Of a stretch of DNA of 59,061 nt, positions 1-59,061 are shown piece after piece (within the stretch, counting starts at the first letter, position 1; every line of letters begins with the position of its first letter). Location of the stretch: assembly GCA_019239415.1 (NCBI GenBank), contig JAFAZW010000064.1, positions 1 through 59,061 of the forward strand, given 5' to 3'. Below the pieces are notes generated by a model. It ran no database searches. It was given only the letters and a program-made list of their open reading frames with translations, and had not been told where the DNA came from. Origin of the DNA: Alphaproteobacteria bacterium. Its GTDB lineage: Bacteria > Pseudomonadota > Alphaproteobacteria > Sphingomonadales > Sphingomonadaceae. A program made the position numbers and the translations under genes.

Positions 1-453
<453 letters not shown>

Positions 454-460
454 AAGGTTC

Positions 461-4618
<4,158 letters not shown>

Positions 4619-4751
4619 GTCTGTCGTGTCGCCTCGTCTGCGGGGCCGGGGCCCGAATTTCGTCGCTTCAGCGAGCGCTGAAGCCCTGTCCGACTTCGAA
4701 ACCCCGCTGCGGGAGCGAGGCAAAGCCGACGCGAGTCGCGATAAAAGACGC

Positions 4752-4787
4752 AAAAAGCCGCGAGTCCCGCCAGTGTGGAACCGCAGC
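4752..4787 (-). terminator. Terminator-like hairpin in the rpoB leader (possible attenuator)
   Basis: Read on the minus strand, GCTGCGGTTCC (4787-4777) pairs with GGGAC, one bulged base, then CGCGGC (4768-4757). This gives an 11-bp stem with an 8-base loop, directly followed by TTTTT (4756-4752). It lies about 85 nt downstream of the predicted transcription start and about 135 nt before the rpoB start codon. In E. coli an attenuator upstream of rpoB lowers rpoBC relative to the ribosomal protein genes; a similar role here is inference. Alternatively it ends a separate small leader RNA. Confidence 0.55.
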
Positions 4788-4876
4788 TTCAGCGTCTTGA
4801 AAACCCCGCCCGATCAATGCGTTGGCCACGCTGCGCGACGGCGCGACCTGTTCCGATGCGAATGGGGTGTGACGGC

Positions 4877-4905
4877 TATTTAGGGACGAGGGGGCGGGGG
4901 GTCAA
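4877..4905 (-). promoter_or_regulatory. Sigma70-type promoter for rpoB
   Basis: On the minus strand, TTGACC (4905-4900) and TAAATA (4882-4877) are separated by exactly 17 bp. The predicted start is an A near 4870, giving a leader of about 250 nt before rpoB. A second TTGACA occurs a few bases upstream (about 4916-4911). Confidence 0.6.
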
Positions 4906-4942
4906 GGGATTGTCAAGCGATTTTCCACGCGGCCGCCATCCA

Positions 4943-5003
4943 ACCCTCCCCCTGCGCGCAGCGCATGGGGAGGGGACCCGCGCGCAGCGTGGTGGAGGGG
5001 CCT
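4943..5003. repeat. Intergenic inverted repeat
   Basis: CCCTCCCCCTGCGCG, ATGGGGAGGGG and GTGGTGGAGGGG motifs form stem-loops just downstream of the sorbosone-dehydrogenase-like gene. It looks like a shorter relative of the repeats at 11122, 17742 and 23665. Together with the rpoB leader and promoter it fills the 4619-5021 gap. Confidence 0.6.
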
Positions 5004-5021
5004 TTCCTTCGCTCGAAACCC

Positions 5022-6341
5022 TCACCGCGCCGCCGTCACCCGCCACACTGTATTGCCGACGTCGTCCGCCACGAGCAGCGCGCCGCTGCGGTCGACCGCG
5101 ACGCCGACCGGGCGGCCCATCGACTTGCCGTCGGCGGTGAGGAAGCCGGTGAGGATGTCGACCGGCGGTCCCGCCGGCCGGCCGCCGGCGAACGGCACGA
5201 AAATGACCTTGTAGCCGCTCGGCGGGTCGCGGTTCCACGAGCCGTGCTGGCCGACGAAGGCGCCGCGCGCGTAGATCGGGCCGAGCGCCGGCGCCGGGCC
5301 GAAGGCGAGGCCGAGCGAGGCGGTGTGGGCGCCGAGGGCGTAGTCCGGCGCGATCGCCGCCGCGACGAGGTCCGGGCGTCGGTCCGCCGGCCTGATCCGC
5401 GCTTCGACGTGGGGACCGTAATAGCTGAACGGCCAGCCGTAGAAGCCGCCGTCGCGCACGCTGGTCATATAGTCGGGCACGAGGTCGCTGCCGATCTCGT
5501 CGCGCTCGTTGACGGCGGTCCACAGGGCGCCCGTCTCCGGCTCGAAGGCGAGGCCGACGGGATTCCTGAGCCCGGTGGCGAAGGGCCGGTGCGCGCCGGT
5601 CGCGGCGTCGACCAGCCAGATCCGCGCCCGCTCCGTCTCGGCCGGGATGCCGTTGTCGCCGACGTTCGAATTGGAGCCGATCGCGACGAAGAGATGCGTC
5701 CCATCCGGCGTCGCGAGCAGGTTCTTGGTCCAATGGTGGTTGATCGGTCCCGCGGGGAGGTCGACGACCTTGCGGCCGGGCACGGCGATGCGCGTCTCGC
5801 CGCCGCGATAGGGGAAAGCGAGCACCGCATCGGTGTCGGCGACATAGAGGGTGCCGCCGGAGAGCTGCATCCCGAACGGGGAGGTGAGGCCGGCCAGGAA
5901 CACGGTTCGCGTCTCTGCCACCCCGTCGCCGTCGGCGTCGCGCAGCAGGGTGATGCGGTTGGCGCTCGGCACGCCGCCCCCGGCCTTCTTCTGGAACATC
6001 TTGAAGAACCATCCCTTGAGGCCGGGATTGTCCCTCGGCCGCACCGGCGCGTTGGTCTCCGCGACGAGCACGTCGCCGTTCGGCAGCACCGCCAGCCAGC
6101 GCGGATGGTCGAGCCCGGTCGCGAAGGCCTCGACCCTGAGTCCCGGCGCGGCGACCGGCGTCGCCCCTGCCGGCCAGTGCACCGCCTTGGCGACCTTGAC
6201 CGTCGGGATCAAAGTCGCGACCGGCGGCGGCAGTGTCGGCGTCGGGCCGATGCCGGCGGCGAGCGGCAGCCTCGCCCGGTCCCCGCAGGCCGCGAGGAGG
6301 AGCGCAAGAAGCAGGCAGGCGTCGCGATGCGTACGGGCCAT
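5022..6341 (-). CDS. Sorbosone/glucose dehydrogenase-like beta-propeller lipoprotein
   Basis: Exported protein of 439 residues. The start at 6341 gives a lipoprotein signal ([13 protein letters not shown], lipobox Cys19), so it is probably membrane-anchored and faces the periplasm. The body carries repeats of the PQQ-dependent sugar dehydrogenase (GSDH/L-sorbosone dehydrogenase) six-bladed propeller: [38 protein letters not shown] and [14 protein letters not shown]. Members oxidize aldoses or sorbosone, but many relatives have no proven substrate, so only the fold is safe here. The frame is open further upstream, but that part runs into the repeats at 6431-6531 and has no signal peptide. It stands alone, with no obvious operon partner. 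Confidence 0.8.
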
Positions 6342-6430
6342 GAGCGCCCTTTCGCCGGTCGATCCTCTCAATGCGCCCGGGGAGCGGAGGTTCCGCGCGG
6401 GAGCGGCCAAGAGAGTCGCCATGCGCGGGA

Positions 6431-6455
6431 GGGGACAGCCACGGTGACTATCCCC
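6431..6455. repeat. Imperfect GGGGACAGYCAC palindrome
   Basis: GGGGACAGCCAC followed by GGTGACTATCCCC. It is a degenerate copy of the nearly perfect palindrome at 9427-9451. No gene is visible in this intergenic stretch (6342-6668) apart from this palindrome and the tandem repeat next to it. Confidence 0.6.
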
Positions 6456-6484
6456 CCAGGTCGCCCCGCGGGGTTCCGGTGGCG

Positions 6485-6531
6485 GGGTTCCGGTGACAGT
6501 GCACTTAATTGGGTTCCGGTGACAGTGCACT
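6485..6531 (+). repeat. Tandem direct repeat, period 26
   Basis: The unit GGGTTCCGGTGACAGTGCAC occurs at 6485 and again at 6511, separated by TTAATT-type sequence. A partial third unit (GGGTTCCGGTGGC) lies just before. Function unknown; it resembles dispersed repeats rather than a coding region. Confidence 0.75.
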
Positions 6532-6668
6532 CACTTGCGGCGGGTGGCGAGGCAGCAGCGCCGGAGGCGGCGAGGCGATGATCCAGTGCGCCGTCACCGA
6601 AACGCCTATTCCGTCCATTTCCTCACGGCGCCTCTTGCCTGGCCGTGAACGTCCGCCGTGAGGGGACG

Positions 6669-7148
6669 CTACTGCGGATTCTCGCCGGCCCAGGCCATGC
6701 CCGAAATCTTCCACGCCGCGCCGACCTTGGCGAAGGTGAAGCTGAACCGGCCGCCGGCGTGCATCGGCTTGCCGTGCATCTTGAAGCTGAACGTCGCCGG
6801 CACCGACAGATAGGCCGCGTTCGGCTCCATGGCGACGTCGCCAGGCGCGCCGATCTCCATCTTGCCGTCCGTCAGTCCGTCGCGCGCGAAGGTTCGCTTC
6901 AGGCTCGCGAACCAGTCGTGCACGGCGCCGGTCCCCGAGAAGCGGTGCGGCGCGACGTCGTCGAGGATCATCGGAGCCGCCGTGAACGCCTTGGCGGTGG
7001 CCTGCTCGTCCATGCGGTTGGTGGCGGCGATGAACTGCGCGACCGGCGCCATGAGCGGCGCCGGATCGGGCGCCGCCGGTTGCGCCGCGACGGCGCTGGC
7101 GCTGGCGGCGAGGCTCGCGGCGAGGACGATTTTGATTGCGTGCTTCAT
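6669..7148 (-). CDS. Exported SnoaL/NTF2-like protein
   Basis: 159-residue protein with a clear Sec signal peptide (KIVLAASLAASASAVAAQ, cleavage near residue 22). The mature part has the pattern of the NTF2/SnoaL-like fold: AQFIAATNRMDEQATAKAFT, FSGTGAVHDWFASLKRTF, and a C-terminal FSFTFAKVGAAWKISGMAWA strand pair in which a Trp follows the 'V..AWKI' motif. Such proteins are often called DUF4440 or ketosteroid-isomerase-like, and their substrates are mostly unknown. The start at 7148 is preferred because it begins the signal peptide; the frame is open about 27 codons further upstream. Confidence 0.7.
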   Translation of the reverse strand: MKHAIKIVLAASLAASASAVAAQPAAPDPAPLMAPVAQFIAATNRMDEQATAKAFTAAPMILDDVAPHRFSGTGAVHDWFASLKRTFARDGLTDGKMEIGAPGDVAMEPNAAYLSVPATFSFKMHGKPMHAGGRFSFTFAKVGAAWKISGMAWAGENPQ

Positions 7149-7311
7149 GTCGATCTCCCCAAGCGTGAAGACGCACAAGCCGCTCTGCGGCGGCCGATCG
7201 TCTTGCGCGCCATGGATGGTGTCAAGCATTGCCGATGCCGATGGGGCCGGTATCGCCTATCAAAACCCTGCAGACCTCAAGGTAAGTTCACTCTTTTCCG
7301 TGAATATCCCT

Positions 7312-7551
7312 GTGACGATAAGACCGACGGCCGTCCGGGAGACGAGTCGAGCGAACAAGCAACCTCGCGCCACCGCCGATGCCGAAGCCGCCATCGAGGA
7401 CGCCGCGGCGCTCCGCGCGGCGGTGAAGCGGGGAATCGGCGACGCCGACGCGGGCCGCCTCGTCGACGTCGACGAAGCCTTCGACCGCGTGGATGCCATG
7501 TTGGACCAGATGGAAGCCGCGCACCGTCACCCCGGACGTGATGCGGGGTGA
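7312..7551 (+). pseudogene. Possible antitoxin-like fragment
   Basis: A short frame whose C-terminal half (AALRAAVKRGIGDADAGR, then DVDEAFDRVDAML) resembles the tail of CopG/ParD-type antitoxins. No ribbon-helix-helix N terminus and no toxin gene are seen, and possible starts (GTG at 7300 or 7312, ATG at 7216) lack a convincing ribosome site. It is best read as a decayed remnant or a chance frame. It is the only coding-like signal in the 7149-7630 gap, which also contains a short GTCACCCCGGACGTGAT-type repeat near 7525. Confidence 0.25.
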
Positions 7552-7630
7552 CTATTCAACCTAATCGCTCATTGCCGTAGCGCTGTGGGCCGCTCGGCAC
7601 TGGCGACGGTCACTCGCTCCCGGGAGGCGC

Positions 7631-9340
7631 CTACCGGCCGCCCTTCGCCCGCGCCGCCCGCGCCGGCTTTGCCTTGTAGACCTTGCCCGGCCCCGGCCCG
7701 CCGCGCCGCCCGCCGCGCGGCGCCTCGCGCGGCTGGCCCGGGAGCGGCTCGATCCGCACGCCGCCTTCGCCGTCCTCGTCGGTCGCGGTGCGCTTGACCG
7801 CCGCCATGAAGCGCCCCGCCACCGCGCGCGGGATCTCGAAGGCCGTCTCGTCGGCGCCGATGCGGATCGTGCCGATCTCGCCGCGGGTGACGTGGCCGCG
7901 GCGGCAGAGCAAAGGGAGGAGCCAGCGCGGGTCGGCATTGTGGCGCCGGCCGACGTCCATGTGGAACCAGATGGCGTCCTCGAAGCCCGGGCGCGGGCCT
8001 TCGCTCCGCCTCGGCGCCGGCGCGCCGGAGGGGCCGTCGACCAGCTCCTCGGGCGCCGGCATCCTTCCCCGCACGCTCAGCACCAGAGCCGCCGCGATCT
8101 CCTCGGGCGAGCGCCGCGCCATCAGCGCCCGCGCGATCTCCAGGTCCTCCTCCTCCGCCTCGACGGGCGCCATCAGCCCCGCGAGCAGCCGCTCCCGGTC
8201 GGCGGCGCGGATGTCGTCGGGCGTCGGCGGCTTCACCCACTCCGCCTCGATCCGCGCCCCGCGCAGCACCGCCTCGACCCGCTTGCGCCTGGGATAGGGG
8301 ACGAGCAGCACGGCGATGCCCTTGCGCCCGGCGCGGCCGGTCCGGCCCGAGCGGTGCTGGAGCGTCTCGGCGTCGCGCGGCAGCTCGACGTGGATGACGA
8401 GGCTGAGGCTCGGCAGGTCGATGCCGCGCGCCGCGACGTCGGTCGCCACCAGCACCCGCGCCCGCCCGTCGCGCAGCGCCTGCAGCGCCTGGTTGCGCTC
8501 GCTCTGGCTGTGCTCGCCGGAGAGGGCGACGGCGCTGAAGCCGCGCTCGACGAGCGCGCTGTGCAGCCGCCGCACATTCTCCCGCGTCGCGCAGAAGAGC
8601 AGGGCGCTCTCCGCCTCGTGCAGCCGCAAGATGTTGACCACCGCATGCTCGATGTCGGCGGGCGCGACCGTCATGGCCTGATAGGCGATGTCGCCATGCC
8701 CGCGCGCCTCGCCGAGCGTCGAGATGCGCAGGGCGTCCTTCTGGTAGCGCTTCGCCAGCGCGACGATCGGCTTGGGCATCGTCGCCGAGAAGAGCAGGGT
8801 GCGCCGCGTCTCGGGGGTCGCGTCGAGTATCTCCTCCAGATCCTCGCGGAAGCCCATGTCGAGCATCTCGTCCGCCTCGTCGAGCACCGCGACCCGGAGG
8901 CGCGAGAGGTCGAGCGCGCCGCGTTCGAGATGGTCCCTGAGGCGCCCGGGCGTCCCGACGACGATCTGCGCGCCCTGCGCGAGCGCCCGCCGCTCCTTCG
9001 CCGCGTCCATCCCGCCGACGCAGGTCGCGATCCAGGCGCCCGCGTCGCGGTACAGCCAGATCAGCTCTCGGCTGACCTGCAGCGCCAGCTCGCGCGTCGG
9101 CGCGACGATCAGCGCCGTGGGCGCCCGCTCGCGCGGCGCCGCCGCGTCGGCGCCGAGCACCTGTTCCGCCATTGCCAGCCCGAAGGCGACCGTCTTGCCC
9201 GAGCCGGTCTGCGCCGAGACGATGAGGTCCCGTCCCTCGGTCTCCGGCTCCAGCACGGCGGCCTGGACGGGCGTCGGCGTCTCATAGCCGCGCGCGGCCA
9301 GCGCGCCCGCCAGGCGCGGAGGAATGTTGTCGAAAGGCAT
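7631..9340 (-). CDS. DEAD-box ATP-dependent RNA helicase with DbpA-type RNA-binding domain
   Basis: 569 residues from the ATG at 9340; an ATG three codons upstream (9349) is the alternative and neither has a good ribosome site. All DEAD-box motifs are present in order: Q motif (YETPTPVQAAVL), AQTGSGKT, PTREL, TPGR, DEADEML, SAT, ARGID and HRSGRTGRAG. After the helicase core, a DbpA/CsdA-type RNA-binding domain is seen at about residues 450-545 (WFHMDVGRRHNADPRWLLP, then GRGEIGTIRIGADETAF-like), followed by a Gly/Arg/Lys-rich basic tail. Such helicases help ribosome assembly or mRNA turnover, especially in the cold. Which of the DeaD, CshA or DbpA groups it belongs to cannot be fixed by eye. 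Confidence 0.92.
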   Translation of the reverse strand: MPFDNIPPRLAGALAARGYETPTPVQAAVLEPETEGRDLIVSAQTGSGKTVAFGLAMAEQVLGADAAAPRERAPTALIVAPTRELALQVSRELIWLYRDAGAWIATCVGGMDAAKERRALAQGAQIVVGTPGRLRDHLERGALDLSRLRVAVLDEADEMLDMGFREDLEEILDATPETRRTLLFSATMPKPIVALAKRYQKDALRISTLGEARGHGDIAYQAMTVAPADIEHAVVNILRLHEAESALLFCATRENVRRLHSALVERGFSAVALSGEHSQSERNQALQALRDGRARVLVATDVAARGIDLPSLSLVIHVELPRDAETLQHRSGRTGRAGRKGIAVLLVPYPRRKRVEAVLRGARIEAEWVKPPTPDDIRAADRERLLAGLMAPVEAEEEDLEIARALMARRSPEEIAAALVLSVRGRMPAPEELVDGPSGAPAPRRSEGPRPGFEDAIWFHMDVGRRHNADPRWLLPLLCRRGHVTRGEIGTIRIGADETAFEIPRAVAGRFMAAVKRTATDEDGEGGVRIEPLPGQPREAPRGGRRGGPGPGKVYKAKPARAARAKGGR

Positions 9341-9426
9341 GGCCCGCATGTGGGGGAGGGGCGGAGGAAGGGCAAGCCCACGGCGGCCACCGCGGCTTTT
9401 GACACGGGTCTGCCCCGCGTGCGGGT

Positions 9427-9451
9427 GGGGACAGTCACAGTGACTGTCCCC
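9427..9451. repeat. GGGGACAGTCAC palindrome
   Basis: GGGGACAGTCAC and GTGACTGTCCCC flank a single central A: a perfect 12-bp inverted repeat with a 1-base centre. A degraded copy lies at 6431. It sits upstream of the helicase gene and could be a REP-type mobile repeat or a protein-binding site. Confidence 0.75.
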
Positions 9452-9543
9452 AGGTCGGCGGCGGCCTCACCTGTGCCGGCGCGCCGCCTTGCCGGGGTTC
9501 GCCCAGGTCGCGCCCCAGGCGCAGCGGACGAGGCGATTTCTGC

Positions 9544-9572
9544 TCGACTTTCCCTCAAGTTCCTGCTATGTT
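9544..9572 (+). promoter_or_regulatory. Possible sigma70-type promoter of a small RNA
   Basis: TCGACT (9544-9549), 17 bp, TATGTT (9567-9572); each box matches 4 of 6 consensus bases. The predicted start is near 9579. There is no coding gene on the plus strand downstream, only the terminator ending at 9695. Confidence 0.35.
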
Positions 9573-9578
9573 CAGGAG

Positions 9579-9695
9579 AGTTCGAGGCTCTTTGAACGTG
9601 TCCGGAGGAGAAGCGACTCGGCGGTCCCAGGCGGGCCGGACCGGTCCCCAACGCTCGGTCGAACGCCTGCGATGGCCTGAGACTTTTTTATTTTT
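9579..9695 (+). ncRNA. Candidate small noncoding RNA
   Basis: A predicted transcript of about 117 nt bounded by a promoter-like sequence (9544-9572) and an intrinsic terminator (9624-9695). It contains a 5' hairpin (GTTC/GAAC with inner GAG/CTC, near 9582-9599) and a purine-rich stretch CCGGAGGAGAAGCG. I compared it by eye with SRP, 6S and tmRNA signatures and found no convincing match. No open frame with a ribosome site is evident. The evidence is only the promoter, structure and terminator arrangement in the 9341-9731 intergenic region. Confidence 0.4.
9624..9695 (+). terminator. Intrinsic terminator, plus strand
   Basis: GTCCCAGGC (9624-9632) pairs with GCCTGAGAC (9675-9683) with one mismatch. 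The enclosed loop contains a self-complementary GGACCGGTCC. The stem is followed at once by TTTTTTATTTTT (9684-9695). It cannot serve the minus-strand neighbours because the T-run is on the plus strand. Confidence 0.6.
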
Positions 9696-9731
9696 CACGA
9701 AACTTCGAAACTCCCGCGCCTTCCGGAAGGC

Positions 9732-10187
9732 TCACCGCTCCCGCTTGAGCCTGACCAGCGCCTCGTCGAGGGCCTGGAGGAAGCGGGAGCGGTCGGCCCT
9801 GGCGAAGGGCGCCGGGCCGCCGAGCTGGTCGCCGCCGGCGCGCAGGTCCGCCATGATCGCGCGGGTGGCGATGGCGGGGCCGATCGAGGCGGCGGTGAAG
9901 GGCTTGCCGGTCGGCGCCAGGACGGTCGCGCCCGCCTTCAGGGCGCGGTCGGCGAGGAGGATGTCGGCGGTGACCACCACCGTCTCGGCGCTCGCGGCGG
10001 CGGCGATCCAGTCGTCGGCGGCGTCGAAGGCGTCCGACACCGTCACCCGCTCGATCAGCGGGTGGTCGGGGACGCGGAGGCGCTGGTTGCTCACCACCGC
10101 CACCGCTACGCCGTGGCGCCAGGCGACCTTGTAGACCTCGTCCTTCACCGGACAGGCGTCGGCGTCGACGAGGATGCGCGGGCTCAT
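9732..10187 (-). CDS. yaiI: YaiI/YqxD family protein (UPF0178, DUF188)
   Basis: 151-residue cytoplasmic protein, full length for the family. The hallmark N terminus ILVDADACPVKDEVYKVA is followed by VVSNQRLRVPDHPLIERV and VVVTADILLADRALKAGA, which form a PIN-like metal-binding acidic cluster. The biological role is not established. It starts 7 bp after the prmA stop, with a GAGG ribosome site. It is the last gene of an apparent SDR-prmA-yaiI operon on the minus strand. Confidence 0.92.
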   Translation of the reverse strand: MSPRILVDADACPVKDEVYKVAWRHGVAVAVVSNQRLRVPDHPLIERVTVSDAFDAADDWIAAAASAETVVVTADILLADRALKAGATVLAPTGKPFTAASIGPAIATRAIMADLRAGGDQLGGPAPFARADRSRFLQALDEALVRLKRER

Positions 10188-10194
10188 GCCGGCC

Positions 10195-11115
10195 TCACCG
10201 CCAGCCGAGCGCCTTGCGCTTGCGCAGGACGAGCGTCGGCCATTCGCCGCGGTCGATGCGCGTCGTGAGCATCAGGCCGCGCCGCCGGTAGGCCGCCGCC
10301 ACCGCCTCGGCCTGGCCGGCGAGCAGCCCGGCGAGGATCAGCCGCCCGCCCGGCGCCAGCGCGGCGGCGACGTCCGGCGCCAGGTCGATCAGCGGCCCGG
10401 CGAGGATGTTGGCGAGGATGAGGTCGTAGGGCGCCCGCGCCTCGATCCTCGCATGGCCCAGGCCGTCGGCGACGGCGAGCTCGAGCTCGCCCGGACCGCG
10501 GCCGGTCGCGACGCCGTTGATGGCGGCATTCTCGGCCGTCACCTCGATCGAGACCGGGTCGATGTCGGAGGCGATCGCCCGAGCCGCCGGCCACAGCCTG
10601 AGCGCCGCGAAGGCGAGGAGGCCGGTGCCGGTGCCGAGGTCGAGGAGGTTGCGGAACCGCACCCCCTGGTCCTTGAGGCGGGAGAGGGCGACGAGGCAGC
10701 CGCTGGTCGTCTCGTGCTGGCCGGTGCCGAAGGCGCGGCCGGCGTCGATCTCGAGCGCCACCGCATCCGGCGGCGCGGCCTCGCGATGGGCGGGCGTGTG
10801 GACGAAGAAGCGGCCGGCGCGGATCGGCTCCAGCCCCTGCTGGCTGAGCGTCACCCAGTCGCGGTCCTCGACCCGCTCGACCGTCGGCGCGATCCCGACG
10901 GCGCTCGGCGCGAGGGCGGTGAGATGGGCGAGCATCTGTGCGGTCGGCGGCTCGCCGAAATAGGCGTCGAGCCGCCATCGGTCCGGCGCCGCGGGGTCCG
11001 GCTCGGAGGTCATCAGCACCGGCGGCACGTCGAGCAGGGCCAGCGGGCTGATATCCTCCTTCAGCCCCTCCGCCTCGGCGCGGGTGCAGGGCAGCGAGAC
11101 CTTCCAGCTGTCCAT
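10195..11115 (-). CDS. prmA: Ribosomal protein L11 methyltransferase
   Basis: 306 residues; SAM-dependent trimethylation of L11. The methyltransferase core is clear: FGTGQHETTSGCL, then NLLDLGTGTGLLAFAALRL (motif I), and NILAGPLIDLAPDVA, the PrmA version of the NPPY motif. The N-terminal L11-recognition part (MDSWKVSLPC onwards) fits the start at 11115; an open extension beyond it is made of repeat sequence. Between it and the upstream SDR gene lies the large inverted repeat at 11122-11253. It is followed 7 bp later by yaiI. Confidence 0.95.
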   Translation of the reverse strand: MDSWKVSLPCTRAEAEGLKEDISPLALLDVPPVLMTSEPDPAAPDRWRLDAYFGEPPTAQMLAHLTALAPSAVGIAPTVERVEDRDWVTLSQQGLEPIRAGRFFVHTPAHREAAPPDAVALEIDAGRAFGTGQHETTSGCLVALSRLKDQGVRFRNLLDLGTGTGLLAFAALRLWPAARAIASDIDPVSIEVTAENAAINGVATGRGPGELELAVADGLGHARIEARAPYDLILANILAGPLIDLAPDVAAALAPGGRLILAGLLAGQAEAVAAAYRRRGLMLTTRIDRGEWPTLVLRKRKALGWR

Positions 11116-11121
11116 CAATTG

Positions 11122-11253
11122 CTCCTCCCCGGAACGGGGAGGGGGACCGCCGCCGCGAGGCGGTGGTGGAGGGGGCCCCCACCCCCGTGCGGTGAAGAGG
11201 TGGGCCCCCTCCACCAGCCTGCGGCTGGTCCCCCTCCCCGTCCCGGGGAGGAG
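11122..11253. repeat. Large intergenic inverted repeat
   Basis: Outer arms CTCCTCCCCGGAACGGGGAG and CCCCGTCCCGGGGAGGAG, plus inner GGGGGACCGCCGCC / GGCTGGTCCCCC and GTGGAGGGGGCC / GGCCCCCTCCACC arms. It folds into one long cruciform-like stem. It is nearly the same element as at 23665-23796 and related to 17742-17900. It sits between two genes of one operon and reaches to the SDR stop codon. Confidence 0.85.
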
Positions 11254-11961
11254 TTAACGCACATAGCTGGCGCCGTTGACGTCGATGACCGCGCCAGTGG
11301 CCGAGGGCGGGGCGTCGAGGGCGAGCCAGCGCACCGTCTCGGCCACCTCGTCGGCGGTCGCGACACGTCCCAGCGGGATGTCGGCGACGATCTGCCGGCC
11401 GCCGCGGCTCGCCATGTAGTCGTCGATCATCTCCGACGCGGTGAAGCCCGGGCAGACGGCGAAGGCGAGGATCCCGTCGGCCGCATAGCCCCGCGCGATC
11501 GACTTGGTCATGCCGATCATGCCGGCCTTCGAGGCGGCATAATGCCAGTGCTGCGGGGAATCCCCCCGATAGGCGGCGCGGCTGGCGACGTTGACGATGC
11601 GGCCGCCGCCCCGCTCGCGGAAGTGGAGCACGGCGAGGCGGCTGAGCTCGGCCGAGGCGGTGAGGTTGACGCGCATCGTCCGCTCCCACTGCGCGACCCA
11701 TTCGCCGGCGGGCAGCTCGACCGGCGCCGCCTCGAAGATGCCGGCATTGTTGACGAGCACGTCGATGCGGCCGCCGAGCCGCTCCAGCGCCTCGGCCCAC
11801 AGGCTTTCCGCGGCACCGGGGTCGTCGAGGTCCGCGGCGGCGAGGCCGTCACCCCCGCGCGAGGAATGGCCGACGACATTGTGGGCGCGGAGGGCGGCGG
11901 CGATCGCCTTGCCAATGCCCCGGCTCGCGCCGGTGACGAGGATGTTGCGCGGGGTGCTCAT
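11254..11961 (-). CDS. Short-chain dehydrogenase/reductase (FabG-like)
   Basis: 235-residue NAD(P)-dependent oxidoreductase. The Rossmann glycine motif (ILVTGASRGIGKAIA, residues 7-21), VLVNNAGIF, the catalytic Ser (VNVASRAA), the YAASK active site and the CPGF turn are all present. The substrate is unknown; the length and motifs fit the 'classical' SDR group that includes FabG. It opens the presumed SDR-prmA-yaiI operon. The gene ends directly at the inverted repeat. The start ATG at 11961 gives the normal MSTPRNILVTG beginning. Confidence 0.85.
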   Translation of the reverse strand: MSTPRNILVTGASRGIGKAIAAALRAHNVVGHSSRGGDGLAAADLDDPGAAESLWAEALERLGGRIDVLVNNAGIFEAAPVELPAGEWVAQWERTMRVNLTASAELSRLAVLHFRERGGGRIVNVASRAAYRGDSPQHWHYAASKAGMIGMTKSIARGYAADGILAFAVCPGFTASEMIDDYMASRGGRQIVADIPLGRVATADEVAETVRWLALDAPPSATGAVIDVNGASYVR

Positions 11962-11979
11962 GCACCCGCGGTTAGTAGC

Positions 11980-13278
11980 TCAGGCCGCGAAGGTCGAGAG
12001 GAAGGCGCTGGCGCTGGCGGCGAAGCGGGTGAGCTGGTCGTCGACGCGGGCGAAGCCGTTCTCGAGCTGGTCGATCTCGCCGGCCACCGCCTCGGTGTCG
12101 GCGCGGATCGCGGCGATGGTCGAGGACATGGAATCGGCGGCCAGCGCCGTCTCGTCGACCGCGGCGGTGATCATCGTCACCGTCTGCGCCTGCACCTCCA
12201 TCGCCCCCTGGATGCGGCCGGCGGTGCTCTGCACCTCCTCGACCGTGCCCTGGATCGAGCTGTTCGCCTCGACCGTCTGGCGGGTCGCCTGCTGGATGGC
12301 GGCGATCTTGCCGGCGATCTCGTCGGTCGCCCGCGCCGTCTGGCTGGCGAGCGACTTCACTTCCTGGGCGACCACGGCGAAGCCGCGGCCGGCATCGCCG
12401 GCGCGGGCCGCCTCGATCGTGGCATTGAGCGCGAGCAGGTTGGTCTGGCCGGCAATGTCGCGGATCAGCGAGAGGATCGACTCGATCGCCTCGACATGGG
12501 CGGAAAGGGCGCGGCTCACTTCCATGGCGCGGCTCGCCTGGTCGCCGGCGCGGGTGGCGACCTCGGCGGCGACCTCGACCTCGGAGCGGGCCGTCTCGAT
12601 GGCGCGGATCAGGCCGGCGGCCGTCTGCGCCGCCTCGCGCATCGCCAGCGCCGACTGCTCGGCGGCGGCGGCAACCTCGCTGGTCTTGCCGAGCATGCCG
12701 CGGGCGGCGGCGGAGGCCTCGCCGCTCTTGCGCCGGAGACCGGCGGATTCGCCGTTGGTCGCGTCGACGAGGTGCGCGACGTCGCGCTCGAACCGCTCGC
12801 TCTGCCGGCCCCGCGCCTCGGCGGCGGCATTGGCCTCGAGCAGGGCGACCTGGGCGAGGATGATATCGCTCTCATAAGCGGCGAGGCGCTGCAGCGTCTC
12901 GACCGCCTGGGCGAAGGCCGGTCCGTCCCCGAACCGGTCGCGGAAAGCGGTTACCAGCGCCGCGACGAGCCGCGCGCGGCGGTCCATTTCGGCGGGCACC
13001 GAGCTGCCGCGCGTATAGATCTCGAACCCCAGAGCGGCGACGGCGTGGATCCAGGCCGCGTCGACCGGGCGGGTGAAGCTGAGCCGCGTGCGGTCGACGG
13101 CGGTCTCGCCGCCGCTGTCGCTTACCGCCGCCTCGATGAGGTCGCCCGCTTCCTCCCACAGCGCGCGCAGCCGCGCCTCGAACTGGCCGCCTTCATTGTA
13201 GGCGGCAAGGCGGGCGGAGACCTGCCGGTCGGTCAGCTTCTGCAACTTCTGTTCCCCGTGTGCGACGTAGCCCGACAT
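11980..13278 (-). CDS. Soluble methyl-accepting chemotaxis protein with globin-like sensor
   Basis: 432 residues with no membrane segment. The C-terminal half is a chemoreceptor signalling domain: the hairpin tip reads [20 protein letters not shown] followed by [20 protein letters not shown]. The first 170 residues look like a protoglobin sensor of the HemAT type: [20 protein letters not shown] with a candidate proximal His, then a helical [20 protein letters not shown] segment. It would therefore sense oxygen or another haem ligand and signal to CheA/CheW. No che or flagellar genes are in the window. The globin call rests on pattern only; the chemoreceptor part is certain. Confidence 0.85.
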
Positions 13279-13375
13279 GGCCCACCCGCTCTGTTGGCTC
13301 GCCAGGGGCTAGCATGCAGATGGTAAACGAGGGGTTGAAGCGGGAGCCGTTTGCTCCTCCCCGGCACGGGAGGGG

Positions 13376-15163
13376 CTAGCGTGCCCTTACGTAGCTCCCC
13401 GGCGCATCCTCCAGCGCCTTGAGCTTGCCCTTGCCCGGGACGCGGGCGCCCTTCGCGGCGACCTTCTTCTCCGATCTGGCGCCGATCCACGCCAGCCAGT
13501 CCGGCCACCAGCTGCCCTTGTGCTCGGTCGCGCCGGCGACGAACTCGTCCAGCGTCGCCACCGTCGCGTCGTTGGTCCAATATTGGTACTTCTGCGCCTC
13601 GGGCGGGTTCACCACGCCGGCGATGTGGCCGGAGCCGGCGAGGACGAAGCGCAGCGGTCCCCCGAAGTGATGGGTGATCTTCCACACGCTGTGGGCGGGT
13701 GCGATATGGTCCTCGCGCCCGGCTTGCACATAGGTCGGCGTCGCCACCTTGCGGAGGTCGATGGCAACGCCGGCCACGGTAACGCCGCCGGGCGTCACCA
13801 GCTTGTTCCCCTTGTAGAAGTCGCGCAGGTACGCCTGGTGCCACTTGGCCGGCAGGTTGGTCGTGTCGCCGTTCCAGTGGAGCAGGTCGAAGGGGGGATA
13901 ATCCTCCCCCAGCAGGTAGTTGCTGGTGACGTAATTCCAGATGAGGTCGCGGCCGCGCAGGGCGTTGAAGGTCGCCGCCATGTAGCGGCCGTCGAGATAG
14001 CCCTTCTCCGCCGACATCTGCTCGATCAGCTGCAGCGTCTCGTCGGCGACGAACAGGTTGAGGTCCCCCGCTTCGGAGAAGTCGACCTGGGCGGTGAAGA
14101 AGGTGGCGCTGGCGACCTTGTCCGCCTCGCCCTTGGCGGCCATCCAGGCGAGGGTGCAGGCGAGGGTGGTGCCGGCGACGCAATAGCCGATGGCGTGGAT
14201 GGCATCGACGCCGAGCAGGTCGCGGATCGCGTCGATCGCATCGCGCTGGCCGTTCAGGACGTAGTCGTCGAGCGACGTCTCCTTCATCGTCTCGTCGGCC
14301 GACTTCCAGGAGACCATGAAGACGGTCAGTCCCTGGCTCACCGCCCACTGGATGAAGCTCTTCTTCGGATTGAGGTCGAGGATGTAGAAGCGATTGATCC
14401 AGGGCGGGAAGATGACCAGCGGCGTCTCGTACACGGCATCGGTCGTCGGGCTGTACTGGATGAGCTCGTAGAGCGGCGTGCGCCGGACGACCTTGCCGGG
14501 CGTGACCGCGATGTTGCGGCCGACTTCGAAGGCATTGGGGTCGGTGTGGGTGAGCTGGCCTTTCGAGAGGTCGGCGAGCATGTGCTCCAGGCCCTTCAAC
14601 AGGCTCTCGCCCTTCGTCTCCATCGCCCGCTCCAGCACCACCGGATTGGTGAGGGCGAAGTTGGACGGGCTCATGGCGTCGACGAAGCCGCGGGTGAGGA
14701 AGCGCAGCTTCTCGCGCTGCCTCTCGTCGACTCCCTCGATCGCGTCGACACTGCCGAGCAGCCGGTCCGACACCAGCAGATAGGTCTGGCGGATCATGTC
14801 GAACAGCGGGTTGTCGCGCCATTGCGGGGCGTTGAACCGCCGATCCTTGTCCGCTTTCTCCTCGATCTCCGTGCGGGGCGTTTCGAGGCCCAGCGCCCGC
14901 TGCCAGATCGTCACGCCCTCGCTCCAGAGCGCGACCTGCTGCTCGGCGAGCTTGGCGGGATCGGGAAACAGGCCCAGCCACGGCAGCGGCTTGGCGAGCG
15001 CGTCGACCTGCGGCGGCTTCGCCTCGCCGGCCGCCTTGGCGAGGTGCTCGAGCATCATCTGCTGGGCGCGGCCCATTACCCAGGTCCAGTGCTGCATCTC
15101 CTCCAGCGTGGGCAGCGGGGGTGCCGCGCCTTGCGGGCGCTCGGTGCTCGTGGGGTCGGCCAT
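13376..15163 (-). CDS. phaC: Class I poly(3-hydroxyalkanoate) synthase
   Basis: 595 residues, usual class I length. Polymerizes (R)-3-hydroxyacyl-CoA into PHA granules. The lipase-box-like active site GYCVAG places the nucleophile at Cys328. The other members of the triad are the Asp in VQAGREDHIAP and the His in LAGSGHIAGVVNPP. The class I-specific NPWINRFYILDLNP-like region is present (PPWINRFYILDLNPKKS). The start at 15163 has a perfect AGGAGG six bases upstream, whereas the open frame upstream of it is unrelated. No phaA, phaB or phasin gene lies next to it. Confidence 0.97.
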   Translation of the reverse strand: MADPTSTERPQGAAPPLPTLEEMQHWTWVMGRAQQMMLEHLAKAAGEAKPPQVDALAKPLPWLGLFPDPAKLAEQQVALWSEGVTIWQRALGLETPRTEIEEKADKDRRFNAPQWRDNPLFDMIRQTYLLVSDRLLGSVDAIEGVDERQREKLRFLTRGFVDAMSPSNFALTNPVVLERAMETKGESLLKGLEHMLADLSKGQLTHTDPNAFEVGRNIAVTPGKVVRRTPLYELIQYSPTTDAVYETPLVIFPPWINRFYILDLNPKKSFIQWAVSQGLTVFMVSWKSADETMKETSLDDYVLNGQRDAIDAIRDLLGVDAIHAIGYCVAGTTLACTLAWMAAKGEADKVASATFFTAQVDFSEAGDLNLFVADETLQLIEQMSAEKGYLDGRYMAATFNALRGRDLIWNYVTSNYLLGEDYPPFDLLHWNGDTTNLPAKWHQAYLRDFYKGNKLVTPGGVTVAGVAIDLRKVATPTYVQAGREDHIAPAHSVWKITHHFGGPLRFVLAGSGHIAGVVNPPEAQKYQYWTNDATVATLDEFVAGATEHKGSWWPDWLAWIGARSEKKVAAKGARVPGKGKLKALEDAPGSYVRAR

Positions 15164-15255
15164 CGATTCCTCCTGTCGGCGCTCCCTAGGCAACGCCCGT
15201 CGCGCGGGGAAGGGTGCCGCTGCCCGGCGCAACGCCGGGGTGCGCCGCGCGCCGG

Positions 15256-15825
15256 TCAGCCGCGCGTGTAGCAGGCTTCCTGGATCTCCTGGAACCGGAA
15301 GGGAATGCCGGTGATCTTGGCGTCGCGCGGGATCGGGCCGATATCCGGCATCCCGGCGACGACGACGATCACGCGCAGGATCGAGTCGCCGTCGATCTGG
15401 CGGATGGTGATCCGTACGCCCGCCGGGGTTGTCACCACGCCGAGGTCGCCCTTGCCGTCGTTGAACGTGGCGTCGGCATAAGCCCGCTCGATACGGCCCT
15501 CGGCGCCGACGAACGGGATGTCGATCTGGGCGCGGCCGCGAAGGCCGGTCCCTTCGAGCGCCTTGTCGAGATTCTCCTGCAATTCGGCGCCCGAATAGTC
15601 GGACCCGGTGCGGTTCACGACATAGAATTCGACGATGCGCTTGCCGTCCGCGCCGACGACCGGGTCGGCAGTGCAGAAGATCGGATAGGTCCGCACGTCG
15701 CGTGGAAAGAGCCAGCCCCGCACCGGCGCGAAGGTGAGCGAGGCGAGGAACAGCACCAGCGCCGTCGTCAGGCTCGCCGCGACATTGGGCAGCTGTGCCC
15801 GCCATTTCCCCAGAAAATCGCGCAA
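15256..15825 (-). CDS. Membrane-anchored protein of unknown function
   Basis: 189 residues that I do not recognise. An N-terminal membrane segment (VAASLTTALVLFLASLTFAP, about residues 14-33) anchors a periplasmic domain rich in beta-strand patterns (YPIFCTADPVVG, IVEFYVVNRTG, VRITIRQIDGDSILRVIVVV). Two cysteines (CTADP and the C-terminal EACYTRG) could pair. It starts 3 bp after the next upstream gene (15829-16248), so the two are probably cotranscribed and may act together at the cell envelope. Confidence 0.55.
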   Translation of the reverse strand: MRDFLGKWRAQLPNVAASLTTALVLFLASLTFAPVRGWLFPRDVRTYPIFCTADPVVGADGKRIVEFYVVNRTGSDYSGAELQENLDKALEGTGLRGRAQIDIPFVGAEGRIERAYADATFNDGKGDLGVVTTPAGVRITIRQIDGDSILRVIVVVAGMPDIGPIPRDAKITGIPFRFQEIQEACYTRG

Positions 15826-15828
15826 GGC

Positions 15829-16248
15829 TTAGGGCTTCACCTTGCGTTCGAGATCGGCCACGCGCTGGCGCAGCTTGCCGAGCTCCTCGTTGAGGCCGAA
15901 CAGATCGGTGTTGAGGCTGTACATCGTCTGGCCCTGCCAGGGACTCAGTCGTCCGAGCTCGAGGCCCGAAGCATCCGTGAAGGTAACCGGTCCGCGTTTT
16001 CCACGCTCTTCGGTCCAGGTCATGATGACGCGGATCGCGCCGCTCTCGTCGCGTAGCGGAATGCGCACGACCTGCCGTACGAACTGGGCGACATTCGTGC
16101 TGCGTTCCCCCACCACGTCGGAGGGGCGGACGGCCCGCGCCGCGCTGCCGGCGGGCAGCTGCGCAAAGGCAGGGCCCATGAGCAGCAAACATCCCGCGGC
16201 CAGTGCGCTCGCCCGCGCGCCACGGCGTCCAATCCGGTTCATGTCCAT
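15829..16248 (-). CDS. Exported protein of unknown function with C-terminal coiled coil
   Basis: 139 residues from the ATG at 16248, which has GGGGAG upstream; a second ATG follows two codons later. A signal peptide (ALAAGCLLLMGPAFAQ) is followed by a beta-rich region (VRIPLRDESGAIRVIMTW). The C terminus is a heptad-like coil (LNEELGKLRQRVADLERKVK) that suggests oligomerization. Tightly spaced (3 bp) with the downstream membrane-anchored gene. No family recognised. Confidence 0.55.
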   Translation of the reverse strand: MDMNRIGRRGARASALAAGCLLLMGPAFAQLPAGSAARAVRPSDVVGERSTNVAQFVRQVVRIPLRDESGAIRVIMTWTEERGKRGPVTFTDASGLELGRLSPWQGQTMYSLNTDLFGLNEELGKLRQRVADLERKVKP

Positions 16249-16314
16249 GTGCTTCTCCCCCCGAAGAAGGGGGCAGCATAGCACGAATGGTCGTGGAATG
16301 CAGCCTCCGGCTGC

Positions 16315-16704
16315 TCAGTCGCGGCCGAGGATGTGGCGGATGATCTTGGGCGCGGCGCGGACGGCGTCGTTCAGATTGACGTTGATGCCGACGTTGCAGA
16401 GGCGGGTGCAGTGGTCGGCGGCGAGGGCGGCGACGCCCGAACCGGGTTCGTTGACGTGGCGGACGATCTCGCCCGGCTCGCGCTCGAATTCCATGCGCTG
16501 GCCGCCACCGCCGAAGCGGCGGGCGCAGACGACGATCTCGCCCGGGTTGCTGCGGCAGGCGAGGGGGTCCGGCCGCGAACGCATCGCGCCGTCGAGGGCT
16601 GCGGCTTCCTCCGCGGTCAGCTGGATCGGGGCCTGCGCGGATGCCGGCGCGGCCGCCGCGACAGCGAGCGGAACGAGCCACGGCGCCAACCTCGACTTCG
16701 CCAC
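16315..16704 (-). CDS. Small exported protein of unknown function
   Basis: 129 residues with a signal peptide (APWLVPLAVAAAAPASAQAP) and four cysteines in the mature part (LACRSNPGEIVVCARR and DHCTRLCNVGINVN), probably two disulfides. The pattern 'DPLACRSNPGEIVVC' is common in small sphingomonad exported proteins but has no known function. Same strand as the two preceding unknown genes, with a 66-bp gap. It is transcribed away from the divergent glpX. Confidence 0.5.
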   Translation of the reverse strand: MAKSRLAPWLVPLAVAAAAPASAQAPIQLTAEEAAALDGAMRSRPDPLACRSNPGEIVVCARRFGGGGQRMEFEREPGEIVRHVNEPGSGVAALAADHCTRLCNVGINVNLNDAVRAAPKIIRHILGRD

Positions 16705-16752
16705 GTCACTCCCCTATCGCGCGCCGGCAACCCACGGAGGATGACACATATC

Positions 16753-17736
16753 ATGGTGAGCGCAAGCCACGTACTCGACCGCGTCCTGGTGCTGGAGATG
16801 GTCCGGGTGACCGAGGCGGCGGCGGTGGCGGCCTCGAGGCTCGTCGGGCGCGGGGACGAGAAGGCGGCGGACGCGGCGGCGGTGGAGGCGATGCGGGCGG
16901 CGCTCAACAGCCTCGATTTCGACGGCACCGTGGTCATCGGCGAAGGCGAGCGCGACGAGGCGCCGATGCTCTTCATCGGCGAGAAGGTGGGGGCGGCGCA
17001 GGGCAGCGGCCCCAGGATCGACATCGCCCTCGATCCGCTGGAGGGCACGACGCTCACTGCCCACGGCGCGCCGAACGCGCTCGCCGTGCTCGCGATCGCC
17101 GAGGAGGGCGGCCTCCTGAACGCGCCCGACGTCTACATGGACAAGCTCGCGGTGGGACCGGGCTATCCGGCGGGGATCATCGACCTCGCCTCGACCCCGA
17201 CCGACAATATCCGCGCCGTGGCGCGCGCGAAGGGCGTCGACCCTGCCGAGATCATGGTCTGCGTGCTCGACCGGCCGCGCCACGAGGCGCTGATCGCCGA
17301 GCTGCGCCGCCTCGGCTGCGGCATCCAGCTGATCCGCGACGGCGACGTCTCCGGCGTCATCGCCGTCACCAATCCCGAGACGACCATCGACGTCTACATG
17401 GGCTCGGGCGGGGCGCCGGAGGGGGTGCTGGCGGCGGCGGCGCTGCGCTGCGTCGGCGGCCAGTTCCAGGGCCGGCTCCTGTTCCGCAACGACGACGAGA
17501 AGGCGCGCGCGGCGCGCTGGGGAGTCTCCGACCTCGACCGCATCTACCATCTCGAGGACCTCGCCAAGGGCGACTGCATCTTCGCGGCGACCGGCGTCAC
17601 CGACGGGTCGATGCTCGGCGGGGTGAAGCGGCGCAGGGACTGCATCACGACCGAGAGCGTGGTGATGCGCGCCTCGTCGGGCACCGTGCGCTGGGTCAAG
17701 GGCCAGCACCGCCACGAGCCGGGGATGCAGAGCTGA
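16753..17736 (+). CDS. glpX: Fructose-1,6-bisphosphatase class II (GlpX)
   Basis: 327 residues. Hydrolyses fructose 1,6-bisphosphate in gluconeogenesis; some relatives also act on sedoheptulose 1,7-bisphosphate. Signature segments: VLVLEMVRVTEAAAVAASR at the N terminus, VVIGEGERDEAPMLFIGE and IALDPLEGTTLTA (metal and phosphate site), and IFAATGVTDGSML. GGAGG at 16736-16740 sits 12 bases before this ATG and directly against another in-frame ATG at 16741. The latter would add only MTHI, so the start is ambiguous by four residues. A monocistronic unit; the repeat at 17742 follows the stop. Confidence 0.95.
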   Translation: MVSASHVLDRVLVLEMVRVTEAAAVAASRLVGRGDEKAADAAAVEAMRAALNSLDFDGTVVIGEGERDEAPMLFIGEKVGAAQGSGPRIDIALDPLEGTTLTAHGAPNALAVLAIAEEGGLLNAPDVYMDKLAVGPGYPAGIIDLASTPTDNIRAVARAKGVDPAEIMVCVLDRPRHEALIAELRRLGCGIQLIRDGDVSGVIAVTNPETTIDVYMGSGGAPEGVLAAAALRCVGGQFQGRLLFRNDDEKARAARWGVSDLDRIYHLEDLAKGDCIFAATGVTDGSMLGGVKRRRDCITTESVVMRASSGTVRWVKGQHRHEPGMQS

Positions 17737-17741
17737 TATTG

Positions 17742-17900
17742 CCTCCCCATGAGCGCTGCTCATGGGGAGGGGGACCACCCTGAGGGTGGTGGAGGGGTAT
17801 TCGCAGGGCTGAGGGGAACCGGAAACGACACGCGCCGACGGTCTTGAAATACCTCTCCACCAGCTCCGCTGGTTCCCCCGCCCCATCTGCGACGGGGAGG
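17742..17900. repeat. Large intergenic inverted repeat
   Basis: Outer arms CCTCCCCATGAGCG...CATGGGGAGGGGGACC on the left and GGTTCCCCCGCCCC...GACGGGGAGG on the right. Inner arms are GTGGTGGAGGGGTATT and AATACCTCTCCACCAG. Related to the elements at 11122 and 23665, but with a different inner filling. Its right end supplies the GGGAGG ribosome site of the next gene. Confidence 0.8.
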
Positions 17901-17905
17901 CATGA

Positions 17906-18733
17906 TTGACCCTCACCGTCTTCATCGCCGTGCTGTTCGCCGCCTTGCTCCACGCCGGGTGGAACGCGCTGGTGAAGCTCGGGCTCGACCGCTTCTCCTC
18001 GGTGCTGCTTCTCGCGCTGGTGCAGGGGGGTATCGCGCTCGCGCTGCTGCCCTTCGTCGCCGCGCCCGCCGCGGCCGCCTGGCCGTGGGTGCTGCTCGGC
18101 TCGTGTCTCCACACCGGCTACAAGCTCTTCCTCATCCGCGCCTACCGCCATGGCGACCTCAGCCAGGTCTATCCGCTCGCCCGCGGCACGGCGCCGCTGA
18201 TCGTCGCGGTCGCCGGTGCGCTGTTCCTCGGCGAGGCGCCGGGCGTCGTCCGCGCCGTCGCCGTCCTCGCCATCGGCGGCGGGATCATGCTGATGGCAGG
18301 CCGCGGCGGCCTCACGCGGGTCGCGCTGGCATGGGCGCTCGGCACGGCGGCGTTCACCGCCTCCTATACCATGGCCGACGGCGTCGGCGCGCGGCTGGCC
18401 GGCTCGGTCACCGGCTTTGCCATGTGGATGTTCGCGCTGGACGGCCTGCTGATGCTGGCCTTCGGCCTCGCCACGCGCGGCCCCGCCGCGGTGAGCGCCC
18501 TGCTTCCCTCGTGGCGGAGCGGCGCGGCCGCCGGCGCCATGTCGCTCGGCTCCTACTGGATCGCGATCTGGGCCTTTACCCAGGCGCCGCTGGCGATGGT
18601 CGCCGCGCTCAGGGAAACGAGCGTCCTCTTCGCCATGCTGATCGGCCTCTTTTGGCTCAACGAGCGCATCGCCCGCGGCCGCTGGATCGCCGCCGCCCTG
18701 ATCCTCGCGGGCATCGTGCTGATGCGGGTCTGA
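17906..18733 (+). CDS. EamA/DMT-family transporter
   Basis: 275 residues, about ten predicted membrane helices in two similar halves, as usual for the drug/metabolite transporter superfamily (EamA domains). Examples are FAALLHAGWNALVK, PLARGTAPLIVAVAGALFLGE and LRETSVLFAMLIGLFWLNER, the last being the classical second-half motif. The start is a TTG at 17906 placed 5 bases after GGGAGG; an ATG at 17902 is in another frame. The substrate cannot be told. Confidence 0.85.
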   Translation: MTLTVFIAVLFAALLHAGWNALVKLGLDRFSSVLLLALVQGGIALALLPFVAAPAAAAWPWVLLGSCLHTGYKLFLIRAYRHGDLSQVYPLARGTAPLIVAVAGALFLGEAPGVVRAVAVLAIGGGIMLMAGRGGLTRVALAWALGTAAFTASYTMADGVGARLAGSVTGFAMWMFALDGLLMLAFGLATRGPAAVSALLPSWRSGAAAGAMSLGSYWIAIWAFTQAPLAMVAALRETSVLFAMLIGLFWLNERIARGRWIAAALILAGIVLMRV

Positions 18734-18800
18734 CGCTTTTCCACAGCTTTCGCGGAAGGCCGGATTCACAAGCCGCCGCGCCGCGCGTAGACCGGGGGCG

Positions 18801-20576
18801 ATGCTCACCGCCGCCCATGTCTGCGGGGTTTCCCGCTCGATCCTCGGCCAGCCGTGGCGCTGGCGCGGGTCGGCGGCCGACGGCCATGACGTCGATTTCC
18901 AGCCCGACGACCTGATCGACCAGCTGCTGATGGCGCGCGGCGTCGTGCGCCAGGATCTGGCGCGCCACCGCCAGCCGACGGTGCGCGACTTCATGCCCGA
19001 CCCCTCGGTGTTCCGCGACATGGACGCGGCCGCCGCGCGCATCGCGGACGCCGTCGAGGCGGGCGAGCAGGTCACGGTGTTCGGCGATTACGACGTCGAC
19101 GGCGCGACCTCCGCGGCGCTCATGGTCCGCCTGCTCCGCCAGCTCGGCCTCGACCCGCGCGCCTATATTCCCGACCGGCTAATGGAAGGCTACGGCCCGT
19201 CCGGCGAGGCGCTGGTGCGGCTGGCGCGCGAAGGGGCCCGTCTCATCGTCACCGTCGATTGCGGCGCCCAGGCCTTCGAGGCGCTGGCCATGGCGCGCGA
19301 GGCCGGCGTCGACGTGGTCGTCGTCGACCACCACAAATGCGCCAGTGCGCTCCCGCGCGCCTTCGCCCTGGTCAATCCCAACCGGCTCGACGAGGTCGAG
19401 GAGGGCGCGGCGCACGGCCACCTCGCCGCCGTCGGCGTCTGCTTCCTCCTCGCCGCCGCGCTCGTGCGGGCGCTGCGCGGGCGGGGCTTCTTCGCGGACC
19501 GGGTCGAGCCGAAGCTGCTCGATCTGCTCGACCTCGTCGCGCTGGGCACCGTCGCGGATGTGGCGCAGCTGAGGGGGCTCAATCGCGCCTTCGTGACGCA
19601 AGGGCTCAAGGTGATGGCGGCGCGCCGCAACGCGGGCCTCGCCGCCCTCGCCGACGCGGCGCGGCTGACGCGGGCGCCGACCTGCACCGACCTCGGCTTC
19701 GCGCTCGGCCCCAGGATCAATGCGGGCGGGCGGGTCGGCAAGTCCGACCTCGGCGTCCGGCTGCTGACGACGGAGGATGCGGGGGACGCCGCGGCGATCG
19801 CGGCCGAGCTCGACCGGCTGAACGAGGAGCGGCGGGCGATCGAGCTCGCCGTCTGCGAGGCGGCGGAGGCGCTCTGCCCGGCGCAGGCGAACCGCTCCGT
19901 CGTCCTCGTCGCCGGAAGGGGCTGGCACCCGGGCGTGATCGGGATCGTCGCCGGTCGTCTCAAGGAGAAGACCGGCCGCCCGGCGATCGTCGTCGCACTC
20001 GGCGAGGACGGCGTGGGCAAGGGCTCCGGGCGCTCGATCGCCGGCGTCGATTTGGGCGCGGCGGTGCTCGCGGCCAAGGACAGCGGCCTCCTCATCGCCG
20101 GCGGCGGCCATGCGATGGCGGCGGGACTCAGCGTCGCCGGGGACCGGATCGAGGCGCTCGCCGATTTCCTCGACGAGCGCCTCGCGGCGGACGTGGCGGC
20201 GAGCCGCGACGGCCGGGCGCTGCTGCTCGACGCGGTGGTGGCGCCAGGCGGCGTCTGCCCCGACCTGCGCGAAGCGCTCGAGGCGGGCGGCCCCTACGGC
20301 GTCGGCTGGCCGGCCCCGCGCGTCGCCGCCGGTCCGGTGAGGATCGTCAAGGCCGACGTGGTCGGCAGCGGCCACCTCCGCCTGATTGTCGCCGGCGACG
20401 ACGGGCGGCGGGTCAAGGCGATCGGCTTTCGGATGGCCGACGGCCCGCTCGGCGAGGCGCTGCGCGGCGCGCCGCCGCACCGGCGGCTGTGGCTGGCCGG
20501 CCGCGTCCGCCGCGACGAATGGGGCGACCGCGTCGCGGCCGAGCTCCATCTCGACGACGCCGCCTTCGCCGACTGA
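18801..20576 (+). CDS. recJ: Single-stranded-DNA-specific exonuclease RecJ
   Basis: 591 residues. 5'-3' ssDNA exonuclease of RecF-type recombination and mismatch repair. The DHH motifs are intact: VTVFGDYDVDGATSAALM, VTVDCGAQ, VVVDHHK, LVALGTVADVAQL, and DHHA1-domain GGGHAMAAGLSV. The C-terminal OB-fold portion (VVGSGHLRLIVAGDDGRR) is present, so the protein is full length. The ATG at 18801 lies 67 bp after the EamA gene on the same strand. Confidence 0.97.
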   Translation: MLTAAHVCGVSRSILGQPWRWRGSAADGHDVDFQPDDLIDQLLMARGVVRQDLARHRQPTVRDFMPDPSVFRDMDAAAARIADAVEAGEQVTVFGDYDVDGATSAALMVRLLRQLGLDPRAYIPDRLMEGYGPSGEALVRLAREGARLIVTVDCGAQAFEALAMAREAGVDVVVVDHHKCASALPRAFALVNPNRLDEVEEGAAHGHLAAVGVCFLLAAALVRALRGRGFFADRVEPKLLDLLDLVALGTVADVAQLRGLNRAFVTQGLKVMAARRNAGLAALADAARLTRAPTCTDLGFALGPRINAGGRVGKSDLGVRLLTTEDAGDAAAIAAELDRLNEERRAIELAVCEAAEALCPAQANRSVVLVAGRGWHPGVIGIVAGRLKEKTGRPAIVVALGEDGVGKGSGRSIAGVDLGAAVLAAKDSGLLIAGGGHAMAAGLSVAGDRIEALADFLDERLAADVAASRDGRALLLDAVVAPGGVCPDLREALEAGGPYGVGWPAPRVAAGPVRIVKADVVGSGHLRLIVAGDDGRRVKAIGFRMADGPLGEALRGAPPHRRLWLAGRVRRDEWGDRVAAELHLDDAAFAD

Positions 20577-20650
20577 TCGCTCCGAAACGGATTTGACCGC
20601 GCGTCGCGGCCGTGTTTCCCTCGCAGCTCGCTCCGGCTTCGGGGGATGCG

Positions 20651-21733
20651 ATGGGCCTTCACATCTCGCTGCCGTTCGCGCGCCGGCACGCGGCCGCCGC
20701 CCACGCCGCCGCCGCCAGGGGCAAGCCGCCCCGCGCGACGCTGGAATTTCTCGACGCGGACGGCGCGCCGGTCGGCCGCCCGCTGCGGCCGCTCGTGCCG
20801 GCGCCGTCGCCGATCGAAGTGCCGAACGGCGCGGGCGGCATGGACTGGCGACGCCCGGACCCGCACCTCAGCCTGACCGCCAGCGCCGTCCCGGCGCGGG
20901 CGGTGAGCGTCCGCGCCCGCAGCGGCGACACCATCCTGGCGGAGGCGCCGCTGACCGACGCCGCCACCCCGGCACCGGCGCCGCATGAGGACCGACGCGT
21001 CTTCAACGGCGCCGGCAAGTGGACCTTGCTGCTCGTCTCCGAGCTGTTCGGCGACGCCGCGCGCTTCTTCGCCTTCGCCGCCCACCTCGATTCCTACATT
21101 CGCGGGCAGGCGCCCTTCTCGCGCCCGGGGGCCGGAGACATGCTGCGGGTCGAGGCCCTGTTCTGGCCCAGCCCGGCCAAGGGTCTGTTCAAGACGCGTC
21201 CCAAGGGCCGGCTCGTCACCGGCGACAACAAGCTCGTCAATCGCTTCGTCGACAAGGCCGGCGCGACCGGCCGGCTCACCATCGTGCTGGTCGACATGGG
21301 GGTGCGCGGCGGCGCCGGCGGGGCGCCGGGCCGTCCCGCCTGGGTGACGATCGCGAGCGCGCCCGGTGAGCAGTGGGAAGCGGTGGCCCTGCACGAGCTC
21401 GGCCATTCCTTCGGCCTGGCGGATGAATATGCCAACCGGGATCAGCCCACCCCCGAGCCGCGCCCGCTCGAGCCCAACGTCAGTGCCAGCAGCGACCCGG
21501 CGCGGGCGCCGTGGGCCGCTTTGGTGACGCCGGGCCATCCGGGGAGGCCGACCTGCCCGGCCGGTGTCGACCCGCCGGTGCCGCTCGGCGTGGTCGGGAC
21601 GTTCGAAGGCGCGCGCTACAAGGCGCGCGGCCGCTACCGCCCCACCGCCGAATGCCTGATGCAGCGGACCGACCGGCCGTTCTGCGCGGTGTGCCAGCAG
21701 GTGATCGCGGACGTCCTCGCCGCGGCCGCGTGA
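20651..21733 (+). CDS. M64-family metallopeptidase-like protein
   Basis: 360 residues. The zincin motif HELGHSFGLADEY places zinc ligands at His248 and His252 and the third ligand at Asp258, with Glu249 as the general base. The flanks (VTIASAPGEQWEAVALHELG before it, and a C-terminal AECLMQRTDRPFCAVCQQV) match the M64 'IgA peptidase' family. About 110 N-terminal residues form a separate beta-domain (ATLEFLDADGAPVGRPLRPL). No signal peptide is evident from this start, so it may act inside the cell or use another export route. It ends 59 bp before tRNA-Glu. Confidence 0.8.
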   Translation: MGLHISLPFARRHAAAAHAAAARGKPPRATLEFLDADGAPVGRPLRPLVPAPSPIEVPNGAGGMDWRRPDPHLSLTASAVPARAVSVRARSGDTILAEAPLTDAATPAPAPHEDRRVFNGAGKWTLLLVSELFGDAARFFAFAAHLDSYIRGQAPFSRPGAGDMLRVEALFWPSPAKGLFKTRPKGRLVTGDNKLVNRFVDKAGATGRLTIVLVDMGVRGGAGGAPGRPAWVTIASAPGEQWEAVALHELGHSFGLADEYANRDQPTPEPRPLEPNVSASSDPARAPWAALVTPGHPGRPTCPAGVDPPVPLGVVGTFEGARYKARGRYRPTAECLMQRTDRPFCAVCQQVIADVLAAAA

Positions 21734-21747
21734 CCGCCGGGGCGCGG

Positions 21748-21776
21748 TTGACCCCCGGGCCCGCCTTGCCTAAGGC
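21748..21776 (+). promoter_or_regulatory. Sigma70-type promoter of tRNA-Glu
   Basis: TTGACC (21748-21753), 17 bp, TAAGGC (21771-21776). The predicted start is near 21783, ten bases before the mature tRNA 5' end. Confidence 0.6.
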
Positions 21777-21792
21777 GCCTGCCTGCCGCGCC

Positions 21793-21868
21793 GGCCCCAT
21801 CGTCTAGCGGTCTAGGACGTCGCCCTTTCACGGCGAAAACACGGGTTCGAGTCCCGTTGGGGTCACCA
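21793..21868 (+). tRNA. tRNA-Glu (anticodon TTC)
   Basis: 76 nt including an encoded CCA. The acceptor stem GGCCCCA pairs with TGGGGTC (one G-T pair). The anticodon arm CGCC-CTTTCAC-GGCG has TTC in the loop, and the T-arm CGGGTTCGAGTCCCG is standard. It has its own upstream promoter, and the beta-lactamase-fold gene follows on the same strand. Confidence 0.97.
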
Positions 21869-22000
21869 AGGCGCGTGCCGCGTTCCCCGCGGCCGCAGGT
21901 CCCGCGATCCGGCCCGCAATTGCCCCGACTGATCGGCATTTCTCCGATCGCGGCGGCTGCTCCCCTAGGTCGAGAAGGCCGAGCGGGCTATAGGTCGGGG

Positions 22001-22870
22001 ATGCGGATCTCCCGGATTTTCCTCCCGTTTCTGGTTCTTGCCGGGTCGCCGGCATGGGCCCAGCCCGAAGCGTCGGCGGTGGCGCCGCCGCTGCAGCGGC
22101 TCGAGCAGCGGCTCGCCGCGACGGCCAGCGACAATCCCGGCGAATTCGGCATCGCCGCGATGGACCTCGCCACCGGCGAGGCGGTCAGCGTCAACGGCGA
22201 CAAGGCGTTCCCGATGGCGAGCACGGTCAAGGTCGCGGTCGCCGCCACCTATCTCGGCGAGGTCGATGCCGGCCGGCGCACGCTCGCGGATCCGGTCGCC
22301 GGCACCACCGCGTCGGCGCTGATGGAGCGGATGATCATCCACAGCGACAACCGCGCCACCGATCTGCTGATCGCCACGCTCGGCGGCCCGACCAGCGTCG
22401 ACGTCTGGCTCCACGCGCATGGCCTCGCCGGCATCCGCGTCGACCGCACCATCGCGCAGCTGCTCGCCGCCCGCCGCGATCTGCGCGACGTGCGCGATTC
22501 GAGCACCCCCAAGGCCATGATCGACCTGCTCCGGCTGGTCGACGGCGGCAGTGCGCTGAAACCCGAGAGCCGCGCGGTGCTGCTCGACCTCATGCGGCGC
22601 TGCGCCACCGGCCGCAACCGCATCCGCGCGCTGCTGCCGCCGGGAACCCTGGTCGAGCACAAGACCGGCACCTTGAACGGCTTCACCGGCGACGTCGCCT
22701 TCGTGACGCTGCCCGACGGCCGGCGCATCGCGATGGCGATGTTCGCCCGCGGCGGCGACAACCGTCCCGGCGTCATCGCCACCGTCGCCCGCGCCATCTA
22801 CGACGGGTTCGCGGGGCAGGCGACCGCCTCGGCGGCCGCCGCCGGCGGGACGGTCGGCAGCGACCGCTGA
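22001..22870 (+). CDS. Exported class A beta-lactamase-fold serine hydrolase lacking the usual Glu166
   Basis: 289 residues with a signal peptide (IFLPFLVLAGSPAWAQ). Class A landmarks are present: nucleophile motif STVK (Ser74, Lys77), SDN loop (Ser115-Asp116-Asn117) and KTGT (Lys221). The omega-loop that normally reads R-x-E-x-x-L-N here reads RTIAQLL (Arg149 to Leu155). Ile151 therefore stands where the deacylating Glu166 should be, and Leu replaces Asn170. By analogy with E166 mutants it would acylate but not turn over beta-lactams well, so a penicillin-binding or other hydrolase role is possible. The start at 22001 is the first codon giving a signal peptide. Confidence 0.85.
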   Translation: MRISRIFLPFLVLAGSPAWAQPEASAVAPPLQRLEQRLAATASDNPGEFGIAAMDLATGEAVSVNGDKAFPMASTVKVAVAATYLGEVDAGRRTLADPVAGTTASALMERMIIHSDNRATDLLIATLGGPTSVDVWLHAHGLAGIRVDRTIAQLLAARRDLRDVRDSSTPKAMIDLLRLVDGGSALKPESRAVLLDLMRRCATGRNRIRALLPPGTLVEHKTGTLNGFTGDVAFVTLPDGRRIAMAMFARGGDNRPGVIATVARAIYDGFAGQATASAAAAGGTVGSDR

Positions 22871-22902
22871 ACCGGCCCGTTCGCTCCGGCCGAGCTTGAG
22901 TC

Positions 22903-23658
22903 TCAGGTGACTCCCAGCCCGTCCGTGAGCAGCTTGCCGCCGGCGACGATCATCAGCCAGTAGACGATCGTGTAGAAGCGTTCGACCGGCACCCGGCGGA
23001 CCAGCCGCACGCCGGCGAGGCTCGCGACGACGGCCAGGGGCAGCAGCACGGCGGCGGCGGTGAGGTTGCCGCGGCTGAACTGGCCCAGCGCAACATAGGC
23101 TGGCACCTTGATCCAGTTCAGCACCGCGAAGAAGATCGCCGTCGTGCCGACGAACACGTCGCGCGGCAGCCGGCGCGGCATCACCCACATCTGGAAAGGC
23201 GGCCCGCCGGCATGGGCGATCTGGCTGGTGAAGCCGGTGGCGACCCCGAACAGGGCGCCGACCCACGCGGGCGAGCGCGACGAGGCGGCGACCTGCCGGC
23301 CCCGCTCCGCCCACAGGCGGTAGGCGCCGAACAGGATCGACACCGCGCCGAGCGCCGCCATCACCGCCCGCGCCGGCACGCTCGCCGCGAAGACGTAGCC
23401 GATCGCCACGCCGATCGCCGCGCCCGGCAGCATGACCGCCAGGACATTGCCGTCCCAGCTCCTGCGGAAGGCGGCGACGCCCACGGCGTCCTGGACGATG
23501 AGGATGGGAAGCAGGATCGCCGCGCCCCGGATCGGGTCGATGCCGAGCGCGATCAGCGGCGTCCCCAGCGCCCCGAGGCCCGAGAAGCCGCCCTTCGCCA
23601 ATCCGATCAGGATGACCGCCGGGACGGCGAACAGGTAGAAGCGCAGGTCGGTGGGCAT
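22903..23658 (-). CDS. TauE/SafE-family membrane transporter
   Basis: 251 residues with about eight membrane helices. The family's duplicated pattern is visible: AVPAVILIGLAKGGFSGLG near the N terminus and VATGFTSQIAHAGGPPFQMW in the second half. Members are thought to export sulfite, sulfoacetate or other organosulfur anions, but this one has no sulfur genes nearby. Convergent with the beta-lactamase-fold gene. The large inverted repeat at 23665-23796 lies directly upstream of its start and separates it from the MFS gene. Confidence 0.88.
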   Translation of the reverse strand: MPTDLRFYLFAVPAVILIGLAKGGFSGLGALGTPLIALGIDPIRGAAILLPILIVQDAVGVAAFRRSWDGNVLAVMLPGAAIGVAIGYVFAASVPARAVMAALGAVSILFGAYRLWAERGRQVAASSRSPAWVGALFGVATGFTSQIAHAGGPPFQMWVMPRRLPRDVFVGTTAIFFAVLNWIKVPAYVALGQFSRGNLTAAAVLLPLAVVASLAGVRLVRRVPVERFYTIVYWLMIVAGGKLLTDGLGVT

Positions 23659-23664
23659 GGACTA

Positions 23665-23796
23665 GCTCCTCCCCGGAACGGGGAGGGGGACCGCCGGCGA
23701 AGCCGGTGGTGGAGGGGGCCTCGCGCTTCCGCCGCGAGGAGGCGGGCCCCCTCGACCAGCCTTCGCCTGGTCCCCCTCCCCGTTCCGGGGAGGAGC
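23665..23796. repeat. Large intergenic inverted repeat
   Basis: Outer arms GCTCCTCCCCGGAACGGGGA and CCCCGTTCCGGGGAGGAGC are exact complements. Inner GGGGGACCGCCGGCGAAGCC / GCCTTCGCCTGGTCCCCC and GGAGGGGGCC / GGGCCCCCTC arms follow. It is the closest relative of the element at 11122 and marks the left boundary of the uronate locus. Confidence 0.85.
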
Positions 23797-23801
23797 CTTC
23801 G

Positions 23802-25088
23802 TCAGCACACTTCCGCCTGGGCAAGGCGCGGGGTCAGCAGGTGGATGATGGCGAGCGCGATCAGGTAGACCGAGCCGGCGACATAGAAGATCAGGCTGTA
23901 GGTGCCGAGCCGTTCCAGCACCTGGCCGATATAGAGCGAGAAGATCATGCCGCCGACGGCGCCGGCGGTGCCGCCGATGCCGACCACGGAGGCGACCGCC
24001 TTCCTCGGGAACATGTCGGAGGGAAGGGTGTAGAGGTTCGCCGACCAGGCCTGGTGGGCGGCGGTGGCGAGGCTGATGATCGCCACCGCGCCCCACAGGC
24101 TGTCGACATATTGGGCGAAGAAGATCGGCGTCACGGCGAGCGCGCAGATCAGCATCGTCGTCTTGCGCGCCCGGTTGATCGTCCAGCCGCGGTGGATGAG
24201 ACGCGACGACAGCCAGCCGCCGACGATCGAGCCCAGGTCCGAGACGATGTAGACGACGGCGAGCGGGATGCCGAAGGTCTTGAGGTCGAGGCCGTGCCGC
24301 TTCACCAGGAAGTCGGGCAGCCAGAAAAGGAACATCCACCAGACCGGATCGGTGAGGAACTTGCCGATCGCGAATGCCCAGGTCTCGCGGCGGCCGAGGA
24401 GCCGCAGCCAGGCGACCCTGGCCGCCGGATCGGCGGGATCGCTCTCGATATAGGCGAGCTCCGCGGCCGACACCCGCTTCGACTGGCGGGGGCGGCGATA
24501 GAAGGCCAGCCAGGCGGCCAGCCAGACGAGGCTCGCCGCGCCGGTGATGACGAACGCCGCCCGCCAGCCGTAAGCGAGGGTGATGGCGGGGACGATCAGC
24601 GGCGTGACGATCGCGCCGACGTTCGAGCCGGCGTTGAAGATGCCGGTGGCGAGCGCCCGCTCCTTCTTCGGGAACCATTCGGTGACCGCCTTGAGGCCGG
24701 CGGGGAAGTTGCCGCTCTCCCCGAGGCCGAGCAAGGCGCGCACGCCCGCGAAGCCGAGCACCGACGTGGCGGCCGCGTGCAGCATGTGCGCGCCGGTCCA
24801 GATCACGAAGGCGGCGGCATAGCCCAAACGGGCGCCGATCCGGTCGACGATGTTGCCGAAGACGATGTAGCCGACGGCATAAGCGAGCTGGAAATAGAAG
24901 ACGATGTCCGCATAGGTCGTCTCCTTCCAGCCGAACTCCGTCTGCAGCGTCGGCTTCAGCAGGCCGATCATCTGGCGGTCGACATAATTGATCGCGGTGG
25001 CGGCGAAGAGCAGCCCCACGATCACCCACCGTACCCGGCCGATGGCGGCCGCCGGCGCGGCCGTGCCTTCCGAAAAGTCCGTCGCCAT
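23802..25088 (-). CDS. MFS transporter, hexuronate (ExuT-like) ACS family
   Basis: 428 residues, 12-helix major facilitator. The ACS family motifs are present: AINYVDRQMIGLLKP in helix 1 and GLGESGNFPAGLKAVTEWFP after helix 4, characteristic of hexuronate, glucarate and similar sugar-acid carriers. The start at 25088 has GGAGG six bases upstream; the ATG two codons earlier touches the GGAGG and is unlikely. It follows the hydratase-like gene by 52 bp, so both are probably controlled by the operator at 25990. In this locus galacturonate or glucuronate uptake is the most likely job (inferred from context). Confidence 0.85.
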   Translation of the reverse strand: MATDFSEGTAAPAAAIGRVRWVIVGLLFAATAINYVDRQMIGLLKPTLQTEFGWKETTYADIVFYFQLAYAVGYIVFGNIVDRIGARLGYAAAFVIWTGAHMLHAAATSVLGFAGVRALLGLGESGNFPAGLKAVTEWFPKKERALATGIFNAGSNVGAIVTPLIVPAITLAYGWRAAFVITGAASLVWLAAWLAFYRRPRQSKRVSAAELAYIESDPADPAARVAWLRLLGRRETWAFAIGKFLTDPVWWMFLFWLPDFLVKRHGLDLKTFGIPLAVVYIVSDLGSIVGGWLSSRLIHRGWTINRARKTTMLICALAVTPIFFAQYVDSLWGAVAIISLATAAHQAWSANLYTLPSDMFPRKAVASVVGIGGTAGAVGGMIFSLYIGQVLERLGTYSLIFYVAGSVYLIALAIIHLLTPRLAQAEVC

Positions 25089-25140
25089 CCTCATCCTCCA
25101 CCGGCTCCCCGCGGGAGAGCCACGCCGCCGGCGCGCGTTG

Positions 25141-25947
25141 TTACGCGTCGTCCGGGCGAGCTGCCTTCAAACTGCACTTCACCGTGTAGCGGTCCCCGAA
25201 CGAGGCCTCGATCGCGTGGCCGGCGGCGGCTTCGTGGACGCCGCTGACGGCGCCCGACGAGATCCACTGGCCCGGCGCGAGCGCGATCCGGCGTCGCGCC
25301 ATCAACTCGAACAGGAAGCGGGCCGCGCCGATCGCGCCGTCCGGAAACGAAGTCGCACGCCCCGTGCCCACTTCGGCGCCATCGATCCGCGTCGTCACCC
25401 GCCATTGCTCGAAGCCGCTGGCGCGCCAGTCGGCGATCGCGGGACCGACCACGAGGCCGTTATTGTTTCCGAAATCCGAAATGACCGCGACCGGGCCGAG
25501 CCGGTTGATCGCGCCGAGCGGGGAGCTTGCCACCTCGATGCCGACATGGACGGCGTCGATCAGGTCCGCCGCCTCGTCGAGGGTGAAGCGGTGCCGATCC
25601 GCCGGCGGCGGCCGGCCGATGCGCAGCAGGAATTCCGCTTCGCCCGCCACGAAGCCTTCGGTGAAGACCGGCATTTCGGGAATGCCGTCCGCCGCCGCAA
25701 TGGCCGCGAAGATCGGCCCGGCAAGGCGGTCGGCGCCGTAGCGCTCGGCGAGCGGCGGGTTGATCCGGCCGACCTTCCAGCCCACCACCTGTTTTCCCCA
25801 GGCCGCGATCGCCGCGTCCTGGATCCGGTAGGCCTCGTCGAGGGTGGCGGGGAACGGGCCGGGATAATCGTCGAGCCCCGCGGCGCGGCGCCGCGCCGAC
25901 AGGAACCGCCCGGCGATCTCCGCCGCGTCCTCGCTCACCGCATCCAC
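25141..25947 (-). CDS. 2-keto-4-pentenoate hydratase-like protein (FAH superfamily)
   Basis: 268 residues from a GTG at 25947; another GTG at 25938 is equally possible. An upstream ATG at 26004 overlaps the operator and is unlikely. Family features: AYRIQDAAIAAWGKQVVGWKVG, then GEAEFLLRIG (metal-binding E-x-E-like acid region), LGPVAVISDFGNNNGLVVGP and ISSGAVSGVHEAAAGHAIEA. Relatives hydrate 2-oxo-dienoates. In a uronate locus it might handle a keto-deoxy sugar acid, but that is inference. Preceded by a LacI-type operator and followed by the ExuT-like carrier. Confidence 0.75.
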   Translation of the reverse strand: MDAVSEDAAEIAGRFLSARRRAAGLDDYPGPFPATLDEAYRIQDAAIAAWGKQVVGWKVGRINPPLAERYGADRLAGPIFAAIAAADGIPEMPVFTEGFVAGEAEFLLRIGRPPPADRHRFTLDEAADLIDAVHVGIEVASSPLGAINRLGPVAVISDFGNNNGLVVGPAIADWRASGFEQWRVTTRIDGAEVGTGRATSFPDGAIGAARFLFELMARRRIALAPGQWISSGAVSGVHEAAAGHAIEASFGDRYTVKCSLKAARPDDA

Positions 25948-25989
25948 TTCTCGCCGACCCCTCGATCTTCGCTTTCGCCCAGCCGTAGA

Positions 25990-26003
25990 GGAAACCGGTG
26001 TCA
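25990..26003. promoter_or_regulatory. LacI-type operator, site A
   Basis: GGAAACCGGTGTCA; the reverse strand reads TGACACCGGTTTCC. It lies 43 bp upstream of the hydratase-like gene and 46 bp past the end of kdgA. The half TGACACCGGT is shared by all six sites of the locus. Confidence 0.65.
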
Positions 26004-26048
26004 TAAGCAACCGCGCCAAATGCCTTGGTGCGCCACTTTCGCCACCTT

Positions 26049-26669
26049 TCAAAGCCTCGGTCGCAGCCCCGCCGCCGCCCGCGCCCGCGCGCGGATCGCC
26101 GCCGGGTCGATCGCGCCGGGCGGCACCAGCCAGCTTCCGCCGACGCACGCCACCGACGGCAGCTTCAGCCAGTCGGGCGCCGTCTCCGCGCTGATCCCGC
26201 CGGTCGGGCAGAAGCGCACGCCGGCGAACACGGCGCCGAAGCCTTTCAGCGCCGCAATGCCTCCGGAGGCCACGGCGGGAAAGAATTTGAGCCGCGTGAA
26301 GCCATGGTCCAGCGCCCGCATGATCTCGCTCGCCGTCGCGACCCCCGGCAACAGCGGCACCCTCGCCGCCTTCGCGGCCGCCGCCAGCGGGTCGCTGAGG
26401 CCGGGGCTGACGATGAACTCCGCCCCCGCCTCCCGCGCGGCGTCGAACTGGCGCGGGTCGAGCACCGTCCCGGCGCCGACGATCGCCCCCTCCACCGCCT
26501 TCATCGCCCGGATGGCGCCGAGCGCGGCGGACGTCCGCAACGTCACCTCGAGCACCGGCAGCCCGCCGTCGACCAGTGCTTGCGCGACCGGCACCGCATC
26601 CTCCAATCGATCGATCACCAGCACCGGGATGACCGGCGCGGCGGCCATGATCGCATCGAGGTCACGCAT
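26049..26669 (-). CDS. kdgA: 2-keto-3-deoxy-6-phosphogluconate aldolase
   Basis: 206 residues, the usual length. Class I aldolase that splits KDPG to pyruvate and glyceraldehyde 3-phosphate. The Schiff-base lysine is Lys128 in TRLKFFPA; the catalytic Glu is in VLEVTLRTSAAL; the phosphate-binding FCPTGGISAETAPDWL follows. It is the last step of the uronate route and also of the Entner-Doudoroff pathway. The start overlaps the stop of the 64-codon frame between it and uxaA, which suggests translational coupling in one uxaA-kdgA transcript controlled by site B. Confidence 0.95.
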   Translation of the reverse strand: MRDLDAIMAAAPVIPVLVIDRLEDAVPVAQALVDGGLPVLEVTLRTSAALGAIRAMKAVEGAIVGAGTVLDPRQFDAAREAGAEFIVSPGLSDPLAAAAKAARVPLLPGVATASEIMRALDHGFTRLKFFPAVASGGIAALKGFGAVFAGVRFCPTGGISAETAPDWLKLPSVACVGGSWLVPPGAIDPAAIRARARAAAGLRPRL

Positions 26670-26856
26670 GCCGCGGCTCCTCGGCGACCGCCGCGCCGGG
26701 GTCAAGCCCCCGGCCGCGCCGGGGCCCGGCGACGACATCGCCAAAGCGCCTGTCCTCGCCGCGCCGCGCGGGAAACACCTGCCGCAGCGCGAGCAGCGCC
26801 GCGACCGGATCGTCGCAGCCGCGGGGGCCGAAATGGACGATGCCGGTGCCGCTCAC
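26662..26856 (-). pseudogene. Short coupled frame between uxaA and kdgA, possible uxuB remnant
   Basis: 64 codons starting at a GTG that overlaps the uxaA stop (GTGA) and ending at a TGA inside the first codons of kdgA (ATGCGTGA). The beginning, GTGIVHFGP, looks like the nucleotide-binding start of mannitol dehydrogenase or fructuronate reductase (UxuB), which usually reads GIVHFGxGAFHR. The rest (RGCDDPVAALLALRQVFPA, then an Arg/Gly-rich tail) does not. It could be a decayed uxuB left after deletion, a small coupling peptide, or chance. Confidence 0.3.
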
Positions 26857-28370
26857 AGCGTCACACCGCGCTTCCAGATCGCGATTTCGCGCTCGTCGTT
26901 GCGCTCCGCCGCGGTCGTCTCGCCCGAGCCGACGGCGGCCATCTTCGCGGCGAGTGCATCGGCGGCGGGTTCCATGCCCTCGTCGAGCACCTGCCCGGCG
27001 TCGAAATCGATCCAGCCCCGCTTGCGCTGCGCGAGGTCGCTGTTCGAGGCGATCTTCACGGTGGGCACGGGAAAGCCGAGCGGCGTGCCGCGGCCGGTCG
27101 TGAACAGGATCAAGGTCGCCCCCGCCGCCGCGAGCGCGGTCGAGGAAACGGCGTCGTTCCCCGGCGCCTCGAGCAGGGTAAGGCCCCGCCGCCGCACCCG
27201 TTCGCCGTAGCGCAGCACGTCCTCGACGGGCGCGTGCCCGGCCTTCTGGACGGCGCCCAGCGACTTCTCCTCGAGCGTCGTGATGCCGCCGGCCAGGTTG
27301 CCCGGCGAGGGATTCTCCGACACCGGCTCGCCATGAGCGAGGAAGTAGCGCTTGAAGTCGTCGACAACGGCGACGACCGCCTCGAACACGCTGCGGTCCC
27401 GCGCCCGCGCCATCAGCAGCCGCTCGGCGCCGAATAGCTCCGGGATCTCGCTGAGGATCGCACTGCCGCCGGCGGCGACGACGCGGTCCGCCATGCGGCC
27501 GACGAGCGGGTTCGCGGTGAGGCCGGAGAAGCCGTCGGAGCCGCCGCATTTGAGGCCGACGACCAGTTCGCCGAAGCCGGCCGCCGCGCGCCTGGCGGGG
27601 GACGCCTGCTCGACGAGGCGGTCGACCAGGGCGAGGCCCTCCTCCAGCTCGTCCTCCACCCCTTGGGCGCGCAGCGAGCGGACCCGGTGCCGCAGCGGCT
27701 CCGGTATCTCCTCGATGAGCCGGTCGAGCTGGTTCGACTCGCAGCCGAGGCCGACGAACAGCACGCCGCCGGCATTGGGGTGCGAGGCGAGCGCGGCGAG
27801 GACGGCGCGCGTGCCGCCGAGGTCGTCGCCGAGCTGCGAGCAGCCGAACGGGTGCGCGAAGGCATGGACTCCGTCCACCGCGCCGGCGTGGCGGGCATCG
27901 GCGAGCGCCGCGATCTTTTGCGCCGTGCGGCCGACGCAGCCGACGGTCGGCAGGATCCAGATCTCGTTGCGCGTCCCGACCCGGCCGTCGGGACGCCGAT
28001 AGCCGAGGAAGGAAGGCGCCGGCGCCGCGATCGGCCGCTCCGCGGCGAGCGGCTCGTAGGAATAGCCCTCGACGCCGGCCAGGAGCGTGGCGAGGTTGTG
28101 GGTGTGGACATGCGCCCCCGCGGGCACGGCCGCGGTCAGCCTGCCGATCGGCCAGCCGAACTTCCGCACGGTCTCGCCGGCGGCCATGTCCCGCAGCGCA
28201 AGCTTGTGACCGTTCGGCACCGGCTCCCGCGCCTCGATCGCGTCCCCGCCCGCCTCCACCCACTCGCCGGCGCCGATCGCTCGGAGCGCCACGGCGACGT
28301 CGTCGCGCGGGTCGAGCCGGAGCAGCGCGCGCCTGTCGGCGGCAAGATCGAGGGGTATTGCTTGTGTCAT
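26853..28370 (-). CDS. uxaA: Altronate dehydratase (UxaA family)
   Basis: 505 residues. Dehydrates D-altronate to 2-keto-3-deoxygluconate. It has both parts of UxaA: an N-terminal SAF-like domain (LALRDMAAGETVRKFGWPIG, with HVHTHNLAT) and the large C-terminal catalytic domain (FLGYRRPDGRVGTRNEIWI, VGLGCESNQ, LKCGGSDGFSGLTANPLVG). The annotated ATG at 28370 lies only two bases from operator B, leaving no room for a ribosome site. Either the mRNA is leaderless or a different start is used (for example GTG at 28397). Divergent from the LacI-family gene. Confidence 0.93.
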   Translation of the reverse strand: MTQAIPLDLAADRRALLRLDPRDDVAVALRAIGAGEWVEAGGDAIEAREPVPNGHKLALRDMAAGETVRKFGWPIGRLTAAVPAGAHVHTHNLATLLAGVEGYSYEPLAAERPIAAPAPSFLGYRRPDGRVGTRNEIWILPTVGCVGRTAQKIAALADARHAGAVDGVHAFAHPFGCSQLGDDLGGTRAVLAALASHPNAGGVLFVGLGCESNQLDRLIEEIPEPLRHRVRSLRAQGVEDELEEGLALVDRLVEQASPARRAAAGFGELVVGLKCGGSDGFSGLTANPLVGRMADRVVAAGGSAILSEIPELFGAERLLMARARDRSVFEAVVAVVDDFKRYFLAHGEPVSENPSPGNLAGGITTLEEKSLGAVQKAGHAPVEDVLRYGERVRRRGLTLLEAPGNDAVSSTALAAAGATLILFTTGRGTPLGFPVPTVKIASNSDLAQRKRGWIDFDAGQVLDEGMEPAADALAAKMAAVGSGETTAAERNDEREIAIWKRGVTL

Positions 28371-28372
28371 CT

Positions 28373-28386
28373 GGTAACCGGTGTCA
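28373..28386. promoter_or_regulatory. LacI-type operator, site B (uxaA / regulator divergent region)
   Basis: GGTAACCGGTGTCA (reverse: TGACACCGGTTACC). The reverse strand has TTGACA overlapping the left half, a possible -35 box. It is 2 bp from the uxaA start and 87 bp before the regulator start, so it could control both and give autoregulation. Confidence 0.7.
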
Positions 28387-28473
28387 AATACTCTCACGCG
28401 GCGGCCGGGGCAAGGCCGCCGGGCTATCGCCGTGCCGCGGCGTGCGATATCGAGCGGTGCAAGGGAGAACAGG

Positions 28474-29532
28474 GTGAGCGAGGCAGAAGAGCCGCCGGCG
28501 CAGGGGAGCCGCCGCACGGGGAAGCCGACGATCAACGACGTCGCGCGGCTCTCCGGCGTCTCGAAGAAGACGGTGAGCCGCGTCATCAACCGCTCGCCCT
28601 TGCTCAACGACGAGACGCGCCGACGGGTCGAGACGGTCATCCGCGAGCTCGGCTATGTGCCGAACCCGCAGGCGCGGGCACTGGCGCTGCGCACCAACTT
28701 CCTGATCGGCCTGATCCACGACAATCCCAACGCCCAGATGGTGCTCAACGTCCAGCAGGGCATTCTCGAGGCCCTGCAAGGGACCGATTTCGCGATGGTC
28801 GTCCGCCCCGTCGACCGCGGTGCGGCGACGCTGATGGACGACATACGCTCGTTCCTCGAGCGGCAGCGGCCCTATGGCGTCGTCATCCTGCCGCCGCTCA
28901 GCGAGAACGACGCCATCGCGCGGCTGTGCGACGAACTCGGCTGCCGCTACGTACGCATGGGATCGGCCGAGCTCGACGATGCCGAGCACATGGTCGCTTC
29001 GAACGACCGCGAGGCCGTCGCCGAGGCGGTCCAGTTCCTCTACACCTCCGGACACAAGCTGATCGGCCTTATCGCCGGACCGCACGGCTTCCGCTCGGCG
29101 GCCGAGCGCCGCCGCGGCTTCGAGGACGCGCTGCGCAGCGCCTCGCTGAAGCTGCCGCGCAGCCTGATCGCGGAGGGCAATTACACGTTCGAATCGGGCA
29201 TTGCCGCGGCCGAGAAGCTGCTCGACCTCAGTCCGCGACCCACCGCCATCTTCGCCAGCAACGACGAGATGGCCGCCGGCGTCATCCACGCCGCGCGGGC
29301 GCGCGATATCGCCGTGCCGGAGGAGCTCTCGGTCATCGGCTTCGACGATACGCCGATCGCCAGCCACATCTGGCCGCCGCTCACCACGGTGCGCTGGCCG
29401 ATCGTCTCGATGGCGCGCTCGGCCGCGCTCAAGCTTCTCGCCGGCCAGGGCCGCGGCGAGGAGGCGGAACCCTCCCTCTTCCTGTCGCGCCTCGTCCGCC
29501 GTGCCTCCGTCGCGTTCGCGCCACAGGGATGA
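28474..29532 (+). CDS. LacI-family transcriptional regulator of the uronate locus
   Basis: 352 residues from the GTG at 28474, which has GGGAG a few bases upstream. The N-terminal helix-turn-helix and hinge are textbook LacI: TINDVARLSGVSKKTVSRVI (about residues 19-38), then RELGYVPNPQARAL. The sugar-binding domain follows: FLIGLIHDNPNAQMVLNVQQ, TAIFASNDEMAAGVIHAA, LSVIGFDDTPIA. By position and by the shared palindromic sites around it, it probably represses uxaA-kdgA, kduI-kduD-kdgK, the receptor and the large exported protein until a pathway intermediate such as KDG binds. The effector is inferred. Confidence 0.92.
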   Translation: MSEAEEPPAQGSRRTGKPTINDVARLSGVSKKTVSRVINRSPLLNDETRRRVETVIRELGYVPNPQARALALRTNFLIGLIHDNPNAQMVLNVQQGILEALQGTDFAMVVRPVDRGAATLMDDIRSFLERQRPYGVVILPPLSENDAIARLCDELGCRYVRMGSAELDDAEHMVASNDREAVAEAVQFLYTSGHKLIGLIAGPHGFRSAAERRRGFEDALRSASLKLPRSLIAEGNYTFESGIAAAEKLLDLSPRPTAIFASNDEMAAGVIHAARARDIAVPEELSVIGFDDTPIASHIWPPLTTVRWPIVSMARSAALKLLAGQGRGEEAEPSLFLSRLVRRASVAFAPQG

Positions 29533-29550
29533 CGCCCTTGCATCGACGCA

Positions 29551-29564
29551 TGACACCGGTTACC
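29551..29564. promoter_or_regulatory. LacI-type operator, site C (kduI operon)
   Basis: TGACACCGGTTACC, 101 bp before the preferred kduI start at 29665 and 62 bp before the alternative ATG at 29626. It lies between the regulator stop and the kduI operon. Confidence 0.7.
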
Positions 29565-29664
29565 GGCATGAAAGGAGCGGCGCGGGAGATGGCCGCCGCG
29601 AGAGGCGTTTAGGCCTGCCGCCTCGATGAACCGCACAACCTTGCAGCCTGACGGAGCCTTCCCG

Positions 29665-30504
29665 ATGTACGATCGCACCTACTACGCCACGCATCCCGAC
29701 ATGATGGAGTGCGTCTCGAACGAGGAGCTCAGGGACCGCTACCTGATCCAGGGCCTGTTCCGCGACGGCAAATGCGTGCTGAACTACACCCACGCCGACC
29801 GCTTCGTGATCGGCGGCGTCGTCGTCGCCGGCGGCGAGGTGCGGCTGCCGGACCAGACGGAGCCCGCTGCCGCCGCCGGTCATCCGTTCCTCGAGCGGCG
29901 CGAGCTCGCCGTGGTCAATGTCGGCAAGGCGGCGGGGACGGTCACCGTGGACGGGGAGGCGTTCGCGCTCGGCAGCAAGGACTGCCTCTACGTCACCATG
30001 GGCGCGAAGGACGTGATCTTCTCCGGCGAGGGCGCCCGCTTCTACCTCGCCTCCTGCCCCGCGCATCAGGCGTTCCGTACGCGCAAGCTGGAAATCGCGC
30101 AGGCCAATGCCCTGGAGCGCGGCAGCCTCGAGGAGTCGAACGAACGCACGATCTACCAGCTGGTCATCCCCGGCGTCTGCGATTCGGCGCAGCTGGTCAT
30201 GGGCCTCACCGTGCTGAAGCCGGGCTCGGTCTGGAACACGATGCCGCCGCACATCCACGAGCGGCGCAGCGAAATCTATTTCTACTTCGAGCTCGACGGC
30301 GAGAGCGACCGGGTGTTCCACTTCATGGGCGAAGGCGAGCAGCTCCGCCATATCGTCATGGCCAATGAGGAAGCGGTGATCAGCCCGGTCTGGTCGGTCC
30401 ACATGGGCGCCGGCACCAAGGCCTATGCCTTCATCTGGGCGATGGCCGGCGAGAATCAGGACTATACCGACATGAACGTCCTCGACATCTGCCAGCTGCA
30501 GTGA
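29665..30504 (+). CDS. kduI: 5-dehydro-4-deoxy-D-glucuronate isomerase
   Basis: 279 residues from the ATG at 29665, which has GGAG 8 bases upstream and gives the E. coli KduI length. An ATG at 29626 adds 13 residues and has no ribosome site. Converts 5-keto-4-deoxyuronate, the spontaneous product of unsaturated uronate, to 2,5-diketo-3-deoxygluconate. The zinc-binding cupin residues are visible in [15 protein letters not shown] (His, His, Glu) and [11 protein letters not shown] (His). It is the first gene of the kduI-kduD-kdgK-esterase operon. Confidence 0.96.
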
Positions 30505-30512
30505 ACCACCAC

Positions 30513-30593
30513 CGTCAGCCCGGACTCGATCCGGGATCCATCTTCTTCCCGGGTGCCATGGAGAAGCTGGATTCCGGCTTTCGCCGGAATGAC
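30513..30593. repeat. Intergenic repeat between kduI and kduD
   Basis: GTCAGCCCGGACTCGATCCG at one end and CCGGCTTTCGCCGGAATGAC at the other give two hairpins (CCCGGACTCGATCCGGG and ATTCCGGCTTTCGCCGGAAT). A type widespread in sphingomonads, here inserted inside an operon. Confidence 0.75.
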
Positions 30594-30610
30594 GAGAGAG
30601 CGGAGTGCGA

Positions 30611-31366
30611 ATGACCCACCCCTTCGACCTCACCGGCCGCGTCGCCCTGGTTACCGGCGCCAATACGGGCATCGGCCGGGCCATCGCCGTCGCGCTCGCC
30701 GAGGCCGGCGCCGACGTCGCCCTCGTCGGCCGCTCGCCCGCCGACGAAACCGCGGCGGCGGTCGCGGCCGCCGGTCGCCGGTCGATCCAGGTCCGTGCCG
30801 ACCTTGCCACCATCGCGCCGGTGCAGGACGTGGTCGACCGCACGCTGGCCGAGCTCGACGGCCTCGACATCCTCGTCAACAATGCGGGGATCATCCGCCG
30901 CGCCGATGCCGTCGACTTCTCCGAAGCGGATTGGGACGCGGTGGTCGACACCAACCTCAAGTCGGTCTTCTTCCTGTGCCAGGCGGCGGGTCGGCAGATG
31001 ATCGCGAAAGGACGCGGCAAGATCGTCAACATCGCCTCGCTGCTGAGCTTCCAGGGCGGCATCCGCGTGCCGAGCTACACCGCCTCGAAATCCGGCGTCG
31101 CCGGGCTTACGAAGCTCCTCGCGAACGAATGGGCCGCGAAGGGAGTCAATGTGAACGCGATCGCGCCGGGCTACATCGCCACCAACAACACCGCCGCGCT
31201 TCAGGCGGACGAGACCCGCAACCGGCAGATCGTCGAGCGCATACCCGCCGGCCGTTGGGGCGCGCCTGCCGATCTCGGCGGCGCCGCCGTCTTCCTCGCG
31301 TCGGCCGCGTCCGATTACGTCAACGGCCACATCCTTGCCGTCGACGGCGGGTGGCTGGCGCGATGA
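30611..31366 (+). CDS. kduD: 2-dehydro-3-deoxy-D-gluconate 5-dehydrogenase
   Basis: 251 residues, the family length. SDR that reduces 2,5-diketo-3-deoxygluconate to KDG with NAD(P)H. Motifs: ALVTGANTGIGRAIAVALA, ILVNNAGIIRRADAVDFSEA (the 'IIRR' after NNAG is typical of KduD), IVNIASLLSFQGGIRVPSY, and the active site Y-TASK. The start at 30611 follows GGAG. It overlaps the kdgK start by ATGA, so translation is coupled. Confidence 0.95.
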   Translation: MTHPFDLTGRVALVTGANTGIGRAIAVALAEAGADVALVGRSPADETAAAVAAAGRRSIQVRADLATIAPVQDVVDRTLAELDGLDILVNNAGIIRRADAVDFSEADWDAVVDTNLKSVFFLCQAAGRQMIAKGRGKIVNIASLLSFQGGIRVPSYTASKSGVAGLTKLLANEWAAKGVNVNAIAPGYIATNNTAALQADETRNRQIVERIPAGRWGAPADLGGAAVFLASAASDYVNGHILAVDGGWLAR

Positions 31367-32367
31367 CCGTCGCCTGCTTCGGCGAGATCCTGCTGCGCAT
31401 GACCGCGCCGGGGCGCGAGCTGATGCTGCAGAAGCCCCACCTCGACGTCTATGTCGCCGGCGCCGAGGCGAATGTCGGGGTCGGGCTCGCCAATCTCGGC
31501 CACCGGGTGAAGATGGTCAGCCGGCTTCCCGACAACGCGCTCGGCCAGGCGGCGCTCGACGCGGTCCGGCGGCACGGCGTGGACGTCTCGGCGGTGACCC
31601 GGACGGCGGGCCGCATGGGCCTCTACTTCCTGACCCAGGGCGCCGGCCTGCGCGCCTCGGAAATCTTCTACGACCGCAAGGACAGCGCCTTCGCCAAAGC
31701 GGGGCCCGAGGATTTCGATTGGCCCGGCCTGCTCGAGGGGGTCGAGCTCCTCCACCTCTCCGGCATCACGCCGGCGCTCGGACCGCGCTCGGCGGAGGCA
31801 GCGATCGCCGCCGCCGAAGCCGCCGCCGCGCGCGGCATCGCCGTGTCGTTCGACGGCAATTACCGCGCGCAGCTCTGGGAGAGCTGGGACAGCGATCCGA
31901 AGGGCGTGCTGACCCGGCTCGTTTCGAAGGCGACGATCCTGTTCGGCAACCACCGCGACATCTCGCTCCTCCTCGGCCGCAACTTCGGCGGCGGCGGCGC
32001 GGATCGGCGTCGCGAAGCGGCGGAAGCCGCCTTCCGCGCGTTCCCGAACCTGAAGCGCATCGCGTCGACCGCCCGCCACGTCGAGGACGCCGACCGCCAC
32101 CGCATATCCGCGCGAATCGACGAGCCGATCACGAGCGTGCAGACCGAGGAAGTGCTGGTCGCCGGCATCGTCGACCGGATCGGCGCGGGCGACGCCTTCG
32201 CCGCGGGCGTGCTCCACGGCGTGCTCGGCGGCCGCGATCTCGACCGGACGGTGCGCTCCGGCCTCGCGCTGACCTGCCTCAAGCATTCGCTGCCGGGGGA
32301 CTTCAGCCTGTTCGGGCCCGGCGACATCGAGGCCTTCCTGGCAGGCGGCTTCGACGTCCGGCGGTGA
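31363..32367 (+). CDS. kdgK: 2-keto-3-deoxygluconate kinase (PfkB family)
   Basis: 334 residues. PfkB/ribokinase fold: AGAEANVGVGLANLGHRVKM near the N terminus, and the C-terminal signature IVDRIGAGDAFAAGVLHG with the catalytic Asp and anion hole. Phosphorylates KDG to KDPG, the substrate of KdgA. The function is assigned from fold plus its place between kduD and an esterase; other PfkB sugar kinases look similar. The ATG overlaps the kduD stop, and the next gene overlaps its own stop by GTGA. Confidence 0.88.
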   Translation: MTVACFGEILLRMTAPGRELMLQKPHLDVYVAGAEANVGVGLANLGHRVKMVSRLPDNALGQAALDAVRRHGVDVSAVTRTAGRMGLYFLTQGAGLRASEIFYDRKDSAFAKAGPEDFDWPGLLEGVELLHLSGITPALGPRSAEAAIAAAEAAAARGIAVSFDGNYRAQLWESWDSDPKGVLTRLVSKATILFGNHRDISLLLGRNFGGGGADRRREAAEAAFRAFPNLKRIASTARHVEDADRHRISARIDEPITSVQTEEVLVAGIVDRIGAGDAFAAGVLHGVLGGRDLDRTVRSGLALTCLKHSLPGDFSLFGPGDIEAFLAGGFDVRR

Positions 32368-33899
32368 TCGACCGCCGGGCCTTCCTCGTCGCCGCCGGCG
32401 CCGCCGCCGCGACGCCGGCTTTCGCGCAGGGCGATCCGCTCGTGCCGACCACCCTCGGCCCGGTCCGCGGCTCCCGCGAGGACGGACTCTGCGTCTTCCG
32501 CGGCATACGCTACGGCCTGGCGCCGCGCTTCCGGGCACCGTCCGCGCCGCCATTCTCCCGCGACGCGGTCGCCGCCACGGCCTTCGGTCCGTCCTGCCCG
32601 CAACGCAACGGCCGCTACCGGGCGACGAGCGAGGATTGCCTCTTCCTCAACGTCTGGACGCCCGACGCGCGGCCCGGCGCGCGTCGGCCGGTGACGGTCT
32701 ATATCCACGGCGGCGCCTATTCGACCGGCTCGGTGGTCGATCCGCTCAACGATGGCCGGCACCTGGCTCGGCACGGCGACGCCGTGGTCGTCACCGTCAA
32801 CCACCGGCTGAACGTCTTCGGTTATCTCTATCTCGCCCGGCTCGACCCGCGCTTTCCGGACAGCGGCAATGCCGGGCAGCTCGACCTCATCCTGGCGCTG
32901 GACTGGGTGCGCCGGAACATCGCCGCGTTCGGCGGCGACCCGGCGCGGGTCCTGGTCTTCGGCCAGTCGGGCGGCGGCGCGAAGATCGCGACATTGATGG
33001 GGATGCCGGCGGCGAGGGACCGCTTCCACCGCGCGATCACGATGAGCGGCCAGCAGGTCACCGCCTCCGGCCCCCTTAACGCCACCGCGCGGGCGCGGGC
33101 CTATCTCGCGGCGCTGAAGGCAACCCCCGCCGATCTCGTCGCGATGCCGGCGGAACGGCTGGTCGATGGGCTTGCCGCCACCGATCCGATCCTCGGCGGC
33201 GGCGTCTACATGGGTCCCGTTCTCGACATGAAGTGGCTGGTCCGCCACCCCTTCTGGCCCGACGCGAATCCCCAGTCGAACGCGATCCCGATGATGCTCG
33301 GCAACACGCGGGACGAGACCCGCGCCTTCATCGACCCCGACAGCGAGAAGGTCCGCACCCTCGGCTGGGACAATCTCGCCGAGCGGATCGCCCCCGAGCT
33401 GCGCGTCGACATCGCCCCGGAATGGGTGGTGGAGCAATATCGCCGCCGCTTCCCCTCCTGGTCGCCGGAGCGGATCTTCTACGCGGCGACGACCGCGGGG
33501 CGGAGCTGGCCCGGCCAGGTCATCGAAGCCGACGCGCGGGCGGCGGCCCGCACCCGCACCTGGGTCTACCAGGTCGATTTCCAGTCGCCGACCCAGCCGA
33601 GGCGCGGCGCGCCGCACACGATGGACATCGCCCTTGCCTTCGGGACGCTGGGGGCGGAGGGCTCCTACACTGGAACCGGCCCCGAAGCCCGCGCGGTCAG
33701 CCGCCGGATGATGGACGCATTCACCGCCTTCGCGCGCACCGGCGATCCGAACGCGACCGGCCTTCCCCACTGGCCGGTCTATGCGCTGCCCGAGCGGGCG
33801 ACGATGATCTTCGACGTCGCGACCCGCGCGCAAGACGACCCGCGGCGCTGGGAGCGCGAGCTGTTCGCCCGCATACCCTACATCCAGCCCGGCAGCTGA
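32364..33899 (+). CDS. Exported type-B carboxylesterase
   Basis: 511 residues from a GTG overlapping the kdgK stop. The N terminus (DRRAFLVAAGAAAATPAFAQ) is a Tat-like or Sec signal peptide. Carboxylesterase type B features: FRGIRYGLA, SEDCLFLNVWTPD, YIHGGAYSTGS (oxyanion hole), VFGQSGGGAKIATLM with the nucleophile Ser near residue 202, and the catalytic His probably in GAPHTMDIALAFG. Its strict coupling to kdgK suggests it removes methyl, acetyl or feruloyl groups from the uronate polymer; the exact ester is not known. Confidence 0.85.
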   Translation: MIDRRAFLVAAGAAAATPAFAQGDPLVPTTLGPVRGSREDGLCVFRGIRYGLAPRFRAPSAPPFSRDAVAATAFGPSCPQRNGRYRATSEDCLFLNVWTPDARPGARRPVTVYIHGGAYSTGSVVDPLNDGRHLARHGDAVVVTVNHRLNVFGYLYLARLDPRFPDSGNAGQLDLILALDWVRRNIAAFGGDPARVLVFGQSGGGAKIATLMGMPAARDRFHRAITMSGQQVTASGPLNATARARAYLAALKATPADLVAMPAERLVDGLAATDPILGGGVYMGPVLDMKWLVRHPFWPDANPQSNAIPMMLGNTRDETRAFIDPDSEKVRTLGWDNLAERIAPELRVDIAPEWVVEQYRRRFPSWSPERIFYAATTAGRSWPGQVIEADARAAARTRTWVYQVDFQSPTQPRRGAPHTMDIALAFGTLGAEGSYTGTGPEARAVSRRMMDAFTAFARTGDPNATGLPHWPVYALPERATMIFDVATRAQDDPRRWERELFARIPYIQPGS

Positions 33900-33948
33900 G
33901 CTGGCGCACCTGCGCTTGACACCGGGCGCAGTCGGAGCCAGAAGCTTA

Positions 33949-33962
33949 TGACACCGGTTACT
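33949..33962. promoter_or_regulatory. LacI-type operator, site D (upstream of the TonB receptor)
   Basis: TGACACCGGTTACT. A partial copy, TGACACCGGGCGCA, lies at 33917-33930. With site E it brackets a terminator-like element. Confidence 0.65.
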
Positions 33963-34021
33963 CAAGGAGCCGGAGCGGGCGACTCGGCAGACATGGCGGA
34001 GCGCCCCCGAGGAGGAGGTCG

Positions 34022-34076
34022 GCCGCGCCGCAACGCGCATTCCGCACCCTCCTTGCGCGGCTCGGCCGGGTTTTTT
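34022..34076 (+). terminator. Possible terminator between site D and site E
   Basis: GCCGCGC (34022-34028) pairs exactly with GCGCGGC (34055-34061), and a smaller CGGC-TCG-GCCG hairpin follows. TTTTTT runs at 34071-34076. The long spacing between the main stem and the T-run weakens it. It could end the kdu operon or act as a leader attenuator for transcripts starting near site D. Confidence 0.35.
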
Positions 34077-34087
34077 GGCGCCGGTTT

Positions 34088-34101
34088 AGACACCGGTGTC
34101 A
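34088..34101. promoter_or_regulatory. LacI-type operator, site E (TonB receptor)
   Basis: AGACACCGGTGTCA, the most symmetric site (13 of 14 bases palindromic to consensus). It lies 46 bp before the receptor start. Confidence 0.7.
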
Positions 34102-34146
34102 CTGGCTTTTGTCCCGCCGCGAACGCGGCAACAGGAGGGGATGGAA

Positions 34147-37134
34147 ATGGGTACTCGTCTGGCTTCGCTCCGTCAGTCCCGCGGCGGCCGCTACCTCGCC
34201 GCGGCGTCGCTCGGCGCCCTCGCGCTCGCCCTCGCGGTGCCGGCCTCGGCGCAGAGCGCGCAGGCGCCGCAGAACCCGCCGCCCGCACCGGCGCCCGCGC
34301 CGGGCGTGCCGAGCGCCGCCGCGCCGGCCGACCGGGCCGTGACGACCATCGACCAGCCCGGCACGCCGCAGGCGGGGGCCAGCGCAGATCAGCCCGCGGA
34401 CGAAGGCGCGATCGTCGTCACCGGCTTCCGCAGCAGCCTGGCGCGCGCGCTCAACATGAAGAAGCTCGAGAATGCGGCGACCGATTCGATCCTCGCCGAG
34501 GACATCGGCAAGTTCCCCGACCTGAACCTCTCCGAGTCGATCCAGCGCATTCCCGGCGTCGCCCTCCAGCGCGACGGTGGCGAGGGGCGGCAGATCACCG
34601 TGCGCGGCCTCGGCCCCCAGTTCACCCGTGTCCGCATCAACGGCATGGAGGCGCTGACCACCGCCGGCGGCGCCGACGCGTCGGGCGGCACCAACCGCAG
34701 CCGTTCGTTCGACTTCAACGTCTTCGCCTCGGACCTCTTCAACGCCATCACCCTGCGCAAGACGGCCGAGGCTTCGGTCGAGGAAGGATCGCTCGGCGCC
34801 ACGGTCGACCTGCGCACCGCGCGTCCCTTCGATTACAAGGGCTTCACCCTCACCGCCTCGCTGCAGGGCGACTATAACGACCTTTCGAAGAAGGTGACGC
34901 CGCGCGGCGCCATCCTCGTTTCCGATATCTTCGCCAACGGCACGCTCGGCGCCCTCGTGTCGGTCGCCTACACCAAGCGTCAGCTGATCGAGGAGGGGCC
35001 GAGCACGGTGCGCTGGGCGCCGGCGACGAGCTTCGCCCCCGGCTTCCAGAGCGTCGGCGGGGTGACCTGCCTCAACGCCGCCGGCAGCGCGGCGCTCAGC
35101 CCGGCACCGGGCGATTGCGGCACCGTCGATGCCGCGCAGCATCCCCGCTTCCCGCGCCAGGACTGGTATTATGACGACCAGCAGCGGCTCGGCGTCACCG
35201 CCTCGCTGCAGTGGAAGCCGTCCGAGAACACCCTGATCAGCCTCGACGGCCTCTACGCCGACTTCAAGGGCACGCGCGAGGAGCGCTATCTGGAGGCGCC
35301 CTCGTTCAGCGTCGGCGGCGCCTGCACCAACGCCAACCGCGCCACCAGCTGCGGCATCGCCGACACCGAGGTGACCAACTACCAGATCACCAACGGGGTC
35401 ATGTACAAGGGCACGTTCAACGACGTGGACCTGCGCGTCGAGGACCGCTTCGACCGCCTCGACACCAAGTTCCAGCAGCTGACCCTCGACGGCATGCAGA
35501 AGTTCGGGGAGCACGTCACCCTGACCTTCACGGGCGGCCATTCGACCTCGAAGCACCGCAACCCCGTCCAGAACACGCTGACCTTCGACCAGTATAATGT
35601 CGACAATTACAGCTACGACTACGGCTCGCCGAGCGGTCGCAGCCCGATCTTCAATTTCGGCACCGCCAACCTCACCGACCCCAATTCCTGGGTGCTGTCG
35701 CAGATCCGCCTGCGCGCGGCGACGGCCGACAACCGCTTCGACAACGCCCAGGCGGCGCTCAACTGGAAGCTGAGCGACGATTTCCAGATCGATTTCGGCG
35801 GCGAGTGGAAGAAGTACAAATTCTCCACCACCGAGCTTCGGCGCCAGAACGCCGCCAGCCCGAGCACGAACCAGGAAACCACCATTCCCGCCGCCATCGC
35901 CGCGATGGGTGTCGGCGGGCTCGGCCATGTCGTCACCGTCGGCGGCTACACCTTCTTCGCCCCCGATTACGCCGGGGCCGACGCCCAGCTCCATTTCGGC
36001 GACCCGACCGCCTTCGGCGGCGCCTTCGCGCTGGGGCCGGGGCCGGCGCTGGGCAACAACGCGACGGTGCGGGAGCGCGATCAGGGCGGCTTCGTCCAGG
36101 CCAGCTTCCACCACGACTTCGGCAGCATGGTGCTGCGCGGCAATGTCGGCGTGCGCTATGTCGAAACCCGCACCGCCTCGACCGGCTACGCGATCGTCAA
36201 CAACGCGATCAACCAGATCACGGTGAACAGCAGCTATCACGACTGGCTGCCCTCGGCGAACGTCGTCTTCGAGCCCGTCCGCAACTTCGACATCCGGTTC
36301 GCCGCGGCGAAGGTCATGTCGCGGCCGAGCCTCGGCAGCCTCAACCCCGGCGCGACGATCAACGTTTCCGGCGCCAACCGCACGGTCTCGGGCGGCAATC
36401 CGTTCCTGCAGCCGTTCCGGGCGAACAGCTACGACCTCGCCTTCGAATGGTATTTCCAGCCCGGCGCCCTGCTGTCGGTCGCCTTGTTCGAGAAGGATGT
36501 CGGGAGCTTCATCACCACGCTGCAGAGCCGCGGCGTCTTCTCGACCAATCCGTTCGGGCTGCCGACCAGCCTGATGACGGCCGCCTGCGGCAATCTCGCC
36601 GGCTGCGACGCGACCACCATCTTCACGTTCAGCTCGCCGGCCAACACGCCGGGCGGCCCGGTCAAGGGCTTCGAGGTCAATTACCAGCAGCCGTTCAAAT
36701 TCCTGCCGGGCTTCCTCAGCCACACCGGCGTCCTGCTCAACTACACGGGCGTCAAGTCGAAGATCAAATATCTGAACGCCGCCGGCGCCGTCGTCGCCGT
36801 CAACGACCTCACCCAGCTGTCGCGCAAGTCCGCCAACGCCACTCTCTATTACGAGGACAGCAAGCTGAGCGCCCGCGTCTCCGCCTCCTATCGCAGCGGC
36901 TATCTGACCCAGATCCCGGCGGCGGAAGCGGGGAACGACGTGCAGGGGACGAACAGCACCCTCAACGTCGATGCCTCGATCCAGTACACGATCAACCGGC
37001 ATTTCAAGGTGACGCTCGAAGGGATCAACCTCACCGACGAGCACCAAGACCAATATGTCGACAGCCGCGACATGCTGTCGGTCTACCACCATACCGGCCG
37101 CGAGCTGCTGTTCGGCGTCCGCTACACCTTCTGA
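34147..37134 (+). CDS. TonB-dependent receptor of the uronate locus
   Basis: 995 residues; AGGAGG lies 8 bases before the ATG at 34147, while the ATG at 34141 is too close. Signal peptide (YLAAASLGALALALAVPASAQ) and a Pro/Ala-rich linker, then the plug domain: IVVTGFRSSLARAL, DIGKFPDLNLSESIQRIPGV, ITVRGLGPQFTRVRINGM. The barrel ends with a terminal Phe (LLFGVRYTF), as outer-membrane proteins do. The plug belongs to the large sugar-type receptors common in Caulobacter, Xanthomonas and sphingomonads. Probably takes up oligogalacturonides or similar oligo-uronates, inferred from context and operators D and E. Confidence 0.93.
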   Translation: MGTRLASLRQSRGGRYLAAASLGALALALAVPASAQSAQAPQNPPPAPAPAPGVPSAAAPADRAVTTIDQPGTPQAGASADQPADEGAIVVTGFRSSLARALNMKKLENAATDSILAEDIGKFPDLNLSESIQRIPGVALQRDGGEGRQITVRGLGPQFTRVRINGMEALTTAGGADASGGTNRSRSFDFNVFASDLFNAITLRKTAEASVEEGSLGATVDLRTARPFDYKGFTLTASLQGDYNDLSKKVTPRGAILVSDIFANGTLGALVSVAYTKRQLIEEGPSTVRWAPATSFAPGFQSVGGVTCLNAAGSAALSPAPGDCGTVDAAQHPRFPRQDWYYDDQQRLGVTASLQWKPSENTLISLDGLYADFKGTREERYLEAPSFSVGGACTNANRATSCGIADTEVTNYQITNGVMYKGTFNDVDLRVEDRFDRLDTKFQQLTLDGMQKFGEHVTLTFTGGHSTSKHRNPVQNTLTFDQYNVDNYSYDYGSPSGRSPIFNFGTANLTDPNSWVLSQIRLRAATADNRFDNAQAALNWKLSDDFQIDFGGEWKKYKFSTTELRRQNAASPSTNQETTIPAAIAAMGVGGLGHVVTVGGYTFFAPDYAGADAQLHFGDPTAFGGAFALGPGPALGNNATVRERDQGGFVQASFHHDFGSMVLRGNVGVRYVETRTASTGYAIVNNAINQITVNSSYHDWLPSANVVFEPVRNFDIRFAAAKVMSRPSLGSLNPGATINVSGANRTVSGGNPFLQPFRANSYDLAFEWYFQPGALLSVALFEKDVGSFITTLQSRGVFSTNPFGLPTSLMTAACGNLAGCDATTIFTFSSPANTPGGPVKGFEVNYQQPFKFLPGFLSHTGVLLNYTGVKSKIKYLNAAGAVVAVNDLTQLSRKSANATLYYEDSKLSARVSASYRSGYLTQIPAAEAGNDVQGTNSTLNVDASIQYTINRHFKVTLEGINLTDEHQDQYVDSRDMLSVYHHTGRELLFGVRYTF

Positions 37135-37148
37135 CCGGGGCGGCGGAG

Positions 37149-38111
37149 ATGGAGATCGACCGCCGCACCGCCTTGCTCGGCAGCCTCGCCGCCGCCGGTT
37201 TCGCGAGCCGCGCGGCGGGGCAGCCACCCCAGCCGGCCGAGACGATCGAACTCTGGCCGCGCGGCGCGCCGGGCATGCCCGCGAAACCGCCGGTCGAGCG
37301 GATCGACGAGCGCTCGCAGGATCCGGGCTTTCACGACCGCGCCGTCCTGGGCATCGCGCGCCCACGCATGACCGTGTTCCGCCCCGCACGGCCGAACGGC
37401 GCGGCGGTGCTGATCATGCCCGGCGGCGGCTATTCCTGGGTGGTGGTCGACAAGGAGGGCAACGAGCTCGGCGCCTGGCTGGCGGCGCGCGGCGTCACCG
37501 CCTTCGTGCTCTTCTACCGCCTCCCCGGGGAGGGCTGGGCGGCGGGTCCGGACACGCCGCTCCAGGATGCGCAGCGGGCGATGCGGCTGATCCGCGCCCG
37601 CGCCGAGGCCTACCGCCTCGACCCGGCGCGGGTGGCGGCGATGGGCTTCTCCGCCGGCGGCCACCTGTGCGCCGACCTCGCGACCCGCTTCGCGGCGCCC
37701 GTCTACCAGCCGACCGACACCGCGGACGCGCTCTCCGCGCGCCCCGTCGCGGCGGCGCCGATCTACCCCGTCATCGCGATGACGGCGCCGCTCGCCCATC
37801 CCGGCTCGCGCCGCAACCTCGTGGGCGAGCATGCCTCCGCCGAGCGGGAACGCGCGCATTCGCCGCATCTCGCCGTCACCGCCGACACGCCGCCCTGCTT
37901 CCTCCTCCACGCCGAGGACGACAATGTCGTACCGGTCGAGAACAGCCTCCTCTTGCGCGCAGCGCTGCGGGCGCGGGGCGTGCCGGTCGAGACCCACCTC
38001 TTCCCCGACGGCGGTCACGGCTTCGGCCTGCGCCTCGCCAGAGGGAGGAGCGTGGAAGGCTGGCAGGAGCTGTTCTGGGCCTGGGGCGCGAAGCGGCGCC
38101 TCTTCGCCTGA
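37149..38111 (+). CDS. Exported alpha/beta hydrolase (acetylesterase-like)
   Basis: 320 residues, 14 bp after the receptor stop. Twin-arginine-like signal (DRRTALLGSLAAAGFASRAA). Alpha/beta-hydrolase landmarks: VLIMPGGGYSWVVVDKEGNE (oxyanion loop), AAMGFSAGGHLCADLA (nucleophile Ser), HAEDDNVVPVENS (Asp) and DGGHGFGLRL (His). This is the layout of bacterial carbohydrate acetylesterase-like proteins that often accompany xylan and pectin loci. In this operon it probably deacetylates the imported or surface-bound polymer. Confidence 0.8.
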   Translation: MEIDRRTALLGSLAAAGFASRAAGQPPQPAETIELWPRGAPGMPAKPPVERIDERSQDPGFHDRAVLGIARPRMTVFRPARPNGAAVLIMPGGGYSWVVVDKEGNELGAWLAARGVTAFVLFYRLPGEGWAAGPDTPLQDAQRAMRLIRARAEAYRLDPARVAAMGFSAGGHLCADLATRFAAPVYQPTDTADALSARPVAAAPIYPVIAMTAPLAHPGSRRNLVGEHASAERERAHSPHLAVTADTPPCFLLHAEDDNVVPVENSLLLRAALRARGVPVETHLFPDGGHGFGLRLARGRSVEGWQELFWAWGAKRRLFA

Positions 38112-38115
38112 CCGG

Positions 38116-39606
38116 TCAGGTGACGGCGCGCAGCGCCTCGACCGACAGCGGTCCGCGGTTCAGCACGGCGTCGTGGAACGCCCGCATCGCGGCCGGCCCC
38201 GTGCGCCGCTTCGCGAGCTCGGCAAGGGTCAGCGCCGCGACCGCGTCGCCGGCGAAGCCCGCCGGTTCCGCCGCATAGCGGTCCACCTCGACCGCGAACG
38301 GGAAGAACAGCTCGAAGCCGACCGTCTCCGTAAGGTAGGCGACGGCGCGGGCGCGGCTCCAGCGGTGGACATGGATGCCGATGTCGGCGGCGACCCGCGC
38401 CAGGCGGAACAGCCAGGATTGCAGGAAGCCGATCTGCTCGACGGGAGTGAAGATCCCCATCCGGTCGGCGAGGCTCTCCGCATAGATCGCCCAGCCCTCC
38501 TCGTAACCGACGGCGTAGCGGGCCTGCAGCGCGTGCGGCTTCGCGACCGCCTCGCGGCGCAGCTGGAGCATGTGGCCGGGAATGGTTTCGTGACAGGCGA
38601 CGGTCGCGAGGGTCCAGCCGGGACGTTCGCGGGCATCGGCCAGGTCCGGATAATAGGTGCCGGTGGCGGGATCCCGGTAGCCGCGCTTCCCCGCCGTCTC
38701 GTCCGCCGCGCGCATCCTGGTCACATGCGCGCCGGCTTCGATGGGCGGGTTGAACCAGGCCGCGAGCCGTGGGCGCACCCGGTCCAACACCGCATTCATG
38801 TCGGCGACGGCGCGGGCGCGGCCGGCATCGTCGTTGGCGTAAAGATGTTCCGGTCGCTGCTTCAGCGCCCTGAGGCGCGCGCCGACGCTGCCGCGCGAGA
38901 GGCCCAGCCGCTCCAGCAGCGCGTCGGCGCGGCGGGTGAGGGCGGCGATCTCCGCGCGGACGAGGCGGTCCAGGCCGAGGGGCGTGAGGTCGGTTCCGGT
39001 CGTGCAGCGCAGCCGCAGGGCATAATAACCGGGCCCGCCGGGAAACTGCCAGACGCCCGGCTCCCGCGGCGCCCGGGCGCGGAGGGAGGCGAGGACGTCC
39101 AGCTCCCGCGCGACCGCGGCGGGAGCATTCGTGGGGTACCGGGCCCTGAGTCCCTCCCGCGCCGCGTCGAGCATGAAGAGGGGCGGGACGATGCCGCGTG
39201 CCGCTTCGGCGCGCAGTCGCTCGGCCTCCATCTCGAGCGGGTGGAAGCGGAAGGCGGGATCGCCCGGTCCGTCCTCGATCTCGAGCCAGACGCCGTGGCG
39301 ATGGCTGATCACGTAGGGCGAGGCGCCGAGGCGCTTGCCATAGGGGAAAGCCGTCTCCAGCGCCGCGGCGCGCTCGAGGCCGCGCACGACCATGCGCAGG
39401 ATCGCGGCGTCGCTCCCGGTATCGGCGATCCCGCCCGCGGCCAGGCGGCGAAGCATTTCGGGATAATCCGGCCATGCCTGCAGCGCGTGGTCGAACAGCG
39501 TCGTCAGCGCCGGGGACGCCGCCGATGCCGCCGCCGTCGGCAGCAGCAATGCCGCGGCCGAACCGACCATGAAAGCCCGCCGGGTGACGTCGCGATCCTG
39601 CCTCAC
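38116..39606 (-). CDS. DUF885 family exported metallopeptidase-like protein
   Basis: 496 residues from a GTG at 39606. The N terminus RDVTRRAFMVGSAAALLLPT is a good Tat signal. The DUF885 signature CHETIPGHMLQ puts HExxPGH at His339, Glu340 and His345, a zincin-like metal site, with the family's GYEEGWAIYAESLADRMG about 30 residues later. DUF885 proteins are presumed peptidases or dipeptidases. TTGACA overlaps operator F, and TACAAA stands 18 bp downstream, so transcription would begin about at the GTG: a possible leaderless mRNA. Divergent from the large LamG protein gene, with one operator between them. Its link to uronates is unexplained. Confidence 0.8.
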   Translation of the reverse strand: MRQDRDVTRRAFMVGSAAALLLPTAAASAASPALTTLFDHALQAWPDYPEMLRRLAAGGIADTGSDAAILRMVVRGLERAAALETAFPYGKRLGASPYVISHRHGVWLEIEDGPGDPAFRFHPLEMEAERLRAEAARGIVPPLFMLDAAREGLRARYPTNAPAAVARELDVLASLRARAPREPGVWQFPGGPGYYALRLRCTTGTDLTPLGLDRLVRAEIAALTRRADALLERLGLSRGSVGARLRALKQRPEHLYANDDAGRARAVADMNAVLDRVRPRLAAWFNPPIEAGAHVTRMRAADETAGKRGYRDPATGTYYPDLADARERPGWTLATVACHETIPGHMLQLRREAVAKPHALQARYAVGYEEGWAIYAESLADRMGIFTPVEQIGFLQSWLFRLARVAADIGIHVHRWSRARAVAYLTETVGFELFFPFAVEVDRYAAEPAGFAGDAVAALTLAELAKRRTGPAAMRAFHDAVLNRGPLSVEALRAVT

Positions 39607-39627
39607 AGACGCTTTGTACGACGCCGT

Positions 39628-39641
39628 TGATACCGGTGTCA
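39628..39641. promoter_or_regulatory. LacI-type operator, site F (divergent DUF885 / LamG protein promoter)
   Basis: TGATACCGGTGTCA (reverse TGACACCGGTATCA). It stands midway between the two divergent starts (39606 and 39682). The minus-strand copy contains TTGACA as a -35 box with TACAAA 18 bp further. Confidence 0.7.
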
Positions 39642-39681
39642 AAAGAGGCTTATCTGCGACTCGATTCAGGTGGAGAGACAG

Positions 39682-42600
39682 ATGCGGCTGAACCTGTGGC
39701 TGAGCGGAACGGCGGCGGTGGCGGCACTGCTCGTCACGGGCGCGGCGGGGGCGGCGGCGCCGGCCGGCGGGGTCGGAGCGCTCGCTCCGGCCGGGGCGCC
39801 GAAGCTCCTCTTCCGCCTCTCCGCGGACAAGGGCTTCGTCGCCGACACCGCCGGCGGCGATCCGGTGCCGAACTTCCAGGACAAAGTGCGCATCGTACCC
39901 ACCGGCGTCGGCGGCGGCGGCGCGATCCAGTGGGACGATGACGGCGTCGTCACCTGGAATGCGCCGGGCAACATCTTCGCCCAGCGCGGCACATTGGCCT
40001 TCTTCTGGCGCGCGCGGACGCCGGTCGGCGAGGCGCCGTTCAACATCTTCCGCGTCGGCTTCGCCGATCACACGAGCTGGGACATGGCCTGGCTGCGCAT
40101 CGACTGGAACGGCCACGGCTTCGACGCCTTCGTCACCGACGCCAACCTCGCCCGCACCCGTGTCGCCTGGCGCATGCCGGCCGCGCCGGAACCGGACGCA
40201 TGGCACCACATCGCCTTTTCATGGGACGAGACCGAAGGCGTGCGCCTCTACGTCGACGGCCGCGAGGCGGCGCGCAAGGTCGTCAAGGCCGATTACGATA
40301 GCGGGCTCGACCAGTTCGGTCTCGCCGGACGGGTGGTGTCGCCGCACCAGGTGCAGAGCCGCTACCATTTCATGCGCGGCAGCGACGTCGACGAGATCCG
40401 CGTCTACGACCGCATGCTGGCTGCCGGCGACGTAGCGGCGCTCGCCGCTCAGCGCGAGCCTGCCGCGGCGGCGGAACCCGCAGGCGCGGCGAAGCGCGCG
40501 GCGTGGCTGCACCGCTTCGGCTGGGACCGCGCCAGCCCGCCCGTGCTGGCGGCGCCCTCGACCCGTGTCCGCAAGGTGGAGTTCGCCGACGCCAGGGACC
40601 TCAAGCAGTGGATGTTCAAGGGCGTCGACGGCATCGAGGAGACGACCTGGCCCGGCGTCTACAACCGCTCCCGCCTGCCCGGCCGCGACGATTATTTCGA
40701 GCTCCCCGACTGGAACGTGTATGTCGAGGGCGGCAAGACCTACGACCTCACCCTCCCGGCGGGCGAAACGGTGAACCGCGTCGAGATACGCGGCGCCGCC
40801 TATGGCGAGCTTTCCTGGTCGGCGGACGGCAAGGCGTACCGGACGCTGGCCCACCGCCCGGAGGGCGTGGTGCGCAGCGTCGAGGCGCTGCCGCCGCTCG
40901 CCGGCGGCAGGCTCCGCTTCACCAACGTGGCGCAGGAGACGCCGATCCAGGAGCTCTGGGCCTATCGCGTCACAGACGGGAAGGAGCCCGAAGGGACGCT
41001 GAAGCTCTCCTACACGGTCAATCCCGACGCGGCGCCGGCCTACGCGAATCTCGCCGGTCTCAACGCGTTCATCGCCGGTCGCTACCCGGAGGACGAGCGG
41101 GAAACGGTGCTCGCGCTTCCGGCCGGCGCTTCGGCGGGACGCGCGGCGGCCGCCGCCGGCGACCCGACCGCGACCGGCCGGGTCGAGCGCCGGTCCGGCA
41201 GCGCGCCGCTCGTCCACATCCTGATCCCCTCCGGCTTCGGCGACGCCCTGCCCGCGCGCGCGCCGACGCGGTCCTGGAATTATGGGTGGGAGAATGTCCA
41301 TGACGGCCTCGACGGCGTCGCCATCGACATCCCGCCGCTCCACGCGACGCCGAATGCCGAAGGGGTCATCCCGCTCGACATCCGGGTCAAGGACCCGATC
41401 TGGCCGCTGCGGGACCTGATCGACGTCTCCGTCTCCGTCCGCCCCGGCGAGGCGCGCACGCTCTGGCTCGACACGCGCGACCGCATCCTCACCGACGACA
41501 GCCTCTATTTGACCATCGCCTCGGCGGCGCCGGATTTCGGCCCGGCCTCGCTCAAGGGGATGAACATCCGGCTCGTCTTCAAGGACCGCGAGGCGGCCAA
41601 GGCCGAGCACGTCGCCGATCGCTTCAACCAGGTGAAGGACAATTGGGGCTTCCTCGTCGAGGAGCATACGGCCTCGAAGCGCGAGGCGCTCTACCGCCGG
41701 CTCTACGCCGACATTTCCGACCTTCTGCGGGTCGACCCGGACCACCGCCTGGCCCGCGAATATTGGGCGGACATCGGCTATAACGCGCAGGGGCCGTTGC
41801 CCTTCACCCAGCCGGCGCCGCCGCCCGGGGTGCCGCTCTGGGCGTTCCGCCAGCTCGAGGACCTGAAGCTCGTCCGTCGGTTCGTGAACTGGTGGATCGA
41901 CGAGCGGCAGGTGCCTTACGGCGATTTCGGCGGCGGCATTTCCGACGATGTCGACCTCACCGAGCAATGGCCCGGCCTCGCCCTGATGGGGGTCGACCCG
42001 GACAAGATCAACGCGTCGCTGCGGGCGCTGTCGGACGCCGTCTACAAGAACGGAATGCGAACGAACGGCCTCGGCACCATCACCACCGACGAGCTTCACG
42101 CCTATGAGGAAGGCCTGAACTCGGACGCCGAGCGGCTCTACCTCAACTGGGGCGAGCCCAAGGCGATCGAGCGGCTGATGGACACGGTGCGGGCGCTGCA
42201 GGGGATCATCCTGGCCAATCCCGCCGGGCACATGCACTTCGCGTCCAACTGGTATGGCGGGCGCAAGGTCTACCGGGAAGGACCGTGGGAATGGCAGAAA
42301 CCCTATTCCTTCACCGTCCTCCACGCGCCGATCCTCATCGGCACCTACAATGGCAATGCGGCGGCGCGGCGCCTCGTCACCGGCACGATCGACGGCTGGC
42401 TGGCGCACGGCAAGCAGGGGCCGGACGGCCGCTGGTCCTTCCCGAACGAGATCAATTGGCGGACCGACGCCGAGCGGGTCGGCGATCGCGGCGGCGTCTC
42501 GACGCCGCTGCAGGGCGCCTGGGCCGCCTACCGCTGGACCGGGGACGCGAAATATCTGCGGCCGCTCGAGGGGCGGGCGGCGGAATCGCCGGCGATCCTC

Positions 42601-43527
42601 GCCGAGATCAACGATGACGCGGTCGACCTGCTCGGCCGCCGCAAGGACTGGGGCCGGACCCTCGCCGCCAGGCCCTCGGGGCCGTTCGAGCAATATTGGG
42701 CGTGGCAGATGACCGGCGACAAGGCACCGCTCGAGCGCCTCCACGCCGAGGCGATCCGGTCGAAATCGCAGGCCATGTACATGCTGACCGAGGGGCATTG
42801 GTGGTCCGACCGGGTCGACCAGCCCAACGAGATCCTCCAGCGCGAACGGCTTGGCGGCATCGCCTTGCGCCGCAACCAGACCGTTCCCGGCAACATCGTC
42901 AGCTGGCGCTTCGACGATCCGGACGGGGCGGAGCAGGTGGCGATCCTCGTCCCAGGCGCCACGCCCGATCGTTTCACCGTGATCGCCTACAATGTCGGCG
43001 ACCGCCCGCAACGGGCGCGGATGACGGGCTGGAACGTCACCGCCGGCACATGGCGCATGGCCGCCGGCACCGACGACAATGGCGACGACAAGGCCGATGG
43101 GCCGGTCGCGGTGAGCCGCGTGCCGCTGGAGCGCAGCGCCTCCGTCGACGTCACCTTCGCGCCGCGTCGCACGACGGTCCTGGAGTTCGCGCTGGAACGG
43201 CCCGGAACGCCCGTCGAGCAGCGGCCGGACCTCGGCATCGGCCAGGACGATGTCCGCCTGACCGGACGGACGCTGGAAGTGGTCGTCCACAGCCTCGGCG
43301 CCGTCGCCGCGCCCGCCGGCACCGTCCGCGTCGAGGACGCCGCCGGGCGCGTGCTCGCCTCGGCGCCGACGCCGCCGCTCCCGGCGCCCGACGACCTGCG
43401 GCCGAAGACGGCGCGCATCGCGCTGACCCTCCCGTCGGGGGCGCCGGCGCGCGGGCTCAAGGTGGTCCTGACCATCGACGGCAAGGCGGAGACCACCACG
43501 CTCAACAACGTCGTCGCGCTGCCCTGA
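39682..43527 (+). CDS. Large exported LamG / alpha-toroid / CARDB protein, candidate polysaccharide-active enzyme
   Basis: 1281 residues, ATG at 39682 with GGAG just upstream. Signal peptide (SGTAAVAALLVTGAAGAAA). Domains by eye: a LamG/concanavalin-type domain (about 40-255; WHHIAFSWDETEGVRLYVDG); a discoidin-like beta domain (about 296-430); a beta region (about 470-640); an alpha-helical region that looks like an alpha/alpha toroid (about 665-1055; YGDFGGGISDDVDLTEQWPG, HMHFASNWYGGRKVYREGPW); a beta sandwich; and a C-terminal CARDB-like domain (about 1173-1281). The toroid fold with a conserved His/Tyr/Trp-rich cleft is common in lyases and glycosidases, so a uronan-degrading role is likely but unproven. 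I cannot assign a CAZy family. Confidence 0.7.
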   Translation: MRLNLWLSGTAAVAALLVTGAAGAAAPAGGVGALAPAGAPKLLFRLSADKGFVADTAGGDPVPNFQDKVRIVPTGVGGGGAIQWDDDGVVTWNAPGNIFAQRGTLAFFWRARTPVGEAPFNIFRVGFADHTSWDMAWLRIDWNGHGFDAFVTDANLARTRVAWRMPAAPEPDAWHHIAFSWDETEGVRLYVDGREAARKVVKADYDSGLDQFGLAGRVVSPHQVQSRYHFMRGSDVDEIRVYDRMLAAGDVAALAAQREPAAAAEPAGAAKRAAWLHRFGWDRASPPVLAAPSTRVRKVEFADARDLKQWMFKGVDGIEETTWPGVYNRSRLPGRDDYFELPDWNVYVEGGKTYDLTLPAGETVNRVEIRGAAYGELSWSADGKAYRTLAHRPEGVVRSVEALPPLAGGRLRFTNVAQETPIQELWAYRVTDGKEPEGTLKLSYTVNPDAAPAYANLAGLNAFIAGRYPEDERETVLALPAGASAGRAAAAAGDPTATGRVERRSGSAPLVHILIPSGFGDALPARAPTRSWNYGWENVHDGLDGVAIDIPPLHATPNAEGVIPLDIRVKDPIWPLRDLIDVSVSVRPGEARTLWLDTRDRILTDDSLYLTIASAAPDFGPASLKGMNIRLVFKDREAAKAEHVADRFNQVKDNWGFLVEEHTASKREALYRRLYADISDLLRVDPDHRLAREYWADIGYNAQGPLPFTQPAPPPGVPLWAFRQLEDLKLVRRFVNWWIDERQVPYGDFGGGISDDVDLTEQWPGLALMGVDPDKINASLRALSDAVYKNGMRTNGLGTITTDELHAYEEGLNSDAERLYLNWGEPKAIERLMDTVRALQGIILANPAGHMHFASNWYGGRKVYREGPWEWQKPYSFTVLHAPILIGTYNGNAAARRLVTGTIDGWLAHGKQGPDGRWSFPNEINWRTDAERVGDRGGVSTPLQGAWAAYRWTGDAKYLRPLEGRAAESPAILAEINDDAVDLLGRRKDWGRTLAARPSGPFEQYWAWQMTGDKAPLERLHAEAIRSKSQAMYMLTEGHWWSDRVDQPNEILQRERLGGIALRRNQTVPGNIVSWRFDDPDGAEQVAILVPGATPDRFTVIAYNVGDRPQRARMTGWNVTAGTWRMAAGTDDNGDDKADGPVAVSRVPLERSASVDVTFAPRRTTVLEFALERPGTPVEQRPDLGIGQDDVRLTGRTLEVVVHSLGAVAAPAGTVRVEDAAGRVLASAPTPPLPAPDDLRPKTARIALTLPSGAPARGLKVVLTIDGKAETTTLNNVVALP

Positions 43528-43546
43528 GCCGCGCGGCTGCGCGCGC

Positions 43547-44419
43547 TTACCGCCGCGCGGCGGCCATCGAGCGGAGAAAGATTCGGCATTGCGGGGTCGA
43601 TCGCCCGCTGCGCGCGCAGAACAGGCGCATCGTCTTCGAATTGCGGCGGGAATATCGCTTGAGCCCAGGCAATGCCGAGGCATGGACGACCCTGGCCGGC
43701 CCCGGCCGCGCGTCCGCCTGCGGCAGGGGCGCGTCGACTGGCGCGCTGGGCGGCGCGGCGACCGCAGGCGCCGAAGACGGCGGCGCCGGCTCGGCGCCGC
43801 GGTCGGGCGCCGCCGGCGCCGCAGCCACGCGCGCCGGCGCGGCAACGTCCTGCGTTCGCGGCGCGACCTCAGCGGCGGGGCGGCGGCCCGGCACGAAGGC
43901 GAGGACGGTGACGGCGGCGACCAGGGCGAAGGCGGCGAGCGCGAGGCGAAAGCGCCGGGCGCCTGCCGGCCTCGCCCGGTCGGCAGGGGCCGCCGGAGCG
44001 CCGGGGTCGGCCGCCGGCACCCGCTTCGGCGGCCGGTGGCCGCTGCCGCAAATGCGCTTCAGCTCGGCGAGGACCCGCTGCCAGCCGAGATGGTGGGCCT
44101 GGCCGCGCCAGCCGGAGAGGAGGATGACGCGCGTCTCGTCACCGCCCTGCGGCGCGATACCGTCGGCCGAGACCTCAAGGAGGTTCGGCCGCTGCCGCAG
44201 CGGCGCCAGCCATCCTTCGGTGGTCGCCGACGCAGCCAGCGGACGGGACCAGACCAGGATCGCGGCCGCCGCGCCGCGCGCCGCGTCGGCGAGGCTGGCG
44301 CCCATGGCCTCCGTAACGTCGCGCGTCGCCGCCGCGTAGCCGACCGATTGCAGAGCGGCCGTGACATGGTCCGCGAACGCCTTCTTGTCTGGAGGGGCGA
44401 GGACGAGGATGTCGAACAC
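43547..44419 (-). CDS. TIR-like domain membrane protein
   Basis: 290 residues from a GTG at 44419 (GAGG 4 bases upstream). Residues 1-125 resemble a bacterial TIR domain: FDILVLAPPDKKAFADHVTA, AAAAILVWSRPLAAS, TRVILLSGWRGQAHHLGWQ. A membrane helix (FRLALAAFALVAAVTVLAFV, about residues 157-176) is followed by an Ala/Pro-rich tail and a small basic C-terminal part with two cysteines. The TIR motif 'S-x-W-V-x-x-E' reads EGWLAPL, so the catalytic Glu of NAD-cleaving TIRs is not in its usual place. It may act as a protein-interaction module. No defence partners are adjacent; divergent from the exported hydrolase gene. Confidence 0.6.
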   Translation of the reverse strand: MFDILVLAPPDKKAFADHVTAALQSVGYAAATRDVTEAMGASLADAARGAAAAILVWSRPLAASATTEGWLAPLRQRPNLLEVSADGIAPQGGDETRVILLSGWRGQAHHLGWQRVLAELKRICGSGHRPPKRVPAADPGAPAAPADRARPAGARRFRLALAAFALVAAVTVLAFVPGRRPAAEVAPRTQDVAAPARVAAAPAAPDRGAEPAPPSSAPAVAAPPSAPVDAPLPQADARPGPARVVHASALPGLKRYSRRNSKTMRLFCARSGRSTPQCRIFLRSMAAARR

Positions 44420-44572
44420 GTCGCCTCAAACGCGCGGCGGCGGGAAATTTCCCTTGCCCGCGGGGCCGATTGCCCCGCCGCCGCCGCTCCGCGCGCGAGG
44501 CCGCACGCCGGTTGTCCTCGTGTCGCCACAGGGTTACGTTGCCGAAACGAGACTCGGGAGAGGAACTCGGCC

Positions 44573-45496
44573 GTGAAATGGCATCCAGCACTTCTCGCAA
44601 TGGCTTGCGCCGTTTGCATGTTCGCCGGGCCCGCGGCGGCGCAGCCGGCGGCGGCGCCAGTCCAGCAGGCGCGCGTCGACGATCCCGGCCACCCGGCGAT
44701 CACCGTCGCGATCTGGGCGCCGGCGGCGGGTAGCGACCTGCCGCTCGTCATCCTCTCCCACGGCACCGGAGCCGGTCCGGCCAGCCACCTCGATACGGCC
44801 CGGGCGCTCGCCGAGGCCGGCTTCGTCGTGGCCGCGCCGATGCATGTCGGGGACAATTTCCAGGACGACAGCGCGGTGGGCAAGCCGAACTGGTTCGTCG
44901 ACCGGGCGCGCCAGGTCAGCCGCGTCATCGACTTCCTGTACGGCCCCTGGGCCGGCCACGCGCGGCTCCGCCCGAATCGCGTCGGCATCTTCGGCTTCTC
45001 GGCGGGCGCGACGACGGCGCTGATCGCGATCGGCGGGACGCCGGACCTCGCGGGCATCCCCGCTTATTGCGCGCGCCAACCGGAATTCGCCTGCAAGCTG
45101 ATGGCGCCGCCGGCCGCGGCGCCGCCCGCCTGGACGCACGACCCGCGCATCGCGGCGGCCGTCATCGCCGCGCCAGGCATCGGCTTCGCCTTCGCGCCTT
45201 CGGGGCTGGCGAAGGTCAAGGTCCCGGTGCAGCTCTGGACCGGGGAGGCGGACCAGACTGTGCCCACCGCGACCAACGCCGCCGTGGTGCGGCGCCTGCT
45301 GCGCGGCCCGGTCGACTTCCATAGCGTTCCCGGCGCGGTCCACTTCTCGTTCCTCGCGCCGTGCGGGCCGGACTTCCCGCCCCAATTCTGCCAGGACACG
45401 GCCGGCTTCGACCGCGCCGCCTTCCATCGCGACATGAACCGCGCGATCGTCGACTTCTTCCGCGCCCGGCTCGCGACTCCCGCACAGCGGCGCTAG
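44573..45496 (+). CDS. Exported alpha/beta hydrolase (PAF-acetylhydrolase / dienelactone hydrolase-like)
   Basis: 307 residues from a GTG at 44573 with a GGGAGAGGA stretch upstream. Signal peptide (LLAMACAVCMFAGPAAAQ). Hydrolase motifs: LPLVILSHGTGAGPASHLDT (oxyanion loop), VGIFGFSAGATTALIAIGG (nucleophile Ser), VQLWTGEADQTVPTATN (Asp) and VPGAVHFSFLAPCGPDFP (His). The last, with CGP and FCQDTAG nearby, is typical of exported 'dienelactone hydrolase family' enzymes in sphingomonads. Substrate unknown; stands alone. Confidence 0.8.
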   Translation: MKWHPALLAMACAVCMFAGPAAAQPAAAPVQQARVDDPGHPAITVAIWAPAAGSDLPLVILSHGTGAGPASHLDTARALAEAGFVVAAPMHVGDNFQDDSAVGKPNWFVDRARQVSRVIDFLYGPWAGHARLRPNRVGIFGFSAGATTALIAIGGTPDLAGIPAYCARQPEFACKLMAPPAAAPPAWTHDPRIAAAVIAAPGIGFAFAPSGLAKVKVPVQLWTGEADQTVPTATNAAVVRRLLRGPVDFHSVPGAVHFSFLAPCGPDFPPQFCQDTAGFDRAAFHRDMNRAIVDFFRARLATPAQRR

Positions 45497-45559
45497 CCAT
45501 CGCCGCCCCGCTCGCGTAGCCTTCGCGTCCGAAACGGATTTCAAGGACGGAAACAGCGG

Positions 45560-46828
45560 ATGGGTACGGCGTTCGACGGCGGCAAGAGCGGGCATATCAG
45601 GCTGACCTCACACCCGGGCTCGCGCCGGCCGCCGCGCTTCGCGATCCAGTGGGGCGCCGCGACCGCGCCGGCGCGCGGGCCGGTGGTCGCCACCGTCAAT
45701 GCCGGCGGCGATCGCAACGCGATCGGCGCGCATGGCGGTTCCTATTCGGTCTATCGCGCGCTCGCCATCTCGTCGGGCGCGATGGACCCGCAGGCGCGGC
45801 CCGACCTCAACGACACGGCGCCGGTCTGCGACATCGGCCCGCACCCGCAATGGGGCGAGGCGGGCAAGATCGTCTCGCTCGATCCCTGGGGCCATCGCGT
45901 CGCCCACGACTTCGCCGAGCTGATCGCCGAGGGCGTCGACATCCGCCCGTCGATCGCGATCACCAAGGCGCGGCTCACCCTGCACGAGATGAAGGAGGCG
46001 ATCGCCGCCGGGCGCATCGCCGTCGACGGCGACATCGTCCACGAGGCGGGCGACGTCTCCGTCACCAAGATCGCCGTCGATCCGGTCTGGTGGCTGCCGG
46101 GAGTCGCCGAGCGGTTCGGCGTCGCCGAGCAGAGCCTCAGGCGCTGCCTGTTCGAGCAGACCGGCGGCATGTATCCCGAGCTGGTGACGCGGCCGGACCT
46201 CAGCGTCTTCCTGCCGCCGATCGGGGGCATGACCCTCTACATCTTCGGCGATCCCGCCTGGCTCGGCAACGAGGCGAAGAAGCTCACCTGCCGGGTCCAT
46301 GACGAATGCAACGGCTCGGACGTGTTCGGCTCCGACATCTGCACCTGCCGGCCCTACCTCACCCACGGCATCGAGGAGGCGACGCGGGCGGCGCAGGAGG
46401 GCGGCGTCGGCCTCATCGTCTACAACCGCAAGGAAGGACGCGCGCTCGGCGAGGTGACCAAGTTCCTCGTCTACAACGCTCGCAAGCGCCAGCCCGGCGG
46501 CGACCAGGCGGCGACCTATTTCGAGCGCACCGAATGCGTCGCCGGCGTCCAGGACGCGCGCTTCCAGCAGCTCATGCCCGACATCATCCACTGGCTCGGG
46601 ATCCGCCGCATCGACCGCTTCGTGTCGATGTCGAACATGAAGTACGACGCCCTCGCCGGCGGCGGCATCGAGATCGGCGAGCGCGTGCCGATCCCGGCGG
46701 ACCTCATCCCGCCCGACGCCAGCGTCGAGATGGAGGCGAAGAAGGCGGCCGGCTATTATACGCCCGAGGGCGCGCCGACCGAGGATCAGCTGCGCGCGGT
46801 CGTCGGCCGGGACCTCGGCAAGTTCTAG
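45560..46828 (+). CDS. URC1, GTP cyclohydrolase II-like enzyme of uracil catabolism
   Basis: 422 residues, about twice the size of a RibA domain because of an N-terminal extension (residues 1-200). The C-terminal half is GTP cyclohydrolase II-like with the zinc site C-x10-C-x-C ([17 protein letters not shown]). The RibA catalytic stretch is altered to [15 protein letters not shown] (RibA: REGRGIG). The order URC1-URC4-upp identifies it as the URC1 protein of the URC pyrimidine degradation route known from fungi and bacteria, not a riboflavin enzyme. It probably opens a uracil-derived ribonucleotide ring; details of the chemistry remain partly open. Confidence 0.88.
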
Positions 46829-46833
46829 CGCGC

Positions 46834-48018
46834 GTGACCTCGTCCGAAGACGCCCTGCGCGGCCTGCTCTCGGCCGCGGCCGTGCGCGAGCGGGCGCACG
46901 AGATGCTCGAGCTCGCCCTCGACGGGCGCGTCGAGGGCTGGCGGGTGGACCTCGACAAGCTCGCGGACGCGGCGGGGCTGACGGCGAAGGTCACCCGCGA
47001 GAACTATCCGTCGCTCGACATTCCCTTCCACGCGCGCTGGCGCCACTTCGTCGCGGGCGCGCCGGAACTCCCCGAGAGCTGGCCGGAGCGCGGGCGCGCC
47101 GCCTTCGACCTCGCCATCCTCTCGGTCCTTCTCGATGCCGGCGCCGGTCCCGGCTGGTCCTATCTGGACCAGGTGACGGAGCAGCGCTTCGCCCGCTCCG
47201 AAGGCCTCGCCGTCGCCAGCCAGCGGATGATCGAGAGCGGACTGCTCGCCACCGACGCGAGGAGCCTCGCCGGCCTCGCGTCCGTCGACCTGGCGCGGGG
47301 GTTCTGCGTCCGGCCCGATCGACCGCTGGCCGGGCTCGAGGGCCGCGCGGCTTTGCTCCGCCGGCTGGGGGAGCAGGCGCTGGCGAGGCCGGATCTCTTC
47401 GCGTCGGCGAGCGCGCCGCGGCCGGGCGGCCTCTTCGACGTGCTCTCCGCGCGCGCGGAGACCGGCCGCCTCCCGGCCCCGGCGATTCTCGAGCTGCTGC
47501 TGGAGGCGCTCGGGCCGATCTGGGCGGACCGGCTCACCATCGAGGGCGTCGCGCTCGGCGATTGCTGGCGCCATCCGGTCCTCCGCCGCGACGATGCGAG
47601 CGACGGGCTCGTCCCGCTCCACAAGCTTTCCCAGTGGCTGGCTTACTCCCTGATCGAGCCGCTCGAGTGGAGCGGCATCGAGGTGACCGATATCGACGGC
47701 CTCACCGGCCTCGCGGAGTACCGCAACGGCGGCCTGTTCGTGGACACCGGCGTCCTCGTGCCGACCGATGCCGCCTCATCGTCCGCCGTGCACCAGGTTT
47801 CCGACCCCTTCATCGTCGCCTGGCGCGCGATGACGGTGGCGCTGCTCGACCGGATGGCGCCGCTGGTTCGCGACCGGCTCGGCGTCGCCGAAGCCGACTT
47901 CCCGCTCGCCCGCATGCTCGAAGGGGGCAGCTGGGCGGCCGGGCGGCGCATCGCCGCGGAGCGCCGCCCCGGCGGCGGCCCGCCACTCACTATCATCAGC
48001 GACGGAACGGTATTCTAG
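46834..48018 (+). CDS. URC4-like protein (DUF1688)
   Basis: 394 residues from a GTG, 5 bp after the URC1 stop. The DUF1688 pattern is clear: [15 protein letters not shown] near residue 65, [40 protein letters not shown], and [20 protein letters not shown] followed by [14 protein letters not shown]. The fold and reaction are not known, but it is required for growth on uracil in the URC yeast system. Tight coupling with URC1 and upp supports that role here. Confidence 0.88.
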
Positions 48019-48020
48019 AC

Positions 48021-48650
48021 ATGGACGGCCTCACCCTCGTCAACCACCCGCTGGTGCAGCACAAGCTCACCATCCTGCGCGACAAGACCACCTCTATCCA
48101 GCTGTTCCGCACCGTGGTGCGCGAGACGGCGACACTGCTTTGCTACGAGGTGACGCGCGACCTGCCGACGGGCACGGTCCAGATCGAGACGCCGATCGGT
48201 CCGACCCCGGCGCCGGCGCTGGAAGGCAAGAAGCTGGTCTTCGCGCCGATCCTGCGCGCCGGCCTGTCGATGGCCGAGGGCATGCTCGACCTCGTGCCGT
48301 CGGCCCGCGTCGCTCATATCGGCCTCTATCGCGATCCGGTCTCGCTCGAGGCGATCGAATATTATTTCAAGGCGCCCGAGCAGCTCGACCAGCGCCTCGT
48401 CATCGTCGTCGACCCGATGCTCGCGACCGGCCACACGGCGATCGCGGCGATCGAGCGGCTGAAGGAGGAGGGCGCGAGCGACATTCGCTTCGTCTGCCTG
48501 CTCGCCGCACGGCCCGGCGCGGAGGCGCTGCGCGCCCATCATCCCGACGTGCCGATCTGGGCGGCCGGCATGGACCAGACGCTCAACGACCACGGCTATA
48601 TCGTCCCCGGCCTCGGCGACGCCGGCGACAGGACCTACGGGACGCGGTGA
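48021..48650 (+). CDS. upp: Uracil phosphoribosyltransferase
   Basis: 209 residues, usual length, 2 bp after the URC4 stop. Converts uracil and PRPP to UMP. Signatures: [40 protein letters not shown], the PRPP loop [18 protein letters not shown], and the uracil-binding C terminus [16 protein letters not shown]. As third gene of the URC unit it corresponds to URC6, which makes the ribonucleotide that the URC pathway degrades. The next gene overlaps its stop (GTGA). Confidence 0.97.
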
Positions 48651-49087
48651 AGGGCCGTGCCGCAGCAGTGGCGGCGGCGACCCTCGCCGGATGCGCTCCA
48701 GCTCTCCCGGCACCGCCGCTGCCCGTCGCACCGGGGGAACGGCAGATCCTCGCGACGGTCGTCCAGGAGGGGCTCCGCGATCGGGACCTGTGCAGGCGGC
48801 TGACGCCGGCGCTCGAGGCGCTTCACGGCGCGAAGATCGTCGAGTGCGAGGCCCATCCGGTACGGGTGGCGCCCGTGCATGGATGGCCGTTCATCGCCTA
48901 TGACCTCGTCGTGGCGATTTCTCCGGCCGCGGCGCGGGAACGCGATTATCCCACGAACCTGGTCGACCACGTCGAGAACGATCTCATCGGCGGGGGGCGG
49001 GCGAAGGCGAGCCTCGTCCTCCAGTTCCTGCCCGACCGCGGCCGGCGCGTCCCGATCATCAAGCTCCTTCAGCGATCGCGGCGATAG
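48647..49087 (+). CDS. Small lipoprotein-like protein of unknown function
   Basis: 146 residues from a GTG overlapping the upp stop (GTGA). A short N-terminal stretch ([17 protein letters not shown]) reads like a lipobox (LAGC). The body has [20 protein letters not shown] and [20 protein letters not shown]. Not a recognised family. It is coupled to upp on the sequence, but a role in uracil use is only inferred. Confidence 0.55.
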
Positions 49088-49145
49088 AGCGCCGTCGAGC
49101 GATCACGGGGCTTGTGCCACGATCCGGCCTGAGAGGGGTAGGGCG

Positions 49146-49601
49146 ATGGCAGCGGTCCGGCGCGCGACGTCGTATGCAACGAGCCTCGCCGCCGCCGCCA
49201 TTCTCCTGCTGGGCGGGCTTCCTGCCCGGGCAGTGCCTCCGGCTCGCGCCGGCCGCTCCCACCGTTCGCCGGGAGCCGCCCCGCTCGCTCCCTATCCGAC
49301 GGCCTGGGAGATCGGCGACAATCTCGCCGAAATCTACAATGGCATGCTCCGCGCCCGGAACTGCGGCGACACCGGGCCCGCCTGTCCGGCAATGCCTCCC
49401 CCGGACGTCTCCGCGGTCTCCTGTGCCGGGGATGCGGATCCGGTCGCGACATGCACGTTCGACGTGCGGCAATATGGCGCGCTGGAGCATTGCACGGCGC
49501 GGTTCGAACGGCGCCCCGCGGGATGGTGGCTCGTGCGCGACAACTCCAGCTATTTCGCGCCGCCTATCCTGGACATGGCGTGCACGCCGAAATCACGGTG
49601 A
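49146..49601 (+). CDS. Small exported protein of unknown function
   Basis: 151 residues with a signal peptide (YATSLAAAAILLLGGLPARA). Six cysteines in the mature part (CGDTGPAC, VSCAGDADPVATC, LEHCTARF, DMACTPK) suggest a disulfide-rich periplasmic domain. No known family. The ATG at 49146 follows GGTAGGGCG, a weak ribosome site. Confidence 0.5.
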   Translation: MAAVRRATSYATSLAAAAILLLGGLPARAVPPARAGRSHRSPGAAPLAPYPTAWEIGDNLAEIYNGMLRARNCGDTGPACPAMPPPDVSAVSCAGDADPVATCTFDVRQYGALEHCTARFERRPAGWWLVRDNSSYFAPPILDMACTPKSR

Positions 49602-49658
49602 GTGGCGTTGAGCCCGTCGCAGACTTGTGCGACAGTCGGTACTCGAGGGGGACGTGGC

Positions 49659-50177
49659 ATGCCGACACTTGTGCGACGCGGCGGGCTGCTGGCGCTGTGC
49701 GTGGCGCTGTGCGCGGCGCTCTCCGCGTGCATGGTGCAGCTGGCGCCGGCCTACGACACGACCATCGTCGGCGGCCTCAACAGCGCCAATCAGGACATCC
49801 ACGCCCTCTTCGCGCAAATCGGCACGGCGACGACCCCCGACACGTTCAGCGCGCGCAAGCCGCAATATGACCAGATCGTCGCCGAGCTGGGCGCGACCGA
49901 AACGCAGATCCGCACCCGGCCGATGCCCAGCTCCGCCGCCATCAAGAAGGCCGCCGCGGCGCTGGCGCGGATGCACGTGGCGGGAGTCGCGGTGGACCCG
50001 AACTTCACCGTCTATCCGAGCGCCCGCGCCGTCGCCGACCTCAAGGACACGATCCAGCATATGGAGGCGGCGGACGAGAAGACCGGCCTGCGCGGCGGCC
50101 TCCTCGCCGCCTTCCAGAACCAGGCGGAGACCTTTCTCACCCAGGCCATGACCTACGAAAATTACCTCAAGAGGTAG
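49659..50177 (+). CDS. Lipoprotein of unknown function
   Basis: 172 residues; GAGGGGG lies a few bases before the ATG. Lipobox LSAC (GGLLALCVALCAALSACMVQ). The mature part is helical (YDTTIVGGLNSANQDIHALF, and LKDTIQHMEAADEKTGLRGG), suggesting a helical bundle. It ends 2 bp before the next small gene, so they form a pair. Confidence 0.55.
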   Translation: MPTLVRRGGLLALCVALCAALSACMVQLAPAYDTTIVGGLNSANQDIHALFAQIGTATTPDTFSARKPQYDQIVAELGATETQIRTRPMPSSAAIKKAAAALARMHVAGVAVDPNFTVYPSARAVADLKDTIQHMEAADEKTGLRGGLLAAFQNQAETFLTQAMTYENYLKR

Positions 50178-50179
50178 CG

Positions 50180-50533
50180 ATGGGACTCGATGTCGGCTCA
50201 CTCGTCCAGGACATGCTCGGCGCCGGCAAGGCGGTCCTCAACCAGGACCTGCCCGCGCTGCGCGGCTTTTCGGAGCAGCAGCTGGAGGCGATCGCGCGCC
50301 AGGCGATCCTCATCGCCGAAGGCGTCGCGGACGGCTCGATCGACCCGGCGACCCGGGACTATTTCCTCAAGAGCCTGGCGGAGATGACACGCAGCTTCGT
50401 CAACACGCTCGCCGGTCTCGCCGCGGTGACGGCCGAGAAATTGTGGAACGGCATCGTCGGGGTGCTCTGGGGCGCGATCAACAAGGCGACGGGCCTGAAC
50501 CTGTTTCCGCCGGCCGGCGGCGGCGGGAGCTAG
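50180..50533 (+). CDS. Small protein of unknown function, paired with the lipoprotein
   Basis: 117 residues, no clear signal peptide. N-terminal acidic helix (LVQDMLGAGKAVLNQDLPAL), then FSEQQLEAIARQAILIAEGV, then a hydrophobic amphipathic stretch (LWNGIVGVLWGAINKATGLN) and a Gly-rich end. Probably forms a helical partner of the upstream lipoprotein (2-bp gap). No family recognised. Confidence 0.5.
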   Translation: MGLDVGSLVQDMLGAGKAVLNQDLPALRGFSEQQLEAIARQAILIAEGVADGSIDPATRDYFLKSLAEMTRSFVNTLAGLAAVTAEKLWNGIVGVLWGAINKATGLNLFPPAGGGGS

Positions 50534-50570
50534 GCCGTCTCAAGATCGCGTCTCCTCATGAGCAAGAACC

Positions 50571-50652
50571 GTTCGGGCTGAGCTTGTCGAAGCCCCGTAT
50601 TTCTCCTTCGCCGAAACCAGGGCATGGCTTCGCCAGGCTCAGCCCGAACGGG
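50571..50652. repeat. Inverted repeat after the small-gene cluster
   Basis: GTTCGGGCTGAGCTTGTCGA on the left and TTCGCCAGGCTCAGCCCGAAC on the right (last base outside 20), with GTTCGGGCTGAG/CTCAGCCCGAAC exact arms. A well-known kind of sphingomonad dispersed repeat; it separates the convergent small-gene cluster and cytochrome gene and could help terminate both. Confidence 0.8.
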
Positions 50653-50674
50653 GTGTGTGGTCCGGCTTCCCGGG

Positions 50675-51598
50675 TTATCGGCCGCGTGCCGAGTAGAGCA
50701 TGGCCACCTTGGCCGCCGCGTAGAGCGAATTCCCCTCATCCCTGAGCAGGCGCCGTTTGCGCGCGGGCCAGGCGGCGTCCCAGCGGTCGAAGCCGGCCTT
50801 GTCGGCACGAATCGCGGCGAGATCCGCATCCGCCGCGCGGAGCAGCGCGCGGTCGGCGGGGAGGGCGGCGAAGCGCTCGTCGACGGCGCCGAGGGTCGAG
50901 CGGGCGGCGGCGAGGAGCAGGCGCCGCGTCTCGCCCCCGGTGGTGCGGGCGAGGGCGACGGCGCTCTCGACCTCCGCCAGCCGGTCGCGCAGGCGCAGCC
51001 GCACGGCGCCGCCGCGGCAGGCGGCCGGGTCCAGTGCGCGCACGTAGGCGGCGAGGCCGGCGAGCACGTCCGGCGGCGGCTCGGGCCCGTCGAATTCCTC
51101 GCTGACGAGACCGTGGATGAAGGTCTCCAGCGCCCCAGGCCTAGTGCGGGAGATCTTGCGCATGTCCGGGGGGCCGGCGAGGTCGGGGATCGGCTTGGGG
51201 TTGAAGACGCCGTCGCCGCGGTGGCTGCTCATCAGCGAGGCGGTGACGTCGGCGGTGCCCGGCGCGCCCGACAGGCCGGGGAAGAGGAAGGCGGAATTGC
51301 CGCGGCCGTTCACATGGCAGGTCGCGCAGCTCATCCCCGCGCGCGCGGCCTGGCCGCCGAGCAGCAGCGGCGTGCGGAAGGCGACGCGGCCGATCGCCAC
51401 CGCCCGCGCCTCGCCCGACGAACGGGCCCGGCGCAGGCATTCGGGCGGGGCGAAGGAGAGGCTGCGCGGCAGGGCCGCCGGCGCCGTCCAGCGCGCCTCG
51501 CGGAGCGGGAACGGGGTGAGCGACGCCGCGCCGGTCGCCCCAGCCAGCGCGGCGGCGACGACGATCAGCGCGCCGGCGCGTGCCCGGCTTCGATCCAC
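50675..51598 (-). CDS. Exported cytochrome c-type protein
   Basis: 307 residues from a GTG at 51598, overlapping the end of the TPR gene by 34 bp in another frame. Signal peptide (ALIVVAAALAGATGA). One haem c motif, CATCH (residues 91-95), with VNGRGNSAFLFP after it. A possible Met ligand is in GPPDMRKISRT. A C-terminal helical part (about 190-307) has no recognisable domain. It resembles cytochrome-peroxidase-like single-haem proteins but lacks the second CxxCH. Confidence 0.65.
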   Translation of the reverse strand: MDRSRARAGALIVVAAALAGATGAASLTPFPLREARWTAPAALPRSLSFAPPECLRRARSSGEARAVAIGRVAFRTPLLLGGQAARAGMSCATCHVNGRGNSAFLFPGLSGAPGTADVTASLMSSHRGDGVFNPKPIPDLAGPPDMRKISRTRPGALETFIHGLVSEEFDGPEPPPDVLAGLAAYVRALDPAACRGGAVRLRLRDRLAEVESAVALARTTGGETRRLLLAAARSTLGAVDERFAALPADRALLRAADADLAAIRADKAGFDRWDAAWPARKRRLLRDEGNSLYAAAKVAMLYSARGR

Positions 51599-52497
51599 CG
51601 CCTGAGCTCGTCGGCCTCGGCGCAGCCGAAGGTGCAGGTCGCGTCGAGATCGGCGAGCATGCGCGCCGCGCCGGCCTTGTCGCCGCGCTCGACCATCAGC
51701 TCGCCATAATATTCGGTCGCCGCGCGGTGGTGCGGGGCGGCGGCGAGGGCTTCGCGATAGTAGCGCTCGGCGACGGCGTAGCGGCCGAGCTTGCGGTTGG
51801 CGAAGCCCTGCCAGGTGAGGATGTCGGGGTGCGGTCCGAACGCGGCGCGGGCGGTCCCGAGCGAGGCGAGCGCTGCCTCGTAGCGGCCCGCGTTGATCAG
51901 CGAGACCGCGTCGAGATAGGCGCCGTCGCCGGCCGCCGCGCTCGCGAAGAGCAGACTCGGCGCCCCGTCCGCGCGCGCCTGCGAGCCCGCCGCCAGCGCC
52001 TTGGTCAGCGCCGCGACGGCGCCGCCGATGTCCGCCGCCTTGGCGCAGGCGGCGGCGCATTTCTGCTGCATCTGGGTCAGCCGGTCGAGCTCGGCCTGCG
52101 CCTTCGCCTTGTCGCCGAGCTTCACATAGGTGAGGCCGAGCTCGCGATGGGCCTGGACCAGCTCCCTGTCGGAGCGCACCGCATGCTCGTAATAGCGCCG
52201 CGCGCTTTTGTCGTCGCCGAGCCCGGCGGCGGCGAGGCCGGCGATGAAATTGCTGTTGGCGTCGTCCGGCGCGACGGCGAGGACGTGCTCTATCGCCTTG
52301 CGCGCCTCGGCGAACTTGCCGTCCTGGACCGCCTGGATCGCCTTCTTATACTCGGCCGCCGCGTCGTACTTGCCGGCCGACATGCTGGGCGCGCTTCCTC
52401 CTCCTCCGCCGCCCCCGCCGGGCGGGTTGGCGAGGAGCAGGGCCGGCACGGAGAGCGCGGCGGCGGCGATGAGGGTGCGAGCGCGAAGTCCGACCAT
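51565..52497 (-). CDS. Exported TPR-repeat protein
   Basis: 310 residues, ATG at 52497 with GGGAGG upstream. Signal peptide (LIAAAALSVPALLLA), then a Gly run and Ser-rich linker. Four or five TPR-like units follow: YKKAIQAVQDGKFAEARKAI, YYEHAVRSDRELVQAHRELG, YLDAVSLINAGRYEAALASL, YYREALAAAPHHRAATEYYG. Two cysteine pairs (QKCAAAC and CTFGC). A scaffold for protein-protein contact in the periplasm. The downstream cytochrome gene starts inside its last codons, which suggests joint expression. Confidence 0.7.
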   Translation of the reverse strand: MVGLRARTLIAAAALSVPALLLANPPGGGGGGGGSAPSMSAGKYDAAAEYKKAIQAVQDGKFAEARKAIEHVLAVAPDDANSNFIAGLAAAGLGDDKSARRYYEHAVRSDRELVQAHRELGLTYVKLGDKAKAQAELDRLTQMQQKCAAACAKAADIGGAVAALTKALAAGSQARADGAPSLLFASAAAGDGAYLDAVSLINAGRYEAALASLGTARAAFGPHPDILTWQGFANRKLGRYAVAERYYREALAAAPHHRAATEYYGELMVERGDKAGAARMLADLDATCTFGCAEADELRRWIEAGHAPAR

Positions 52498-52575
52498 AAG
52501 AGCCTCCCCAGGCGGGTGGACGCGCCGCCTCGATAGCACAAGCGCCGGCCGGGCGGGAGTCGGACCTGCGGCGCC

Positions 52576-52971
52576 CTATTGGACGACGATCGAACCCTTC
52601 ATCCCGAACATCGAGTGGAAAGCGTGGGTGCAGCGGAGCGGATAGGTTCCTGCCGCCGGCACGAGCGCGACGTCGACGCTCTCGCGCCCGGCCACGTCGA
52701 CCGAGCCGCCCTCGACCCTTCCCTTGTCCTGCGGCCGGACCGTCGCCGCCTTGAAGAAGGCGGGCGCGCTGAAATCGTGGCCCCCCGAGCCGCTATTCTG
52801 GAGGTGGAGGATCACCGGCTGGCCGGCGCGCAGGCGGATGGTGGCGGGAGCGAACTTGAAGCTCGACAGCGCCACCGTCACGCGCGGTGCCTGGCTCCAG
52901 TTCGGCTGGGCGGCAGACGGCGCTGCGAGCGACACGGCGGCGAGGCCGGCGAGCAGAAGGGACCGCTTCAT
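52576..52971 (-). CDS. Exported cupredoxin (plastocyanin-like)
   Basis: 131 residues with a signal peptide (SLLLAGLAAVSLAAPSAAQ). A type 1 copper site is visible: His in GSGGHDFSAPAF, then RCTHAFHSMFGMKG with Cys, His and Met ligands in cupredoxin order. The beta-strand pattern LSSFKFAPATIRLRAGQPVI is that of blue copper proteins. It probably carries electrons in the periplasm, perhaps to or from the cytochrome of the same strand. A 78-bp gap to the TPR gene. Confidence 0.8.
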   Translation of the reverse strand: MKRSLLLAGLAAVSLAAPSAAQPNWSQAPRVTVALSSFKFAPATIRLRAGQPVILHLQNSGSGGHDFSAPAFFKAATVRPQDKGRVEGGSVDVAGRESVDVALVPAAGTYPLRCTHAFHSMFGMKGSIVVQ

Positions 52972-53101
52972 GGGTTGCGCTCCTTCGTTGACGAGACGCC
53001 ATCCTACGCCCCCGGCGGCTGAGTCGCCACCCTCCCGCCGGCCGCCTCGCGCGATCGCCGGGATTGGGCTACGCCGGTAATGACTGTTGTCGGGGGGAAA
53101 G

Positions 53102-53887
53102 ATGAAGCCATTCCTCAACCTTGGCCTGTTCCTGCTCCTGCTGGCGCTCGGCGGGCCCGCTCCTGCCGCGCCGGCGCAGGAGCCTGCGAGGCTCGCCGGT
53201 CCCGAGCTTCAGGCGGGGCTGCGCGCATATTACCGGCACGATCTGGAGGAGGCGCTCCGGCGGACCGAGCGCGGCGCCATTCCCCTGCTCGACCTCCAGA
53301 CCACGGCCCATGAGAGCGACGCGACGGTCGCGGATCTGCGCCGGACGATGGTTTATGCGGCCCTGGAGCACGACCGCAGAACATGGTTCGGCAACCGGAC
53401 CTCGTCGGCCGTGTCTCTCGACCCCAACGGCGCGGCGACGGCCTATTCGGTCTGCCGCAACGCGAGGGAGACGGGCGAACAGCTTTGCACCGTCGTGGAG
53501 TCGCGCTGGCCCGCGCTGAAGCGGATGATGGCGGACTTCGCGCGCCTGTTGCGCGACAGGCGGCTCGAGGTCGACGCGGCGGATCAAGCTTTCTGGAGCG
53601 AGGCCGCGGGTTGCCCGGCGCGGCGGCTATGGGAGCCGCCGTTCGAGGAGCTCCACTACATTTCCGACATGCTGACCGACTTCATCGCCCGCCAGGAAGC
53701 CGGGAGGCCGACGCTGGACCACAAGCGCGCGGGCGAGGTCGGCGAATATTATTATGTGACGACGGGCCGCTTCTACAACGCGCTGTTCAATTACTGCGCC
53801 CACGATTCGTCCAACGATCCGGATCTCCTCACCGCCATGGAATGTCGGGCCGCGGGCCTTCGCGCGCATCAGCAGGCCCGGAACTAA
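53102..53887 (+). CDS. Exported protein of unknown function
   Basis: 261 residues, ATG at 53102 preceded by GGGGGGAAAG. Signal peptide (LFLLLLALGGPAPAAPAQ). The rest is mostly helical (LRAYYRHDLEEALRRTERGA, LKRMMADFARLLRDRRLEVD) with four cysteines (CRNARETGEQLC, CPARRLW, NYCAHDS, MECRAAG). No family recognised. It overlaps the convergent SGNH gene by 4 bp at the stop codons. Confidence 0.55.
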   Translation: MKPFLNLGLFLLLLALGGPAPAAPAQEPARLAGPELQAGLRAYYRHDLEEALRRTERGAIPLLDLQTTAHESDATVADLRRTMVYAALEHDRRTWFGNRTSSAVSLDPNGAATAYSVCRNARETGEQLCTVVESRWPALKRMMADFARLLRDRRLEVDAADQAFWSEAAGCPARRLWEPPFEELHYISDMLTDFIARQEAGRPTLDHKRAGEVGEYYYVTTGRFYNALFNYCAHDSSNDPDLLTAMECRAAGLRAHQQARN

Positions 53888-55035
53888 CGAAGCGCCCGGG
53901 CGACGGCTTCCGCCAGGGCGCGGGCGCCGGCGGGAGTCGGGTGGCGGTCGACCGGGAAGCGCCACTCGGGGCGAATCGGGACGAGGAGGTAGGGGATGCG
54001 TCCCGCGTCGAGGACGGCATGGCGGACCTCCGCCTCCCGGCGGGACTCGGGAAGGAATTGGGGGACGACGACGAGGGCCCTGGCGCCCCGGGACCCGGCC
54101 AGGGCGATGACTCGCCTGAGCGCCGCCTGCGTCATCGCCGTGCCCTCGGCGATGGCCCTGTCGCTGCGGTAGCGGACGGCGCGGCGGGCGAGCTCGACGA
54201 TCCGGGTGGAAGGCGGGTCCGCCGGGTGCCACCGGAGCCCGGCGTCGAGATGCGGGCGATCGGTGTCGAGATTCCGGTCGAACAGGCACGGGACCCACGG
54301 GACGATCACGGCGACGGGGTGCGGGAACCGCGGGAGCTCCCGCTGGAGCCGCATCAGAGTCTGGTCGGTGGCGTGGGCGTTGACCGCCATGTTCACCGCC
54401 TGCACGCCGGTCATCGCCTGAACCTGCGCCGGGACCGTCTCCGCCCATTCGAGGCCGTAGCCGAGCGTGATCGATTCGCCCGCGAAGACGATGGTGGGCG
54501 CCGCGAAGTCCGGGGCCTTGCCGGCCGCGGCGACGCGATAGCCGAAGGGGCCGGTGGCGTAATGGACGGTGCGGCCGTGGAGGGCGACGGCGCCCCGGTG
54601 ATTGGGCACGAAGGTCCAGCCGTACGCGGCGTCGCGGGCGCGGAGCGGCTCCTGATTGTCCCACCGTTCCTGGGCCGACTGCCAGGTGCGGGTGTGGAGG
54701 ATGAGCTCGACCGCGACGAAGGCGAGGGCGACGGCGAGCAGCGCCCCGATCACGCTCCCCAGCGCCTGGCGTCCCCGCCCCGACCTGGCGGCCCGCGCGG
54801 CCCAGGGGCGGACGGCCAGCAGCACGGCCAGCCCCGCCAGCGCCACGGCGATGCGCAGCGCCAGCAGGATGCGCAGCTGCGTCTCCCAGGGATAGGCCCA
54901 GGCGGGCAGGAAATGGCGCTCCGCCCACCCCCGATCCATGCACCACGCAGCGTACAGGAGGGCGATCCCGGCGGCCGCGGCGACGAGCTGGACCGAAGTC
55001 CCGGCGCGGGCCGCATCGCCTCCCTTCGACGGCAT
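53884..55035 (-). CDS. SGNH-hydrolase-domain membrane protein
   Basis: 383 residues. Three N-terminal membrane segments (LVAAAAGIALLYAAW, LLALRIAVALAGLAVLLAV, SVIGALLAVALAFVAVELIL; about residues 16-115) carry a periplasmic SGNH domain: block I reads FAGESITLGYGLEW with the nucleophile Ser, and the last block DRHPTPAGARALAEAV holds the catalytic Asp-x-x-His. Relatives often sit beside carbamoyltransferase and polysaccharide genes and remove or move acyl groups. Divergent from the ferritin-like gene (53-bp gap), so probably expressed in parallel. Confidence 0.75.
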   Translation of the reverse strand: MPSKGGDAARAGTSVQLVAAAAGIALLYAAWCMDRGWAERHFLPAWAYPWETQLRILLALRIAVALAGLAVLLAVRPWAARAARSGRGRQALGSVIGALLAVALAFVAVELILHTRTWQSAQERWDNQEPLRARDAAYGWTFVPNHRGAVALHGRTVHYATGPFGYRVAAAGKAPDFAAPTIVFAGESITLGYGLEWAETVPAQVQAMTGVQAVNMAVNAHATDQTLMRLQRELPRFPHPVAVIVPWVPCLFDRNLDTDRPHLDAGLRWHPADPPSTRIVELARRAVRYRSDRAIAEGTAMTQAALRRVIALAGSRGARALVVVPQFLPESRREAEVRHAVLDAGRIPYLLVPIRPEWRFPVDRHPTPAGARALAEAVARALR

Positions 55036-55088
55036 TGGCAGTCCTCCCCAAGGCTGATACGACCCGGATTCACAGGGGGTTATCGGCG

Positions 55089-55808
55089 ATGTCGGCTTGG
55101 CTCAACCCGATCCAGCGCTGGGTGTGGAGCGATCCCGTCCGCAGGGGGTATCGGCTGCTGCGCTTCGCCGAGGTCGAGGCGGACGGCGGCCGCGATCTGG
55201 CGCGCGCGGCCGAGCTCACGCCCGACCCCAAGCTCAGGCGCCTGTATCTGCGCCACGCCGCGGATGAGCAGCGCCACTCCGACATGTTCCGCCGCCGCGG
55301 CGCCGCTTTGCTGCGCGAGAGCGCCCGCCGCGGCGCGGGCTGGCAGCCGGACTGGCTGGCGCCGGGCGAGCGCGGGCTCGACGACGTCGAGGTCGAGGAG
55401 GGACGCGACGGTCCCCTGCTCGCCTTCCTCCACCTTTCCGAGGCGGCGGCGGCGCGCAGCTTCGCCGTCTATCACCAGGCCGTGGGCGCCGATGCGGAGA
55501 CGCGGGAGGTCTTCGCGCGCATCTTGAAGGACGAGAATTTCCACATGAGCTACACCCGCCACGAACTCGGCCGCGTCGCGCCGCAAAAGCAGGGCTGGCT
55601 GCTCTGGAAGGCGCGGCTCGGGCGGCTGTGGAAAGGCTATCTGCGCTTCGCCGTCGCGCTCGCGGGGGTGATGGGCGCAATCCTCCTCACCCTTCAATAT
55701 TTCATCCTGCTGCCGGTCTTCGCTCTGGGCGCGAAGCGGGCGGCGAAGCGCGAGCCGGAGGGCTGGGCGCCCGCGCGCGACAAGCGCGACCTCAAGGGGC
55801 AATATTAG
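55089..55808 (+). CDS. Ferritin-like membrane protein
   Basis: 239 residues from ATG 55089 (the GGGG-ATCG-type upstream is weak; the open frame extends 18 codons). The first 170 residues are a four-helix ferritin-like bundle with E-x-x-H pairs: AADEQRHSDMFRR and LKDENFHMSYTRHEL, plus LRFAEVEADGGRDLARAAEL. A C-terminal membrane hairpin follows (LRFAVALAGVMGAILLTLQY, FILLPVFALGAK). A di-iron centre is likely; an oxygenase or desaturase-like role is possible. It is followed without a gap by the carbamoyltransferase. Confidence 0.75.
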   Translation: MSAWLNPIQRWVWSDPVRRGYRLLRFAEVEADGGRDLARAAELTPDPKLRRLYLRHAADEQRHSDMFRRRGAALLRESARRGAGWQPDWLAPGERGLDDVEVEEGRDGPLLAFLHLSEAAAARSFAVYHQAVGADAETREVFARILKDENFHMSYTRHELGRVAPQKQGWLLWKARLGRLWKGYLRFAVALAGVMGAILLTLQYFILLPVFALGAKRAAKREPEGWAPARDKRDLKGQY

Positions 55809-57581
55809 ATGAAGATCCTCGGGCTTTCCTGCTTCTACCACGATGCCGCCGCCGCCCTCCTGGTCGACGGCGAGCCGGTCGCGGCGGTGCAGGAGGAGCG
55901 CCTGTCGCGCCGCAAGAACGACGCCGCCTTCCCGATCGAGGCGGTCGAATATTGCCTCGACGTCGCCGGGCTGGAGCCGGAGGAACTCGACGCCGTCGTC
56001 TTCTACGAGCGGCCGATGCTGAAGTTCGAGCGGGTGCTGACGACGGCGCTGCGCGCTTTCCCGCAGAGCTGGCGGTCGTTCCCGCACGCGATGAAGAACA
56101 TGCTCGGCGAGAAGGCGTGGGTGCGCGGCATCATCACCTCGCGGCTCGGGGTGCCGGGGAACAAGATCCTGTTCACCGAGCACCACCAGAGCCATGCCGC
56201 CGCGGCCTTCCTCACCGCGCCGACCGAGCGCGCCGCGATCCTCACCGCCGACGGGGTCGGCGAATGGGCGACGCTGACGGTGGGGACGGGGACGCGGGGC
56301 GCGTCCGGCACCTCGATCCAGATCGACCGCGAGATCCGCTTCCCGCACTCGCTCGGCATGCTCTACTCGACCTTCACCGCCTATCTGGGCTTCGCGGTCA
56401 ACGAGGGCGAGTACAAGGTCATGGGCCTCGCCTCCTACGGCGAGCCGACCATGGCCGACGCGGTGAGGAAGCTCATCCCCCGCACCGCCGACGGCGCCTT
56501 CCGCCTCGACCTCGATTATTTCGACTTCCACACGACGGCGAAGCGCAGCTTCTCCGAGAAGTTCATCCGGCTGTTCGGACCGCCGCGCAGCCGCTACGAG
56601 CCGATCAACCTCGCGACCGACGAGGGCCGCCGCTTCGCGAACTGCGCCGCCAGCGTCCAGCGCGTGCTCGAAGACATCCTCGTCGACCTCACCCGCGACC
56701 TCCACGACCGCACCGGGCTGCCCGACCTCTGCCTCGGCGGCGGCGTCGCGCTGAACGGCGTCGCCAACGCGCGCATCCTTAAGGAATCGGGCTTCGAGCG
56801 GCTGTTCGTCCCGCCGGCGCCCGGCGATGCCGGCTGCGCCCTCGGCGCCGCCCTCTATGCCGACCGCATCCATTTCGGCAATCCGGACCGCCACTTCCCG
56901 GACCATCCCTTCTGGGGCCCCGACCCGGACTATGACGCGCTGCCCCGCATCGCGGCGGAGGACAAATTTCCCCATGAGGACCTCACCGAGGAGGCGCTGA
57001 TCGAGGAGACCGCCGGCGACCTCCAGGCGGGGCGGATCGTCGGCTGGATCCAGGGCCGTACCGAATTCGGGCCGCGCGCGCTGGGCAACCGCAGCCTCCT
57101 CGCCGCGCCGCACGCCGCGGCGATGCGCGACCGCCTCAATCGCGACATCAAGTACCGGGAGGAATTCCGCCCCTTCGCGCCGGTCTGCCCGGTCGAGGAG
57201 GCGGCGCGCTTCTTCGAGCTGCCGCCCGGCGGCGCCCGGCTCGCCCGCTTCATGTCGGGCGTCTTCCCGGTGCGGCCGGAATGGCGCGGGCGGCTCGCCG
57301 CCATCACCCATGTCGACGGCACCGCGCGCCTGCAGACGCTGGAGCGCAGCTTCGCGCCCCGCCTCTACGACCTCATCCAGGCCTACGGCCGCCGCACCGG
57401 CGTGCCGGTGCTGCTCAACACCTCGTTCAACCTCGCCGGCGAGCCGATCGTCTGCACTGCGCAGGAAGGCTATTCGACCTTCCGCAGGAGCGGCGTCGAT
57501 CTGCTCATCGTCGGCAACACGCGGGTCAGGAAACGGAGCCGGGCCGCCGCCGCGGCGGCGCAGGAAGAGGAGCTGGTATGA
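55809..57581 (+). CDS. Carbamoyltransferase, NodU/CmcH family
   Basis: 590 residues, complete. Transfers a carbamoyl group from carbamoyl phosphate through an adenylated intermediate. The N-terminal domain carries ILGLSCFYHDAAAALLVDGE and the metal-binding FTEHHQSHAAAAFLTAP. The C-terminal YrdC-like part carries GWIQGRTEFGPRALGNRSLL and FRPFAPVCPVEEAARFF. The ATG starts immediately after the ferritin-like stop. Its stop overlaps the next small gene (ATGA), so the three are translated together. The acceptor is unknown; sugars or polyketide-type hydroxyls are typical. Confidence 0.95.
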   Translation: MKILGLSCFYHDAAAALLVDGEPVAAVQEERLSRRKNDAAFPIEAVEYCLDVAGLEPEELDAVVFYERPMLKFERVLTTALRAFPQSWRSFPHAMKNMLGEKAWVRGIITSRLGVPGNKILFTEHHQSHAAAAFLTAPTERAAILTADGVGEWATLTVGTGTRGASGTSIQIDREIRFPHSLGMLYSTFTAYLGFAVNEGEYKVMGLASYGEPTMADAVRKLIPRTADGAFRLDLDYFDFHTTAKRSFSEKFIRLFGPPRSRYEPINLATDEGRRFANCAASVQRVLEDILVDLTRDLHDRTGLPDLCLGGGVALNGVANARILKESGFERLFVPPAPGDAGCALGAALYADRIHFGNPDRHFPDHPFWGPDPDYDALPRIAAEDKFPHEDLTEEALIEETAGDLQAGRIVGWIQGRTEFGPRALGNRSLLAAPHAAAMRDRLNRDIKYREEFRPFAPVCPVEEAARFFELPPGGARLARFMSGVFPVRPEWRGRLAAITHVDGTARLQTLERSFAPRLYDLIQAYGRRTGVPVLLNTSFNLAGEPIVCTAQEGYSTFRRSGVDLLIVGNTRVRKRSRAAAAAAQEEELV

Positions 57582-57790
57582 TCAAGAAGAAGGGCCGGCT
57601 GCGGCGTCAGCTGGTGGTGATGGGGAGCGCCTTCGGCTCGACCGGCGACCTCGCGCGCGGCCTGTGGAAGGGTGGCTCCGACCGCAAGCTGATGGTGCCG
57701 CTCGCCATCTTCCTGTGCGCGACGGGCCTGCTCCTCGTCCTCGCCGCCGGCGTCGAGGCGCTCGCCCCCTTCATCTACTCGATCTTCTAG
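57578..57790 (+). CDS. Small membrane protein, DUF5989-type
   Basis: 70 residues overlapping the carbamoyltransferase stop (ATGA). A basic N terminus (MIKKKGRLRRQLVVMG) and one strong membrane helix (KLMVPLAIFLCATGLLLVLA). The type of protein called DUF5989 commonly follows NodU/CmcH carbamoyltransferases, often beside a SxtJ-like membrane protein that is absent here. Function unknown; probably anchors or assists the enzyme. Confidence 0.75.
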   Translation: MIKKKGRLRRQLVVMGSAFGSTGDLARGLWKGGSDRKLMVPLAIFLCATGLLLVLAAGVEALAPFIYSIF

Positions 57791-57813
57791 CGGCGTGATC
57801 AGCAATCACTCCT

Positions 57814-57900
57814 GCCGTCATGCTGAACTTGGTTCAGCATCCAGGGTGGAGGCGGCAAAGCGGGTGGAGGCCTGGACCCTGAACCAAGTTCAGGGTGACG
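57814..57900. repeat. Inverted repeat after the carbamoyltransferase operon
   Basis: CGTCATGCTGAACTTGGTTC and CTGAACCAAGTTCAGGGTGA arms with inner CATCCAGGGT and GCCTGGACCC. The kind of dispersed repeat common in sphingomonads; may also stop transcription. Confidence 0.8.
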
Positions 57901-57960
57901 CCAGTGGCGCGATCCGGCCGGCGCTCCATCCTCGGGCGGTCGCGGCCTAGGCGCCTTACG

Positions 57961-58929
57961 GTGGAAGACCCGCGCGCCCTCCTCGCCTGCCCGGCCTGCG
58001 CGGGCGATCTCGCCGCCGACTGGTCGTGCACCGGCTGCGGCCGCGCCTGGCCGGCGGCGGACGGCATCCCGCGGCTGCGCCTGGATGTGGAAGGGCAGAC
58101 CGAGGTCGTCCGGCAATTCTACAATGCCGCGCCCTTCCCCGGTTACCCCCCCAACGACAGCCTCACCTGGCTCCGCACCCGCGCCGAGCGCAGCCAGTTC
58201 GCCCGCATCCTCGATCAGGCCATCCCGGGCGACGCGAAGATCGTCGAGATCGGCTGCGGCACCGGGCAGATGAGCCTCTATCTCGCCCGCGCCGACCGCA
58301 CGGTCGTCGGCTGCGACCTCGCCCGCGGCTCGCTGGAGCTCGGCGCCTCCGCCGCGCGCCGCTACGGCCTCCCCGCGGTGCAGTTCGTCGAATGCGACCT
58401 CACCCGCCTGCCGCTGAAAGAGGGCGCCTTCGACGTCGTCTATTGCTCGGGCGTCCTCCATCACACGCCCGACCCCGCCGCCTCCTTCGCGAGCATCGTC
58501 CGCGCGGCGCGGCCGGGCGGGGTCATCGTCCTGGGGCTCTACAACCTCTACGCGCGCGTGCCGCTGCGCCTCAGGCGCGCGGTGGCCAGGATGACGCGCT
58601 ATCGCTGGATCCCGTTCGACCCCGTGCTGCGCGACCGCAAGGCCGAGCCGGCGCGCCGCGAGGCGTGGCTGAGGGATCAGTACCAGCACCCCGAAGAGCA
58701 CAGCCACAGCCTTGCCGAGGTGCGGCGCTGGTTCGCCGACAACGGTATCGACTATGTCTCGACCTACCCCTCGACCCTGATCGGCGACGAACCCGAAGAC
58801 CTCTTCGCCCCGGCCGAGGACGAATGGCCCCTGGAAAGCGTCCTGGCGCAGATCGGCTGGATGAAGAGCCTCGGCGGGGAGGGCGGGCTGTTCGTCACGG
58901 TGGGGCGAAGGCTACCTAGAGCACGCTGA
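57961..58929 (+). CDS. SAM-dependent methyltransferase with N-terminal zinc-ribbon, 3' end formed by an IS
   Basis: 322 residues, start GTG at 57961 (upstream alternatives exist; no good ribosome site). The N terminus has a Trm112-like zinc ribbon, CPACAGDLAADWSCTGCGR. The class I methyltransferase core follows: IVEIGCGTGQMSLYLARA (motif I), GCDLARGSLELG, FVECDLTRLPLKEGAFDVVY, then VLHHTPDPAASF. Substrate unknown, perhaps a quinone, lipid or small molecule. The last three codons and the stop seem to belong to the adjacent IS630-type element, so the original C terminus is probably lost. Confidence 0.75.
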   Translation: MEDPRALLACPACAGDLAADWSCTGCGRAWPAADGIPRLRLDVEGQTEVVRQFYNAAPFPGYPPNDSLTWLRTRAERSQFARILDQAIPGDAKIVEIGCGTGQMSLYLARADRTVVGCDLARGSLELGASAARRYGLPAVQFVECDLTRLPLKEGAFDVVYCSGVLHHTPDPAASFASIVRAARPGGVIVLGLYNLYARVPLRLRRAVARMTRYRWIPFDPVLRDRKAEPARREAWLRDQYQHPEEHSHSLAEVRRWFADNGIDYVSTYPSTLIGDEPEDLFAPAEDEWPLESVLAQIGWMKSLGGEGGLFVTVGRRLPRAR

Positions 58930-59061
58930 GCTTAGATTGAATCGATTGGGGATTCCCAACGCGGCTGTGTTGTGATTCAAGCTGAGGGCTGGTGTGAGGA
59001 GGCCAGCCCTTATGCCTCGAGCTTATTCCCAGGATCTTCGCGAGCGTGTGATCGACGCGGT
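58919..59061 (+). mobile_element. IS630-family insertion sequence, left end (runs off the window)
   Basis: The terminal region (GAGCACGCTGAGCTTAGATT and on to TCGATTGGGGATTCCC) and the transposase start are typical of IS630-type elements, which insert at TA. A TA is present at 58917-58918. The right end and the target duplication lie outside the window. Confidence 0.65.
59012..59061 (+). CDS. IS630-family transposase (first 16 codons)
   Basis: MPRAYSQDLRERVIDAV, the characteristic N-terminal helix-turn-helix beginning of IS630/Tc1-mariner-type transposases. GAGGAGG lies about 15 bases upstream. The rest of the gene is beyond the window end, so completeness cannot be judged. Confidence 0.8.
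   Translation, partial: MPRAYSQDLRERVIDA

Follow-up and report, generated by a model that had tools for sequence, protein, structure and literature searches.

An oriented operator of two different halves in a predicted LacI-family uronate regulon of a sphingomonad

Regulators of the LacI family have been surveyed by Ravcheev et al. 2014 (PMC4052901), where, in the passages on motif discovery, palindromic motifs were searched for and the motifs are described as palindromes; its main text nowhere contains the stem Sphingo. The ExuR, KdgR, UxaR and UxuR groups, as that survey presents them, resemble the locus described here in that a LacI-family regulator controls genes of the glucuronate/galacturonate type and that sites with a central CG precede operons as well as the regulator's own gene, a likeness of description; their motifs are palindromic, whereas the commonest operator here is mixed and oriented. 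PtxS of Pseudomonas, in the part of PMC5902321 that deals with its operator, shares with our case the ACCGGT core, the LacI family, a site near the -10 position and a sugar-acid effector (2-ketogluconate for PtxS), yet its operator, TGAAACCGGTTTCA, is a perfect palindrome and serves another pathway. The loci of SuxR and of TonB-receptor carbohydrate utilisation (CUT) in Xanthomonas, as outlined in PMC1790865, likewise bring together a LacI/GalR repressor, a TonB-dependent receptor and an MFS transporter in one carbohydrate locus, for sucrose in the case of SuxR and, as we predict, for uronate here. A LacI-family repressor acting on an asymmetric natural operator is known from lac O1 of E. coli, and Camas et al. 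(PMC2978694), in their treatment of two half-site types, set out three scenarios, none of which is a mostly mixed operator with both palindromes rare. By title and abstract, no paper describing the present regulon was found in the open-access literature searched.

The window, that is the whole stretch of DNA analysed (59,061 nucleotides), contains the following genes and predicted sites; registers I to III denote placements relative to the promoter and are defined further below.

23802..25094, minus strand: MFS transporter (scores highest against the NCBIfam D-galactonate transporter model, at 268.9 bits, short of the cut-off of 395)
25141..25947, minus strand: FAH-superfamily protein with a weak, tentative likeness to 2-keto-4-pentenoate hydratase; the gene may start at 25947 or at 25938
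25990..26003, minus strand: predicted operator of the hydratase-like and MFS genes, TGACACCGGTTTCC towards the genes; register II features, TTGC 7 nt upstream and TA two bp beyond the site
26049..26669, minus strand: KDPG/KHG aldolase (eda)
26853..28370, minus strand: uxaA-like member of the altronate/galactarate dehydratase family; its match to the galactarate dehydratase model stays below cut-off
28373..28386, minus strand: predicted operator in the divergent region shared by the uxaA-like and regulator genes; it reads TGACACCGGTTACC in the direction of uxaA, lies 2 bp ahead of that gene's ATG and lacks a TTG at the offset of either register I or register II
28474..29532, plus strand: LacI-family regulator (over cut-off for both Pfam LacI, at 67 bits, and Peripla_BP_3, at 123.8 bits)
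29551..29564, plus strand: predicted operator (TGACACCGGTTACC) for kduI, kduD and the kinase and esterase genes, lying past the LacI stop and ahead of kduI; register I features, TTGC 13 nt upstream and its own TACC at the -10 position
29665..30504, plus strand: kduI, 5-dehydro-4-deoxy-D-glucuronate isomerase (over cut-off)
30605..31366, plus strand: kduD, 2-dehydro-3-deoxy-D-gluconate 5-dehydrogenase (TIGR01832, over cut-off)
31363..32367, plus strand: PfkB-family sugar kinase (KDG kinases are among the best NCBIfam models, none of which reaches its cut-off)
32364..33899, plus strand: carboxylesterase-family protein
33916..33921, plus strand: probable -35 (TTGACA) of the receptor promoter, overlapping a near-match with 3 mismatches at 33917
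33949..33962, plus strand: first predicted receptor operator, TGACACCGGTTACT, upstream of the receptor; register III, beginning 33 nt past the start of a TTGACA
34088..34101, plus strand: second predicted receptor operator, AGACACCGGTGTCA, upstream of the receptor ATG
34141..37134, plus strand: TonB-dependent receptor, TonB-Xanth-Caul subfamily (688 bits, cut-off 310)
37149..38111, plus strand: esterase (scores highest against the NCBIfam pectin acetylesterase PaeX model, at 302 bits, short of the cut-off of 550)
38116..39606, minus strand: DUF885 protein
39628..39641, plus strand: predicted operator between the divergent DUF885 and LamG genes, TGATACCGGTGTCA
39682..43527, plus strand: LamG-domain protein, 1281 aa

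Several enzyme models of the locus score below cut-off, and a sequence search of the PDB with the LamG protein returned only matches at E 0.3 or worse. The regulator combines an N-terminal LacI helix-turn-helix with a periplasmic-binding-protein-like sensor domain and its PDB relatives belong to the LacI family, in keeping with the sequence-only reading, which had placed a LacI-family gene amid the sites. Its recognition helix, VSKKTVSRVIN, is 98-99% identical per position in 121 aligned sequences (overlapping loci and near-duplicates included). The 28474-29532 protein is very probably the local repressor of a pectin/oligogalacturonide-type uronate utilisation locus, with pectin-type uronates as the likeliest substrate. 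The LacI-type uronate regulon proposed earlier is supported as a prediction in its regulator, its local gene set, its promoter sites, their recurrence and their co-occurrence with the regulator; its near-palindromic consensus is not supported.

Exact ACCGGTGTCA cores occur six times in the window, in 14-mers that start at 25990, 28373, 29551, 33949, 34088 and 39628 as had been claimed, and this number is indeed far above chance (dinucleotide shuffles gave a mean of 0.06 and a maximum of 2). All six are intergenic and stand at the promoters assigned to them; the hydratase-like gene has two candidate GTG starts, and site 25990 lies 43 bp upstream of one of them. Across the genome (3,488,889 bases, 97% complete, the window being one of its contigs) 9 matches to ACCGGTGTCA were found and none to the reversed control. 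The 3 beyond the window all fall within coding sequence (ribosomal protein L6, ParA-like and YcgN-like, products read by eye), so that the search for equally good sites in unrelated promoters or genes favours a regulon in this genome.

The comparison of orthologous promoters that had been suggested shows the sites recurring there. Around orthologous regulators, 367 sites were found against 1 reversed-control match in 120 loci, whose two sets overlap: 120 against 0 in the first (40 loci, 794 kb, drawn from 39 genomes with G121 used twice, the regulator-bearing G025, G052 and G082 being outside it) and 247 against 1 in the second (the best 80 of 377 loci, 1.50 Mb). These loci are mutually related, and site counts are accordingly non-independent events. 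Near-duplicate loci (L122, L150, L056, L057 and L060) were removed before the 115-locus and later counts.

The unusual part of this system is its conserved mixed, polar LacI-family operator. In the commonest site TGACACC forms one half and a different sequence, GGTTWCC, the other, and this operator is mostly oriented; among 1016 ACCGGT cores in 115 loci, the exact half combination TGAC/GGWA was counted 213 times, TGAC/TGAC once and GGWA/GGWA 3 times, which does not support the near-palindromic consensus. TGACACCGGTGTCA and GGTAACCGGTTACC are the palindromic counterparts set against the mixed site. The window sites, in position order, have 2, 3, 3, 3, 1 and 1 mismatches to the perfect palindrome TGACACCGGTGTCA, and none is perfect; 34088 and 39628 are each one base from it, and the remaining four (25990, 28373, 29551 and 33949) are asymmetric, TGACACCGGTTWC[CT]. 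All six have the central CG of an even-length operator, a feature that is uninformative in the relatives' sites because the searches themselves demanded the ACCGGT core; most site counts needed one exact TGAC half as well, the 1016-core count ACCGGT alone. The palindromic form of the motifs in PMC4052901, which this operator lacks, describes the usual motif and is no bar to membership of the LacI family. TGAC is also paired with a half one base off TGAC in 59 sites and with a half one base off GGWA in 41 (115 loci), and therefore the mixed form is the commonest, not the sole form.

One alternative, which we regard as unlikely but serious, takes the operator for a LacI palindrome of the usual kind, its second half being a copy weakened to suit induction, like that of the asymmetric lac O1 discussed by Camas et al. 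(PMC2978694). The two window sites one base from the palindrome and the 59 sites just mentioned agree with it. Moreover, under position independence 2.7 TGAC halves are expected among 360 variable halves against 2 rows seen, so that no avoidance is needed beyond base preferences; those 2 rows are the two strands of one site (L090). Yet the variable half is not merely degraded, three of its positions being G in 75%, G in 94% and A in 74% (n=360), with GG[AT]A in 216 of the 360, and palindromes made from either half are nearly absent in the 115 loci. Pairwise identity is 0.56-0.74 in the variable half versus 0.26-0.29 in the flanks. The lac O1 operator carries an extra central base; here, by comparison, the spacing of the halves is symmetrical, and conservation across genomes and promoters extends to the second half itself.

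Mixed sites with a single candidate target gene run TGACACC-first towards that gene in 104 of 120 cases, the 16 reversed ones being at receptor (10), regulator (4) and FAH (2) genes; sites with other halves number 61 forward and 29 reverse. Placement relative to the promoter follows two clear registers. TTG stands 13 nt upstream in 60 of 359 distinct sites (register I) and 7 nt upstream in 68 (register II); both groups show TA 23 nt beyond the start of that TTG, and about 230 sites have TTG at neither offset. A third register (III), that of receptor sites after TTGACA, is probable: TTGA lies 32-33 nt upstream of 24 sites, of which 16 are receptor sites by position. Because of this recurrence the near-match at 33917 was set aside as a further operator, the receptor -35 TTGACA being the simpler account. 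TGACA itself was rejected as a -35 box, as no -10-like conservation was seen by eye at the proper distance.

These registers bear on a second alternative, which we also consider rather improbable, namely that the promoter forces the asymmetry, the downstream half having to double as a -10 box. The operator's TACC does occupy the -10 position in register I, and the W base tracks the register (A:T is 58:1 in register I and 4:63 in register II). However, the half and its orientation persist in register II, where TA is outside the operator, and, a weaker point, at receptor sites 32-33 nt after TTGACA, where no -10 has been identified.

Returning to the predicted local repressor, we infer that a regulator dimer would bind TGACACC/GGTTWCC, placing its hinge helices at the central CG, and would block RNA polymerase until a uronate intermediate released it, the likeliest being 2-keto-3-deoxygluconate or a KduI/KduD intermediate. 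The operator would be functionally asymmetric, with the TGACACC half upstream and the GGTTWCC half downstream, and its W base may depend on whether the -10 box has to take its A from the latter. A further step, which we hold tentatively and at somewhat less than an even chance, is that the operator is mixed and polar by design: the subunits would read TGACACC and GGTTWCC respectively, and orientation would be kept across promoter registers to give a directional repressor-promoter complex. If this is true, it would imply that the dimer is asymmetric, that a hetero-oligomer is hidden here, or that contact with RNA polymerase depends on direction. At the receptor gene the two operators are 139 bp apart, centre to centre, and the second, about 140 bp downstream, would likely act as a roadblock or looping partner. 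Looping between receptor operators is possible; among 34 pairs 100-260 bp apart (observed 108-204 bp) no helical phasing was detected (best resultant 0.30, p 0.43).

That the regulator pairs with a LacI paralogue as a heterodimer, each reading one half, appears quite unlikely, even though the two halves are different and conserved and many of these genomes have several LacI-like genes. Six genomes with the mixed site (G009, G042, G051, G082, G130 and G131) have a single regulator match at E<=1e-50, and therefore no close paralogue is common to all, though a distant partner may exist; furthermore, among 149 genomes, second-half palindromes occur independently of the regulator (10 of 43 genomes with it versus 17 of 106 without, p 0.35), no palindrome being significantly associated with it. 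That another DNA-binding protein, or chance, accounts for the sites is hardly credible, as the mixed motif is present in 42 of 43 genomes with a regulator orthologue versus 8 of 106 without (Fisher p about 1e-27, uncorrected for kinship; presence taken as at least 276 bits, one partial match, G052, included) and, in most of the loci listed, inspection by eye shows the regulator gene flanked by a site on at least one side.

The one regulator-bearing genome without the mixed site is G091. In G141, which has the mixed motif and no counted regulator, the sites adjoin receptor, uxaC and uxaA-like genes; in the other 7 such genomes, 9 of 9 sites are inside ORFs of a simple caller. G072, with 44 cores and 12 mixed sites, has many more than the present genome, and of its 9 mixed sites examined outside the main locus 8 are inside ORFs (simple caller) and 1 is intergenic.

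For sphingomonads the regulon would provide a control circuit for pectin-type uronates that is clear and open to test, and it would govern several genes about which little is known (LamG, DUF885, esterases, hydratase-like). The operator matters more: widely conserved, mostly mixed and oriented, it would demonstrate that searches which assume palindromes can describe real sites wrongly, and it offers a simple system for asking why a dimeric repressor would need direction.

As regards its extent, near-matches on two other contigs (C34 and C66) were rejected as further members since both are inside ORFs, as was one on C8, with an altered core and only a short ORF over it. Near uxaC of this genome (C90, 14 kb examined) there is no good operator, the best agreeing in 11 of 14 letters. 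The uronate catabolic promoters that appear to bear sites are those of kduI/kduD and the uxaA-like gene and, in some relatives, of uxaC and eda. Of 17 ORFs near relatives' sites, 3 are UxaC, 1 is of UxaB type (Mannitol_dh), 2 are apiosidase-like and 1 is an aldolase, with 1 GH1, 1 GH43 and 1 RpiB-like protein besides; the remainder are 4 without a family, 1 weak TSP3 and 2 oxidoreductases.

The genes around the regulator would form a local LacI-type uronate regulon of known kind. This part of the sequence-only reading is well supported, whereas the palindromic operator proposed with it gives way to a predicted operator that is conserved, mixed and oriented, and in this unusual; its commonest form joins a TGACACC half to a GGTTWCC half (TGAC/GGWA). 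The gene set fits the use of unsaturated uronates from pectin, a putative substrate judged by gene content. Family searches gave the following features.

25141..25947 (-), FAH-superfamily hydratase-like protein
28474-29532 (+), LacI-family regulator
39682-43527, large LamG protein, 1281 aa, with a LamG domain
KduI and KduD, each over the cut-off
KDPG/KHG aldolase
altronate/galactarate dehydratase-family protein
KDG-kinase-like PfkB protein
MFS transporter, best model D-galactonate, below the cut-off
TonB-dependent receptor
esterase, best model pectin acetylesterase PaeX, below the cut-off
carboxylesterase
DUF885 protein

The LamG protein has relatives in 6 of the 118 genomes searched, its own counted, and no credible relative in a PDB sequence search; sites lie close to its gene in several relatives. 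Outside the regulon, positions 20612-21733 match the Pfam IgA Peptidase M64 family (82.6 bits). The uxaC gene of the same genome lies on a separate contig (C90, 26700-27989; loci L217 and L218), behind a probable GntR/FCD-type regulator gene identified by eye, and no good operator was found within the 14 kb read there, unlike in some relatives, where uxaC has a site.

As had been proposed, the six sites sharing the exact core ACCGGTGTCA are genuine and far above chance, with 6 observed against 0.06 expected. The core occurs nine times in the whole genome, and the three copies outside the window fall within coding sequence (read by eye). DGWHACCGGTGTCA, which adds the required flanking half and was derived from the six window sites themselves, matches at zero mismatches only these six; judged this strictly, the regulon is confined to one locus in this genome. 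The palindrome under which the sites had been described has no exact copy in the window or the genome, yet 2 of the 6 window sites are near-palindromes, a point against the mixed operator.

The regulator (352 aa, LacI helix-turn-helix and sensor domains) belongs to a clear orthologue group among 149 family genomes (at least 56% identity, paralogues at most 44%; one partial match taken in), present in 43 of them, the window's own counted. Named relatives, among the best 80 of 377, include Sphingomonas, Sphingobium, Sphingosinicella, Stakelama and Pelagerythrobacter. An alignment of 121 sequences, some from overlapping loci, shows 98-99% identity at every position of the segment VSKKTVSRVIN. Two sphingomonad-type loci, in records titled Bacillus sp. 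2B10 (L171, regulator identity 68%) and Rhodocyclaceae MAG (L106, 75%), are probably contamination or misassignment.

Exact cores outnumbered reversed-pattern matches by 120 to 0 in 40 loci around orthologues in family genomes (794 kb) and by 247 to 1 in 80 named loci (best 80 of 377; 1.50 Mb); these sets overlap, and later counts leave out 5 near-duplicates. Comparison of orthologous promoters across these 40 and 80 loci bore out the expected conservation, many sites recurring at the same promoters: upstream of FAH and uxaA, in the regulator-kduI or regulator-kduD gap, and upstream of the receptor. Seventeen ORFs near further sites in relatives were scanned, giving UxaC (3), a UxaB-type dehydrogenase (Mannitol_dh, 1), apiosidase-like proteins (2), aldolase, GH1, GH43 and RpiB-like (1 each), other oxidoreductases (2) and a weak TSP3 match (1), with no family found for 4. 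In one relative, G072 (loci L177-L185), 44 exact cores and 12 mixed sites stand against zero matches of the reversed control. Counting against the regulon reading, 8 of the 9 G072 mixed sites read outside the main locus lie inside ORFs (simple caller), and in another genome, G091, the regulator is present and the mixed motif was not found.

Opposite ACCGGTGTCA, GG[AT]A is the commonest reading of the half (344 distinct sites). All 1016 ACCGGT cores of 115 loci were typed, so that neither half is presupposed: 213 were TGAC/GGWA, 1 TGAC/TGAC and 3 GGWA/GGWA, while the 434 exact halves, if paired at random, should yield about 108, 53 and 55 by our own arithmetic. TGAC faced a half one base off TGAC in 59 and one base off GGWA in 41, both halves were one base off TGAC in 25, and the remainder were other or unrelated. 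Among the 149 genomes, and with kinship uncorrected, the mixed TGACACCGGTWWCC (139 sites) occurs in 42/43 with the regulator versus 8/106 without (p ~1e-27), TGACACCGGTGTCA in 3/43 versus 1/106 (p 0.07) and GGWWACCGGTWWCC in 10/43 versus 17/106 (p 0.35). Pairwise identity is 0.56-0.74 in the variable half versus 0.26-0.29, near random, in the flanks. The sole GGWWACCGGTWWCC match of the window's own genome (G000:C51:26511-26524) reads as the palindrome GGAAACCGGTTTCC.

Read towards the gene, TGACACC comes first in 104 of the 120 sites with a [GA]G[AT]A second half and one candidate target gene; the 16 reversed sites count against a fixed polarity. Divergent genes flank a further 74 such sites, and for 53 no gene was recognised within 500 bp. 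Where the second half is of another kind, 61 sites point forward and 29 in reverse; the others are divergent (15), lack a gene (6) or sit inside a match (2). Among 359 distinct sites, TTG stands 13 nt upstream in 60 (register I), 7 nt upstream in 68 (register II) and at neither offset in about 230. In both registers TA follows 23 nt after the TTG start, a 17-bp spacer, which for register I lies within the second half of the operator (T 93%, A 97%) and for register II two bp past it (T 90%, A 99%); A:T counts at the W base are 58:1 and 4:63, respectively. A third register is probable: TTGA starts 32-33 nt upstream in 24 sites, of which 16 belong by position to a receptor, and the -10 was not identified there. 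In the window, kdu is in register I, FAH in II and the receptor in III. Promoter overlap would account for the W base and second half in register I; it does not explain why that half persists in register II, and for register III it gives no clear explanation.

In Ravcheev et al., whose search was for palindromic motifs, LacI-family motifs are presented as palindromes (PMC4052901), and the PtxS operator is the palindrome TGAAACCGGTTTCA (PMC5902321). Camas et al. treat palindromes and mixtures (PMC2978694), and a mostly mixed operator with both palindromes rare falls outside the cases in the portion seen. No account of this sphingomonad regulon was found in the open-access literature searched; RegPrecise and supplements lay outside that search, and the regulon may therefore already be on record there.

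At the receptor of the window, the first operator is followed 139 bp further downstream by a second. Receptor operator pairs 100-260 bp apart number 34, of which 30 fall at 135-169 bp, and helical phasing was not found among the 34. Pairs exactly 22 bp apart occur in seven other loci, L079, L081, L083 and L085-L088, from relatives whose loci are ordered differently, and some of these pairs lie upstream of TonB-dependent receptors; the LacI survey ties a 22-bp spacing to cooperative binding (PMC4052901).
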